Below, piece after piece: positions 1-64,000 of a DNA stretch of 64,000 nt. Origin of the DNA: Selaginella tamariscina (taxonomy: Eukaryota > Streptophyta > Lycopodiopsida > Selaginellales > Selaginellaceae); contig PUQB01000320.1 in NCBI GenBank assembly GCA_003024785.1, positions 1 through 64,000 of the forward strand, in the 5' to 3' direction. The number at the start of each line of letters is the position of its first letter. Position 1 is the first letter of the stretch. The notes beneath the pieces are model-generated. The model saw only the letters and a program-made list of their open reading frames with translations. It searched no databases and was not told where the DNA came from. Both the position numbers and the translations under genes were made by a program.

Positions 1-843
1 AAGATATTGACCAAAATGATTTGATTAATCCGGAGAGTGATGATTTAGACAAAATGAGGAAGATTTCTTTATGATAGGAAGAAAGTATTTATAAAAAATT
101 AACATGTTGATAAGAAAATGATTTCATTTGTAATTATGTTTGATAGTATTTCTTCATTATTGTAAACTATTTTTAGAATAATATGAATATTCTAAGATAT
201 TTTAGGAATATTCCTTACTAAGTAAGGTTATTGAAGGATTAATTAATTAATTAATTAATATTTAAGGCTTAATTACATATTAATTAAATGATTAATTAAT
301 AATTAAAACTTAAGTATTAATTAGTAATTTATTTTATATTCCCATTTTCACGTATCATGCCCACTTTAGTTACAACGTGCATCTTATGCCATATTACAAT
401 TCCATATACCAAATGCCAAGTACTGTATTCTAAGTCATATACCGAATAAATATTTCAATGCCAAATCCTAAGCCTATTAACACATGTTTATTGCATAATT
501 GTTTTTGTTTGCTTTGCTTGAGTTTCTAGAATGTAATTGCATTATGTGTGTGTGCGTGCTATCAATGTGATACAATGAAAAATTCCAAATTCCACTTGCA
601 TTTGTCAAATGCCAAATGCCAAACTCCAAAAACCAGCCAAGAGCTCCAACTGTTATCATTGTGTAGATTGTTACTAAACACCTCAAGGCAATATCAATTT
701 GAGCTATGGTGGTTTATAAAACTGACCAATGGATAGTACAAATGAGAAGCATTGTACATGTTCTTAAATAAAACACATGAATGTTTAATCTAATAGAGCT
801 TATTTATGAAATCAGTCAATGTGCAATACATTGCTATTATCAA
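1..843. other. AT-rich intergenic sequence with a possible MITE end
   Basis: No gene is supported here. Bases about 333-372 resemble the right end of the MITE at 63769-64000: a TATTCCCATTTTCA stretch, then an AGTTACAAC-like end. Only one end is visible, so a full element cannot be drawn. The rest is simple AT-rich sequence with short repeats of CCAAATGCCAA near 400-640. Confidence 0.4.
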
Positions 844-1237
844 TGTAACGGTAAGCCATGACCCAAGAGCAGGATAAGACAAGAAGGTTTGACTCAAGAG
901 CAAAGCGAGAGTAACAAACAAGACAAGAACAAGGAACATAATAAGATAATTATAAAATGACTGGTATTGATAGTAACTAATTATACAACAATTAAGTCGG
1001 AGTTTTTATACTCACAACTCCAAGAGCTAATCTAGGCATAAGAAAAATGATACTCCAAGAGCTAATCTAGGCATGAGCTAAAAATAATGTCCCTTGTTTT
1101 GTAGGTATATCCTATAAGCATATCCTGTTAGTTATATCCTATAGGTATATCCTGTAGGCATATCCAATATCTCATATCTTGTATCATGTATCTTGTATCC
1201 TGTAAGCATATCATGTATTTTGTATCGGGTCGTGATA
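844..1237 (-). repeat. 3' LTR of the first gypsy element
   Basis: This repeat pairs with 6241-6648. Both share AAGCCATGAYCCAAG at the left, a run of TATCCTGTAGGCATATCC-like units, and TATCGGGTCGTGA at the right. The two copies have diverged clearly, including in the number of short units, which suggests an old insertion. Confidence 0.75.
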
Positions 1238-1389
1238 GCACCTCCTCCCTAAGGATGAGTTCCATGAGTCTTGAGATCTGGTTTAGCAGGATACATTGAT
1301 GGAAAGTAACAACCTTGGAAGAAGCATGAAGTAAATTGGATGCAGTTCCCAAGTGCGATTGATAGGCAAATAATCTTTTCAATCAACTA

Positions 1390-1900
1390 AGTATTGAAGT
1401 TGGCGGCAATGAAGACGAGAATCAAGGATGGCTACAACTTTGTACTCAGGTTTATCGTCAATGAGCACAGGAGGGGAGGAGAAGAAGCATAACTAGGAAG
1501 AGGAGAAGGATGATACGGTTTTAATAAGGAGGTGTGAAACACAGGATGAAGTTTCACAGTAAATAGTAGCTCAGTCAAAAGCTACAGGATTGACCTCAGC
1601 TGCAATCCTGTAAGGACCCAATCGTTGAAAATCTAACTTAAAAGAAGGCCTATTAGTGCGGATATGCCAACAAAGAAGCCATACGAGATTACCAACCTTG
1701 TATGCAGGTGTCGGCTGACGATGAGCATTAGTGTGACGCTTGTACCGTTCCTGTGCCTACTGAAGATGAACTCTGAGATCATCTTGTACCTGACGAAGAT
1801 GCTGGAGACGATCATGTATTGCAAGAGTAGAAGAAGGAGAAGCATGAAGAGCAAAGTCAAAACGTGGATGGTAGCTTGTAAGAGCAAAGAAAGGTGTCTG
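1390..1900 (-). pseudogene. Integrase C-terminus and chromodomain of the gypsy element
   Basis: On the minus strand, about 1580-1890 encodes an integrase C-terminal (GPY/F-type) segment recognisable from PAYKVGNLVW, HIRTNRPSFKLD and RLGPYRI. About 1390-1460 then encodes a chromodomain-like segment with EYKVVAILDSR and LQYLV. This places the element in the chromovirus branch of Ty3/gypsy. The segment has the same orientation as gag and protease but the opposite orientation to the adjoining reverse transcriptase block. Frames are broken between the two pieces. Confidence 0.7.
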
Positions 1901-1930
1901 GCCTATATACCTATACAGGGTTCTTCCAAA

Positions 1931-1968
1931 CCTGTATCAATGTCGAAGGTTCCTCCTCAACAGGATCC
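1931..1968 (+). repeat. Left copy of the 38-bp inverted repeat at the inversion breakpoint
   Basis: The reverse complement of this stretch matches 4642-4679 at about 33 of 38 positions by manual alignment, sharing CATTGATACAGG and GAGGAGGAA. It sits at the junction where coding orientation changes. Confidence 0.7.
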
Positions 1969-4641
1969 ACCTCCTGTTGGTTCATCAGCACATTCGCAGG
2001 CTCTCCTCACTCCTGTGCATCCACAGACTTCTGTACAGGATTCTTTCAATCTTGTACACTCATCAACATCCACACAAGTTTTCCCCAATCCTGCCTCTTT
2101 TCATTACTTTGCTTCCGTTTCACCCCCAAGATCCTTCTTCTTTTTCAATCACAGCTCCCTCCTTCTCCCTCCGAGTTTTTTACCACTACTATGCATGAAC
2201 TTGCCACTAATCCTGCTCCTTTTCATCTTTTTGCTTTTCAAGTAACTCCTATATCCTCTTCCACCTTTCTTGTATCTGACTCTCATGTTTTTCAATCTCC
2301 TTCTCCTTCTCCTACTTCTTCCTTGCGATCCAAGTATCACTCCTTTCAGGACGTTTTTGATAAACACAAGGCTGCAGTTCTTTCTATTCACAAGTCCTAC
2401 AACTGTCCTATCGATTTTACGGAAGGAAAGACTCCACCGTTTGGACCGATTTATGCACTGTCACCTATAAAATTGGAGGTTCTTCGTTAGTACATCGAGG
2501 ACAACTTGGCATCTGGCTTCATTCATTACTTAAAGTCCACCACAGGAGCACCTATCTTCTTTGTCAAAAAGAAAGATGGGAGTTGCGTTTGGTTGTAGAT
2601 TACAGGGTTTGAATCAAGGCACCATCCGGAACCAATACTCGTTACCATTGATCCGAAACTTCTCAATCGGCTGCGAGGAGCAAAGGTGTTTACAAAGATT
2701 GACTTACGAGGGGCTTACAATCTTGTACGGATTCGCCCAGGCGATGAGTGGAAGACTGCCTTTCATACAAGGTATGGACATTTCGAGTACACATGATGCC
2801 TTTCGAACTTCAAATTCCCCAGCCGTATTCCAACATATAGTGAACGACATCTTTCGCAACTTCTTAAACCAGTTTGTGGTGATTTACCTCGATGACATCC
2901 TGATTTTCTCCAAGGTCTAGGTGGCACATGACAAACATGTACGACTAGTTTTATAGAAATTTCGCGAGCATGGCCTATATGCGAAGTTGGAAAAATGTTT
3001 TTTTAACAAGGATACTGTGGAGTTCTTGGGCTACATCGTCTCTCCTGCTGGTGTCTCAATGGACATGCACAAAGTGAAGATTGTCGTGGAGTGGAAGATG
3101 CCTAAGTTTGTACAAGACGTACAATGTTTTCTTGGCTTCACAAATTTCTACAGGCGATTCATACAGGACTTCTCCAAACGTGTACTTCCACTCATGAAAC
3201 TCACTAAGTGCATAGGGGATTTCTCTTGGTCTGACAAAACAGAACATGCATTCACAACACTCAAGGACGCATTTACGACAGCTCCGATTTTAGCACATCC
3301 TAATCCTTCTCGTTGAAGTAGATGCTTTGGACGTTGTAGTAGGTTCTATCCTATCACAAGCTAAAGAAGACAAGTTACTCCATTCATAGCCTTTCACTTT
3401 CGTAAGTTCCTTTCAGCGGAGATCAATTATAAGATTCATGACAAGGAACTCAAGGCCATTGTGGATTCGTTCAAGGAGTGGCGGCACTTCCTGGAAGATG
3501 CTGCACATCCTGTACAAGTTCTTACGAATCATAAGAACCTAGACTTTTTCAAATGGCTCAAGTTCTCAATCAACGACAGGTTAGGTGGGTGGAATTTTTA
3601 TCACATTTTAATTTTGTCATCATTTACAGGATTGGTTTTCGGAATGGCAAAGCAGATGCATTGTCTAAGCATTCTTACCTTGCACCGACCCTGGGTGATC
3701 CTGCATACGACTATTAAAAGCAAGTGTTGTTGGGTCCTGATCAATTTTGGCTTGCGGCACTACAGGTTCATTAGGCTCCAGCAAATTCAACACTTTTACA
3801 GGGCATCCGTTTGCAATTGGCTACAGACGAATTGGCGAAGAATGTGTTCTCACACATTAGTTTTGACATCGCAAGCTCCTCTTCCTCTAGTTCCCGTACA
3901 GACTACAACCTGTTTGCCATACAAAACATACTCCTATACCGAGAGGGTCTCATGTACATTCATGTTGGTGTTTACAGAATTTGTGTGGTACACGATTGTC
4001 ATGATACCCCGGCTACATGACATTTTGATGTGGCCAAGATAGTTGAGTTGGTGACTCGCAACTATTGGTGGCCTAGGTTGCGAGGTTTTAAGGAAAAGTT
4101 TGTACAGAGTTGTGACATTTGCAACAGATTAAAGATGCCTCATCACGCACCCTCTAGTCGTCTTCGTCCTCTTCCTGTTTTCTTTGCTCCTTGGAGATCC
4201 ATTTCTATGGATTTCCTCATAGATCTTCCTCCTTCTCATGGATTTGATGCAGTTCTTATGATGGTTGATTGTTTCACCAAATAGGCTCATTTCCTACCCT
4301 GTAACAAGACGACTACAGGCCAGACAACTACTGAGTTGGTGATCCGTGAAGTGTTCCGATATCATAGTCTTCTTAAGAGCATTGTTTCTGATCGAGGCCC
4401 ACAATTCATGTCCAGATTTTGGCGGAGCTTCTCCAGAGTCTACAAGTTAAAGCGTATCTTTCTTTAGGATATCATTCACAAATTGATGGGCAGTCAAACG
4501 CACGATTCAGAGTATCTTCCCTGCTTCATCAGTTACCAACAGGACAACTTCTTCCTATGGCAGAGTTTGTTTACAACAACTTCGTTCACGCAAATCTATG
4601 AACTTACAGAGTGGGGAGAGCCTGATGAAATGACATGAGGT

Positions 4642-4679
4642 GAATCCTATCGAGGAGGAATCTTCAACATTGATACAGG
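4642..4679 (-). repeat. Right copy of the 38-bp inverted repeat at the inversion breakpoint
   Basis: This is the partner of 1931-1968. It lies between the end of the plus-strand integrase block and the minus-strand protease region. Confidence 0.7.
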
Positions 4680-4799
4680 AACAGGCACGGTCAATCCTAT
4701 AGCTTGTACTGCCTCAGACACTAAGGACGTATCCTGCATGCAAGAAGGTACAGGATTGATCCTGGTTGCCGGAGAGGAAAACATGAGTGTCCTAGACCT

Positions 4800-5240
4800 T
4801 CAATCGATCTGAAGATTTACAACCACAAACCATGGCATGCCCAAAAACGATAAGAGTCAACCGAGTCTTTGATCAAGTTGAAGGAAATTGAACAGTTGAA
4901 TGCGCCATGACTACAAGAGAGAGGTGTGATAGCATGGGTAATTGCACCAGAAGCAATTAGACGACCATCTGCAACCTCTACAGGAACTGCACACTTCAAA
5001 CTTCACTACCAGAATGCCATGCTGAGTTGCAAAAGTGTCATCCATGAAGCATACATTTGCACCAGTGTTTAACAGGGCAAACTCCTTGAGCTCTCGGTTA
5101 TTGAGATGAATGTGTACAGGAAACTGAGTGATGGAATGGTATGAGCAGCACCAATAGAGCCTGCACCTACGTCCAACTTCGTGGCTCTTAGACAAAATGG
5201 ACATTGAAGTTTTCTGACTGAATTTCAGCTTCAACTTCAC
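4800..5240 (-). pseudogene. Aspartic protease remnant of the gypsy element
   Basis: The minus strand encodes a retropepsin-like segment with FALLNTGANVCFMDD, where the family normally has an LDSGA-type active site, so the catalytic Asp is replaced by Asn. The downstream protease/linker phrase VADGRLIASGAITHA follows in another frame. It is contiguous with the gag remnant to the right. Confidence 0.65.
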
Positions 5241-6162
5241 ACGTTTTGAACTTCCTAGCTTTAATAAGACATTCTACCACCTTGTGTCCTGCTTCACCAC
5301 AATATAAAGCATAAGTTCTCACTGCACGACGTTGATTCTCAGCAGCTAAAAGTGGGTCACGCTTGTATTTTTCAACCTCCATAGGGACTACTCCAGAAGG
5401 TGTCGCAGGAACTGTGCTATAGCTGCAGGATTGGCTTGCAAGAACTGCTGACAAGATTTTTCTTTACGATGATCAAACAAACGATTATCGCAGCAAACAG
5501 CCTGTTACATGATCTCTGCTAATGGTTGAGCATCCGGTAATGTAAGGAGAAGGTCCTTCACGTCATCCCTCAACCCAAAACGGAAGTGTTCAATCAATGT
5601 AGTCTTATCCCATAGAATGTTCGTGCAAAGTGCTGAAATTCAGATGCATAGACAAAAGCTGGTTGGGATCCTTGTGCGAGCTTTTGTAACTTCGTGCATG
5701 CGGAATGGTACTTATCGGGATCTCCAAAGTAGGCTTCAAAGGCAGGCACAAATCCTTCAAAGTCTTCATCAATGGGTCGTCAAGCTTCAGCAAAGGGGCA
5801 ACCCAAGCCCGTGGAGATCCAACTAGTAGGGATGCCAAAAGGCCAACCTTTTGTGCATCAGTCGAGTAGTGGCGTGGTTGCATGCGGATCAAAAGCCTGA
5901 TTTGATTCAGAAAACTTTGAAAATTGGCACGATTGCCACTGAACTTCTCTAGCATGCTGATCTTTGGTTATGAAGAAGAGTTCGATGGAGAGGAAACCAT
6001 GGATGCTTAAGAGAGAGCTTGCGCAGTAGCCTTGGAGGATGCATCAGTAACTGCATGCGCCGTGTTAATGGAACCTTGCAAATCTATGACCACTTGGCAC
6101 AAAGTGGCCAGCTCATGAAGCAACATTTGGTGCTCGCATTGAAATTGCTTAAAATCTACCAT
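5190..6162 (-). pseudogene. Gag remnant of the gypsy element
   Basis: Translation can begin at the ATG at 6162 (MVDFKQFQCEH). A Retrotrans_gag-like segment follows at about 5955-5720 (FSGNRANFQSFLNQ, VGLLASLLVGSPRAW). A zinc-knuckle remnant, CGEAGHKVVEC, lies near 5290; its first cysteine is lost. Several stops and shifts separate the pieces. Confidence 0.65.
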
Positions 6163-6240
6163 GATTCATGAAAGAAAGAAAAAGGAGGAAAAAAAAAGTA
6201 ACTGAAAATCGAGGAGTTATGAAAGGAGTTACTATCAAAC

Positions 6241-6648
6241 TGTCAAGCCATGATCCAAGAACAAGGAAGCTTGACTCAGGAGCAGGACAAGGATTAGGAA
6301 CAAGACAAGAGTAGGACAGGAACTAGGAACAAGATAAGGAGAGAACAGGAAGCAAGGAGCAAGACAAGAACAAGACAAGATTGATCGTAAAAAAATAGTG
6401 TTGATAGTAGCTAATTGTACAACAATTAGGTCGGAGCTTTTATGCTCACAACTCCAAGAGCTAATCTGGTCATGAGCCTAATCTAGTCATGAGCTAAAAT
6501 GGTGACCATTATCCTGTAGGTATATCCTATAGCATATCCTGTAGGCATATCTTGTAGGCATCCTGTAGGTATATCCTGTGGGCATATCCTGTATCCCGTA
6601 TCCTGTATCCTGTATCTGGAATCCTGCATCCTATATCGGGTCGTGACA
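6241..6648 (-). repeat. 5' LTR of the first gypsy element
   Basis: This 408-bp repeat runs on the plus strand from TGTCAAGCCATG to GGGTCGTGACA, giving TG...CA ends on the minus strand. It contains several short direct repeats of TATCCTGTAGGCATATCC type. Its partner is 844-1237. Confidence 0.75.
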
Positions 6649-6649
6649 G

Positions 6650-7200
6650 GGTGGGGGTCATAACAAGTGATATCTAAATTAGATCTTAGCTCAGGCTAAT
6701 GGCTTAGTCTAGAGTCTAGTGAGTGATTCCGAGACCAAGTCCATGATATGATCCACACCTTCAACTTCCTTATGGGGCTGACCCTTACCAAGTGCATGAT
6801 TTGATCCACGCTTTCAACTTATTGGGGTTTAAAAGGGTCAGTTAGTCGCATGGGGTGACTTTGATAGTGCGATGGCTTAACTTAGAGTCCAGCGATGGCT
6901 TAACTTAGAGTCCAAGGAGCACCAAGTGTATGACATGATCCCACTTTCAACTTTTTTACTGGGGCTAAATAAGGGTCAATTAGTTGCATGGGGCGACTTT
7001 GATAGTGAGATGGCTTAGTCTAGAGTCCATGGAGCAATCCCGGGGCCAAGTATATGACATGATCCATGCTTTCAACTTTCTTACTAGGGTTGACAAGGGT
7101 CAACTAGTTGCATAGGCCGACTTTGATAGTGCAATTGCTTAGTCTAGAGTCTAGGGAGCAATTTCGAACACATGGGGCATGGACTTGAACAAAAACATGG
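6650..7200. repeat. Degenerate tandem repeats, about 120-160 bp units
   Basis: About four units repeat the phrases TTAGTCTAGAGTC, AGCAATCCC, GACATGATCC, CTTTCAACTT, GGGTCAACTAGTTGCAT and GACTTTGATAGTG. A shorter version of the same array is at about 62090-62390. Confidence 0.65.
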
Positions 7201-8018
7201 TGAATATTGTGCACCATGGGTTCAAATATTGGTAATAAATTGTCACACATAAAATGAGGGTCCTAACAAGTAATGGTCCCTTTTTTATTATGGTTAATAA
7301 AATAAAGATAAGAACCCTAAGGACTGTGAGGTCTTGGGTTTGAGTCTCATCCTTACAACCTTAGGGTTAAGGAAATTAGGAATAGAAATTCCAATTATTT
7401 AGGACATTTGTGACCCTAGAGGGTGGTTACCACTTGGCTGTACACATATGATTAAGGGGTTTAGTTAGGCAAGGACAAGTTCGCCAACCTTGTGGCATGA
7501 GCTTTTACTCAAAATTTATCCCTTGATGAGAATCAAATCTAGGACCACTCCCCAAATGTCACAACCTTTCCTTCTCCCCTTATGCCAACTAGGCAAAGAG
7601 CCAATTGGTATTTATAAGAGGGCCTGTCATAGTTTTTACTATGACTCGACCCTTTACTTTGGACATTGACTGTTATTACCTACTGTACCATGTTGACGGA
7701 CCCTAGATGTAGTTAGAAACAGCCCCGCTTAGTTCACTTAGGTGTTTTAGATGTCGCGAGAAACTCTAAGCGAAGGTAGCACTTACCTTCTAGAAAACCC
7801 ACCCCAATTTTGACGTCCTAATTAAGATGAATTTGACATGTTATATAGGGTTAGGAACACCCCTAGGGTTGACCTAACCCTAGGGTTGCCCTAACCCACG
7901 CCCTAAAAATCCTCACCCCCCTTGGTTAGGGTTTAGGGGTAGGGGTTAGTGTGCAAACTCATCTCATTAACTAAGGGGCTGGCATTTAGTGTCAGCCCAC
8001 TTAACATACAGGAAAAGA

Positions 8019-8044
8019 GGGGGGAGGGGGGGGGGGGGGGGGGG
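8019..8044 (+). repeat. Long G homopolymer
   Basis: A run of guanines broken by a single A at 8025, with 19 consecutive G from 8026. This is a likely place for sequencing length error. Confidence 0.9.
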
Positions 8045-9509
8045 CGCTCCGTCACATAAATAAGGTAGAGTAATGTAGGAGAGCTCCTGGGTTCATGACT
8101 GAGTTCGTTGCTCTTCTGCCGGTGCAAGCTTTAGCTTGTGTCGTCAAGGCACAACCCTCTGTTGTGCCGCCCTAACTTCCAGATACCAGGGGTATGTCCT
8201 ACCTTCGGGTAGCTTACCCTGAACGTTGGCGAATCCATGCCTGAAGGTCTTGTCAAAATGCACATTCCAAGAAGCAGTTGAGGTTTGTCTTCAGCCTCCT
8301 TCTCCACGTCAAGCTAGGAGCAACACTCACATCTAACCAGGGCATGTTCGTGTCCTTGTCCAACTGTGGCGTGGGTTCTTGATTGACAGGGTTTCCTTAC
8401 CGAGTCTTGAGGGATAATTGAGGGGTTCTAGAGTTGGCATTTAGGAGCCACGTTTGTGGCACTTGGTGCAACTCTTGAATCTAAGGGCTATGGCATGATA
8501 GCCCACATTGGGGAAGGCAGTGTCACATGGAGATGTGACACTGGGCTAAACGTCACATGGTACAACATTTGAGGCACGCCCTTTGAGGTTATGTCATGAG
8601 CTTGTCGCCAAGGGGTTGGATACTTTAGTAAACAGACATGCTTGTGCTTGCACTAGGGTGCTAAGCCTTGGGCATCCGCTCAAGGGAGGTTAGGTCTCAT
8701 AACTAGGTGTGCTTTGGTACACTTGGCTAGGGGATGTTCTCTTTGGAATTCAAGGGTTAAACACCCTAAACATATTAGCAGGAGCCCTTTCGTGAGGCAT
8801 TCGCAAGGTCATGTGTTTAGGGTTATCCCAAACCTAGCCTTAGGGAGTTTGCTTAGCAAAACACTTGTGTCCGCCTACGGCGCACACTCGTGTCCTCACT
8901 AAGTACTAGCCCTAGGTCTAAGGTATAACTTGGCCACTCAAACCCTTAGGGGTTAGTCGTGGTTCAGGGTACCCCTTGTCGCCTAAAGGGGTTGTACTCC
9001 TGGATGAGGGTGATTCCTCAAGGGGTAAGTGACAATGCCTTAGCTTTGTCCAGGGGTATGTATGGAACACACGTCTCCTTGATGGGGGTTAGGGCATGAG
9101 CCTGTCTAGGTCTTTCTAGGGCAAGACCCTAAGTCAACTAGGGTTATCCCCAAGGGTTTTGGGGTAGACACTCTAGGAAGACTTAGGCTAACCCTAAGTC
9201 AACTAGGGTTATCCCTCAGGGGTTTTGGGGGCAAACATTCTAGGGAAACTTAGGCTAAACCCTAAGTCTCCTGTCCACTTGGGCATTAGAGTCTAACCCT
9301 AGGGGTGGTTGGGGTTGTTCTGGGAAACTTAGCGTTGCTAACACAGGGTGATGACGCCGAATGGCCACCTAGCAGCCACGTGTTGGCCCTTTGGGTTAAA
9401 ACTCTGACAGGGCCTCTGGTCATGATAACTCAATTACGCTTGAGTCTTTTTGCCTACATATACCACAATCTTTACCTAGATAGTCAACCCACCAGGTTAG
9501 AACTATGAC

Positions 9510-9690
9510 ACTAGAGGGAGGTGGCTACCATGGACATTTGTGACCCTAGAGGGGGTGGCTACCATGGACATTTGTGACCCTAGAAGGAGGTGGCTACCAT
9601 GGTCACAAATCTAGAAGGAGGTGGCTACCATGGACATTTGTGACCTTAGAGGGGGTGGCTACCATGGACATTTGTGATCCTAGAGGGAGT
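9510..9690. repeat. Minisatellite with about 35-45 bp units
   Basis: Five to six copies of a unit containing GACCCTAGAGGGAGGTGGCT and ACCATGGACATTTGTG stand in tandem. Related units occur at about 62620-62810 in the right arm. Confidence 0.75.
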
Positions 9691-9847
9691 TAATAAGGAT
9701 GGTGTTTATTAGGTCAAGTGGGTTTGGTCTTGTATCTCTCCTTGAAGTTTGAAAACCAGACTCTAGGGGGAGGGGTCATACCACTTTTAACTAGAAGGTT
9801 TTCATGTAGGAAGATAGTGCACTAATTATATAAGTTAGAATTTGCAA

Positions 9848-10012
9848 TGAAATGCATTACCTTCATCCAATCCCCAGCCACACCCCTTGGTAGACATGGT
9901 GTGTATCTACTAGGTTGAGGTCAACAACATGAGTAGCTTGGCAAACCTTGTTGATAACCATTGTTATAATACACATAACCATAAGGCCATTCATAGCCAT
10001 GTGCATACCTAC
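9848..10012 (-). pseudogene. Remnant of the transposon-borne DNA methyltransferase
   Basis: The minus strand encodes FDEAFQLVGMHMAMNGLMV, then ACQATHVVDLNLVDTHHVYQ-like sequence. This aligns with the methyltransferase of the transposon at 38.8-46.9 kb (FDEALQFAGMHMAANGWLV, ASVVDLQLAATYYIYRG). The sequence after the matching exon end also keeps a GTA donor-like position, as in the intact gene, so the copy probably arose by DNA transposition. It is joined directly to the zinc-finger remnant on the other strand. Confidence 0.75.
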
Positions 10013-10310
10013 TAGTTGGAATGCTTCATCAAATTGACAAGGTCTATCAATGAGTCTTGTTATTTTCTTGCATTTGAACATAATGAGTACCACTTCAAGG
10101 GTATGATCGAGAAAGTGAAATTGTTAACAACTGGAATAGTGTTAGAAATGAAATGCACTCATTGTGGGGCCAAGACTACTCCCAAGAAACTTATTTAACT
10201 GTTATATATTATGTGATCCTAAACAATATCAATCTAACAAGGTTCTTTATTCATTATGAATGTCATGAACACCCCACTAGGCCATTTGTGTCAACAACCA
10301 ATACATAACA
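10013..10310 (+). pseudogene. Remnant of the transposase N-terminal Cys/His-rich domain
   Basis: The plus strand reads YHFKGMIEKVKLLTTG, LEMKCTHCGAKTT and, after a stop, VIYYVILNNINLTRFFIHYE with CHEHPTRP. This matches the minus-strand transposase N-terminal domain at about 41320-41600 (CQFKGTIDKVQLSSDG, LGMKCVHCN, VVAYYIIPDDITCTRLFIH). Stops show that it is dead. Its head-to-head junction with the methyltransferase remnant is repeated at 63.26 kb. Confidence 0.75.
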
Positions 10311-11147
10311 AGTGAAAAAAGATAATTAGGAGAACTATGAACCATTTACTATAGAACAAACTAGCGAGTGATTGATTCTAGGTAGCACAGGAGATTAAAG
10401 CTACTCAAATAATTTGAAAATGTTTTCATGCAAAGGCTTTTGTTCAACCTATAGTTGCAATAATTTATTAACAACTATTGCAGATATTGTTTGTTTCATT
10501 CACACACAACGAATAACCATTTTATTATGAGACTCATAATTGAATAGCACAACCAAGGACACAATGCTCATGATTCTAGGAAGGTTGTGATAGATTTTTA
10601 TAATTAAAGATCTAATGTCTGTACTCCAACATTTGTATAAGACTGCATGCCATAGCATCCAAGTGTAGGTACATAATGTAGATACCTAATTGATCGGCTG
10701 CACTTGTTTCTCCTATCTTTTATGAGGCCCAAGCACTTCACCTAGCTTGCCTTTCCTATTCAACAAATAGCCCATTTGTTAAGTTGCACCTCTCTTTTAT
10801 GAACATCCTTCATGTTTAGCACAACATGTTCAATGTTACTAAATATCATACATATGTGAATACAAATCATTTGTGCCAGTATTGTCAATGTTTTCTTGAT
10901 GAACTATTTTTGACTTTTACATTTGTTGTGCTTGAAATGTAGGGATTCCAACCTACACCTCCTTACTCATGAACTCTTTAGCAATCCCTAAGGCATGCAA
11001 CAATACCATTGTACAAGATTAGCCTACGTCTAGAGGAGTGGAGGGCTTTCATTGTCTTGCCATCCATCCCACCCTACACCGTAGGCTCGGACGTGAGAGT
11101 GAACACTAGATTTTAAACGTGAAATAAGTTCTCATTATACACATGTC

Positions 11148-11440
11148 TTAATGTCTAAGTGAATAGACCAAAATCAAATACCTTCTTCTCTTCTTGCTTT
11201 CACCTTGACACTTTGAAGCACAGCATTTGTGAGCCACCTCCAACAAAGGTACTTGCTTTGTAAGTTTGGCCCTTATAACTTTTACATGAGCATGCTCTTT
11301 CAAGTTCTTATCTTTCAATTCATGTGGTCTTTGTGTCTGGACTACCAAGCAAACCAAGTTTGTAATCCTCTAACGTTGGTTGAGCAGCCTTCCAATAAAG
11401 ACTTCAACATTGCTCATTGTTCTTGCTATGTATTTATGAT
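11148..11440 (-). pseudogene. Remnant of the MULE-like transposase C-terminal region
   Basis: The minus strand gives RAKLTKQVPLLEV and, after a frame change, LTNAVLQSVKVKA. These correspond to RARLTKRVPLLEA and LTDAVFQSAKVKA of the transposase at about 40080-40180. In the complete element this segment lies on the same strand as the zinc-finger domain. Here it is on the opposite strand, so this copy has also been rearranged. Confidence 0.65.
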
Positions 11441-13854
11441 TGCATGAGATCATAAATGTTGCCAACTAAATGTGCTCATCCCTATGGGGTTCAAGTATTC
11501 ATTTTTTTCATTACTTGTTTGATAGATTACATATAATAGAAGTTGTAGATCTTCTCTTTTCCTTCATCTTTTGATTGTTATTAAAAATTTATTTGAAGGG
11601 CTTGTCAAATTACCTCAGCTTCATTCGATATGAAATCGATGAATATGATGTTTTCAAGACTTGTTAACATTGATAATAACTATTGTATTCATTCTTTTAT
11701 GTCATTATATGCTATTGTTACTATTGATCGCAACCTGCAAATCTTTAATATTAATGAGTGACAACATGTTACATACTACAAAATTGAATTTTACAAGTCC
11801 TTTAAGTATAACTAGTACAAATAAGCACTAACTTAATAACCAACAAGATTTAGGTTCTTCAAGATGTAAAATTCAAGTTGGAAAAACTTCATAAACTAGT
11901 GGAGAAGAAATTAATAAGGACAAGACATCATCTTCACTAAAGGGAGCTAGGTCCATAACTATGCCAACATACCAGGTTGTCCACAAAAAATACATACTAA
12001 GATGTTTAAGTCATAAGAGAAACTTACAAATTGGCAAAAAAACATGTTTCTAAAGTTGAAGTCATAGAAAGGGAATGAACAAAGCTTTCTTCGTCTTTGT
12101 TAGAGATCAATCCTATTACAATTTCTTAAATTCTGTTATGCACTTGTGTAGCTTTTTAAAACATTAATGGTTGGAGCCATTACATACACATGTACTTTGT
12201 GTACACCCATGTCATGGGTTTAAACTTAAACATGACCTACTTCCTTCAAAGGCAAACACTTATTTAGTTGAAAGTTCATTGATTGTTAGTGAACTGTCAT
12301 AAAAATAATGATCTTTTAACAATTGATTAATTAAATGCACAACATAAATATGGTACGGATGCTTTTTTAACCTCACATGGTGATACTTTGTTCAATCGCC
12401 ATATTATGATATAATTATTATATGTTAATTGATAATATAAAAGTCTCTAGAATTTACTTAAAGTAACAAAATATTTAAGAATATCATATAAGATATACAG
12501 GAATATTGTACTTTAACTAAAATATTCACATGTTATTAAACCTTCCATTTTATTTTCATTTAATTTAAAATTAATTGAAGTTCATTTAAAATTTATTATT
12601 TTTAGGCTAGTTTTTTTATATTCTTATAAATTGACTTAGCTTGGGGTGTGTTACATAATTTCTTTTAACATAGGATTTTGTACATTCTTCCTTCATATAT
12701 ATATTTATATATATTCCTTATCTTCTTTTTTTGCTTATTTGGATTATGACCCTAATCTAAGGGTTTTTTTTTGTTTTTTCAAATTATGCTTAGGTCTTCT
12801 TGGGTTAGGCATTGATCAAGAACTCATTATCCATTAGAGGTGTTTAACAATTAAGGAACCCTTGTATTATTATCAATGAGATGGATTGATTAATAAAGAG
12901 GCATTTAATAGGGACTTCTGAAGTTAGAAATAAAAATAATAAAATTAAAGACCTTGATGGAGTAGTGTGGATCAATCAAATTTTTAAATATAAAAAAAAT
13001 TAAATCTTTTGAAATTCAAAAGATAATCTTGCATTTGAAGAAAACTTTGCTGAGATGCACAATGGTGGAGAAAGGCTAGAATGAGTTAAAGCAATGTGAT
13101 CAATTAAGTTTGAATAATAGAACTAAGTCTTTTGAAACTCATTTTATTTTTTGTTTATTTTATTAACCAGTAATTACTTGTTAAAACTCTTGTTTTATAT
13201 ATGATTATTTTTATTTCTAACATTTAAAATCTTTGATGCATAATACAACTTATTACTTAATCTTTCTGTCTTTTTTTTATCTTTCACTTTTTCGCTGGGT
13301 TAGCAATTAAATGTTCTCTTCAATTTCTAGTGCACTTTATGTAATAGGTTTGTTGTTAAGAAAATTACTAATTTATAAAGAAAAACCCTTTATCCTATTA
13401 TAATTTTCTTTCTTAAAATTAAAATAACAACCAATAGTTTGAGTCTTTTAAGCCTAAGTGGTGGACTCACTTAATTTAAGCACTATTGTATCCTACAAAC
13501 ATGTTGTGAAAAATAATGCCATTTATTACTGTTTTTTATGATTCATGAATTTTATGTAATTGACATATTAATAACATTTAAATCTTTAACACCTGAGCAT
13601 ACACACCTGGTTTGATTTATTTATTATTAATTAATTATGAATTTAGTTAACATATCTCTTATATATATACTTTTTAAATACATCATAATTTATTTTTTCT
13701 CTCAACACACACAAGTAAATTGATATGTCAAATTTATTTACTATTTAACCTTCATCTATATAAGCTCACTTTAAATTATGAAAATATTAGTAGTAGAATG
13801 TATAAATATGCAGCATAATAGTATGTATGGATTTTAAATATATATGGGTTAAAC
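11441..13854. other. AT-rich sequence without a supported gene
   Basis: I see no conserved coding segment, RNA gene or clear repeat boundary. Short ORFs have low-complexity composition. Confidence 0.6.
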
Positions 13855-13977
13855 ATGCTCTTCAAATTGTGCAATGCTCTAACAACATTTTATCGCACGA
13901 TAAATCAAATTTTTAAGAAGTACTTGGATGAATTTGTTATTATTTACATTAATGACATTCTTGTTTTATTGACTTAA
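13855..13977 (+). pseudogene. Short fragment of gypsy reverse transcriptase
   Basis: One frame reads FKLCNALTTFYRT, then NQIFKKYLDEFVIIYINDIL, which follows the conserved FGLCNAP...YLDDIL stretch of Ty3/gypsy reverse transcriptase. The catalytic box is YIND instead of YxDD. No LTR or other domain is visible nearby. Confidence 0.7.
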
Positions 13978-16613
13978 ATACACTCTCTAAACCTTCTTAA
14001 CACATGTTTCTTTTTTAGGGGTAGGGTTATATGACCCCTAACCTAAAGGTTCATTAACCCTTATTACATACTCTCAATTTTTAAACAATATTTTAATAAT
14101 GAATCGAACCCCTTCAATATGAAGTGTAATAATATTATTCTCTTCTCTTAATCAAAAGAAAAAAGGGCTAATCAATTGTTTTAAGGACTTTTATTTTTAT
14201 GAAGGGTAAAATAATCTTCAACCCTGTCAAGTAAAAATTGTGATAGCTTAGTAGTCCTTAAAGCATATTTGTATTCAAACTTAATATTATAAATTATATT
14301 GAATTTTTTATATAATTTTAATATTTTAAAATTTGAGATGGATAAAAAAATAGTGAATAAGAAAGGAAGTTTAAGATTTGATTGAATAAAAGAGATCCAT
14401 AGAGAGGAATAGTGCAACAAGACTCACACATTTTGAATTTTTTGATAACTTGATTAAAAATATAATGAAATATACTTTTTCTTTACTACATGGAGTGGTT
14501 GGAAAAACTTAAGTTTGGGTTAAGGATGAGTTTTAATTATTACATTTGAGAAAGTTGAAATTAATATAAATAGTTCACTGTGTGTAAGAAAAATATGCAA
14601 GTGAAATAAAAAAGAAATTGAACCATTATGTCAGAAGTTTTAAAATATGTAAATAAAATTAAAAAGGAAATTGAATTATCATATGAAGAGTTTTAATTAA
14701 GGTACTTAAAAAAATGAGAAACAGCAATGAGAATAAGTCATTATAAATATGAGAACACATGAATGAAATTTAATCAAAAATCTAATTATAATATAAGTAA
14801 TTCTCAATTTAGAAATGCTTAATACATAAAATAAAATATGAACTTAAAATTTTAGCTATATATAAATCCTTTGGAAATATAAATTAGTGCCAACTTACTT
14901 TCTTATTTTTAATGTATTTTTTTTTAAAGTAAAGAAGTCTTGTGTAGCCAATTATAAAAAATATATATATATAAAAGTCTCAACTAGATCAAGAATAATT
15001 TTTAACCCTCTTACCATGTAAGTAATGTTCAACTTATTAGGTCTCCATTCTTATGTTCCTCTTTTATATAAGTTAATAACCATGTTAAAACTTAATTAGA
15101 TATCTTTATATGCTCCGGAGTGTGTGATTAAATGAGAATCTTATTTAACCAAGGAAATAAGATGATAATAAGGACCAATCGAACATAATACACTAGCGTT
15201 AAAATGGTAATATAATGTATTCATTTCAAAATAGATATAACTCCCCGTGACTGACAGATAGTCCGCCCAAAAGTAGATATAACTCCTCATGATAGATAGT
15301 GTTAAGAACATTTAAGTTGATTTTCAACTTGATTAATTAGTTTTAATTAAAATGATTAGTCATACTAGATTAGAGGGAAACATGAGTATTAATTGGGGCC
15401 ACCTAACCTTGTGTAAGTCTAAGTCATGGTTATGGGTGGTTAAAAAATTGAGTTTGCAATTCTATAAATTTATCTTTAGTATTCTTTATAGATAATGAAT
15501 TATATTTTAAGAAAATAAACATTACATCTCTTTACATAAGCATGGTAAACTCAAATTGAAATAATTAAAAATGAGAAAGTTAAACTCGAAAATACTTTAT
15601 GTCTATGTGAAAGGTTGTGTAATATATCTAGTATGAGATTTAGGATGAGTACAAAAATATAAAATCTTTGTTTAAGACACTTAAAAGAGTGTTTGCTAAG
15701 GTGCCATAATAAAATAATGAACAAGTTAAAGAAATGCTTAATAAGCACAAATTGTTTTCTTCATTCTTTTTTTTCTTATGTAAAGAAAAAAAAATGTTGA
15801 ATATTCATTAAACATATTTAAGAATTTAAACAAAGAATAATATATAACAATGTAGATGTAATATTTCATATTATTATTAAAAAATCTTTTAAAGATTTTA
15901 AAAAGTATTCTATTAAACCACGTGTTTTTTATATTAAATGAATATGTTGACAGAGATTTTTCCCTAAACAGGAAAAATACTAATGAATTAAGATAAAAAA
16001 CAAATAAATATATCTACATATCAAGCTATTAAAAAACACATACTTATGTACATTAATGTTTTTTTTGTAAAGAATATATATAGCTATCATCATTTAATAA
16101 TACATAATTGTAAGTAGTTATAACAAAATTAATATATTAATTTCGCCAGTTAGTTTAGACACTATAAGATGAACAATTATTTTAAATTAACATCTATAAA
16201 GGAATTTATATGTATATGTATTACACCCTACATTTAATTATGGCATAATTATACTATTCAACATATTTTATTATTTTAATTTATAATTTAATAATTTACA
16301 ATGCATACACATTTAAAATTTACTTACAAGTGCACCGACCTTACAATATAGTGTATATATAATTGCATATCAAATGATATTTAAATGTATACGTCCTTCT
16401 GTTGTCTGTATTTCTTGCGCTGTAAGTTTGAATACGATAGATCTAGGAATTTGGATGAGTTGTAAATTTCTAAAAGCTTCTACATCGACGCTTCCACGTA
16501 AAAGGACAAATGACGATTGTTGACATTTCGCTTGGACTTTAAGGTGGGTTGTTTTATTTGGGCGTGTGATTACTAGCTTTCAGATTTTACAACAGACATT
16601 TCTAATTCACCAT
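13978..16613. other. AT-rich sequence without a supported gene
   Basis: The composition is strongly AT-rich with short TA runs. I see no gene. The last few hundred bases may contain the promoter of the receptor kinase, but no specific element can be assigned. Confidence 0.6.
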
Positions 16614-18340
16614 ATGGAAATCGTTTGGAAGCTCATTCTGGTTGGTCTCCTGACTGCTTGTAGTGCTCAGAGTTGCAGGAATATGTGCGGAAATATGTCT
16701 GTAAGGTTCCCATTTGGAATAGACGACGGTTGTGGGGATCCATGGCACAAGCTTCAGTGTGAGAATGGTACACTCAATCTGCCTTATGAAGGTCCTTCAG
16801 GTCTGAAAGCTCTAGTTTTTGGTATCGACTACGTAGATGAGGAAATACACATCAATACCTCTTATTCTATGACTTACTCTAGCTACGAGGGCTGCGATAT
16901 GGCACTCAATGGCAGTGCCTACAAAGTGAACTCTATTGAGGGCATAATCTGTGCGGTGGCATGCTTATACAATAGACAGGTCTGGATAAAGAATACCGAC
17001 GGATTTAAGTGCTATAACTGGAAGGTGGGAATTCATCAGAAAAAATAACAGGGGCGTATTATAGCTATGCGTACGTGCCATGGATTGTAAAGTCTGATCG
17101 GAAACAACAGTGTGCGGAATGTGACCTTAGAAATGGAACTTGTGGATACACTGGTTCAACAAACGATTTCGTTTGCATCAAAAATGGTAAGTGTATCTTT
17201 TCATTGGGTAGAGTGAGGCATTCTGATTCTGTTCCACAGGGAGAAGCGTGGGGGCTGCAATTATAGGTGAGTTATTACTAATCCTAACGTTAATTAAACA
17301 CTAATTCAAAATCATTAGTAGGTGGTACAGTTGGAGGCAGTATAGCTCTTCTTCTGTTGCTCGCCGGCGTCAGTTTGTGGATTCTGCACAAAAGGATATC
17401 TATTCAGAATTGCAACTTGCAGTTACTACACGCAACACGGACATTTTCGTATAAAGAACTGATTTCAATAACAAGCACACTGTTGGGTGAGGGAGGATTT
17501 GGTTCAGTCTTCTTTGGAGTCCTGCCAGACAACAGTAAAGTTGCAGTGAAGCGTCTACAGAGCAGCAAGCAAGGGCACAAGGAGTTTGTAGCGGAGGTAA
17601 TGACGGTTGGAAGCATTCACCATTTCAACCTGGTTCATCGCGTGGCTACTCAAGGTGATCACAGTCACGACCATGTTCCTAATGGTTCTTTGGACAAATG
17701 GCTCTTTAAAGAAGGTGATGAAAAGCGATTCCTTGAGTGGCGATCAAGGCTCCAAATTGCTATTGGAACAGCTCGTGCCCTTGCATACCTAGATGTGAAG
17801 CCTCAGAACATATTGCTACACGAACATTTCAATGCCAAAGTGTGTGACTTTGGGATGTCCACTTTAATGTCCCGAGATGAGAGTTCCGTCTTCACCACAA
17901 TGAGAGGGACTCGAGGTTATCTGGCACCAGAATGGCTTACAATATGAGATCACCGAGAAGGTAGATGTATACAGCTATGATGTTGTGTTGCTTGAGCTTG
18001 TAAGTGGAAAAAGTGCTTAGACGTTAGACGTGCTGAATCCAGCAAATGGAGCTTGGCTTCTTGGGCAACACAGAAAGTTGAGAAGGGAGAGAAGCTGCTG
18101 GATGATATGGTTGATGTTCATATAAAGAAACAGTTTGAATATGACCAGGCCATTATGGAGCAGGTGGAGACGGTGGTCCAGATTGCAGTGAGCTGCATAC
18201 AAGATGAGCCAGCGAAAAGCCCTTCAATGTCGAATATAGTACATATGTTGGAAGGTTTGTTGCAGCAGATGAACAAGAGCAGTCATGCAACAATCTTGAA
18301 GATTGCTTTACTGGACAGCTCTCAGGGGCTCCTACATTGA
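16614..18340 (+). pseudogene. LRK10-like / GUB_WAK receptor kinase, broken
   Basis: The ATG at 16614 opens a signal peptide (LILVGLLTACSAQS), followed by a GUB_WAK_bind extracellular domain (CGNMSVRFPFGIDDGCGDPW). After a one-base frame break near 17030 comes a WAK-associated Cys-rich segment (CAECDLRNGTCGYTG). Two short introns follow (near 17190-17240 and 17270-17320), then a transmembrane helix (IALLLLLAGVSLWIL) and a kinase domain with the glycine loop GEGGFGSVFFG, the lysine in VAVKRL, DVKPQN, the DFG motif in CDFGMS, and GTRGYLAPEW. The segment before DVKPQN lacks the HEEC...IIH residues, so the HRD motif is incomplete, and a second small deletion precedes VPNGSL. A stop falls at 17945 and other frame breaks follow. 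The deletions make this a true pseudogene. An intact homologue would sit in the plasma membrane. Confidence 0.85.
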
Positions 18341-19329
18341 AGACACAGAGATTCTCATTCTACAGAGACAAATGAACTGATTGTATTTAGTTAAACCTGA
18401 GGTTATAATCCATGCCATAGCAATTTTCATGCTCAGATCAATATTTTGCTCTTATAAATATTTGTTTCTGTGTACAACGACTTCGACTACAGCTGTTACC
18501 ATTTAACAACATGTCGTGTAAACGCTCCCATTGCACAAGCATGGTGTAATTATACGCTGAAATATATATATCTTTCATATACAGCTATTAAGAATTTAAC
18601 CAAAGTATTTTATGAATTATTATTTTATTCTAAGAATTTATTATTTATTTTAAAAATAGATGGCGTATCATTTTGTCCAAACCCGGATCTTGGACTCGAT
18701 TATTTCCAAAACATGAACAAAATTTATGTTATGCAACTTTTATATTACAAACTACTGGCATAAAAAACCTGGATAATAATGATGGGACTAATGATAGTAC
18801 TTGTACATAAAATATCTTGTAATTTGATGTTCTTTTATATATATATGTATATATGATTTTTTAACGAAGGCTTATTATATATTGAATAGTAAAGATTAAA
18901 AGTTCAATACTGTAATCGAAATACAAGTTCAAATATAAATACAAATTGTAAGAGTAATAACTACATATATAAATAAATTATAAGAATTAACATATATAAT
19001 CTAGGATATATAACAAATAAACACCTATACAGCATTAGTGATACGATAGTTAATAGTTAAGTCTTTAAAAATTCACAAGTCTTTATTGTAAACTCATAGT
19101 CATATTAACAAATACATATACTTTTATGTTAAAAATATTATAATGTGTACTGTATCCCATTTTCAATACTAAGAAATGGATCACCAAATCACTATTATTA
19201 AGTATATTGACAGTTAAATTAACCAGTCTCTACATATTTAAAAATAAGTGTATTAATAAAAAAGTAATCGTTTTTCAAGAATGAAGCATATTACAGCACG
19301 TGCTCTGTAGAAAACGCTGTGTTATATCC
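18341..19329. other. AT-rich intergenic sequence
   Basis: No coding sequence is supported. TA-rich microsatellite-like stretches occur near 18830-18860. Confidence 0.55.
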
Positions 19330-20901
19330 TCACATCTGAGTCAAAGTATTCAGAACGTCAACTGTCAAACGTGGCTTGACTTTGACTTGCAAAGCCTGCG
19401 CCTTAAAGTTGACAAGACCAAAGGCTTCCTTGAGACTGTCCTTGTCGACGTCACAGCTCCAGTGGAAGGCATGCAACAGATTGCACAGGCCAAATTGAAC
19501 CGTCTTTAACCCCAGTGGAAGTCCGACACAAATTCGCCTTCCCGAGCCGAATGGAAGTAATTCAAAGTCTCGGCCAAGAACATTCATTTTCGCTGTTTAT
19601 GAACCTCTCCGGATCAAACTTTGTGGGATTCACCCATGTCTCTGGATCTATCCCAATGCAAATGCATTGACAAGGACAGTGGAACCTTTGGGAATGTCAT
19701 AACCTGCCACTTTCACATCCTTTACGGCAGCATGGGGAAGCAAGAGAGTTAGAATGGGGTGAAGTCTAAAAGCTTCTTTCATAATCGCCTCCCATAAACC
19801 AGATTTGGAAAATCCGATTCTTCCACCATACGGTCTCGTCCTACTACCTTGTCAAGCTCCTTCTGAGCCTTAGAATTACGTGTGATGGTGAAGAAGCTCG
19901 GCTAACGTCCACTCTAGTGTTGATGCCGACGTTTCCGTCCCACCAAGCAGCAAATCCTAGCAACAAAACTATTAATTCACACTTACAAATACATGAATTC
20001 GGTTTGTTTATGCATTATGATGCTTACCACCAACATGGCTTTGATTGTTTCATCTGCTTCCTTGCCAGTTCCAGATAGCTTCAAGGATGTCTAGGAAGTC
20101 TGGAATTCGATCTGGAGAGCCTTTATCTTTTCGGTGGTCTTCAAGTTCTCTACGCATGAACTTATCTACTTTCTGGCCGAGTCTTCTCACCTTGGGTATG
20201 TTCCAGTCAAGCCAGCCAAGACTGGGGAAATAATCACTTATGCAAACAGTCCCTCCAATCCTCATAAGATCATCCACAATATCAAGAAAGTCGCGTGCTT
20301 CTTCTCCACTTTCGTTGGCCTTGGGACCGAAGTAAGACTTCCTCATCAAAATACGGTGATGACATTGAAACCATAGTCTTTGAGTGCATGCCTAATGTTA
20401 ATGAGTTGGTCGGATTTGGAAGCCTCTATGAATTGACACATAAGCTGCCGCAGCTCATCCTTGAGTATTGGGTTGAAGGAATTTATTCTTCTCACAGTAA
20501 AGAGCTCGGTAGTAGACAGCTTCCGCATGCTCCTCCAGTGCTCGCCATATGGTGCAAATGCCATCTCCTTGCCATCGTAGAGAACGTACTTAGTTGTAGC
20601 TTTGAGTGGCCTCGAAGCAAAAACTGCATCGTTAGTCTTGAGAATCTCCTTAGCCAATTCGCTGCTGGACACAATTATGTGTGGGATCATTCCAAAACGC
20701 AGTGACATGATTGGACCATATTTCTTGGCAAGCGATGGAGCGAATGATGTGGCAACTCACCAAGCAAGTGGAAATGACCAATCAATGGCAAACCTCTTGG
20801 CCCGGCGGCAACTTAAGATTGTTCTTCTTTCTAGACCATATGTAAAAGCAAGCTAACAATCCAAGAAAACTATAAAACAAATAAACATGTAGAATTGCCA
20901 T
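19330..20901 (-). pseudogene. Cytochrome P450 (CYP71 clan, CYP750/CYP76-like), frames interrupted
   Basis: This would be a membrane-anchored haem monooxygenase of the endoplasmic reticulum. The start at 20901 gives an N-terminal anchor (MAILHVYLFYSFLGLLA). The proline hinge LPPG is followed by a frame break where PRGLPLIGHFHLL should continue. Next come FASRP and the C-helix (APYGEHWRSMRK). An intron lies at about 19957-20027 with GT-AG ends. Exon 2 starts with the I-helix GGTETSASTLEW, then the ExxR region (EAFRLHP) and the haem loop FGSGRRICVG, ending at 19330. Length and two-exon structure are normal for the CYP71 clan. Several visible frame breaks are single missing bases in C or A runs, so the gene could be intact if these are consensus errors. 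It lies 0.8 kb from the diterpene synthase, divergently oriented, which suggests diterpenoid oxidation. The substrate is not known, and the CYP family is inferred from motif style only. Confidence 0.8.
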
Positions 20902-21401
20902 GTTTGTAACAGAACGTTTGTAATTCCATAGCCTCACAAAGCCACCTTTTTATATCCGGATTAGTTCTTTCTTACAAAAACCGTTCAGAGTTGTCGTTAT
21001 TCTTTTTAATTGTTATGGAATACTGGTTTAATTTCCAGTCACTTAGACTTTTCCGGTTATCATTTGAGGACAATCCGCTTAATAATAATTAATAATAAAA
21101 AGTGCGGATGACATGTCCACAGGGCCATCTGTCGCGGTCGGGGGCTTGTTTGGGCAGCCTTTGCCGACTCGAACAGCACTACCCCCCGTTTCGCCGGCTC
21201 GCTCGAATCCCGCCAAAATAATCATTAGAATATTAATTTAAATTTAAAATTTTTTAAAATTTAAAATATCTTTTTAATGAAATACCAAGTGTGGAATTGC
21301 TTATAACAAACACTTTTTAATTGATAAAAATTAATTAACATGGTTATTCATTATCAGTTAAATAATTATCTGTCCCACGAAAAAAAAAATAATTAATTTA
21401 A
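20902..21401. promoter_or_regulatory. Intergenic region between divergent P450 and terpene synthase
   Basis: This short region separates two divergently transcribed metabolic genes and probably holds parts of both promoters. A GC-rich patch at about 21120-21215 stands out from the AT-rich surroundings and contains TTTGCCGACTCG. No individual regulatory site can be assigned. Confidence 0.4.
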
Positions 21402-21601
21402 TAGTTATGAATTAACTTATACGTAAGCATACATGCAGTGTAACGACATTTACATTAAATATCATGTGGAAAAGGCTGAATAGAAATAACGACATAAACT
21501 CTAGTTATGAATTAACTTATACGTAAGAATACATGCAGTGTAACGACATTTACATTAAATATCATGTGGAAAAGACTGAATAGAAATAACGACATAAACT
21601 C
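21402..21601. repeat. Two tandem copies of a 100-bp unit upstream of the terpene synthase
   Basis: The units 21402-21501 and 21502-21601 have an exact 100-bp period and differ at about two visible positions (GTAAGCAT/GTAAGAAT and AAAGGCTG/AAAGACTG). The array ends about 130 bp before the terpene synthase ATG, so it lies in its probable promoter or 5' leader. Confidence 0.9.
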
Positions 21602-23039
21602 CTGGACAATCAGCTAGTTAGTCAAATTTCACCAAAGTTTGCAACAACATTCCTAAACGACTGTATTGAATTAAAACAGATAAATCTACTAGAGATCAAT
21701 AGCAGACTTATCTGTTCAGCAACAGAAAATGAGTCTTTCAATGAGCGTCTCACTCTCACACCATGAAAAGAATGTATCGCTCCCCATGTCTTTTTGCAAG
21801 TGTATACTTCCATCGCCACATTCCAGTATCAAATTATTCACAAGGCAAGCAGCTTTCAAACCCATAGTGCTTAGCCCTCCACTCGTTCGACCAGTGGCAT
21901 GCACATCTAATGTTTTATCGGTTGTAACTACTGGGAAACCCAAAGAATTACAACAAGCAAAGCAGCTTGATTTCCTAGTTGATACGGTACGAAGAATGTT
22001 GCAGTCGTTAGGAGATGGAAATCTAAGTCTCTCTCCTTATGATACTGCTTGGGTGGCAAGAATACCTTCCTCACACTCACCTTCTCAACCCGAGTTTCCC
22101 CAGGCACTTGACTGGATCATCACAAATCAATATCCAGATGGCTCTTGGGTGACATTTATTTCAATCTACAAGATAGGGTGTTAAACACACTCTCGTGTTT
22201 AGTTGCGTTAAAGCAGTGGAATACTGGTCACGACAGCATTAAGCAAGGTAATTATTTCCTTTCGTTTTTCTTTGTTTTAATTTACTCAAACTTACTATTT
22301 GTACAGGTTTGGCGTTTCTGAGCACCAACATGAAAGCCTTAAAAGACGTCAGCGGAGATTTATTGGCTGGCTTTGAAGTGGTTTTCCCCTCGATGCTAGA
22401 GGAAGCAAGACAGCAGCAACTTGATATTCCATACAATCTTCCGTTTATCAAAACGATTCAGGAATCCAGGAAACTGAAACTAGAGAGGTATATTTCTCAA
22501 TATCATACTTATATTGTTTGTATTTATTTTTCCCTTCAGGATTCCTATTGAGATGGTTTATTCTGTTCCAACCACTCTTTTATACTCCTTGGAAGGTCTA
22601 CAAGAATATATTGACTGGGAGAAGATCATGCAAGTTCAGCAAGTAGATGGTTCATTCCTAAGCTCGCCTTCTTCCACCGCATGTGTTTATTTACACACTA
22701 AAAATGAGTCATGCTTGAGATTTTTAAGGAAAGCTGTGCAAGCTTATGATAACGCTGGTAAACCAAAATCCACGTCGGTAAATGTACTCCTTGCTAACAA
22801 GTTTCTCATTTTCAGTTCCATGTCATTATCCAGTAGACTTATTTGAACGTTTATGGGTCTTGGACACCATTGAACGTCTTGGAATTGACTGCTTCTTCAA
22901 AGAGGAAATCACTGCAATTTTAGACTATGTATACAAGTAAGAGAAATTGGTACCTTAAGTGTTGTTACGACTCTAATAATTCCCGTTTAGGTGTTGGACA
23001 GAGAAAGGTATTGGATGGGGAAGAGACAGCAACGTGCGA

Positions 23040-23051
23040 GACGTGGACGAT
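23040..23051 (+). other. Class II DxDD motif codons (DVDD)
   Basis: The four codons encode Asp-Val-Asp-Asp, the general acid motif of protonation-initiated diterpene cyclisation. Taxadiene synthase and other class I-only members have lost this motif, so its presence argues for class II activity of the ancestral enzyme. Confidence 0.85.
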
Positions 23052-23932
23052 ACAGCAATGGCTTTCAGACTGTTACGTATCCATGGCTACGACGTGTCTT
23101 CAGGTTTATTACTTCATTAACTTGATTTAATTTAGCTCTAATTATCATTAAGTGTAAATTTTGTTTCAGATGTGTTTAATAACTTTGTTCGGAACGGAAA
23201 ATTCTTTTGTTTTCCGGGAGAGACCTCGCATGGTATTTCTGAAATGTTGAATCTGTTTCGGGCAACTCAAGTAGCATTTCCAAATGAATCTATTCTGATG
23301 AAAGCGAGAGAGTATTCCAGCAATTTTCTTTATCAAGCTCTTAATGGAACATACAAGGATAAATGGGCAATCAAGAAGGATCTATTGGGAGAGGTATACA
23401 TGTTTACTGTATTACTTTTCAGAATTATTCACATTTTTATTTTCAGGTCAAGTATGAACTGGAAAATCCATGGTATACGTGCCTTCCAAAACGCTATATG
23501 AAATCCTACATTGAGAAATATGGTGAGAATGACCCGTGGATTGCAAAGACTGTGTACAGGTAAAGGCGATGTATGAATGCTGTGTGTACTATAGTATATA
23601 ACTTTGTCTTTTTGTAGGCTCTACTGTGTTAATAACAAGGCGCTGAAAGAACTTGCAAAGGAAACCTTAGAGAGATATGAAGGTTATAAAGAGTTAGAGC
23701 TCAAACAACTATCAAGGTCTGTAATTTTGTTGGTACATTTTTATGTTTATTTATTGGTTATGCTTCAGATGGTGGAGACTGTGGATTTCAAAGTCTACAG
23801 TCTACAAGGTCTTCAGACAACAAGGATATGATTCCATATATCTATTTCGTTATCTCGTCCACTATGTTTGAGGAGAAGTTTTACAATTTGAGACTCTTTT
23901 TTACTAAATACGCAACATTGAACACGGTAATC

Positions 23933-23947
23933 GATGATCTTATTGAT
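23933..23947 (+). other. Class I DDxxD motif codons (DDLID)
   Basis: The codons encode Asp-Asp-Leu-Ile-Asp, which fits the magnesium-binding motif for diphosphate ionisation. The context TLNTVIDDLIDN matches plant terpene synthases. Confidence 0.85.
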
Positions 23948-24859
23948 AATTCTACAAACCTCCAAGAGATCTCAAGCTTTGTAACAGCCATAAAAAGGTA
24001 TGGTGCTTAGCATCTCTCATTAGCAATTCATAAACCCACTGCTTTATCATGTTTCAGATGGACGCATCAAGTCTAACTTCCAAAGACTTTATAGTTGCTT
24101 TCAACGCTCTTCAAACGACCCTTAACGACATGGCACTCAAGCAGCACAGTTTCATCCAGCAACGTCCAAAGACATTTTGAATCACCTTCGAGAAGAGGTT
24201 AATATTCTAGTGTTTAAGATTTAATATGTGAACTCTCCCTAACAGTTCTACTTGTATGCAGTTCCTTTCCCTGATTGAATCAGAGTTAGTGATGCAACAT
24301 GGAAGTTTAACGATTATAGCCCTGGTTTTGAAGAATACATGCAAAATGCAAAAATAAGCAGTGGTGCTGCCAACCTCGTACTGGGATGTATGTTGTGCTG
24401 TGGAGAAGAGTTGTCCAAAAGCACGATAAACCAAGTTAAAACAAGCAGGAGTTTGGAGCTAAACTGTATAATATCCAAACTGGTGAATGACCTTCAAACT
24501 TTTAAGGTATGCCTTGTACATTACAAAACTAAATTACCATTTATGACACTGCATCTCTCTTTGAAGATTGAACGCCAAAAGGGGAAACGCTCTCCAGTAT
24601 TTCCTGTTATATGAGAGATCATCCCACCATCTCTGAAGATGAAGCGGTAGAAAAGATCAAAAGCATTGTAGAGGAATCCTGGAAAGAGTTGGTACAAGAA
24701 TACTTAAAGAGAGACAATGAGTTACCACCTGTCATCCGCCGGTACAACTTTGAACTAGTTCGCATGACATGGTTTACTTACAAGGACAGGGATATTTTTA
24801 GAATTAGCAACAAAGATCCTGAAAAAGTAGCTTTACTTGCAGAATCTGTAGTAAATTAA

Positions 24860-25938
24860 TTATGATAAATGGATTTCAGACATGTAATTAGTTTGTACAT
24901 AGATTTTGAGAGGAACCCAGCATGACATACTAGAAATTTATAAATAATAAATACTCACTTAAATGTTCACGTATATATATGTGTATGCATACTTACATGT
25001 ATCTGTGTATATATATATGTACGTAAATATATACAAGTACTAGATGATGTAACAAAAGAAAATTTGTTAAGAATCACCGTATAAGAGTACATGTAAATCT
25101 GTATGGATATGCATGTGTATATGGTATGTTTAGAATTGACATTTAATATATACAAGCAAGAAAGGGTGTAACAAAATAAACTTAGGAGGCAAATAAGAGT
25201 ACTCTTATCTTTATATATGTGTGTGTGTGTGTGTGTGTGTACATGCAGTAAGTGATAAAACATGAAATGTATATCAAAATTGTCACATTTAAAATATAAT
25301 TTACTATATAATTTATCAAATTAATCTCATTCATTTAGGATGGTTTTCATACCTTGTTAAGAACTGCAATGTTAGTCCTTGAATCATAAATAAAACCTTT
25401 GTGCTTTTATAATTTAAATCATTAAATTATAGAAATATCTAGAAGGTGTGGCAGCTTGCTCTTTGTCTTACTCGTCAAAAATTTGGTGCGATCAATCTTT
25501 ACTTAAGCATACACACGCGTATACGTGCACATATATATCTTTATTTATGTTTATTTAGATATTTTGCATACTATTTAACATCATGTCATTAATATAATCA
25601 GGTCCTTGTGCATGGAAAATAAGTTCAAACACACATGATGCTTGCACAGAGTTTGACTTAATAGTTTAGGTTTCTAACACTATGTTATGAAAAATAACTC
25701 GCAGGCACACAGAGAATAAAGAGTCAAGCCAAAGGAGGCTCGGGCTTAAGACGTTCAGATGTTGGATATAAGAAACTCACACATGAGAATAATAAGTGAC
25801 AATTTTAATATTAATGTCACCAAGGCATTATAACGTTGGTTAAAACATTGTTATACTATTTTGATCTTCTGTAAAAGAAATAACAACTTTACATTATCAA
25901 AGTTAATATTATTTATAGTGTGAAACAATTCAAGTGTA
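24860..25938. other. Non-coding sequence with microsatellites
   Basis: No gene is supported. TA/TG-rich tracts dominate from 24970, and a pure (GT)11 run lies at 25219-25240. Confidence 0.6.
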
Positions 25939-26124
25939 TGTGTAATGACAATTGAGTTACGACGGCCATGTAATAATTTTTAAATTGTTAAAAAATAATA
26001 ATTTAACACTCATCGTTCGGAATAATAATTGTGTGTAATGACAATTGGGTTACGACGGCCATGTAATAATTTTTAAATTATTAAAAATAATAATTTAACA
26101 CTCATTATTTAGAATTTTAATTTT
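25939..26124. repeat. Two tandem copies of a 93-bp unit
   Basis: Both units contain TGTAATGACAATTGRGTTAC, then GACGGCCATGTAATAATTTT and AATAATTTAACACTCAT. The second is slightly more diverged at its right end. The array lies just beyond the 3' end of the FAD oxidase. Confidence 0.85.
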
Positions 26125-26316
26125 GTGTGTGTTCCGATAGTTTAAAACTTTAAGATTGTAAAAATGAATATTTTGAAGTTACAATTTTATTCTTAGTTTG
26201 TGAGTAATTAACAACTCACGAGCCAATATATATATTATTATACTAACAAACTGATCAGAAACTATTGTATACATTTCAGAAAACAAATTTAATTAGTTGA
26301 ATGAAAATTTGGAAGA

Positions 26317-28135
26317 TTACTTGATTCTACAGTTAAGATCCTGGCTCCAGTTCTCACTTCCAACACAATGCCTACATACAAATAGGCCAGACGGATCAAC
26401 GTTGTGCTTAATCTCATACAACTTGGAATAATGCTCCCCAAAGAAAGACTCCTGCCAGTTTGGCTCATTATAATCAGCTTCATTCATGTAAGCACCTGAC
26501 CCTGGCGTCATATCGATAAGTCGCTTGTTCGCATTTGTCAAGGCTGTGGTGACTGCATCTTGCTCGGCCACACTGGCTGTCTCGCTCCAGGAGGTTTGTA
26601 AAAAGGTATGCCATATGGTCCGTCTCCATGCCGGATGAACGGCATTATCCCTTTCCCTCGAAACATCACCTCCAACAAAGTTTAGAGTTATTGCGATCGG
26701 TGAAGATGCATTTTTACGGTCTTCAATGATTGAGATTAAGGTCTTCGAGAGTTGAGCCGGTGACTTGTGGAAAACTTCACGCGTGATAAGTCGAGAGAAG
26801 CTAGACGGAGCGGAAGCCCGTCTGTTGTAGAGCTCTCAAGCCCATTGCAGCTGGTAACTCCCCCGCACAAAAACAGTCTATACTCCTCGAATGAACCAAA
26901 AGTCAGCACGGTCCCGTTGACTTGCACGCCTTGTTCTTCAGCATACGTTAAAAGAGGTGACAGAGTCTGCTCTGCCTCGGAAGTGTTTTTGTTTGGTAAC
27001 ACGAACCAGAGAACCAAATTCTGGCTTGAAAGGAATCCATAACCAGACCATCCAATATCGCTGAAGCTAGGGCCGAATTCGGTAAACTTCTCCATGAACT
27101 TTTCAAAGCCAGCGCTATAGAGCATAAACAAAACAAATGAGATCAAGTGTGCCACACACGCGCACACGTACACGAAGTTTACCTGGTGTTTGCAGTGAAA
27201 ATGTATCTGGCAGAGACAAGATTGTCAAGAGCAGGGTGAGTCTTATGCGTCGCAGAGACCACAACACCAAAAGTTCCACCGCCTCCTCCACGGAGAGCCC
27301 AGAAGAGATCCTTGTTCTTACATTGATTAGCAGTCACAAGCGTACCATCCGCAGTCACTACTCTGTATTGAGAATATTATCTGCCCCAAGCCATATAGAC
27401 CAGACATGACACTGTGTCCAGCAGCTTGAGGAAAGGCACCAGCAGCACCTACAGATGAACCTCCTCTCCAATTATGAGCTTCCTCTGGCGGTAAGCGGCC
27501 TGATAAAGCTCTTCCCATTGTGTCCCACCTCCAACTGTCACGGCTGGTTCAGGGTCAACGTTCTTACAGCCATCTGGGGTAAAATTATCCATGAAGTCTA
27601 TTCTTTTCAAGTTGTGCATCCAGATTTGTAATGAGCCTGGGGACGTGCTACGGCCAAGATAGTCATGACCGGTGTTCTTTACAACAAGTCGGAGGTTGTA
27701 CCTAGAAGCAAATTTGACAGCATATTGTACATGAGAAGCACTTGAAACATTCACTCCGTATATGGGAACTGAGCCTTGGAAACATCTTGACGTGCGATTG
27801 GTTGAGATAAACATCTTTGGTTGCCTTTCATCTCCCAATTGGTAAGTTGCATGGCTCCTGCTTGAGTAGACCTCCATATAGGATTGTCCCAGTTATCTCT
27901 TGCAACTTTACAGGCTTGTTCATTGTAATGAGGATCATGTGACATGGTGAAGCCGGAGGAATGACCCTGAATAACTTTCCTCCAATGGAATCATTGAACT
28001 GCCTCCATATGTGGTAATCTGGCCAGCATTTGTCAAAGACAGTGCAGCGACAGAATGAATCTGACTTCTGCTCAGTGGAGTGGACAGAATAAGTGAGAAA
28101 AGCAAGGAATAAAAAAACTGAAAAACAATTGCCAT
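26317..28135 (-). pseudogene. FAD-linked oxidase (BBE/VAO type, fungal-like), frames interrupted
   Basis: The product would be a secreted flavoprotein oxidase. The ATG at 28135 starts a signal peptide (FFYSLLFSLILSTPLSRS). The FAD_binding_4 (PCMH) domain follows, with KNTGHDYLGRSTSPGSL (His is the likely covalent flavin site), VTVGGGTQWEELY, and, in another frame, SVGAAGAFPQAAGHS. An intron at about 27115-27182 has GT-AG ends. The C-terminal BBE domain contains NEADYNEPNWQESFFGEHY, and the chain ends at 26317. Known plant BBE-like enzymes typically have SGGHDYEGLSY, whereas the wording here (AMQLTNWE, KNTGHDYLGRST, IWMHNLK) resembles fungal isoamyl-alcohol-oxidase-like proteins. That family call is from memory of motifs, not a search. 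Several frame breaks sit where G runs (GGG, GGGG) are one base short, so the gene may be intact. Its place between a diterpene synthase and P450s suggests a tailoring oxidation. Confidence 0.75.
27115..27182 (-). other. Intron of the FAD-linked oxidase
   Basis: On the minus strand the sequence runs from GTAAACTTCG to CTCTATAG, and coding similarity stops and resumes at these ends. The intron shows that the gene belongs to a eukaryotic chromosome and is not a bacterial contaminant. Confidence 0.7.
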
Positions 28136-28537
28136 TTGGAATATTGATGAGGTTCGGAAAGGTGTTGTTTATACTAGGGGAAGTTTGACTTCCTCCACGC
28201 GGACATATGCAGTTCCGTTTCTTTCAAACTGCTGGGATGACGTATCATTTGACTGGACTAACAGATCTTAGGAGCATGACAAATGAGAACCTCTCTATGG
28301 AAGAAGATTGGTTGTTTTGACGCAGGAATTCCTCCGGGTTCACTCTTTTTTAAATCCAATAGTCAAGATTATCTTATTCTACTTCAATCAAAATAACGTA
28401 TAATATTGTATTATTAAATACTCATCTAAATTATTATTAATATCATATAATTATTATAATTTATTTAAAACACATATATATAGTTATTTTAAAGCTTCAA
28501 ATGATAAAACATAACTTAGTTTCATATTAACACACAT

Positions 28538-29410
28538 GCCATTCGCACCTGCCCTTTATATAAAAATATTTTAAAACGTGTATTTTAATTTTTGTGACTG
28601 TTGCATTCGCACTTCAGTAGTTTTTAAGTTATTTTAAGCTTTAAGAATGTATTTTAAAACACTTTCATTCCCACCTGCATAAGTTTTTATGATAAAAATT
28701 TAATATAAAACACTAGTGACTTTGCACTTGACTTACTTTAAAATATCTTCAAAATAACATTCGAACATGTTTTAAAAATATTTTAAAATCGGCATTTCCA
28801 CAGCCTCGGCCTTGAGGCGGCCTGCCTCCTCGAGCAACAGCTGGGCCTGGTGCTCGTCCTCCAGCCCCGGATGCTCCTCCACCACGGTTACTCCTCACTC
28901 CATGAGCAGCACCTCCTCGCTGGATGCCACTGCCCCGAACCCGCACCATCTCCTCGTCAAACCCTACAGCTCCTCTTCCCCAAAATCGGCTGCTCCTCCT
29001 TCCCCAAAATCAGTTGCTCCTCCTTCCTCCACCAAATCCCCAACAGGATCTAACCCTAGGGCGATGATTGCTATCGGCTCCCCCGCCATAAAATGCCTGA
29101 GCTCATGGCAGCTCGCAGCAAAAAACTGAAGCACCCTAATCAGGGTGCTGGAATCTTTGTGAAATCTCAAAGATTCCTTTTAAAAATATTTTAAATTTAA
29201 AAAAACCTCCTCCATCTTTTAAAATCGGTTTGAATGTTTTAAAAAGTGAAAACATTGTGTTAAAGTTAGCACTATGTGCGAATCAAAATGTTTTAAAAAA
29301 ATATCCTAAATTTTAATGTAAAGTAATTTACTTTATTTTAAAACATAATGCCAATGTATTCATCACTTAAATTTAACACATTTCAAGAATAAAGAGCAGG
29401 TGCGAATGGC
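28538..29410. mobile_element. Non-autonomous TIR element with a GC-rich core
   Basis: The ends 28538-28559 and 29389-29410 are inverted copies sharing CCATTCGCACCTGC and CTTTAT with one mismatch in 22. Subterminal copies of the same word occur inside (CATTCGCACTTCAG, CATTCCCACCTGCA, and GTGCGAATC in reverse near 29276). AT-rich TTTTAAAATATTTTAAAA stretches surround a GC-rich core at about 28800-29115 that could be a captured gene fragment; its ORFs are low-complexity Ser/Pro- or Gly/Arg-rich and I do not recognise them. No clear target duplication was found. Confidence 0.7.
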
Positions 29411-29838
29411 TCCATATACATTTTATATTCAACGCATAAAAATACACGTGTAAAATAGTATTAGTAAAATGGGTTCAAATTATTTTAAACAGAAGGTTAA
29501 TGCATTTCCTAAACCGCATAAATTTTTAGATAATATGTAACACCATGAGTTTATTTTATAAACACATAGAATGACTGTGTTAAGAGAATAAATAGAAAAC
29601 AGTTTTACATATGAAATTCTCTTGACTTAACGAACTATATCAAAGTTATAACGTACACATGCCATGTGTGTACGTGTGTATGTGTATGTGTATGGAAGAA
29701 ACTGAAAATTCCGCCTCGGCCAGAAAAGAAGGTGTGCATGTCTCTAAGTTATAAGTTCTAGGTGTGTTTATATCTGAGATAGACACATCCACTAAGCTAC
29801 AGCGTGTCTTAGTTAACTATGACTCTTTATTTTATCAG

Positions 29839-31000
29839 CTGTTAGTTCCAAAGCTGCTCATGCGAAGTTCCGGAAGACGTCGAGCGATGCATTGACAACA
29901 TTGAAGGCTTTAAATTGCTATGAACAGTCTAGGAACAGAGTAGAATTTTGTAAAGAGAACCATCTAAATGAGAAGACAATGAAAGAGATGACAAAGCTCC
30001 ATATCCAGCTTTCGAGACTAGTCCGTCAGGAACTCGAGCAGGACGTATCCAGGAAGAGGCATGGAAAGAGTTTTCCACCACACATTGTATGCTTTCATAA
30101 ACAATCTAAGTTGTAGATTGATTGCTATGCGGGCATGTACATGGATATGATAGAGATTATAAACACATACACATGTTTACGCATACATTCATACACGTGA
30201 ATTCGACCATAGATATAGAGAGAGCCGTAGTTAGATTAATATGCTAGTAAGTTGTGTACATTTACTACCCAGTGGGGGTTTAATACATTAGCAGACATGA
30301 AAGTATTTGTGTATGCATAAATATGTGTGCGTCTGTGCGTGTAGAGAGAGTGTGTACATATACCATGTGTGATATATCTATTCAATGTTATACACACGCG
30401 CACACACACACACACACCAAAATTGCAGCACATGTCATATAAGTGGTAATAAACGTTTTATTATAGGTTCTCCTGCATGCTCTTTGTGCTGGATGGCCGG
30501 ACAGAATTGCCAAGAGAGTCACTCGGCTCTTCTCAGATAAGACGAAGAAGAGGGGAGTTCATTATCAAGCTGGTTCAGTTGAAGATTTTGTTTATCTCAA
30601 CCCAACTTCAACTTGTGGTTTTGCATCTGACTATGTGGTGTAAAGGAGATAGTACACACATCGAGACCATACATGGCATGTGTTTCTTCGGTGGATATAC
30701 AGTGTCTTGTTACGGAGGCCGGTTACTTGTGCACAACTCACATGTGTGTACGTCTCTCTCTCTCTCTCTATATATATATTTATTGGGGGAGAAGTAATAA
30801 ATTGTGTTGCAACCCAATTGCGTAGGAGGAAGCTTGCAGAGGCGTGGGAAAGTGATGGGATCTTGTTCGAAGAACTATCAGCGTGGTTGCAAAGTAACTT
30901 ACTTAAGTAAGCATCGTGACTTGTTGAAAACTGTCTGGGAAAATATCGAAATGGAATCAAAATTGGTGGGTAAGCAGTTATTTAAAAAAAGGATGTAATT
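29839..31000 (+). pseudogene. C-terminal fragment of a DEAH13/DHX37-like RNA helicase
   Basis: The fragment starts after a splice-acceptor-like TTATCAG and encodes TSSDALTTLKALNCYEQS, VEFCKENHLNEKTMKEMTKL and IQLSRLVRQELEQD. After an intron ending near 30466 it encodes LHALCAGWPDRIAKRVTRLF and SVEDFVYLNPTSTCGF. A last piece near 30830-30990 gives AWESDGILFEELSAWLQS and HRDLLKTVWENIEME. This matches the helicase-associated C-terminal region of plant DEAH13 (FAS4) / DHX37 ribosome-biogenesis helicases. The motor domains are absent, and frames break between the pieces, so this is a dead partial copy. Confidence 0.7.
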
Positions 31001-33784
31001 TATACATGAATACTAAATATATATATACATTGTGACGCTAGAATAAATACACAGAAGATAGAAAATTTCAGATGATATTCTTATTTAGGTCAGGATTTAT
31101 ATATACAACGAAAAAAAAAGTATATTTCACACCATACTTAGATTGTCTTGTAAACCAGATTCATATTGTTTTGATTAGAGGATTACTCAGACCCCCGTTA
31201 ATTAGCTTTAAAACATATTATGGGCATAAACAGAGGTTAACCTCTTAATTACTTAACTAAGATATATATATATTGAGGTTAACCTATGCATGTATACATG
31301 TTTTAAAAGTTGTATAGAAGTGTGAGTAGAGATGTTTCCATACTTCACTTTTACTCATGCTTAGTATAGTGTTATATATAACATATGACACCAAAAACTT
31401 CGGAAATCTTCATGCACTTACTACACTCTCACTAGTGTTAGTCTGAAAAAATTAATAATCCTAAAATTAATGCTTAACCTTATATATGTAAAGAATGTGC
31501 CTTAATGAACTAAATATGATATTTGAATTAATTAGTGAACATCTATTTTCATCACAAAAGCTTCAACCCATAAAACTATAAAAACTATAATTTGAATTTA
31601 TAAAAACCATAAGAAATAATGTATTAATTATGCATTAGTGTGATGTTTGTTTTCATTATTTATATATTATTTTTATAATGGAGGTCCTTTTTCCTATTTG
31701 TTTCTTAAAATTTAATTTAGTTAACATAGAATATTTAAGTTAACATAAAATATTTATTTTAATATAAAAGAACTAACTCATGATGACATAACATCATAAT
31801 CATTGATATAATCTCAGATAATGAATGAGGTAAATAGACCAAAATAAAAGTTATTACAATATATATATATATATAAACACATGCTTATATACATGTTATG
31901 TATAAGTACATAAGCACATGCTTTTCCTTATATAAGTTCAATATTTTAGCATATGGATTATCTCAATATAATGTTATATGTTATATATATGTTAAATATT
32001 AGTATACACACAATTTAGATATTTACTATATATGTATATACAATTATATATATTTTCAATGTATATAATGTTATGTAGGTGCATGCTCCTTTATATATCA
32101 AGATTAACATATCTTATACCATATATATATATATATATAAACATATATGTTTGTGTGTGTGTGTGGATTTTCTAAAGATCTTTTTAATATCTGAGTTATA
32201 ACAAAGGAATTCCTACATTATAAATAGTGTTTTCCCTTTTACTCTAATAAAAACATACTTAAGTATTATTTAATCTTTAATCAAGTTAGATTTTATACAT
32301 TATTATAAGTTACAGTTAAGATAAAATTTAAGTATATCAATGCATATGTAAATGCATGTGATGGACATGATTATGATTTGATAATTTCATAGTGTTTTTT
32401 ATAATAATTATTTGATTATAAAGTATTGTACAGATTTTAGAATTTATATAATGTAGATTTTTTTAATAATAATTTATTAAAATTATTTATATATTATGTG
32501 AACTCATATTGTAATTACTTAGGTATAAAGGAATTATGCAAATTACAAGATGCTTCTTTATTAAATATACACATATCATATATAATGGATTTAAGTTAGT
32601 ATAAGTTTCCTTCTCGAAAGTGTAAAACCTTTGTCGTAAAGAGTCTGTGTTATAATTCTCCAAAATGCAATCAATCAAATATATATTGTAATATATATAA
32701 TAACATTTCTTAGAATTTACTAATGTTCTTTCAATTAGTTGTTATGAAAATCTTTTTATGACATATTTGTTTCATAATAACAAATTTACAGCTAATATGT
32801 CATTTCTTAATATTTGTCCACTCAATAATTTCATTACATTTCATTTTAAATATGCTATAATTTAAATATATATTTTTATTAGGTTATTATAAATTTTTAA
32901 ATATGAAAATTTTATATTACAAATTTTCAAGGGTATATACAAAAATTTAAAACTTTCATCGGCACACACACACACACACATATATAAGTTTAGGGGTATA
33001 TATGAAATTTTTCCCTTATTAATTTTAGTAAATTCATTACAAACCCATTGAATTTGCCATAAAACTGTTTAATGATATCTCTAAATGTATATACAGTTAT
33101 AGTACTTTGTGCTGTTGTGTGTTTGTAGGAGTAACCTTAGTTATTAAAACAGAACATACACACATGCACTCAGCACACGAAATTACATCTATATGGTGCT
33201 CGTGGCATACATACATACATTTATATATATATATATATGTTCTAATGATATCTTCGGAGATTCAAACCTTTGGAGATTTTATTAGAATCACATTTTCATT
33301 AAATTGAAATTTTCTATAAAATTAAAATTAAAAAGTATACATGTGTTAATATATATTAATGACACACAAATAATATATATATATACATATAATTAATTAA
33401 ATGAATTTTTAAGCATACCTTTTATATACACATATATATACACATGCATATACAAATATAAACATATTTTAAAAAATCTTATTTAATGAAAATTTGCTTC
33501 CAACTTTAATTTTACTACTTGCTTTCTACAACTTCAAAGCACTACTGGTTATTTTATATTTATGTTATTAAAATCACATGAAAATAGTAATCATGTGACT
33601 CCATAAAATGCTTATAGCTACTCGTTTTAGAACATACCATATGGTCAAACCAAATGGTAGAGTCAATTAAGCCAGTCTGAATGCGCCTAATTGGACTCAA
33701 GTAATACTTGACTTTCTGGTAGCAAATGTCCAAAGCTCACCACGATACATAGGCATTTGCAAGGCGACAGTAAAGTTTCACACA
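31001..33784. other. AT-rich intergenic sequence with TA and CA microsatellites
   Basis: No coding sequence is supported. TA repeats occur near 31858-31876, 32120-32140 and 33220-33240, and a CA run near 32964-32980. The last 100 bases before 33785 may contain the start region of the P450 but no element is certain. Confidence 0.6.
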
Positions 33785-34424
33785 ATGAGTTATATTCTTT
33801 TGTATGCCACAATTTTCATAGCATTCATACATTTGGTATGGAACTCTTTCTCAAAGAAGAAGAATTTGCCTCCGTCTCCAAGGGGTTTACCTTTGATTGG
33901 ACACCTTCATCTCCTTGGAAGAATGCCACATCACGCTCTTCTGGCACTCTCTCAAAGATTCGGTCCAATAATGTTTCTAAAGCTAGGTGCAGTTCCTGCA
34001 ATTGTCGTGTCAAACTCAGACGTAGCGAAGGAGATATTCAAAACAAATGATTTGACATTTGCTTCTAGACCGCGTCTTATAGCTGGGAAATACATTGGAT
34101 ACGATTACCAAGATATGGCCATTGCACCATATGGTGAGCATTGGAGAAACTTAAGAAGGTTATGCAACATGGAGCTCTTCACAACGAGGTGCCTTGAATC
34201 ATTTTCATGGGTAAGATCAGGAGAGATTAAACAGATTTTAAGTTCTTTATACGTATCCCATCAAGCAAATCAAGTGGTAAATATGAGAAGCATCATTACA
34301 AGCTTTACGTTCAACGTCCTGAGTAGGATTTTGTTAGGTAGGAGATTCTCAGTAGATGATAAAGAGGCTCGTGAGTTCAAGGACATTAACCAAGAAGCGG
34401 TCGAGTTGACTATAAAGTTCAATT
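33785..34424 (+). pseudogene. Second P450 (CYP71 clan), 5' part, cut by a retrotransposon
   Basis: The ATG at 33785 gives a membrane anchor (LLYATIFIAFIHLVWNSF), the hinge LPPSPRGLPLIGHLHLLG, FASRP, and the C-helix APYGEHWRNLRRL. The open frame continues without a break to TIKFN, where the copia element begins at 34425. The protein resumes at 47152. The sequence is clearly related to the P450 at 19330-20901 (CYP750/CYP76-like by motif style), so the two are probably ancient duplicates within the same cluster. Before the insertion it would have been an ER monooxygenase. Confidence 0.85.
34420..34424. repeat. Target site duplication of the copia element, left copy
   Basis: CAATT occurs here and again at 47152-47156. 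Removing the insertion and one copy joins the two P450 halves in frame (KFN then LSDFVPPWLGWLDW). Confidence 0.9.
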
Positions 34425-34603
34425 TGTTAGGAATCAAGTATCGAGCACTACGAGATACAATAGGATGCGATACGATCCCTGGGTGTCAGACCGTTGGGAT
34501 TGCAGGAGATTCACCCTGCAGGGTTATATAAGCAGTTGAACAAGAGATGTAACTGTACAGTTTTAAAAGAATACAAACGGTTCTCTTCTCTCGTTTTCTA
34601 TCT
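34425..34603 (+). repeat. 5' LTR of the copia element
   Basis: This 179-bp LTR begins TGTTAGGAATC and ends TTTCTATCT. It contains a TATA-like GTTATATAAGCAG at about 34521-34533. The end is CT, not the usual CA, which is unusual but is supported by the adjoining primer site and the target duplication. Confidence 0.9.
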
Positions 34604-34615
34604 TGGTATCAGAGC
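34604..34615 (+). other. Primer binding site
   Basis: TGGTATCAGAGC is the common plant copia primer site, complementary to the 3' end of initiator methionine tRNA. It directly abuts the LTR. Confidence 0.9.
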
Positions 34616-34668
34616 TTACTTTGGCTCACGCCGTTTCTTGTTCTTTTTTCCTCTTGTTTTCTTCTCTA

Positions 34669-37600
34669 ATGACGAGCATCAGCAAGCTTGGCTTGGTCGC
34701 ACTGCAAGGGATCTCCGTCCTGGAAGGAGCGGACGGATACGTTCCATGGGTCAAGAAGATGACCCGGCTCCTCACCATGGAAGGAGTTTGGTCCGTGGTT
34801 TCTCCTGGAAGAGCTGCTTCAGACAGTGGAGCGAGCTCAGGATCAGCCTTCCTTGCAGATAACGATGCTGACGCTAGAGAAGATCGTGCCTTGATGATCC
34901 TTTGGTTCAAACTGGGAGATGCACTGCTCTTACGGGTTGATGGCATGAGCGCCCGTGAGATCTGGGAATTCTTGCACTCACGCTTTGGAAAACCATCTGC
35001 TGCTCGACTCAAAGCACTGGAGGCTCGTGTTCAGTCCATGCGCTACACCGGTGACTTCCCTGCTCTTGTCAAGAATCTGCAAAACTGTTTTGCCGAGCTC
35101 CAGGACACTGCTCAGAGCTACAATGAGAGTCGCAAGATCCTTGCGCTCTGTGATTCTTTTGATCCAGAGTACGAGACTATCACCACCATGGTCTTCAACA
35201 CGGCTCACACTTTCACGCAAGCTGAAGAAATGATGGAGGCACATCTGATCAAGTTGGATCTCAAGAACCGTCGCGACGCAACTCTCGCAGCTGTTGCCGA
35301 AGCCAACTTTGCGGCAAGTTCCTCAGCTGGCTCCAAGAACTCAAACCGTGCTGGAGCAAGTTCATTCAAGAACTCAGGCCGAGATGCTTCCAAGAATTCT
35401 TCAGGAAGACACCAACCAAAACGTCGCCAGCAGCATTCCCGGTGCCATGCTTGTAGCCAGGAGGGCCACTTCAAGCGAGATTGCCCTCTCCTCAAGCACC
35501 TCAGCAAGTTCCTCATCTCGGATGGAATGACTGCAGATGCCCTGGAGGGGGATTCCCAGGGATCACAGTCGGATGGGGTAAATCCTGGTTCCACCTCTCA
35601 TTCACCACTAACTCTTGATTCAGGATGTGAAGAACACCTGATTCGAGACCGAGGAGTGTTCCAAGGAGCTTGAACCGGGAGGAGGGAGAGTGGTGAGAGT
35701 AGGAGATGGCAACTTACTGCAAGTAGCCGGAAAGGGCAATGTATCTATTCAAGTTGGGAATAGAAAGTCTTTGAAACTTCCAAGTGCCTGGCACGTCCCA
35801 CGACTTGTAAAAAATCTTGTCTCCGTTGCTAAGCTGACAGACAGTGGCTTAACGTCCTCTTCCCGAAGGCAGTGTGATCTCCTCAAAGGAGCCAAGAGTG
35901 TCCTGCAGATCCCTAGGAGTGGGAATTTGTACGAGATTCCTGAGAAACATGCTGACTGCATGGCGGCCGGCACATCACTGCAATTTGGCATGAGCGTTTG
36001 GGCCACGCTCACCTTCCTCTTCTACAAAAGGTACAAAAGCTGCATCTACTAGACGGCTTCTCCTCGGAACCTCTCCAGAATCTTGACCTATGCCACGGAT
36101 GTGTTCTTGGCAAACAGACTCGCTCTCAATATCCGGCTTCCACATCCTGCTCCTCTGATCTACTTCAGCTCGTTCACTCTGACATTTGTGGCCCCATGAG
36201 AGTCGAAAGTCACTCTGGCAAAAAGTACTTCATGACGTTTGTGGATGACTTTAGCCGACACTGCCAGGTGTACTTCTTGCGCTCCAAGGACCAAGCCCTA
36301 AATGCTTTTAGGGATTACCTGTGCACGGCTCAGAATCAAACTGGAAGAAGGCTTAAAGTTCTACGCAGTGACTCTGGAGGAGAGTATACCTCGCTAGCTT
36401 TCAAGAGCTTCTGCTCGCAGGAGGGGATAATTCACCAACGCACATGCCCGGGTACATCACAACAAAACGGCATAGCAGAACGCAAGCACCGGAGCATCAT
36501 GAACACAGCCCGTTGCTTCTTGCACTCGTCAGGTCTTCCTCTGCACCTCTGGTCCACAGCTGTGAAAACGGCAGTCAGGTCCAGAATCTCCTCCCTCACT
36601 CTGCAAAACCTGACCGCATTCCAGAAGAAACATGGACAGGCAGAAGGCAAAAGGTGACTAGATTGCGACGCTTTGGGTGTCTCGCCTTCATACGACAAAG
36701 TCCTGACGTAGGAGGAAATTAGCGCCTCGCAGTAAGCCAACGTTCTTGGTTGGCTATGAAGACCATATCAAGGGATACTGTCTTTATGATCCATCTAATG
36801 GCAGAATACAGGTAGTAATGATGTAGTCTTCGATGAACGGATAGTCTATCGTGATTGTCGCACCAGCTCGCCATACCACCAACTGATGCTTCACGTGCAT
36901 GGGAGCCGAATGCTTGGCTATGGGAGGATGACCCTACTGAGGAAGACAGGTCGGTTGCCGAGGAGGAAAGGAATGTCATTGAAAATGAAGGTTTACCTGA
37001 CACTTCACCCACTGCACCTGCCAATTCAACAACCGAGACTGAGTTTGCCGTAGACGACCAAGTTCAGGTTAATATCCCTAACTTGCAGGCCGAGCAGCTA
37101 GAACTGAATGCACAACCTACAACACGACGAGCTCCAGAGGCTGATCGCTTGGCGCGGGGACTTCCCTTTGATCTTCAACCTCTTGGACGTAACCATGCAG
37201 GTAAACCAACTCGGATTCCCAAACCCAAGGCATTATTGGTCACTCAACCAAAGGTGTCAACTCCGAACAACTTTCACGAGGCACAGAGCTCACCTGAAGC
37301 TGCAGAGTGGATGAAGGCCATGCAGGACGAACTTGACTCTCATCGAGCCAACCAAACCTTCACACTTGTTCCGGAAGAACCACACCAACAGGTCATCGGA
37401 GGACGCTGGGTCTTCAAGAAGTACTGAACGCGGACAGCACAGTCAAGCGATTCAAGGCTCGCTTCGTTGCCAAAGGATTCTCCCAGGTGCCGGGACTGCA
37501 CTTTGACGAGACCTTCTCACCCACTGTCAAATCCGCAAGCATTCGAGTGCTCATGGCTTTCGCTGCACAGTTCGGGCTTGCTGCACATCATCTCGACGTG

Positions 37601-38748
37601 AAGACAGCCTTCTTGAATGCACCTCTCAAGGAGAAGCTCTTCATGACACAACCCGAAGGCTTGAGCAGACAGGAGCTAACGGGGAGAAGCTTATATGTCA
37701 GCTCCAACGAGCAGTATACGGTCTCAAGCAGGCGTCGAGAGAGTGGTATAGGTGTATCGACAGCTTTCTACATGAGCATGGCTTTACCAAACTCGACTCT
37801 GATGGAAACCTCTATCAAAAGGAGACCTCCGAGGGCTTCCTGGTCATTGCTGTATACGTCGACGACTGTTTGCTCGTTAGCAGCAGCCAGGCCCTTCTCC
37901 ACGCTTCAAGGAGCTTATGAGTCAACGGTATCAGCTCTCAGACCTTGGACCAGTGGAGAAGATCGTTGGCATTCAAGTAGAACGAAATGAAACTGCTGGA
38001 ACAGTGAAGCTCAGCCAACCTCAATACGTCAATGAACTGCTAGAGCATTTCAACATGCTCAACTGTCGGCCTGCTCCAACTCCGATGGTCACAGGCCGGA
38101 AGCTGGTACGTGAAGGCACGCATGTGTTTGAGAATCCAAGTTTGTATCGGTCCTTGGTAGGCGGGCTTCTCCACTTAGCGAACACCACCCGACCTGACAT
38201 CTCGTTTGCTGTGGGAGTTCTCAGCCGCTTCAACTCAGGGCCTCTCCAAGATCATTGGCACGCTGCCAAAAGAGTCCTCAGGTATTTACAAGGAACTCGT
38301 CACTTCGGTTTGCTGTACTCCAAGAACACCAGAAGTTCCATGGTGCTTCAAGCTTTTACTGATGCCGACTGGGCTGGCGATCCAGACTCACGCGTTTCCA
38401 CCACTGGCGTGTGTTGCTTGCTAAGCGGAGCACCTGTCTCGTGGCTGAGCCAGAAACAGACTTCTGTGGCACTTTCAAGTGCTGAAGCTGAGTATGTAGC
38501 CGCATCAACAGCTGCCAAAGAAATCATCTGGCTGAGACGTATGCTCACAGAACTTCGTCATCAGCAACACGATCCCACCATTCTGCGCTGTGACAACAAA
38601 AGCACAATTGCGATGACGAGAAATCCAGTTCTTCACGCGCGGAGCAAACATATAGAGATCCCATACGGGAGAAGGTGGCGGATGGGGAGATAGTGCTCGA
38701 ATACATTCCCTCCTCTAGACAGTTGGCTGATATCTTCACCAAACCACT
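34669..38748 (+). pseudogene. Copia gag-pol, interrupted by frameshifts
   Basis: The ATG at 34669 opens an intact gag frame to 35673 with a CCHC zinc knuckle (CHACSQEGHFKRDC) and the protease box LDSGCEEH. The integrase follows (about 36000-36660: HGCVLGKQ-like LCHGCVLGKQ, VDDFSRHCQVYF, RSDSGGEYTS). Reverse transcriptase is at about 37430-37920 (RFKARFVAKGF, FDETFSP), with the catalytic YVDD near 37856-37867 in another frame. RNase H is at about 38340-38748 (DADWAGDPDSR, SSAEAEYVA, FTKPLLE). Breaks separate most domains, several of them in short homopolymers. The last coding residues and the stop (46959-46961) lie beyond the nested transposon. Confidence 0.88.
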
Positions 38749-38757
38749 GTTGGAGAA
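38749..38757. repeat. 9-bp target duplication of the nested transposon, left copy
   Basis: GTTGGAGAA here matches GTCGGAGAA at 46910-46918 at eight of nine positions. Joining the flanks at this site keeps the RNase H reading frame running to its stop at 46959. Nine bases is the usual duplication size of Mutator-like elements. Confidence 0.8.
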
Positions 38758-38781
38758 GAGGATTGGCAAAAACCGGGCTTC
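38758..38781 (+). repeat. Left terminal inverted repeat of the MULE-like element
   Basis: The end begins GAG, then keeps G.CAAAA and GGGCTTC in common with the right end at the same spacing within one base. The match is imperfect. Confidence 0.6.
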
Positions 38782-39665
38782 GTACAACGGGCTTTTCGCA
38801 TATTCCCGAATATCAGGAATATTCTGTCAAATAAAAGGGAATATTCTAGAATATTCTGCCAAGTAGATTATCTTTAACTTTCATTATAAAATGCCGACCA
38901 ACAAGTGAAAAACGCTAATTATTTGCCGACTAGACTTTACTATACCGACTAAACTTAAAAAGTCGCAGGTTCGACATTGCGCTTTGTAACCAACCAATAA
39001 CCGATGCACTTCTGCTGGAGTAAGGGTCCGCCTCTGTAAGAAGTAAGTAATCGTTGGGTCTAATCCAAGAACATGAGTGTACCAAAATACATGTGTTGGC
39101 AGGGGCTCCAGTTCTTGGCTTTCTGAAAAGTTGCACAAGTGCATGACGGAACAGCAAATTGTTACCTTAGCAGATTGCATGCCTGCAGAGACAATGAAGG
39201 CCTCAGTCTTCCCTCTTGAATCACCTCCACGTTGTTGATCCGACCTTGAAGAATCTTTGCCTGGTTGTAATGTTTCTCATGTTCCTTGGACATTCTTGTT
39301 GGTGTTTGCACACTCCGTCCATGGTATGTTGGTACTCTATGTGCTCCCTCTCCTCTTGGTGGTGATGGTGTTCGATCCATTCGGCTACTACTGTCGTCTA
39401 CCATTTCTTCAAATCCTCCAACTTGAATCCTGCTTTCAGAAGAGCTTCAACCTCATTTGCATTCAAGTTTGTTCCTTTTTGAACTGCCAAACTCTGGAAC
39501 TTCTGGAATACTCTCAGGAGGAATCCCTGCATATGGTCGTCTGAAGCAACAAGAATTGCCGTGGGCAGAACCATAGCATCTGATGAGTGAACTCAAATGT
39601 TCCCAAATGCATTTGTATATTGCGTCTACCGTGAAATCCTGGTGCCGGTACACGATGTGGATATC

Positions 39666-42122
39666 CTATGGGTCTGCCACACTTGCTGTTACCGTCTGAG
39701 TGAGACCTAGACATTTCACCTGACTTGCCTCCCAATGCGTCTGGATGGCCCACTGAGTCATCAACGTCTCTCTTTCAGTGACATTGACATCTTGAAACTT
39801 GAGTTTTTTCCTGCGTGCATTTGGGATGACTTGTTCTGCATATTGTGTGTCATGTCTATGTGTACGAAGTGCATCAATCCCATGGTCCCCAGTTGACGGT
39901 TGACGAACGGTTCGAACACGAACATTTGTTGTAGAGGCAAACTCTGGACTTGCAAGATGCTCTTCATCACTAACAAGATTTGCAAAAGTTGTTGGAGACA
40001 CTGATTTTCCCGCTGAAAGTTTCTGCTGTGCACGTTTCAGAAGAGTTTCCATGGAAGGACCTGTGCCTGAATATCTCCCTTCAAATGATGCCTTGACCTT
40101 TGCACTTTGGAAAACAGCATCTGTTAAATCTAACATTGTTGCCTCCAACAAAGGAACACGCTTCGTCAGCCTTGCTCTTCGTGCTCTTGCATGAACAACT
40201 TCGGAGTTGTTAGTGGTAGGCACATTCGCAACACCATCTTCTGTCAAGTCAATTATCTCTGTCATGGAAATATGATCTTCATGTCTTGCCCACCATGACA
40301 GCCATGTTTGCAAAGCGCTAACGTTACTGGACCTGCCTTCCCAAAATGACTCCAACATTACTCGTCGTTCCAACTTATCTTGGTTGGTTAGTGCTGCAGG
40401 CCATGAGCGTGCAAGGTTCATGTGCTCCTCCCTGTGTTCCTCAAGTATCCACTTCTTTGTAACTTGACGCACTGACTGCATGTAATGGAACAAACAACTC
40501 CTTTCTCTTCCTCTCATCTTTGACCCATTGTTGAAAACTTGACGCAATGCTAACCAAATTGCACCTGACTCATCTGACATGAACCCCGCAAAGTTCACAT
40601 TATGAAGTCCTTGCTTGCTGCACACTTGAAGCATAGTGTTCAAAAATTTGATCACCGCCACACTATCCTCCCTGATCATGTCACCATAAGCAAGTGTCAC
40701 CATCGACCTTAAACTGCACAAACATAAGTGCATTATATTAGTAAGTATTTTAAAACATAGATATGTTAATACTTACAATGGATCATAGAGATGTATTCCC
40801 AGTGTACACCAATCATCAATACGATATGTGTGGTCTAGCACCACCCACTGCTGTTCGAGATCACCTCCAGATTGACACCTTCTAATGTAGTCTATTCCGG
40901 ATCCTGGGCCGGCAACTGTCATTTTGAAGATTAAAGGCTGCTCTTCAGCTCCGTTGAGGTCCATTCCGGGTATGTGGATAACATGTATGAATGGGATTGA
41001 TAGCTTCTTCTTTAACTGCAGAAGTCCTTCGTAACCTTCTTTGAAACGAGTGTCTGTTGTTCTAGCCTGAGATATCCATTCTCTTGTTCTACATTGGAAA
41101 GGTTAAGCATCTCCAAAAGGAAATAATAATTTTTTTGCTTACCGGCGGTGATTTGTGAGTGGTAGTAGATCTGACAGAACCTTGTCGTATGATACATCTC
41201 CAGAATCTGTTACCAGTTTTTCCAAAATTATATTGCGTGCTGCTTGAAACTCTATGACACGTTGATTAGTTCTTGGGGTTGCAGCGACTGCTTTGTTGAT
41301 TGTCTCCTTAGCTCTGTCTTTAGAGACCATGGATTCGGGTGGTCTACGTGGGTGTTGATGTTCTCCAAGATGGATGAAAAGCCTCGTGCATGTGATATCA
41401 TCTGGAATTATGTAATATGCAACAACGGAGCATGTCTGCACTAGAAGGGGCTCATTGTTGCAATGCACACACTTCATTCCAAGCACTCTACCATCTGAAG
41501 ATAACTGGACTTTATCAATGGTGCCCTTAAATTGGCAGTCATTTGCTTTCTTACTGAAGCTGATGAACGGACATGTTTCCTTTACGCATTTCATGTGGCC
41601 AATACATGAACTGCGACTAACACGAGCTGGAACATTCCAATGTGTTGTGCAGCGTTGAGTCCAGTAATCACACCCATCCTTCCTATTCATCCCTTTGTAC
41701 TTGTCCTTCATTGTTTCGTGTGCTGGCAACTCGTAAATCACATTTCCGTTGCAATCTTCTGGGACCTCAGCAACTTGCTGAATCGATGACGAGACCACCA
41801 GTTGCTTCCCAATCCTACATCTCTGACTATTGCGAAGTATTGTTACCATAGAATTGTCCCGATCTGTTGTCTCCAACCGGAATAGCGGTCCTTTGGAAGG
41901 AAGAAGTGTGTAATACACAAAACTGCTAGCTCTTGCCCCTTCTGGTTCTACCTCAACATTCGCAGCATCTCCACCAACAACAGACATCAAATGCAGCACT
42001 TTAAAAGATTGCCAAGGTGGAATGTCAAATGCAGACCTGAGATCTGTTTCAAAGACAAATGCAATACCATCTTCATCTGCAGGGAAGTCCTTGTCAACAC
42101 CATTGTAGCTGATTCTTGCCAT
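39666..42122 (-). CDS. MULE-like DDE transposase with N-terminal Cys/His-rich domain
   Basis: The ATG at 42122 (MARISYNGVDKDF) is chosen over one further upstream because the extra residues look like leader sequence. Exon 1 (42122-41143) encodes a Cys/His-rich probable zinc-binding domain (RSSCIGHMKCVKETCPF, MKCVHCN, HLGEHQHPRRPP), possibly DNA-binding. Exon 2 (41088-40777) contains VVLDHTYRIDDW, and exon 3 (from 40713) contains GFMSDESGAIWLALRQVF and CLFHYMQSVRQ. These fit the first and second catalytic Asp and the C/H motif of Mutator-like (MULE) DDE transposases. Both introns have GT-AG ends. The C-terminal part is conserved in the remnant at 11148-11440. The frame is open to 39666, although a further downstream exon is possible. 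The gene is divergent from the methyltransferase gene. Confidence 0.75.
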
Positions 42123-42609
42123 GTAGCAAAAATGGAACAAACAAAAGTTAAAATTCAAAGACAATGAACATATTACACACGATGGTTAATGTGTTTGTCA
42201 GTCGTGAGGCAATCATTTCATTGACAAATATTAAAAATAATATTAATTGCGTGCGTCTGGGTAGAAGAGTGAAATTAATTTACTGCGTCTGGGTAGGTTT
42301 TTTGTAAATTAAAAAGTTTTACTATGTACAAGTGGCGATCATGCATGCAATATGTTTACAGAAATTAGGTTGGTTTTTAATTGATTTAGGGCGGCTAGGG
42401 TTTTGCAATTAGGGCGGCTAGGGCAGCGAGGGCGGCTAGGTTTTCGTGGAGCAGCGGCGCATTTGGGGGCATAGCGTGGAGCAAGTGTGGCTCCAGGGAT
42501 TAATCACAATAGGCTTCCATTGAGGGGGTGAGTATTTTCTGATTTCTTCATGATCTGCTCATGATCTTTTCATGATCTGTTCATCTTTTTACATCTCTTC
42601 ACAGTTGCA

Positions 42610-42960
42610 AGAAATCCGAGTCGGCCTGCCGACTCGGACTGACTTCGTTGTCCGTCCCAGTCGGCAGGCCGACTGGGGTGGACTGTTCCAGATCCAGTCA
42701 ACATTTTGACCGGGGTTGACTGTTCCAGCCCCAGTCAGCATTTTGACTAGGGTTGACTGTTCTAGTCCCACCTAGCATTTTGACTGGGCCTTGTTTCGTT
42801 CCCAGTCCCGGTCGGCAGGCCAACTGGGGTGGACTGTTCCAGATCCAGTCAACATTTTGACCGGGGTTGACTGTTCCACCCCAGTCAGCATTTTGACTAG
42901 GGTTGACTGTTCTAGTCCCACCTAGCATTTTGACTGGGCCTTGTGTTCGTTCCCAGTCCC
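42610..42960. repeat. Diverged palindromes in a duplicated block of about 150 bp
   Basis: Two copies of a roughly 150-bp block (starting near 42656 and 42806) contain the palindrome variants AGTCGGCAGGCCGACT and GTCGGCAGGCCAACT. They also contain decayed relatives such as AGTCAACATTTTGACC and AGTCAGCATTTTGACT. A further variant, GAGTCGGCCTGCCGACTC, lies near 42618-42635. Confidence 0.75.
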
Positions 42961-43293
42961 AGTCGGCATGCCGACTGGGCCTCCCTTTGTTGCCAGGCCC
43001 AGTCGGCATGCCGACTGGGACTCCCTTTGTTGCCAGTCCCAGTCGGCATGCCGACTGGGACTCCCTTTGATGCCAGCCCAGTCGGCATGCCGACTGGGAC
43101 TCCCTTTGATGCCAGCCCAGTCGGCATGCCGACTGGGACTCCCTTTGATGCCAGTCCCAGTCGGCATGCCGACTGGGCCTCCCTTTGTTGCCAGCCCAGT
43201 CGGCATGCCGACTGGGACTCCCTTTGATGCCAGGCCCAGTCGGCATGCCGACTGGGACTTACAGCAACTGCTCTCTCAGTCGGCACGCCGACT
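42961..43293. repeat. Array of 16-bp palindromes AGTCGGCATGCCGACT
   Basis: Eight perfect copies start at 42961, 43001, 43041, 43080, 43119, 43159, 43199 and 43239, and a ninth variant (CGGCACGCCG core) starts at 43278. The period is 39-40 bp, close to four helical turns, with conserved spacers containing CTCCCTTTGWTGCCAG. The array sits in the space between the two divergent genes, where both promoters should be. Confidence 0.95.
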
Positions 43294-43379
43294 GTGAGGG
43301 CTAGTATGTTTTTTTAATTTTTATTAAACATCTTTGAACATTTATTACAGTTTTTTGTTAAACCTTATTGCTTTTGTAG

Positions 43380-46300
43380 ATGCGCTCTTCACAACGTTTA
43401 CAAGAAAAGAAGATGAAGGAGCCTACTGAGAGAGAAGCAGAAGCTAGAGCTGCAATTCAGAGAGGGCGTCGGGGTCGTGGGAGAGGAAGTAGGAAGCTGG
43501 CTGTGGTTCAGGAACAAGGACCTTCAAGTGATGCTCCAGTTGAACAGGCAAGCCAGCAGGACTGGTCAGGAGAGCAAGAGGATGTAGTTCAACCCCAACA
43601 AGAACAATCAGACTTTGTTGAAGAAGTTGAGGATGATGTCTTACCACAGGAGACACAGGAGCAGACAGAAGGCACACAAGCCTCATGCGCAGTGACTTTG
43701 TCGAGTGACGAAGAGGATGAACCCAAGAGCAAGAAGAGACGACGCAAAGCTGCTGGAGATTCAGAGGCTGCTAAGAAGAAGAAGAAGGGAAAGCAGAAGT
43801 GCCAGATAATGAGGAAGTTTACAACATTGCAGCCAGCATGCATTCGGAGAGTGCAGTGCGTCTTCTCGCGAAGATCACAATCCGAGAATATGGAGAGGCA
43901 CCGGATGTCCCTATTTGCCGAATTCTGGGAAATGAGCAGGTGCGGAGAGTCAATCCAGCGGATCTGGAATCTTTGACTAGGAGTTTCAAGAAGGCAGTTG
44001 GTTATTTGCGCAACACCACTCAGTTCATCCTTCAAGTTGGGGACCCCATGACAGATGCAGATCTGGCAGCATTGAGAAGCGATGAAGCGATGTATGCTCA
44101 GCATTTGGCTTTTGAGGAGGAGCTTCAGTCCGACATGTTCCGGCAATGGGCACCAATGCTTTCGATGAAGAAGTTCATCTGTTGGGATGGTAATCACAGG
44201 CTAAAGGTGCTTCAGAAGCTGTACACAGAAGACACGGAAGATAAGATCAGTGGGCAGTGAGAGTGCGTTCAGGCTTCATCCGTGCTGGGGTCATGGATAA
44301 TCTTCAGCTTGTGACAATGTTTCAGCAAATTAATAGGTAAACATAGTGACCTCTAGATCATAGGATTAACTAACTTCGAGCTTTTCAAATATGCAGTTCC
44401 TCCGCAACGGCAGTGCAAACCACACTGCCACATCTTCTGCTATCTGTGAAGACATGTTGCACCAGTGAGGAGGGCACAGCGAAGATCTTGGCCAGGCTCA
44501 GTGACAAGGAACGAGATGACATAAGAAAGTGGAAGGAAAGCGCGACTGGACAACAAGCTTGGCATCCACTTCCGAATTTGATCTGTGCAAAGATTTTTTT
44601 GAGGTACCATGTCTCACACTTATATCACTTAGTTGATTACGTCTGTGAATTACAGAGTGAGATTGAGGATGATCTTGAGAAGGCTGCAAGGGCATCCAAA
44701 GGCAACAAATACCAGGAGCAACAACAGGTCTACATTAAGCATGACAAGCGCATGATGAAGATCTTAGCCATCATCGATCCTGCATTGGGTGAAGAGTGGT
44801 TCGACAAGGTGACCCAAATCACATGGAAACAATGCAGATGGATGGGGTTGGAAAAGCTGTACGCGCTTTCAAGGGCGAGAATTCCAAACGAGACGAGAAT
44901 CATGTACTTCAATAAACTGGTACGTCTCGATCTGAAGAGAGAGCAAGAGACACTTGGATTGCCGGGTGTTCAGGATAAGGAGTGGATAAGGTGGTTTACT
45001 ATCGATTTGTATTGGCGGGCAATCAGAGAGGAGGCAGTACAGATTCTCACGGGACTCATCGAGGATGGCGAGTGGAGCAGGCCGGTTACAGATTTCACGA
45101 CTTGGTGCGATGAAGTGCGGGTAAAATGCAAGAACGTGATGTTCCAGCCATTCCATGAGTGTGTGAAGTTCACTTACTCCATAGAGCCGAAAGAGTTCCT
45201 CGAACACGAAGAGACAGCAAGAAGGATGATTTGGAGGTAAGGATGATCTTCTTGACATTGTTACATTCTGACACTACTATATGTTCATTACAGGTATGTC
45301 GCAGCGAGAAAGGTGCCTCACACACAGACTATGGTATTCTGGTCAGATTACATGGAAGCACCACACATGTGGTCGAAGACAAGATCTGGCCTGACAGAGT
45401 TCGAGCGTGTACACGTACCGTTCTGGCTTGATTATCCACCTGGGCAACCACCAACATGGGAGAAGGATCTCTACAATGAACACTCAAAAGATCTCCCATG
45501 CATCTCATGGGATCCGGCAGAGGTCGACTTCATTAAGAAGACAAAGGCCAAGGCAAAGCGGCGTCAGCCTGTGCAGCAGTCAAAGAAGACCTCAGATACA
45601 GTAGCTGGCACCTCCACTACTCGCGATCCAGCTGCCTTCTTCAATTTATCTGAAGTGCTACCATCGCAGGGAACCATGGACATCAAGGATGACTTGGTCA
45701 CATTCGTCCCTTCACTTGCTACAACTCGAGGTGATAATTTCTTGGCGATTGATGACATCGAGGAGATGCAACAGGCCGTGCTCACGGATGAGAAGGAAGA
45801 GGAGGTTCCTGACGCTAGACTGGTTCCTTATAGAAAAGTTCAGACACAGGTGGCCAGGTACCATACAGCTGACAGCCAGACTCGCTACCAGCATATTGCG
45901 GGAGAATATGGTTTCAACTTGGTGATCTTCGACCTTCCAAATGGGACCTTGCCAGGAAATACAACGAGTGATACGCCATACCTCTACCTTGATCCAGTGA
46001 AGTTCGATGAAGCACTCCAGTTTGCAGGTATGCATATGGCTGCAAATGGTTGGTTGGTTGTGTTTGCTGCAGCAAACACCTGGGATCAAGTTGTCCGAGC
46101 TGCAAGTGTGGTGGACCTTCAACTTGCTGCAACGTACTACATCTACAGAGGGCGTGGTTGGGGCTACCGCAACAAGATGAAGGTACTTTTTTCTTTATTC
46201 ATGAAGTTCATTAATGATTTTTGATGTTTTAACAGGAGAGCATCCTGCTCCTTCTTGTCTTCCAAGATGCATCTAGAGGATTGCGCGATAATCCTGCGTT

Positions 46301-46695
46301 TGTCATCAACAATTCTTGTTGATAATCCTGAGCGGTTCCAAGAACCATGGTAGGCATTTCATTTCAACAATTAAGTATTTACCATTATCTTCACATGCAG
46401 GATGGACTACCAACCGAAGAGCACTCGATTGATGCAGCTCGTGATAGAACGACTCACCCGGCCAGGTGATCTTATCTGGGATATAGGCAGTGGTACGGGG
46501 TCCTCAATGCTTGCAGCTATCGAGCTGGGGAGAAACATTGTTGGGACTGAGAAGAACCCTGAGCTCGGGAGAATTGCTATGAACAGGATTAAAGAGAACA
46601 TCCAGCCAGAGGAAATCCCAACCCAACCAATAGCGACGTCAAGTAGGACTGGTGGTTCACGAATTGCAGCATTGCTCAATCGTAAGAAGAAGTGA
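43380..46695 (+). CDS. ParB-like domain plus beta-class DNA amino-methyltransferase
   Basis: The ATG at 43380 opens a charged, low-complexity N-terminus with a basic KKKKKGK tract. A ParB-like segment with the motif WDGNHRLKVLQKL is near 44180-44215. Four introns have GT-AG ends: 44337-44396, 45237-45293, 46183-46235 and 46350-46400. Exon 3 ends with a methyltransferase half containing NLVIFDLPNG, in the position of the catalytic DPPY motif, and GMHMAANGWLVVFA. Exon 5 encodes motif X (STRLMQLVIERLTRPGD), motif I (IWDIGSGTG) and motif II (VGTEKNPE), ending at 46695. The order catalytic motif, X, I, II is that of beta-class N6-adenine/N4-cytosine methyltransferases (N6_N4_Mtase). ParB plus this domain is common in phages and mobile elements of bacteria. 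DLPNG departs from DPPY, so activity is uncertain. Frame breaks near 43787 and 44247 are each one G short of a continuous frame; another lies in exon 4. Confidence 0.72.
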
Positions 46696-46885
46696 CAAGT
46701 GTTGAATTGTACTCTTTGGTGTTGAAATAAAACTTTAATAATACAGTATAAACATGGCTATGATTAAATATTTTTTGTTGTTAATTGCCGACTGAGCCAA
46801 AATCCTAAAATTCTAAGAAATATTTAGGAATTCTAAGAATATTCTGTAGATTCTTAGAATATTCCGGGTCCAAGCCCGGAAGCCC

Positions 46886-46909
46886 GGAAGCCCTCTTTTG
46901 TCGGGACTC
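46886..46909 (-). repeat. Right terminal inverted repeat of the MULE-like element
   Basis: Reverse-complemented, this end begins GAGTCCCGACAAAAGAGGGC and continues with TTCC, resembling the left end. Extra GGAAGCCC repeats lie just inside it. Confidence 0.6.
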
Positions 46910-46918
46910 GTCGGAGAA
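46910..46918. repeat. 9-bp target duplication of the nested transposon, right copy
   Basis: GTCGGAGAA differs from the left copy at one base. The copia RNase H frame resumes here and reads ENVFFKLRSSLGISA to a stop. Confidence 0.8.
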
Positions 46919-46961
46919 TGTTTTCTTCAAGTTGAGATCCTCGTTAGGAATTTCAGCTTGA
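46919..46961 (+). pseudogene. C-terminal end of copia RNase H after the nested transposon
   Basis: The frame VFFKLRSSLGISA with stop at 46959-46961 is the usual end of plant copia pol. It joins FTKPLLE on the other side of the nested transposon. Confidence 0.85.
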
Positions 46962-46969
46962 GGAGGGAG
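46960..46969 (+). other. Polypurine tract of the copia element
   Basis: GAGGAGGGAG lies directly before the 3' LTR, as expected for plus-strand priming. Confidence 0.85.
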
Positions 46970-47151
46970 TGTTAGGAATCAAGTATCGAGCACTACGAGA
47001 TACAATAGGATGCGATACGATCCCTGGGTGTCAGACCGTTGGGATTGCAAGAGATTCACCCTGCAGGGTTATATAAGCAGTTGAACAAAAGATGTAACTG
47101 TACAGTTTTACAAAAGAATACAAAACGGTTCTCTTCTCTCGTTTTCTATCT
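46970..47151 (+). repeat. 3' LTR of the copia element
   Basis: This 182-bp LTR matches the 5' LTR except for two substitutions and two short indels in A-rich stretches. It is followed by the target duplication CAATT. Confidence 0.92.
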
Positions 47152-48031
47152 CAATTTAAGTGACTTTGTTCCACCTTGGCTTGGCTGGCTTGACTGGAGA
47201 GTTCCCGAGTTTAAGAGAGTTCACCACAAGCAAGACAGTTCCTACAAAAGATGCTTGATGAGCACAAAGTAATGAGGCAGTGGAATCCAAAGATTTCATG
47301 GATCTCATGTTGACTTTGAACAAGATGGTGACAGAGGAGAAACGATTGTCAAAGCCACTGTCATGGTAATGTTTCCATTTCTTATTTATCTTGCTATATA
47401 TTGAGAATGGTTTAAACTGCAGGATTTGATTACAGCAGGAACAGACACAACTGCAACTGCGATAGAGTGGGCACTAGCAGAGCTTCTTCACAACCACCTA
47501 TGATGAAGAAAGCCCAGGACGAAATTAATCAAGTTGTGGGAAGTTCCCGCATGGTTCAAGAGTCAGACTTTGCAAAGTTAGAGTACTTGCAAGCCATTGT
47601 GAAGGAGACATTTCGGCTTCATTCTCCGAGTGTGATATTATTGCCTCGAATGTCCACCCAAGCTTGCAATGTTGCAGGGTATGACATTCCTAAGGGAACA
47701 CAGGTTTTGGTGAATACTTATGCCATGGGGATGTGTGGAAGGATCCTTTGCAGTTTATACCGAGAGATTTATTGGGAGTCCCATAGATGTCCGAGGCCAG
47801 GATTTAGAACTGATACCATTTGGCTCTGGTAGAAGAATATGCCCTGCTATGCCACTGGCAATGAAAGCCATTCACCTCATGTTGTCCAACTTGATCCATG
47901 GTTTTGACTGGAGTTTTGCACCTGGAAAGAAGCATGGTTTGGAGGATGTTTATAACAGTGTTGGGATGTTAAAGACTCCGCTCGAAGTAGTAGTTGCCCC
48001 AAAGCTCTCAAAAGAAGTGTACATTTCTTGA
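47152..48031 (+). pseudogene. Second P450, 3' part
   Basis: The protein resumes after the retrotransposon with LSDFVPPWLGWLDW. An intron lies at about 47367-47422. Then come the I-helix AGTDTTATAIEW, the ExxR box KETFRL and the haem loop FGSGRRICPA, whose last residue is Ala where Gly is usual. The end is at 48031. At least five frame breaks are visible (near 47235, 47290, 47492, 47728 and 47763), each explained by one base missing from a short run, mainly G or C. Even if these are consensus errors, the 12.7-kb insertion in the coding exon makes this copy non-functional unless the element is transcribed and removed. Confidence 0.85.
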
Positions 48032-48398
48032 AATGTTTTCTTAATACAAAAAATTGCTGCATAAGCATAACTCATATCTTCCAAGGATGTATTTGACTTC
48101 TCATTAATCAGCGATATGTTCGTCAAGAGAGCATTAAAGTCCACAAGTGTGTGTGGTGGAGTTTACTTCATGTATCACAGATACTTTTTCAAACCCTGTT
48201 ATAAGTTCAAATAAAGATATATTATTATTTCAATAATTTCTTCATAGTGATTGACACGTTTCAAGTTAAAAGCTACAGTATAACATATATATATATATAT
48301 ATATATATTCATTACAAGCATTACTGTCACTCAATAACGAATTGATCAGAAACTATCGTACCATTAATGAAATTTGAATGACTTAAAATTGTATTATG
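48032..48398. other. 3' flank of the second P450
   Basis: No gene is supported. A TA microsatellite lies at about 48284-48308. Sequence at about 48333-48360 (GATCAGAAACTAT) resembles the 3' flank of the FAD oxidase at about 26250. Confidence 0.55.
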
Positions 48399-48452
48399 TC
48401 ACTTGATTTTAAAGTTACGATCCTGCCTCCAGTTTTCACTTCCAACACAATG
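48399..48452 (-). pseudogene. 3' scrap of a second FAD-linked oxidase
   Basis: The minus strand encodes HCVGSENWRQDRNFKIK and a stop, nearly the same as the C-terminal HCVGSENWSQDLNCRIK of the oxidase at 26317-28135. Similarity stops upstream of this piece. It shows that the oxidase was once duplicated next to the second P450. Confidence 0.75.
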
Positions 48453-48801
48453 ATTCTTATTAATTTTATATACAAGCCGTAGTTACATAACTTTTATAGC
48501 ACTCGACAAATATAATTCTTATGTTCTACTAAAGTTTTGAAATATATTAAAATATTATTAAGATAAACTATTACAAATACATCTAGAAACTCTTGAAAAA
48601 TATTATTTGTCATGTGTTGAAACTACATGAATTCAAAAGGCATCATAGAATAGTCAAATGTTTGTACCTCATCTAAAATGCCGTCTTCTACTTATTTCCT
48701 AGGAAAATGCGAACCAGATTATATACATTTTAAATATTAATTTCAGTGAAATACTTGTGCTCAAGAGTTGTTCTAAAAGACTAGAAATTAGTGACAAAGA
48801 G
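48453..48801. other. AT-rich intergenic sequence
   Basis: I see nothing that supports a gene or repeat boundary. Confidence 0.55.
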
Positions 48802-49408
48802 TGTTAGGGTCGTAGTTAATCATTTAGAGGTTTCTTAATTATGTTTATTTCTTGGGGCATATAATGGGAAAAACACTATATATATATATATAGTGAGAAA
48901 AATGAGAGTCGGATGGAAATACAGAAATGCATTCACTATCGTAATACGACGTGTTTACTATCGTAATACGATGCTTAGGACAGAGTATGACACATCAGGA
49001 TAAGTAAGGAGTTACGATAGCTAATAGGACAAGGTTAGAAGGAAGTTATGATAACCGTTAGTATGTGAACATGAGAAAGGAAATAAATAGACTAGAATAG
49101 GACTAGGAAAGCATCCTGAATATATTGTATATTGTACCATGTGCCATGTGTAGACATAATATAAGCTTCATTTACTCTCAATGTCTTTATTACTTATTAC
49201 TCTGTTTTGATGTATATTATTCACTTCTCAGCACTATGATGGGAATTGCAGTACTGCTACCTGCTACATGCCTTGCCATCCTTACTCTTTCCTGACTTTC
49301 TAAAGTCTAATCTGAATTCTCTCTTCATCTTTTCATATTCCGATAGTCCCTTAATATGATGGCAACCATAACTATGTTTTAGGCGTTTAGGATTTTCTTT
49401 ATTTAACA
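48802..49408 (+). repeat. 5' LTR of the second gypsy element
   Basis: This LTR begins TGTTAGGGTCGTAGTTAATC and ends with GGCGTTTAGGATTTTC and TTTAACA. Its partner at 57343-57956 shares the same order throughout. Confidence 0.88.
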
Positions 49409-49949
49409 TATGGTGACCATGAAGGGATGATTGTATTAGCAAGTAACTAACAATGTATATGTAGAAGTATTAGGATGGATAGACCCATACCCAAGAAGTG
49501 TTAGAAGAGAAATTATGGTGGAAAGAAATTTGAGATATTCCACAGACTCTGAAGTGAATACTTGATACGATCAAGACAATTATCGCAGAGACAAAAACAC
49601 TCAACACAAGACAACACAAAAATGGATCTGTTGCATCTAGTAGTAAGTGAATTGATGATTACCAATGAATTCTTGCAAAACGGTAATGATACGAAGAGAT
49701 AAGACAAAGACAACAACGAGAACACGATGAGCAAATACTTACGACAACAAGCCGTAATTTGAGACCTAAAGAAGGTTGGAGGAATGAGAGACAGAGATGT
49801 AAGGAGCAATTAGGAGCACGAAGAGAGGTGCAACGACAATTGGAATACAATAGTCTATAAAGAAGAGGACAACAAACAAGGAATACGAAGATAGGGAAGT
49901 ATACATGCCGACGCGAGAATACTGGGATCTACTACAATTGAGGCCCCTG

Positions 49950-51045
49950 GGATGGGAACATTAACGATTAGAGGAAAGTAGTACCTCTACCTTTTCAAGT
50001 TTGGAAACGAGGATATGAATTGGTATATTCAACAATTTGAAAAGGCATGTGAAGCAATGAATTCACAGATGAAAATGAGAAGCTCCGCATATTCCCATTC
50101 ACACTTAAGGGAGATGCCAGTGATTAGTATTATGAGAATGCCATCAAATTGATAAGTACGACACATTACTCGTGTTGTTCAAGAACTACTATGATCGGAA
50201 GTACGCAACAAGATCCACAATTCAGCACAAGAATTACGGCAGGGACCTATAGAGGTGGTTGAGGATTACACACACAGATTCTAAAGAATATACAATCGCT
50301 GAAGTGGGAAACGTTAGTGATAAATTGGCAAGAAATGGTATATCAATAGACTATGAGACAGCCTACAACTCCAAGTTCGATTGATGAAACCACATGACCT
50401 AAGAGATGCAATAAAAGAGGCTGAACAAATCAAAAATACTAATACCACCAAGATACATAGAGGATAATGAATGGGAACCATGAAGTCAGCAAAAGAAGAG
50501 AATGAGATACGAGCACGACAAGAGCAGTATTGTGCACAAATGCAAGAATGAAGGAGATACCCATGTGTCAGATGTGTGGAGGGAAGAACATGAAGCAAGA
50601 CAATGCTAAAATATGGGGATACAAACCACAACCAACAAATGGGTTGAACGATACCCACCACCACCAAGATGGGAAAACACTAGGAATATGAACTCATATG
50701 ACTATCCCTAAATTTGGAAATACCAACTCATATGACTATCCACAACGGCCGTATAATGGAGAACGAAGAACGGAATGGAAGGAGATACCTCACAAATCAG
50801 GGTCATATTATCGGCAAAACAACCCACAAGGAAGACAACCTCTATTGCCAGCCCCAATGCAAGCCAGACCACCTTTATTCCCACCAATACTGGCTCCACC
50901 AACACACATGGTCCGAATCCAATGTGACATGTTTCAAATGTGGCAAGAAAAGGAACATTATTTCACTTAATGTAATAGCTAATAATATTTGATGCTACAT
51001 GTGTGGAGAAATGGGACATTACTCATCGGAATGCCCAACGTGAAA
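49950..51045 (+). pseudogene. Gag and zinc-knuckle remnant of the second gypsy element
   Basis: Broken frames give FKFGNEDMNWYIQQFEKACE (about 49995-50055), then a Gag-like middle part and two CCHC-like knuckles: a damaged one near 50925-50965 and a clean CYMCGEMGHYSSEC at about 50994-51036. Confidence 0.65.
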
Positions 51046-51579
51046 TTAACATCGGAGTATCGCCCACAAAAACAACAACAGAAATTAAAGTCCAATAAGA
51101 AGATGATCAAGAAGAAGATCTGGAGGAACGTAATCACGAATGCATGTGGGAAGAAGATACGGAGTTACCCTCAACATAAGCATATGCAATAACACAAGCT
51201 AAATGAGTACAGGTAGAAACAAGTAAAGAAGAACTGATACGTAAAAACTGGGAGAAAAAGAAAGCTATAGTGCAAAGAGTGGCAGATCAAATTCAAAAAA
51301 TACAACAAGACGAAATGAAGATCTTGTACCAACAAAGCAGTGGGCAATCCCAAGAGTCCACATCAGTAGTACCAGTTAGAGATCATATTGTCGTCATCAT
51401 ATTACAACAACCCGTACAGCTAAATATAAAAGAGTTACTAACACTAGCACCGTTTTTATGAACTCAAATAGCTTGAACACAAGCAATATTCAACATGAAA
51501 TAGCTCGGTGGAGGTCAATATGACCAAAGTTCTTAGAGCAATGATTGCTGCACACATCGATAAAACAACATTCGTAACA

Positions 51580-53765
51580 TACCCATTGATGGGGGCTCAG
51601 GACTTAACATTATCGAAGAGCAAACCTACAAGGACCTAGGTTTGGGTCCATAGAAACTGCACCATTCTTGGTACAAATGGTTGATCAAAGGAAGTATGAC
51701 CTGTTGGTATAATCAAATTTGTATTTATGAAATTGCAAGGATCAAGTTTAAGGTCTTTGGTCGTACTACGTATTGCACAGACTAGCAAACCATACCAATT
51801 TCATTAGAAAAACCATGGTTACGAGATGCCAAAGTACAGCATCATTAGGAAGATGATGAAATGGTACTCTACAAGAATGGACAAGAAGCAGTTATTATAA
51901 ACACAAAAAGAAACAAATTGAGCGACTAACCCGACCTTGCGAATGGAAGATTACGACTGGCACATAAATACGGAAGAAGAAAAAGTTTTATTCATAAAAA
52001 TAGCACAAGCTAATTCATATCAAATGACACCAAAAGATGAAACAACGTTAATCAAAGTAAAATTATAACCACCAATGATCAATAGTACAACATATAGATA
52101 TTCTTGGATTAACTGACAAGTTCAAACAACCCACACAACAACAATTGCAATTTAAAATCAAGCGTAAACAAATATCACGAACCCAACAGAAATTGAAAAT
52201 TATGAGTAATGAAAAGACTGAGGAAGTAAAAATCAAAATATGACATGTACCACGCAAAGTACAAATAACAGTCAACCTCAAACCGAAATATAGAAAATTG
52301 ATGGACGTACTATGTCAAAATGCTAATGTCTTTGCTTGGAGTTACAAGAATCTCAAGGGGGTTCCACCAACAATTTGTACTCACAAAATAGAATTACTAT
52401 CACATGCGATATTTAGGAAACAACAAGCCTACCGTATGAACTCAACATTCCTGGTGAAAGTTAAAGAAGAAGTAGACAAGTGATTACAAGCCGGATTCAT
52501 ATATTCAATCGAAAATTCACAATGGTTATCACCAATAGTCGTAGTATAAAGAGAAAAACGGCAAATTATGAATCTGCGTCAACTATAAGAAATTAAATGA
52601 CGTAACTAAATAAGATACGTATCTGATACCTTCACCAAAGAGTTGTTGGATTACGGTAGCGGAACATGACATATATTCCTTTTTAAACGGATTTTTGGAT
52701 ATAACTAGGTACAAGTGGAGCCAACAAATTAATTAAAATAGCATTCATTAGTCTTTGGAGTGCATATGTATATCAAGTTATACCGTTTGGGTTATGTAAT
52801 GCGCCATTCACCTTAGCGTTTGGTTAGTGAACTTTTCAAGATTATGTGACAAACATTTATGAAGATTTTCCTGGATGATTTCAGCATTTACGAACCAAGG
52901 ACGATCATTTAGATTGTTTAACCAAGTGTTTTGGGAAATGTCTATTAAACAATATAGCTCTAAATCTAGAGAAGTGCGTATTTTGTGTAAAATTAGGGCC
53001 ACATTATATGCAAAGACAAGATAATGGTCGACCAAGATAAAGTCAGAGTAATACAAACTATGCAACCTCTTAAAGATGTCAACAGAATACTGCAGTTACT
53101 TAATAAAATGGGATATTATCGTCGATCTATCAAAAATTATGCTGCAATAGCAAAGCCATTAACTATGTTGTTAAGAAAAGGACAACCCTTCACGTGGAAC
53201 CCGGAATGTGAGCAAAATTTTCAAACTTTGAAACAAGCATTAATGAAAGCGCCTATTCTCGCTAGCCCAAATTGGACACAAGAATTTCATGTTAAGTAGA
53301 TGCATCCTCTTACACCATTGGATGCATATTAATGCAACACAAAGACGGGAAAGATCGTCCGTTATATTATGCTAGTCGAAGATTAGTACCTACAGAAGAG
53401 AATTACACAACTACAAATAAAGAAGCACTCATAATGGTCTATGCTGCCAAGAAATGTTGACATTATCTGCTAGCAAATAAGGTAAAATTCATTGTGGATC
53501 ATCAAGCACTTATACATTTAGTGAGTAAGAGGAAACTTGAAAGAAGGTTAGTACGATGGTTTTTTATTATTGCAAGAATTCGATTTTTAAATCATTCACA
53601 AACCAGACATGCTACACCAACAAGCCAATTTCTTGAGTTGCATTACGAATAAGGAAGATGATGTTGGCATTAATGATGACCTACTAGATGCAAATTTATT
53701 CCAAATGGAACAAGAGCAACCAAAACGGTACTACCAGCAAGGATATTTACGAGATATTGACAATT
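51580..53765 (+). pseudogene. Protease, reverse transcriptase and RNase H remnants
   Basis: A protease-like GGSGLNIIEEQTYKDLGL lies at about 51590-51645. Reverse transcriptase begins near 52298 (DVLCQNANVFAWSYKNLKGV) and includes FGLCNAPFTLAF near 52788. RNase H follows from about 53020 (LLNKMGYYRRSIKNYAAIAK, then RKGQPFTWN). Stops separate all pieces. Confidence 0.75.
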
Positions 53766-53969
53766 TATAACTATCGGACTAGCACTAGAGAAATACACAT
53801 CACCAAACAACACAAGTAATAGTCTTATGATCCAAACCGTACTGCATAATCATAAGCATACTTTACAAGAAGGGAAGAGATGAAGGCAATGGAAAATCAG
53901 ATACTACCAACAAAATATTAAAGACAGTACTACCTATAAAGTGGTTACAAAATTTACATAATTTCAACT

Positions 53970-54170
53970 AATATACGGATTGGAAGCAATTACACCCATT
54001 GAATACATCATATCATCATTACAAATGTTATTAGAATATGATATTGGTGAACCAGAACAAGTTAGACAAAGATTATTACAATTCGAAAAGCTTGATGAGA
54101 AAGACAGCAAGCAGTCTTTAACATTCAAGCTATCCAAACTCGCATTAAGGCATGGCATGATCGACTTCGA
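53970..54170 (+). pseudogene. Integrase C-terminal remnant
   Basis: The frame YGLEAITPIEYI follows the usual gypsy YGxEAVLPIE phrase and continues with QVRQRLLQFEKLDEKD to the point where the TIR element is inserted. Confidence 0.6.
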
Positions 54171-54999
54171 AGCATAGTTATGAACACGGCCAGGATCCCA
54201 GTCGTGTTCCTACGGCCGTGTTTGTGAACAGTGTGTCATGTTACAAACACAAGCCATGATCCCGGCGACCACAGTCGAGATCACGGCCCGTGTTCGTAAC
54301 ATAAACACTATTTAGAATATTCTTGGTTGAATATACTTGCATAATATTTTTTTAGGGCGCACGGCATCACACAGGAACGGCAGCAACAATCCAAGACACA
54401 ACAAGCATGGCGCAGCAATTCAACACTGTAAAAGCATCTTTTTCGCGACAATGGTAATTTTGTATATATAATCATGTACATTTGCATATATATGTATGAG
54501 AATACTTATAAACACACACCACACACATATATGTTATATAAAATTTAAACTACAACATGTAAAAACGTGGAGTTTTAGATAATATGTACAACATATCTAA
54601 ATATTATATTCTTATATAAGCTAGACATGTATATGATGTATTTTTTTTATTTTATTTCTTTTTTGAAGAATGCAGCATATTTATAAGAGAGGTTTTGGCA
54701 ACCAGCTTATATATGATAAAAAACATATTTTAAGGTTAATGTATACATAATTTGGCATGTATATGTTTCTTTAAATACATATTATTTCTTTGAGTTTTAT
54801 ATTTATTAATTAATTAAGGTTTATTTTATTATGGTTAATATAAAAGTGATTGTGTGCAAGCTAGAATATTCACTAGAATATTCATTAATATTCACTAGAA
54901 TATTCGTGAGCCATCGTGAGCCGTGATCGTGTTCCGTGGTCGGGTTCTTGGAATCTGAGGCTCGTGTTTGTGTTCCGTGTTTGTGTTAGTAACTATGCT
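54171..54999. mobile_element. Non-autonomous TIR element inside the second gypsy element
   Basis: The ends are inverted copies of AGCATAGTTA, followed by similar AACAC-rich sequence containing ACACGG. Inside are repeated GTGTTCGTGTTCCGTG-like words and a GAATATTC-rich stretch near 54868-54905. Retrotransposon sequence stops and resumes at the two edges. It has no coding capacity. Confidence 0.7.
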
Positions 55000-57342
55000 T
55001 TAAAGAGTACAACAACGACCCGTATTTCAAGTTGATGAAATGATATAGCATTACCGAGAAAATCTCCAACCCATCGAACATAAGTTCAAGTCTAAATGGT
55101 ATGATCCATACATTATTACTGATATACAATCTAACAACACTGTCACTCTTATGGACGATATGACATAAGTCCTACTTACAATGAATGCAAACCGCATACA
55201 AAAGTACACCTCAAATAAGCCAGAAGACGATCTCAAAAGCAAGTCGAAAGACAATCTCGAAGACACCAATTGCAATCCACATAATTTGAACAATGTCATA
55301 ATGCAGCCTTGGATGAAAATCCACAAGAAGAAAAGAACATTCCAGTCTGGAGGATAGACGTAAGCAAAATCTTTTCGAAACATCGACAAGATAATTCACA
55401 CGAGTGGGATACAAATTCCAACAAAAGGCGAAATTTGAGAAACACATTATCCAATGCTAAATCTACCGAAGACCAAGGAGTTTACATAGCAGACAAATCA
55501 GAAATCGACACGTGTACTACCCAGAAATATCTAACATGCCATAAATATAACGAGCATAAAATGAACAAACACAGTCGACACACGCACTAGGTTTCACAAT
55601 TTTCCCTCTTCCATTTCTCACACACATCTTTCCATTCTTATATAGTCTACTTCTCAGTCACTTTCTATACAGAATTCAAGTTCCACAAATGAACTCACTA
55701 ACACAACGAGCACCTCCGCTATAGCACAGCATTCCGAGTTCCAATCCTAACCCACTTTACCAATCTCACTAGTGTTGTATCGTGTTCTTCACCATCACTG
55801 ACTCTAACCTCTGACATAAAGAATAGATACAATGCAAGCAACTAAAAAAGTATTTTGACACATTTGTTCATAAGCGATTGGATGAGTAGGGAGAGCAGTT
55901 AGTCAATCAAGCAATTAAGGCTTATGCACCACAACTCAAAGCCTTACAACTCTACGGCGGGATTCGCATTTACAAGTAAGCTCATTAGATATGTGTTTGA
56001 ATTACCAGATCCAGAAGTGTCTTTCGGCCCAATTTCACATGTCCACACATACATTCAAGTGTACACCAATAACTACAACAAATTCCTCCAAAAATAGAGA
56101 ATTGCCAATGCAACACCAACATCCGTATTATGGGAGCCCCATAAGAATCGCATCAAGGCGATCATCACCGCATTTGCTTTCCGACGGACTCCCACATGAT
56201 TCAACAAGGAAATCGAGTAGGATTGAGGAGAACTCATCGTACTAGAATTGCAACACGAGCTACAAACTCTACACAACCCAAAAGCAAGGATAAGGAGACA
56301 ACCATATTTCCAATCCTTCATCAGATTCTAACAACATTGCATATTACGCATGCAGTTTTAGCACCATCAGGCACATCGATAATCACAACAAGGATGTCTT
56401 TTTGGTTAGGGCTCACCACACAATATCCAGACAATATTTTTGACAATCATAATTTGGATGCAATACTCCCAGTCAAGCCTAAGAAGCGACCAAGATTCCA
56501 AGCAAGGAAACTAGAATAGGCGCAACTGCACGAACCAGCATACCAGTTTGTGGATGATGAGGACGAAGATGATCAAGTATTGTAAAGGAGACCGTTGCCA
56601 TGAGGAGACATTCGAAGGATGCACACAAAGCACACAACACCAACTCATGTAACACACATGGAATGTGATAACACAACACCAATAATCATCTGCACATGAG
56701 GTATGAACTACGACCGAGGAGCCACATCAAGAACAGCATTCACTATCACTGACCCTGGACACCAAGCCAAGAATGACACTCACCATAAAGGCAAGGAGCA
56801 AGAACCCCTCTCCGAACCACAACACTGGGGCATCATGCTACAGACCGATAAGAGCGCGACACACAGAAGTTCCAAGCATACATGAGATCAAACAGCTTCA
56901 CCCGCACTATGCACTCCGGATCAACCAACATAAGACACCACAAATGACGTCAGTCTCAAGGGTCAGCTTTCACATCTACGCACCGTAGTTAACACTTGAA
57001 TCATCTAGTAGATGTTCATTGCGGGGAGACAACACTCACACAACAACTCCATGATCCTTGTAATTCCATGGACATGCAACTTCAGGAACAATCAAACACA
57101 TCCATTGCCTATATGAACAACATAAATACTCATGGACATGATGCATACACATGGTGAGTAGATATGTAACATCAATGCTCTTCAACCCAACCAATACCAC
57201 GGCTACAAACGGCATAGAAGAACTCCGCAAACTATGCAAGAAGAACCACAAGCTTAAAACCGTAGTAGCTTCTATCTGTGGGACAACAATGGGGCCATCA
57301 TAAGGTTGCATCGGGGCGATACAACAGTTCTAGTCCGGGGGA
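55000..57342 (+). other. 3' internal region of the second gypsy element
   Basis: This region holds several short open frames of Asn/Thr/His-rich composition and no recognised domain. A faint coding signal lies near 55830-56600 (KRLDE, KAYAPQLKALQLYGGIRIYK), which could be an extra ORF of the kind found in some large gypsy lineages. I cannot assign a function. Confidence 0.45.
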
Positions 57343-57956
57343 TGTTAGGATCGTAGTTAGTCATCTAGAGGTTTCCTAGTTATGTTTTCTTTGGGCATAT
57401 AATGGGAAAACACCAAATATAATATTATATATACTGTGAGGAAAACAAGAGTCAGATGGAAATACAAAAATACAGTCATTATCATAATATGATGCTTACA
57501 GTTGTAATATGATGCTTAGGATAGAGTACGGCACATCAAGATAAGGATGAGTTACGATAATTAACAGGATAAGGCTAGAAGGAAGTTATGATAATTGCTA
57601 GTACGGGAACAGGAGAAAGGGAATAAATAGACCAGAATAGGATGGAAAGCATCCCGAGTATACTGTATATTGTACCATGTGCCATGTGTGGACATAATAT
57701 AAGTTTCATCTTACTTTTAATATGTCTTTACTTACTACTTATTACTCTGTTTTTAAGTATACTATTCACTCTCAGCACTGTGACGGGATCCACAATACTG
57801 CTACCTGCTACATACCTTGCCATCCTTACCCTTTCCCAAGCTTTTAAAGTTTAATCTGAATTTCTCTCTATCTTTCCATATTTTGATAATCCCTTAATAT
57901 GGGCTATCGGTGGTGGCCACAACTATGTTTTAGGCGTTTAGGATTTTCTTTGTTCA
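57343..57956 (+). repeat. 3' LTR of the second gypsy element
   Basis: Starts TGTTAGGATCGTAGTTAGTC and ends TTTTCTTTGTTCA. It pairs with 48802-49408 and has diverged by numerous substitutions and small indels. Confidence 0.88.
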
Positions 57957-60900
57957 ATGTATTGAATATATATTATGATCTTGTTGAGACTATAGTAATT
58001 CATTATTAATTGTAACAAACCATTCTTCTTCTTAATGAAGAATATAAGTGCACCAATTGAAGACTTCAAATGATGAATAAATTTGATAAAGAAATTCTCC
58101 TCGATGTACTTTCAAAAAGGTCTTGAGTTTTACTAAAGAAAGTCTATAAATGAGTTTTTAGGAAGTTTGAGCTTTTTCAATAAGATTGAGGGGACAATTA
58201 TATTGTTGGTGCTTAAGAAGTTTACTAGGCTTGACCTTGTTAAACACATTGGTGGTTATTTGGTAAGGAGCTAGATAATGAACTTATTAGAATTGAGTTT
58301 AATGGTCAAATTGACAACAACTATAAAAACTTATAAAGAATCCTGTTTACCTTCATAGATAAACTCATTCAAAAAGATTGTGCAAATTTGTAATGACTCA
58401 TTACTTAAGATTGAAATTGTAAGGTTCATGATTTTCTTTGGCAAACTAAAGCCAATCAATACCAAAGTGTGCCAAGAATGATTGGGTACTCAAGAGTATT
58501 AATCATGTTGAAAGAAATAGTATACAAAGTCTCTCTTAATATGATTTACATTGGAATAACTTTAGATGTTACAGATTTAAAATCCATAATTGAAATTGAA
58601 ACTTAGTATGAAATTATCTTCAAAAGATGAAGTATTGTTAAAGTTATGATTTTAAAATAAGCATTGGCTTTAGAGTCTAAAAGGGTCAAAGTTACAATTT
58701 TACAAACGTGCATCATGGGTCTTAAATATGAAAAAAAATAACCACACATAAGACAAGGGTCCTAATAAATAATTATCCTTTTTTTAATTGGTTAATGGGA
58801 TAAACCTTATGGTTATAAGGTCTTGAATTTAAATCTTGTTCTTACAACCTTAATATTAAAGAATTAAAAATAGTGTGTTTAGTTATCCATCCAACAAACA
58901 ATATGTGAAGTGACTATCATAAACAATTATGACCCTGAGGGGTTCGCACCACTTTGCCATAGGAAGTATTGCCTATGTAAAGAACTTACTAACTCTAACG
59001 GGGGGATTTCATAACATTTTGCCATGAGAAGTATTGCCTATTATAAAGGACTTACTAATTGTGGGATGGTTACTATAGATAGTTGTGACCCTGGAGGGAG
59101 GACTCACAAACACTTTGCCATAAGAAGTATTGCCTATGTTATAAAGGACTATTAACTATGGGGTGGCTATTGTGGATAGTTGTGACCCTAGGGAGGGTTC
59201 ACAACACTTTACCATGAGAAGTATAGCCTATGTTATAAAGGACTTATTGACTCAAGATGATAAAATAAAGTCAATAGTTTACAAGGATTCTTTATGCTTT
59301 GAGTTATCCAATTAAATTGTTTTGACTTGTTAAAAACTTGAAAATTATTACTTTAACTCAAGGGCTTAAGAATCTCAAGATGAATATGATTCATCATGAC
59401 ACCAAATGAACATGATTGAAACTTGCCTTGACTTATTTGGGCAATCAACTGTTATGTGACTAGGACTAGTGCAATAAAGAGAACCTATTAGCCCTATAAT
59501 GTTGCTTTTCAACTTGAGTCAAAGGATTAGAATGTTGAGCTTTGGGTCAATATTAAATAGGATTTATTATTGTGGTTATTAGGGGTGAAACCACTACATA
59601 TACATAAGTGTATTTGTTACAACCTTTCCCTTTCCCTTATGCCAATTAGGCAAAGGGCCGATTGGTGTTTACGAGAGGGCCCCTGGTTCTGATGACCCAT
59701 ATATTTCACAATCTTTGCCCAAGTAGTCAACCCATTAGGCTAGAACTATGACACTAGTTGTGATGACCCATATATCCCACAATCTTTACTCAAGTAGTCA
59801 CACTCTATGGAATTAGACTTTGGGTCAATATTAAATAAGATTTATTATTGTGGTTATTAGGGGTGAAACCCACATCACATGTCAATCGGGCCAGAGGCGA
59901 TTACAGAGCCGCTTGGCTGTACACATGTGATCAAGGGGTTTAGTTAGGCAAGGACAAGTGCGCCAACCTTTTATCCCTTAATGAGAATTGAACCTAGGAC
60001 CGCTCTGATACCATCAGAGCCTTTCCCTCTCCCGAACCTAGGACCGCTCTGATACCATCAGAGCCTTTCCCTCTTCCCTTATGCCAACTAGGCAAAGGGC
60101 TAATTGGTGTTTACGAAAGAGCCCCTAGTCATGATGATCTAGGTCTGCTTGGGTCTTTTACCCACATATCCTACAATCTTTACCCATGTAGTCAACCCAC
60201 CAGGTTAGAACTATGACAGTATTCTCGGGGTCGTAATTGTTAATATTGTTCGAAGCGACACTTGTTGTTGCACCATACAACACAACTAATAGGTTAAGAG
60301 AGACTTACTGGATCTTCATAGAACATTAAAAGGAAGTCCTTAACGTTAATATGAAGCGCCTAATAAAATTGATTAATGGTTACCTTGTTAAAGTCAACAA
60401 ATCTGATTGTCGTTTGTACACTATTATTGTATAAAGCAATGTTGCTTGAATTCCCTTATGACAGTTCAAAGTTGTTTAGTAATGGGGAATCATTCTCTAA
60501 CAAATGAACAAACCAAGCATGTACGATACTAATGAGTAATGGACCAATTGAACCCACCTTTGAAGCATCTAGATCGTGCAAATATTTATATACAGAACGT
60601 CACTAGTCATGTGTGTGCTTTACATAATAATTGTCAAAATAACGATTGGGGTTCATTTGGATAACCAAGAGAAGTTAGTTTATAAATTCATGAAATTCTG
60701 ATTTCATGTTGCTAATATTTCACACAAACTAGCTTTACCTATGGAAGTGCTGAAACTCAAGGCTTTATTATATAATGCTTGGATTTGCCTAGTAAGATTC
60801 CTTATTTGTTGTTTTAACTTCTAACTCTCTTAGATCTATTATATGAGATCTACAACTTGTTATAGATTGTTATTGTATATTATTAAAATTACTTAAATCT

Positions 60901-62050
60901 TATTTCTCTTTTTTTAACTAGTCGTTCTTATTACATAAAAGTTAAACTTTTGTGTGGAGTCCATCCAATTCCACCACCATTTAATCATACTATTACTAAA
61001 GAACCATTGGCATCATGATGGCATGAGAATAAGATTTATTTAAGAAAGCATTTTAATTTAAATTATTAAGGCCCAGACAAAATATAGATAAACTAGAAAT
61101 GTACAAGATGTGTTATAAACTATTGAACAACACGTGTGATTTGAATCACCAATCCAAGATATTTATATCTTTTCGTTTTGAATTATTAAATTGAGATATT
61201 TATACTCTAGTGATCTAGATTATTAATTCAAGATTCAAAATAATTTTATAATATGCTTAAGTATATTCTAGTGTTAGCATCAGCATCAACTTAATATATT
61301 TTAATATTTCATGATAATTATTTAAACTGAAAATACTTACATGCATCGTACAAACACAAACTAAAAAAAGGTACAATTTAACAATTTTGTCAATGTCGTT
61401 AGAGTTGACATGAAAAAGTGGCTAGCCGTATTGAAGACCACCAGATTTTGGTTGATCCCTATTTGCAAAGGGTAAGTGCATTGGGTATATTATTGAAGAT
61501 TCCTTCTAATGAGCCATATGCAACAAGCATCAGAGCCTAGTGGTGGCATGGTTCAAACAAAACGTTGTGCAAATCCTTCATTACAACTCATTAATGAAGA
61601 TTCATACCTATTCCAATTTGAAGTTGATGAAAGCTCACAAGTAAGAGGATAAGTTTGTTGTTTTGAGCACTCAACAAATCATACACTTGACTACATATTA
61701 AGATGAACGTGAAGATTGAAATTGTAATAAATGACTTAAACATCCAATTGATAAAACTAATGAATAATTTAATATTTTGATGCATGTAAGCATGACAATT
61801 TTGAAATGTTAAATTGTTACCTTATTATGCTCTACATTTACCATCCATAATGACATTTTGTGACCCATGTATAAAGACTTGAATGCAATAGTACAATTAA
61901 CATTTAATAAGGGTCCCAACAAGCAATTGCCTCTTTTCTTTTATAGTTAATAATATAAGAATGGTTGTGAGGTTTCTAAGTCTCATTCTTGAAACCTTAG
62001 GTTAAGGGATTAGGAATAGTGATTTTGGCTATCCATCCAGTGATATGTGG
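57957..62050. repeat. AT-rich repeat-bearing right arm, first part
   Basis: No gene is supported. From about 58700 on, blocks related to the left arm appear: GTGACCCTAGAGGG-type units near 58930-59230, GGCAAAGGGCCGATTGGTGTTT near 59650, and TTAGTTAGGCAAGGACAAG near 59940. About 60230-61890 is AT-rich and shows nothing I recognise. Confidence 0.5.
59992..60078. repeat. Tandem duplication of a 44-bp unit with a tRNA-like motif
   Basis: Two copies of CGAACCTAGGACCGCTCTGA, followed by TACCATCAGAGCCTTTCCCT, stand in tandem. On the minus strand each gives TGGTATCAGAGC and, at the outer edge, GGTTCAATTCTC, which resembles a tRNA B box. Related single copies occur near 7540-7600. A tRNA-derived SINE or a captured primer-site sequence is possible. 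Confidence 0.5.
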
Positions 62051-63049
62051 AGTGGCTACCCTAGGGGTGGGGGTCATAACAAGTTGATATTTAAGCTAGA
62101 TCTTAGCTCAGGCTAATGGCTTAGTATAAAGTTTAATGAGCAATTCCAGGACCAAGTGCATAATATGATCCATGCTTTCAACTTCCTTACTAGGGCTAAC
62201 AGGGGTCAACTAGTTGCATGGGGAGATCTTGATAGTGCAATGGATTAGTCTAGAGTCCAAGGAGCAATTCCAGGGCCAAGTATATAACATGATCAACTTT
62301 CTTACTAGGGGTCAACTAGTTGCATAGGCTGACTTTGATAGTGTGATAGCTTAGTCTAGAGTCTAGGGAGCAATCCCAGAGACATAGGGCATGGACTTGA
62401 ACAAAACATGGTGAATATTGTGCACCGTGGGTTCGAATATTGATAGTAAAATAATTAAGTAATTTCCCTTTTTTATTATGGTAAAGATAAGAACCCTAAT
62501 GACTATGAGGTCTTGGGTTTGAGTCTCCATAATAAAGATAAGAACCCTAATGACTATGAGGTCTTGGGTTTGAGTCTCATACTTGCAACCAAGGAATTAG
62601 GAATAGCAATCATGTCTAGCAGTTGTGACCCTAGAGGGATAGTTGTGACCCTAGAGGAAGGTGGCTATTGTGGACAGTTGTGACCCCTCCCTCTTAGCCA
62701 CCCCAAACAATTGTGACCCTAGAGGGAGGTGGCTACCATGGGACAGTTGTGACCCCTCCCTTTGTGGGGTGGCTACTGTGGACAATTATGACCCTAGAGG
62801 GGGGTCATAACACTTTTAATGAGGACAGTGTTTATTAGATCAAGTGGGTTTGGTCTTATTAAAAGGATAGTGTTTATTAGATCAAGTGGGTTTAGTCTTG
62901 TGTCCCTCCTTGAAGCTTGAAAAACTAGACCCTAAGGGGAGGGGTCATAACACTTTTAATAAGGATGGTGCTTGTTAGGTCAAGTGGATTTGGTCTTGTG
63001 TCTCTTCTTGAAGGAAAATTAGAAGGTTTTCCTATAAGAAGATAGTGTA

Positions 63050-63255
63050 CTAATTATATAAATTAGAATTTGCAATGAAATACATTACCTTCATCCAATT
63101 GTAGTAGCCCCAACCACACCCCTGGTAGACATGGTGTGTATCTACTAGGTTGACGTCGACAACATGAGTAGCTTGGCAAACCTTGTTGATAACCATTGTT
63201 ATAATACACATAACCATAAGGCCATTCATAACCATGTGCATACCTACTAGTTGAA
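63050..63255 (-). pseudogene. Second remnant of the transposon methyltransferase
   Basis: The minus strand reads MHMVMNGLMVMCIITMV, ATHVVDVNLVDTHHVYQG and GWGYYNWMKV, matching MHMAANGWLVVF, ASVVDLQLAATYYIYRG and GWGYRNKMK of the complete element. Intron-like sequence follows at the same place as the exon 3 donor of the complete gene. Confidence 0.75.
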
Positions 63256-63545
63256 ATGCCTCATCAAATTTGACAAGGTTTATTAATGAGTCTTGTTATT
63301 TTCTTGCACTCAAACATAATGAGTACTACTTCAAGGGTATGATCGAGAAAGTGAAGTTGTTAACAACTGGAATAATATTAAAAATGAAATGCACTCATTG
63401 CGAGGCTAAAACTACTCTCCATAAAACTTATTTAACTATTGTATATTATGTGATCATAAACAATGTCAATCTAACAAGGCTCTTCATTCATTATGAATGT
63501 CATGAACGCCCCACTAGGCCATCTGTGTCAGTAACTAATACATAA
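63256..63545 (+). pseudogene. Second remnant of the transposase Cys/His-rich domain
   Basis: The plus strand encodes FINESCYFLALKHNEYYFKG, LKMKCTHCEAKTT and NNVNLTRLFIHYECHERPTR, matching the complete transposase N-terminal domain and the 10-kb remnant. It joins the methyltransferase remnant head to head at the same point as the 10-kb copy. Confidence 0.75.
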
Positions 63546-63768
63546 CAAGTGAAAAAGATAATTAGGAGAATTATGAACCATTTACTAAGAACAAACTAGT
63601 GAGTGACTGAGCTCAGAGATTAAAGTTATTTAAATAATTTAAAAATGTTTCATACAAAGGCTTTTATTTAACTTATAGTTCCTAATAAATCATTGTAATA
63701 TTGTTTATTTCCTTCACACATAACGAACTACCATTTTCCATTTTAGGACTCATAATTGAATAATGAAT

Positions 63769-64000
63769 GTTATAACTAAAATGGGAATGTTTATAATCCC
63801 ATTTTCTTAATAATTAGCAATTTTAATTATTTAATTATCATTTTTTAATATAAAAAACTAATTTTAGAATAATAAATGTTTAAAGAAAGAATATTTTTTA
63901 AAATCTATGTTTAAAATATTAATAATTAATACATAAGTATTAATGAAAGATTTTTTTTTATATTCCCATTTTCATATATTATTCCCATTTTAGTTATAAC
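63769..64000. mobile_element. MITE with perfect 20-bp terminal inverted repeats
   Basis: The left end GTTATAACTAAAATGGGAAT is the exact reverse complement of the last 20 bases of the window. The 232-bp interior is AT-rich with a second CCCATTTTC-type inverted pair. It interrupts the right arm where the left arm is continuous near 10555. Confidence 0.8.

Follow-up and report, generated by a model that had tools for sequence, protein, structure and literature searches.

A Selaginella transposon family that pairs a MULE-like transposase gene with an amino-methyltransferase-domain gene and repeats one 8-mer near its ends and between its genes

Among the closest described counterparts of the element reported here are the VANDAL MULEs of Arabidopsis with their VANC genes. 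These are DNA transposons with an accessory gene and a short motif in noncoding tandem repeats, the arrays of which vary between copies (PMC5735166, PMC10398659); VANC21 binds a 9-base motif in the tandem repeats of the VANDAL21 noncoding regions (PMC5735166). An element in the window, a 64,000-nucleotide stretch of Selaginella tamariscina DNA (contig PUQB01000320.1), resembles them in having an accessory gene, a short motif in noncoding tandem repeats and arrays that differ between copies. Different from VANC, its accessory gene, gene 2, carries a bacterial-type amino-methyltransferase domain. Whereas VANC6 and VANC21 have different target motifs, the candidate target motif of this element is identical in two deeply diverged families.

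Other eukaryotic mobile elements encode a DNA methyltransferase as well. DIRS retrotransposons carry Dam-like adenine methylases and dinoflagellate retrotransposons carry DNMTs, the latter of a different family from gene 2, but both are retrotransposons, and no divergent transposase gene or motif arrays are described for them in the available part of the source (PMC5890265). Fungal DNA transposons with TET/JBP dioxygenases also bring their own DNA-modifying enzyme, with a proposed escape from silencing, yet they differ in a demethylation-type chemistry, an unrelated enzyme and fungal hosts (PMC12730594). The bdelloid rotifer N4CMT is, like gene 2, a eukaryotic N6_N4_Mtase of the bacterial permuted (beta) type with introns; however, it is a host gene with a chromodomain that acts on transposons rather than being borne by one, and it is stated to have no eukaryotic homologs (PMC8885841). 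The beta-type methyltransferases of Pseudomonas phage Lucjan and Vibrio phage VH-8 share with gene 2 the order of motif IV followed by motif I, and their DLPYGTT and DIPYGTT are near the DLPNGT of the element, but these enzymes are small (~210-270 residues), whereas the element's protein has ~770 further residues and N in place of Y. Several eukaryotic transposon families that acquired adenine and cytosine methylases were reportedly described by Iyer et al. in 2011, and these may cover relatives of the element. No report of this combination of transposase and methyltransferase in a transposon was found in searches of the open-licence literature.

Structure of the element and its copies in the genome

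The interval 38758-46909 of the window is a complete DNA transposon, with a 9-bp target duplication, short terminal inverted repeats and two divergent genes with GT..AG intron-like gaps (predicted splicing, read from the sequence). Its extent is as given in the first-pass annotation, the ends coinciding in most copies fetched from elsewhere in the same genome. The divergent, intron-containing gene pair inside a 9-bp duplication, also described there, is borne out with one mismatch in the window's own duplication. The boundaries are as follows.

38749..38757, no strand: left target-site duplication GTTGGAGAA, one mismatch against the right copy
38758..38781, plus strand: left terminal inverted repeat GAGGATTGGCAAAAACCGGGCTTC, a near-identical end being present in most fetched copies
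46886..46909, minus strand: right terminal inverted repeat, the reverse complement of which starts GAGTCCCGACAAAAGAGGGCTTCC
46910..46918, no strand: right target-site duplication GTCGGAGAA, one mismatch against the left copy

The terminal inverted repeats are imperfect and ~24 bp long, which fits a MULE without being diagnostic; MULE repeats are often long and may be absent. A search of the flanks of this copy for exact words of at least 7 bases gave no match. Among 21 family A copies, two of which were not scorable at both ends, 14 of the remaining 19 show an exact 9-bp duplication at most 2 bp from the ends, one shows a duplication with one mismatch (the window copy) and four show none; mismatched flank pairs, used as a control, gave 0 of 342. 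MULE target-site duplications measure 8-11 bp (PMC6446971), a range into which the duplications of these 14 copies and of the full family B copy fall.

Across the genome (300,702,823 bases in 1391 contigs), family A, to which the window copy belongs, occupies 205 exact places, and a diverged family B with its variants 362, which rules out a single decayed copy. Family B is represented by one full-length sequence, which agrees with family A in gene pair, order and intron positions and is flanked by a perfect 9-bp duplication. Both genes are present in all 20 fetched family A copies, some of them internally deleted, although these were picked via the methyltransferase and are therefore biased for pairing. 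Searched from the transposase side, the divergent partner was found at at least 108 of 133 family A matches and at 13 of 17 family B matches, and every one of the 20 family B places fetched contains gene 2. The first-pass annotation had allowed that other copies might lack one of the genes, the pairing then being a chance capture; these counts instead support a gene pair that is stable across deep divergence. It had also placed the element in a seed plant and proposed gymnosperm genomes for further copies, whereas the host is probably the lycophyte S. tamariscina itself.

The transposase and the methyltransferase-domain protein

The first gene contains the motifs VVLDHTY, GFMSDESGA and CLFHYMQ on the minus strand, as had been noticed before.

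39100..42122, minus strand: transposase gene, DDE-type and MULE-like by motif, with open frames and a family B homologue; left boundary approximate
42122-41143, minus strand: transposase exon 1, splice sites read from sequence
41088-40777, minus strand: transposase exon 2, splice sites read from sequence
from 40713 on, minus strand: transposase exon 3, splice sites read from sequence

The signature of MULE transposases is D, D and E with C-x2-H between the second D and E, for which Hua-Van and Capy (2008) are reportedly the source. Residues D412, D478, C504-x2-H507 and NN-[SA]-E602 (consensus numbering) are invariant in families A and B, an agreement at the motif level only. The name MULE holds for the motifs and the 9-bp duplication but finds no Pfam profile match, neither the full consensus nor the core of either family matching at E up to 5-10 within HMMER's filters. 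Candidates scored from a set of 5.8 billion proteins (mostly not plants) included no homologue at E up to 1, no PDB match was better than E 0.2, and IMG/VR gave none. The single-sequence AlphaFold model has a pLDDT of 35.7, too low to use for the fold.

Gene 2 runs in the opposite direction and is divided into six exons.

43380..44336, plus strand: exon 1, encoding a basic/acidic N-terminal part as well as the WDGNHR region, which resembles ParB only at the motif level
44397..44603, plus strand: exon 2
44658..45236, plus strand: exon 3, without a match to any profile; 13 of the 21 copies share a one-base gap
45294..46182, plus strand: exon 4, ending with methyltransferase motif IV (DLPNG)
46236..46349, plus strand: exon 5
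46401..46695, plus strand: exon 6, with the SAM-binding motif I (WDIGSGTG) and the match to Pfam N6_N4_Mtase

The motifs WDGNHRLKVL, DLPNG, WDIGSGTG and GTEKNPE reported earlier are all present on the plus strand. Another locus, L030, found by the pattern GTEKNP, looked unrelated in the one frame read.

The C-terminal end of the gene 2 protein is a beta-class N6/N4 amino-methyltransferase domain (Pfam N6_N4_Mtase, 7e-9), with PF01555 scores of 36.4 bits in family A and 38.0 in family B against a curated cut-off of 26.7, in a match that spans the motif I part only. The domain also matches phrog_67 (3e-12), PADLOC MTase_II (1e-11) and, in the PDB, MboIIA (8e-4), and an alignment with four phage beta-type enzymes (16 invariant columns) places motif IV before motif I, which is the beta order. 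The assignment as an amino-methyltransferase therefore stands as far as profile and motif order are concerned but lacks the canonical catalytic motif. Motif IV is canonically (D/N/S)PP(Y/F/W), whereas gene 2 has DLPN, with no aromatic residue, in both families; the four aligned phage proteins have DPPY, DPPY, DIPY and DLPY. Because this DLPN is conserved in both families, catalysis cannot be assumed, and we name the product a methyltransferase-domain protein rather than a proven enzyme; judged by this motif, it may be inactive.

Above the cut-off, Pfam gave no match for gene 2 except N6_N4_Mtase. Candidates scored from the 5.8 billion proteins included no homologue at E up to 0.001 (0.01 for the C-terminal end), and IMG/VR and GTDB contigs gave no match; all these sets are mostly not plants and say little about other plants. 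A tblastn search of phages with gene 2 returned 305 records (best E 3e-4), the best 20 of the 305 lying in the methyltransferase end.

A G-x-H-R box is a feature of ParB/Srx, and WDGNHRL is invariant in both families. However, the ParB-type label of the first-pass annotation survives as a motif only: no ParB/Srx profile matched gene 2 in Pfam, PHROGs, NCBIfam or PADLOC, a phage tblastn search for the ParB-like region gave no match at E up to 10, and the AlphaFold model of the WDGNHR region (pLDDT 38.6) is too low in confidence for fold assignment.

Between the families, proteins are 62-66% identical (the transposase 67% over 828 columns) and synonymous sites are saturated, with pS 0.85 and pN 0.245 over 700 codons of gene 2 and pS 0.80 and pN 0.223 over 757 codons of the transposase. 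As the proteins have stayed this similar despite the saturation, both genes were kept by past selection, which together with the stable pairing rules out junk or the chance capture considered earlier.

An 8-mer common to both ends and the central array

New here, and absent from the first-pass annotation, is the 8-mer AGTCGGCA, which is common to the ends and the array of both families. No other 8-mer occurs throughout the six noncoding regions, namely the two terminal regions and the central array of A and of B, and 0 of 500 simulations gave such sharing. As the simulations ignore tandem duplication, its high central counts prove little; what carries weight is that none of the six regions lacks it.

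38924..38931, minus strand: subterminal motif TGCCGACT, 167 bp from the left end (family B: 135 and 153 bp)
42616..43301, no strand: central intergenic tandem array of inverted pairs AGTCGGC-NN-GCCGACT, limits approximate
46786..46793, minus strand: subterminal motif TGCCGACT, 117 bp from the right end (family B: 107 bp)

The array is built of a 40-bp unit in A and a 137-bp unit in B, and its length varies from copy to copy. Counting pairs with at most one arm mismatch, 21 copies have 2 to 14 inverted pairs each, the window copy having 11. A motif shared by both ends and the intergenic region lends indirect support to the idea that the element may mark its own ends.

At an observed/expected ratio of 0.58, CpG is no commoner in the element than elsewhere in the window (0.56), so the element has not escaped CpG methylation overall. 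Scored by site, CpG transitions affect 30 of 194 sites in the gene regions but none of the 22 sites in the central flanks (p 0.05), and a changed CpG occurs in none of the 171 inverted pairs that have no more than one arm mismatch. Changed CpG cells amount to 62 of 3867 in the gene regions and 0 of 227 in the noncoding stretch 42200-42600; close to the left end there are 4 among 231, and the 3′ UTR has 1 among 19. Such cells are not independent, and arrays homogenise. With the by-site test marginal, protection of CpG in the motif is only suggestive.

Proposed role of the gene 2 protein

We propose, at a probability of roughly 0.4 for the model as a whole, that gene 2 encodes a sequence-specific binder or modifier of AGTCGGCA that counteracts silencing in the manner of VANC for VANDAL elements. 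The element would be a plant cut-and-paste transposon family of the autonomous type, recently amplified, with gene 1 as its transposase. The gene 2 protein, rather than the transposase, would recognise the element's own AGTCGGCA sites, which cluster in the promoter region between the genes and close to either end, and would act on chromatin or DNA through its beta-class amino-methyltransferase domain; its binding, or modification of an exocyclic amino group (6mA or 4mC), would keep promoter and ends open against host 5mC silencing. If true, this would be a second molecular route, beside VANC, for plant transposons against silencing, and a eukaryotic transposon would have retained a DNA-modification domain of bacterial or phage type over long evolution.

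A stronger version is somewhat doubtful, namely that the element uses a private base-modification code, in which its own amino-methyltransferase, or a catalytically altered descendant, would mark AGTCGGCA with 6mA or 4mC at promoter and ends and so hide or protect it from host 5mC silencing. Such a code would amount to a bacterial-type site-specific modification system in the nucleus of a land plant. It is disputed whether the nuclear DNA of land plants contains any purposeful 6mA or 4mC, and a conserved amino-methyltransferase gene in hundreds of copies, with AGTCGGCA as its candidate target, offers a direct place to look for it.

The conservation of DLPN in both families, though its surroundings are only 52% identical, could also mean that the methyltransferase domain is dead and serves as a SAM- or DNA-binding scaffold, the gene 2 protein being purely a sequence-specific binder (a regulator, transposition helper or anti-silencer), a role for which arrays of AGTCGGCA would be well suited. 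We consider this unlikely, as the motif I region is 76% identical between A and B, above the rest of the domain, which suggests use of SAM; moreover, given DLPY and DIPY in phage proteins, only the last residue of DLPN is unusual.

Host Dam couples the transposition of IS10/Tn10 to replication. The gene 2 protein might similarly methylate the AGTCGGCA sites of promoter and ends. Full or hemi-methylation would then act on the transposase or on its promoter, making transposition follow replication. The placement of the motif at both subtermini and in an intergenic region common to both genes agrees with such a clock, as does the alignment with phage methyltransferases (DLPY/DIPY), one of which is annotated as N6-adenine; yet motif IV is non-canonical and the arrays are denser than a clock requires, so that we find it quite unlikely.

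TNPA of En/Spm binds subterminal repeats and autoregulates its promoter. It is decidedly unlikely that AGTCGGCA is likewise a transposase binding site, gene 2 serving some other purpose, for instance the modification of DNA during excision or integration. The position and orientation of the subterminal motif are conserved in A and B, and so are the N-terminal segments of the transposase, rich in cysteine and histidine, both of which favour this assignment; the densest AGTCGGCA clusters lie between the genes rather than at the ends, which counts against it while being compatible all the same.

That gene 2 is a methyltransferase gene fragment, acquired once and carried without function, is barely credible: MULEs often pick up further genes (PMC6446971) and none of 21 copies has an unbroken gene 2 frame, one break being common to 13, but the constraint on nonsynonymous sites at synonymous saturation already contradicts it, and the identical intron positions and the recurrent partner in both families speak against it as well.

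The window copy has frameshifts in both genes. A majority sequence built exon by exon, from 21 copies for gene 2 and 19 for the transposase, is open save for one base of gene 2 exon 3, which is gapped in 13 copies and kept in 8 in the majority alignment, the window copy being open there; the common gap is either an assembly error or an inherited break that would make most copies depend on others. The gene 2 copies show 160 indel events against 195 substitutions, with only 25 of the indels near runs of at least three equal bases, and these indels may stem from assembly error or from real decay.

Genomic setting and copies of the gene pair

The transposon is inserted in a Copia-type retroelement, directly past its reverse transcriptase frame. 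Pieces of a cytochrome P450 gene lie on both sides of this transposon-bearing Copia element, an arrangement that suggests a nested insertion in the P450 gene or its intron.

Features of the window
16524-17947: wall-associated-kinase-type galacturonan-binding domain, followed by a protein kinase domain
26317-26835: berberine-bridge-enzyme C-terminal domain
33671-34531 and 47416-47832: cytochrome P450 gene in two parts (profile positions 1-188 and 292-371)
34567-38693: frames of a Copia element with gag, integrase and reverse transcriptase domain matches
38758-46909: transposon insertion, 8152 bp, inside the Copia-type retroelement

As the first-pass annotation had described, the element carries two divergent, intron-containing genes; splice sites and frames read from the sequence give a minus-strand gene (gene 1, the transposase) with three predicted exons and a plus-strand gene (gene 2) with six. 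The 9-bp target duplication was also confirmed. Among 21 copies of family A (the window copy and 20 that were fetched), the ends could be scored in 19; the duplication is exact in 14, has one mismatch in the window copy and is absent from 4, and a swapped-flank control gave 0/342.

Copies were searched for in 300.7 Mb of assembly on 1391 contigs, in which the window is G000:C639:1-64000. An 87-residue query from the methyltransferase end (150 of 1199 candidates scored) gave at least about 100 listed matches with 100% identity, and an exact 19-mer at the WDGNHR box of gene 2 occurs 205 times in the assembly, with none for reversed controls. Both genes were matched in all 20 fetched copies, some of which, e.g. 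L012 and L016, have internal deletions or insertions. These copies had been picked via their methyltransferase, and the converse search from the transposase was added (150 of 1643 candidates scored), giving 133 matches in family A and 17 in family B, a diverged second family. Copies lacking one gene had been named as a sign that the pairing was a chance capture. A divergent methyltransferase end lies 5.1-6.2 kb from 86 of the 133 family A transposases and gene 2 exon 3 accompanies a further 22, so that a partner is present in at least 108 overall, and a WDGNHR partner was found for at least 13 of the 17 in family B among the first 100 places listed; three more partnered family A matches (C440, C442 and C516) were spotted by eye in the 19-mer list, but the other 22 have no partner among the matches listed.

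The encoded proteins

Gene 1 looks like a MULE-type DDE transposase, judging from its D/D/C-x2-H/E motifs and the 9-bp duplication; D412, D478, the C-x2-H and NN-x-E602 are unchanged between families A and B. The earlier label "MULE-like" is a fair one on these grounds, but no homologues were found in Pfam or protein searches, and the best PDB match was no lower than E 0.2.

The last 240 residues of gene 2 form a beta-class amino-methyltransferase domain. Pfam N6_N4_Mtase is above its cut-off for both families, and this end also matches phrog_67, PADLOC MTase_II and, in the PDB, MboIIA, DpnA and CcrM. The matches in Pfam, PHROGs, PADLOC and the PDB chiefly span motif I, and an alignment with four phage proteins carries the homology on to motif IV, which reads DPPY, DPPY, DIPY and DLPY in the phages and DLPN in both A and B. 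The first change in DLPN appears in phage proteins as well, and the loss of the aromatic residue is unusual. Because motif IV has lost this residue, methyltransferase activity of gene 2 is uncertain, and a rival reading is a dead enzyme serving as a binding protein.

The methyltransferase part of the proposed "ParB-type DNA methyltransferase" was upheld as a domain, but its ParB part was not. ParB/Srx proteins carry a G-x-H-R box, to which WDGNHRL of gene 2, upstream of the methyltransferase domain and unchanged between A and B, is similar. No ParB/Srx profile in four libraries matched this region and structure prediction gave no usable model; the ParB identity was not adopted. The ~460 residues between WDGNHRL and the methyltransferase region have no Pfam match above cut-off.

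Adenine methylases were reportedly noted in eukaryotic transposons by Iyer and colleagues (2011). DNA-modifying enzymes borne by elements are already known: DIRS retrotransposons have Dam-like methylases, dinoflagellate retrotransposons have DNMTs (PMC5890265) and fungal DNA transposons have TET/JBP (PMC12730594). The N6_N4 enzyme of rotifers, N4CMT, is said in its paper to be without eukaryotic homologs (PMC8885841). A term search for methyltransferase or methylase in a MULE survey found none (PMC6446971), and no report of this transposase-methyltransferase pair was found among the papers that literature searches listed.

Conservation between families and state of the copies

The pattern TGGGAYGGNAACCAYMGN, which excludes the family A codon, occurs at 362 places in the assembly, and its controls at 0. 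Gene 2 is encoded at all 20 fetched family B places (about 3 kb each). The one full family B copy read, L051, has the divergent pair as in family A; its ends are similar to those of family A, and its 9-bp duplication, ATCCCAGTG, is perfect. Among 100 listed TGGGAYGGNAACCAYMGN places a single spelling is found in 94 and variants in 6 (G000:C504:194341, C450:296406, C280:291374, C493:292271, C158:67131 and C492:359911); these rare WDGNHR codon-pattern variants may represent additional diverged families of this element.

Between A and B, the transposases are 67% identical over 828 columns and the gene 2 proteins 58% over 885 (first ~140 residues left out), and intron breaks in the tblastn match fall at identical places. 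Codon comparison, with A as the majority sequence and B as one copy for much of the length, gave a saturated pS for both gene 2 (0.85) and the transposase (0.80), with pN of 0.245 and 0.223, respectively. Because synonymous differences are saturated and nonsynonymous ones low, both genes have been under prolonged purifying selection, with a constraint on gene 2 about equal to that on the transposase.

The gene 2 frame is broken in every one of the 21 family A copies. The breaks are mostly private to single copies, and the majority sequence is open apart from exon 3, in which a one-base gap is common to 13 of the 21 copies, with the base present in 8. A large number of transposase exons stay open over 600 residues. 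Gene 2 copies show 160 indel events versus 195 substitutions, and 25 indels are near homopolymers; the breaks are either small indel errors in the assembly or a recent loss of gene 2 in most copies.

A repeated motif and its possible role

The intergenic tandem array consists of 40-bp units centred on AGTCGGC-NN-GCCGACT in family A and of 137-bp units, unlike them in sequence, in family B. In both arrays AGTCGGCA stands in inverted pairs, 2 bases apart in A and with opposite facing and a longer gap in B. When all 8-mers were compared, it was the only one that both families have in all three of their noncoding regions (left, central and right); in first-order simulations any such six-region 8-mer arose in 0/500, and a 7-mer in 10/500. 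Its smaller central count is 15 versus a simulated maximum of 5, and six-region presence is the firmer result because the simulations leave out tandem duplication. The window's element holds 21 occurrences versus 2 in the remaining 55.8 kb. The motif's distance to the left end is 167 bp in A and 135/153 bp in B, and to the right end 117 bp in A and 107 bp in B; its orientation is the same in the two families. Array length differs among copies from 2 to 14 pairs, and, counting inverted pairs with no more than one mismatch in their arms, 170 of 171 are perfect.

The short motif persists between the genes and near the ends amid changing sequence, as would be needed by a DNA-binding protein belonging to the element. 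In a rival reading, that protein is the transposase, with the motif as its binding site. In VANDAL elements, a motif of this kind in noncoding tandem repeats is the binding site of VANC, which lifts silencing (PMC5735166; PMC10398659). By analogy, we propose that gene 2, with its DNA-modification domain, would be the natural reader of AGTCGGCA, and that modification of an exocyclic amino group could plausibly block or counter 5mC silencing; we infer all three steps: that the motif is bound, that binding leads to modification and that the modification counters silencing. A methylation clock for transposition is a rival role for the modification.

The copies do carry a 5mC scar in their gene regions, where 30 of 194 CpG sites show transitions versus 0 of 22 in the central flanks (p 0.05). 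The latter count fits a protected promoter weakly. Counting against protection, the element's CpG ratio (0.58) is no higher than the 0.56 found for the rest of the window.
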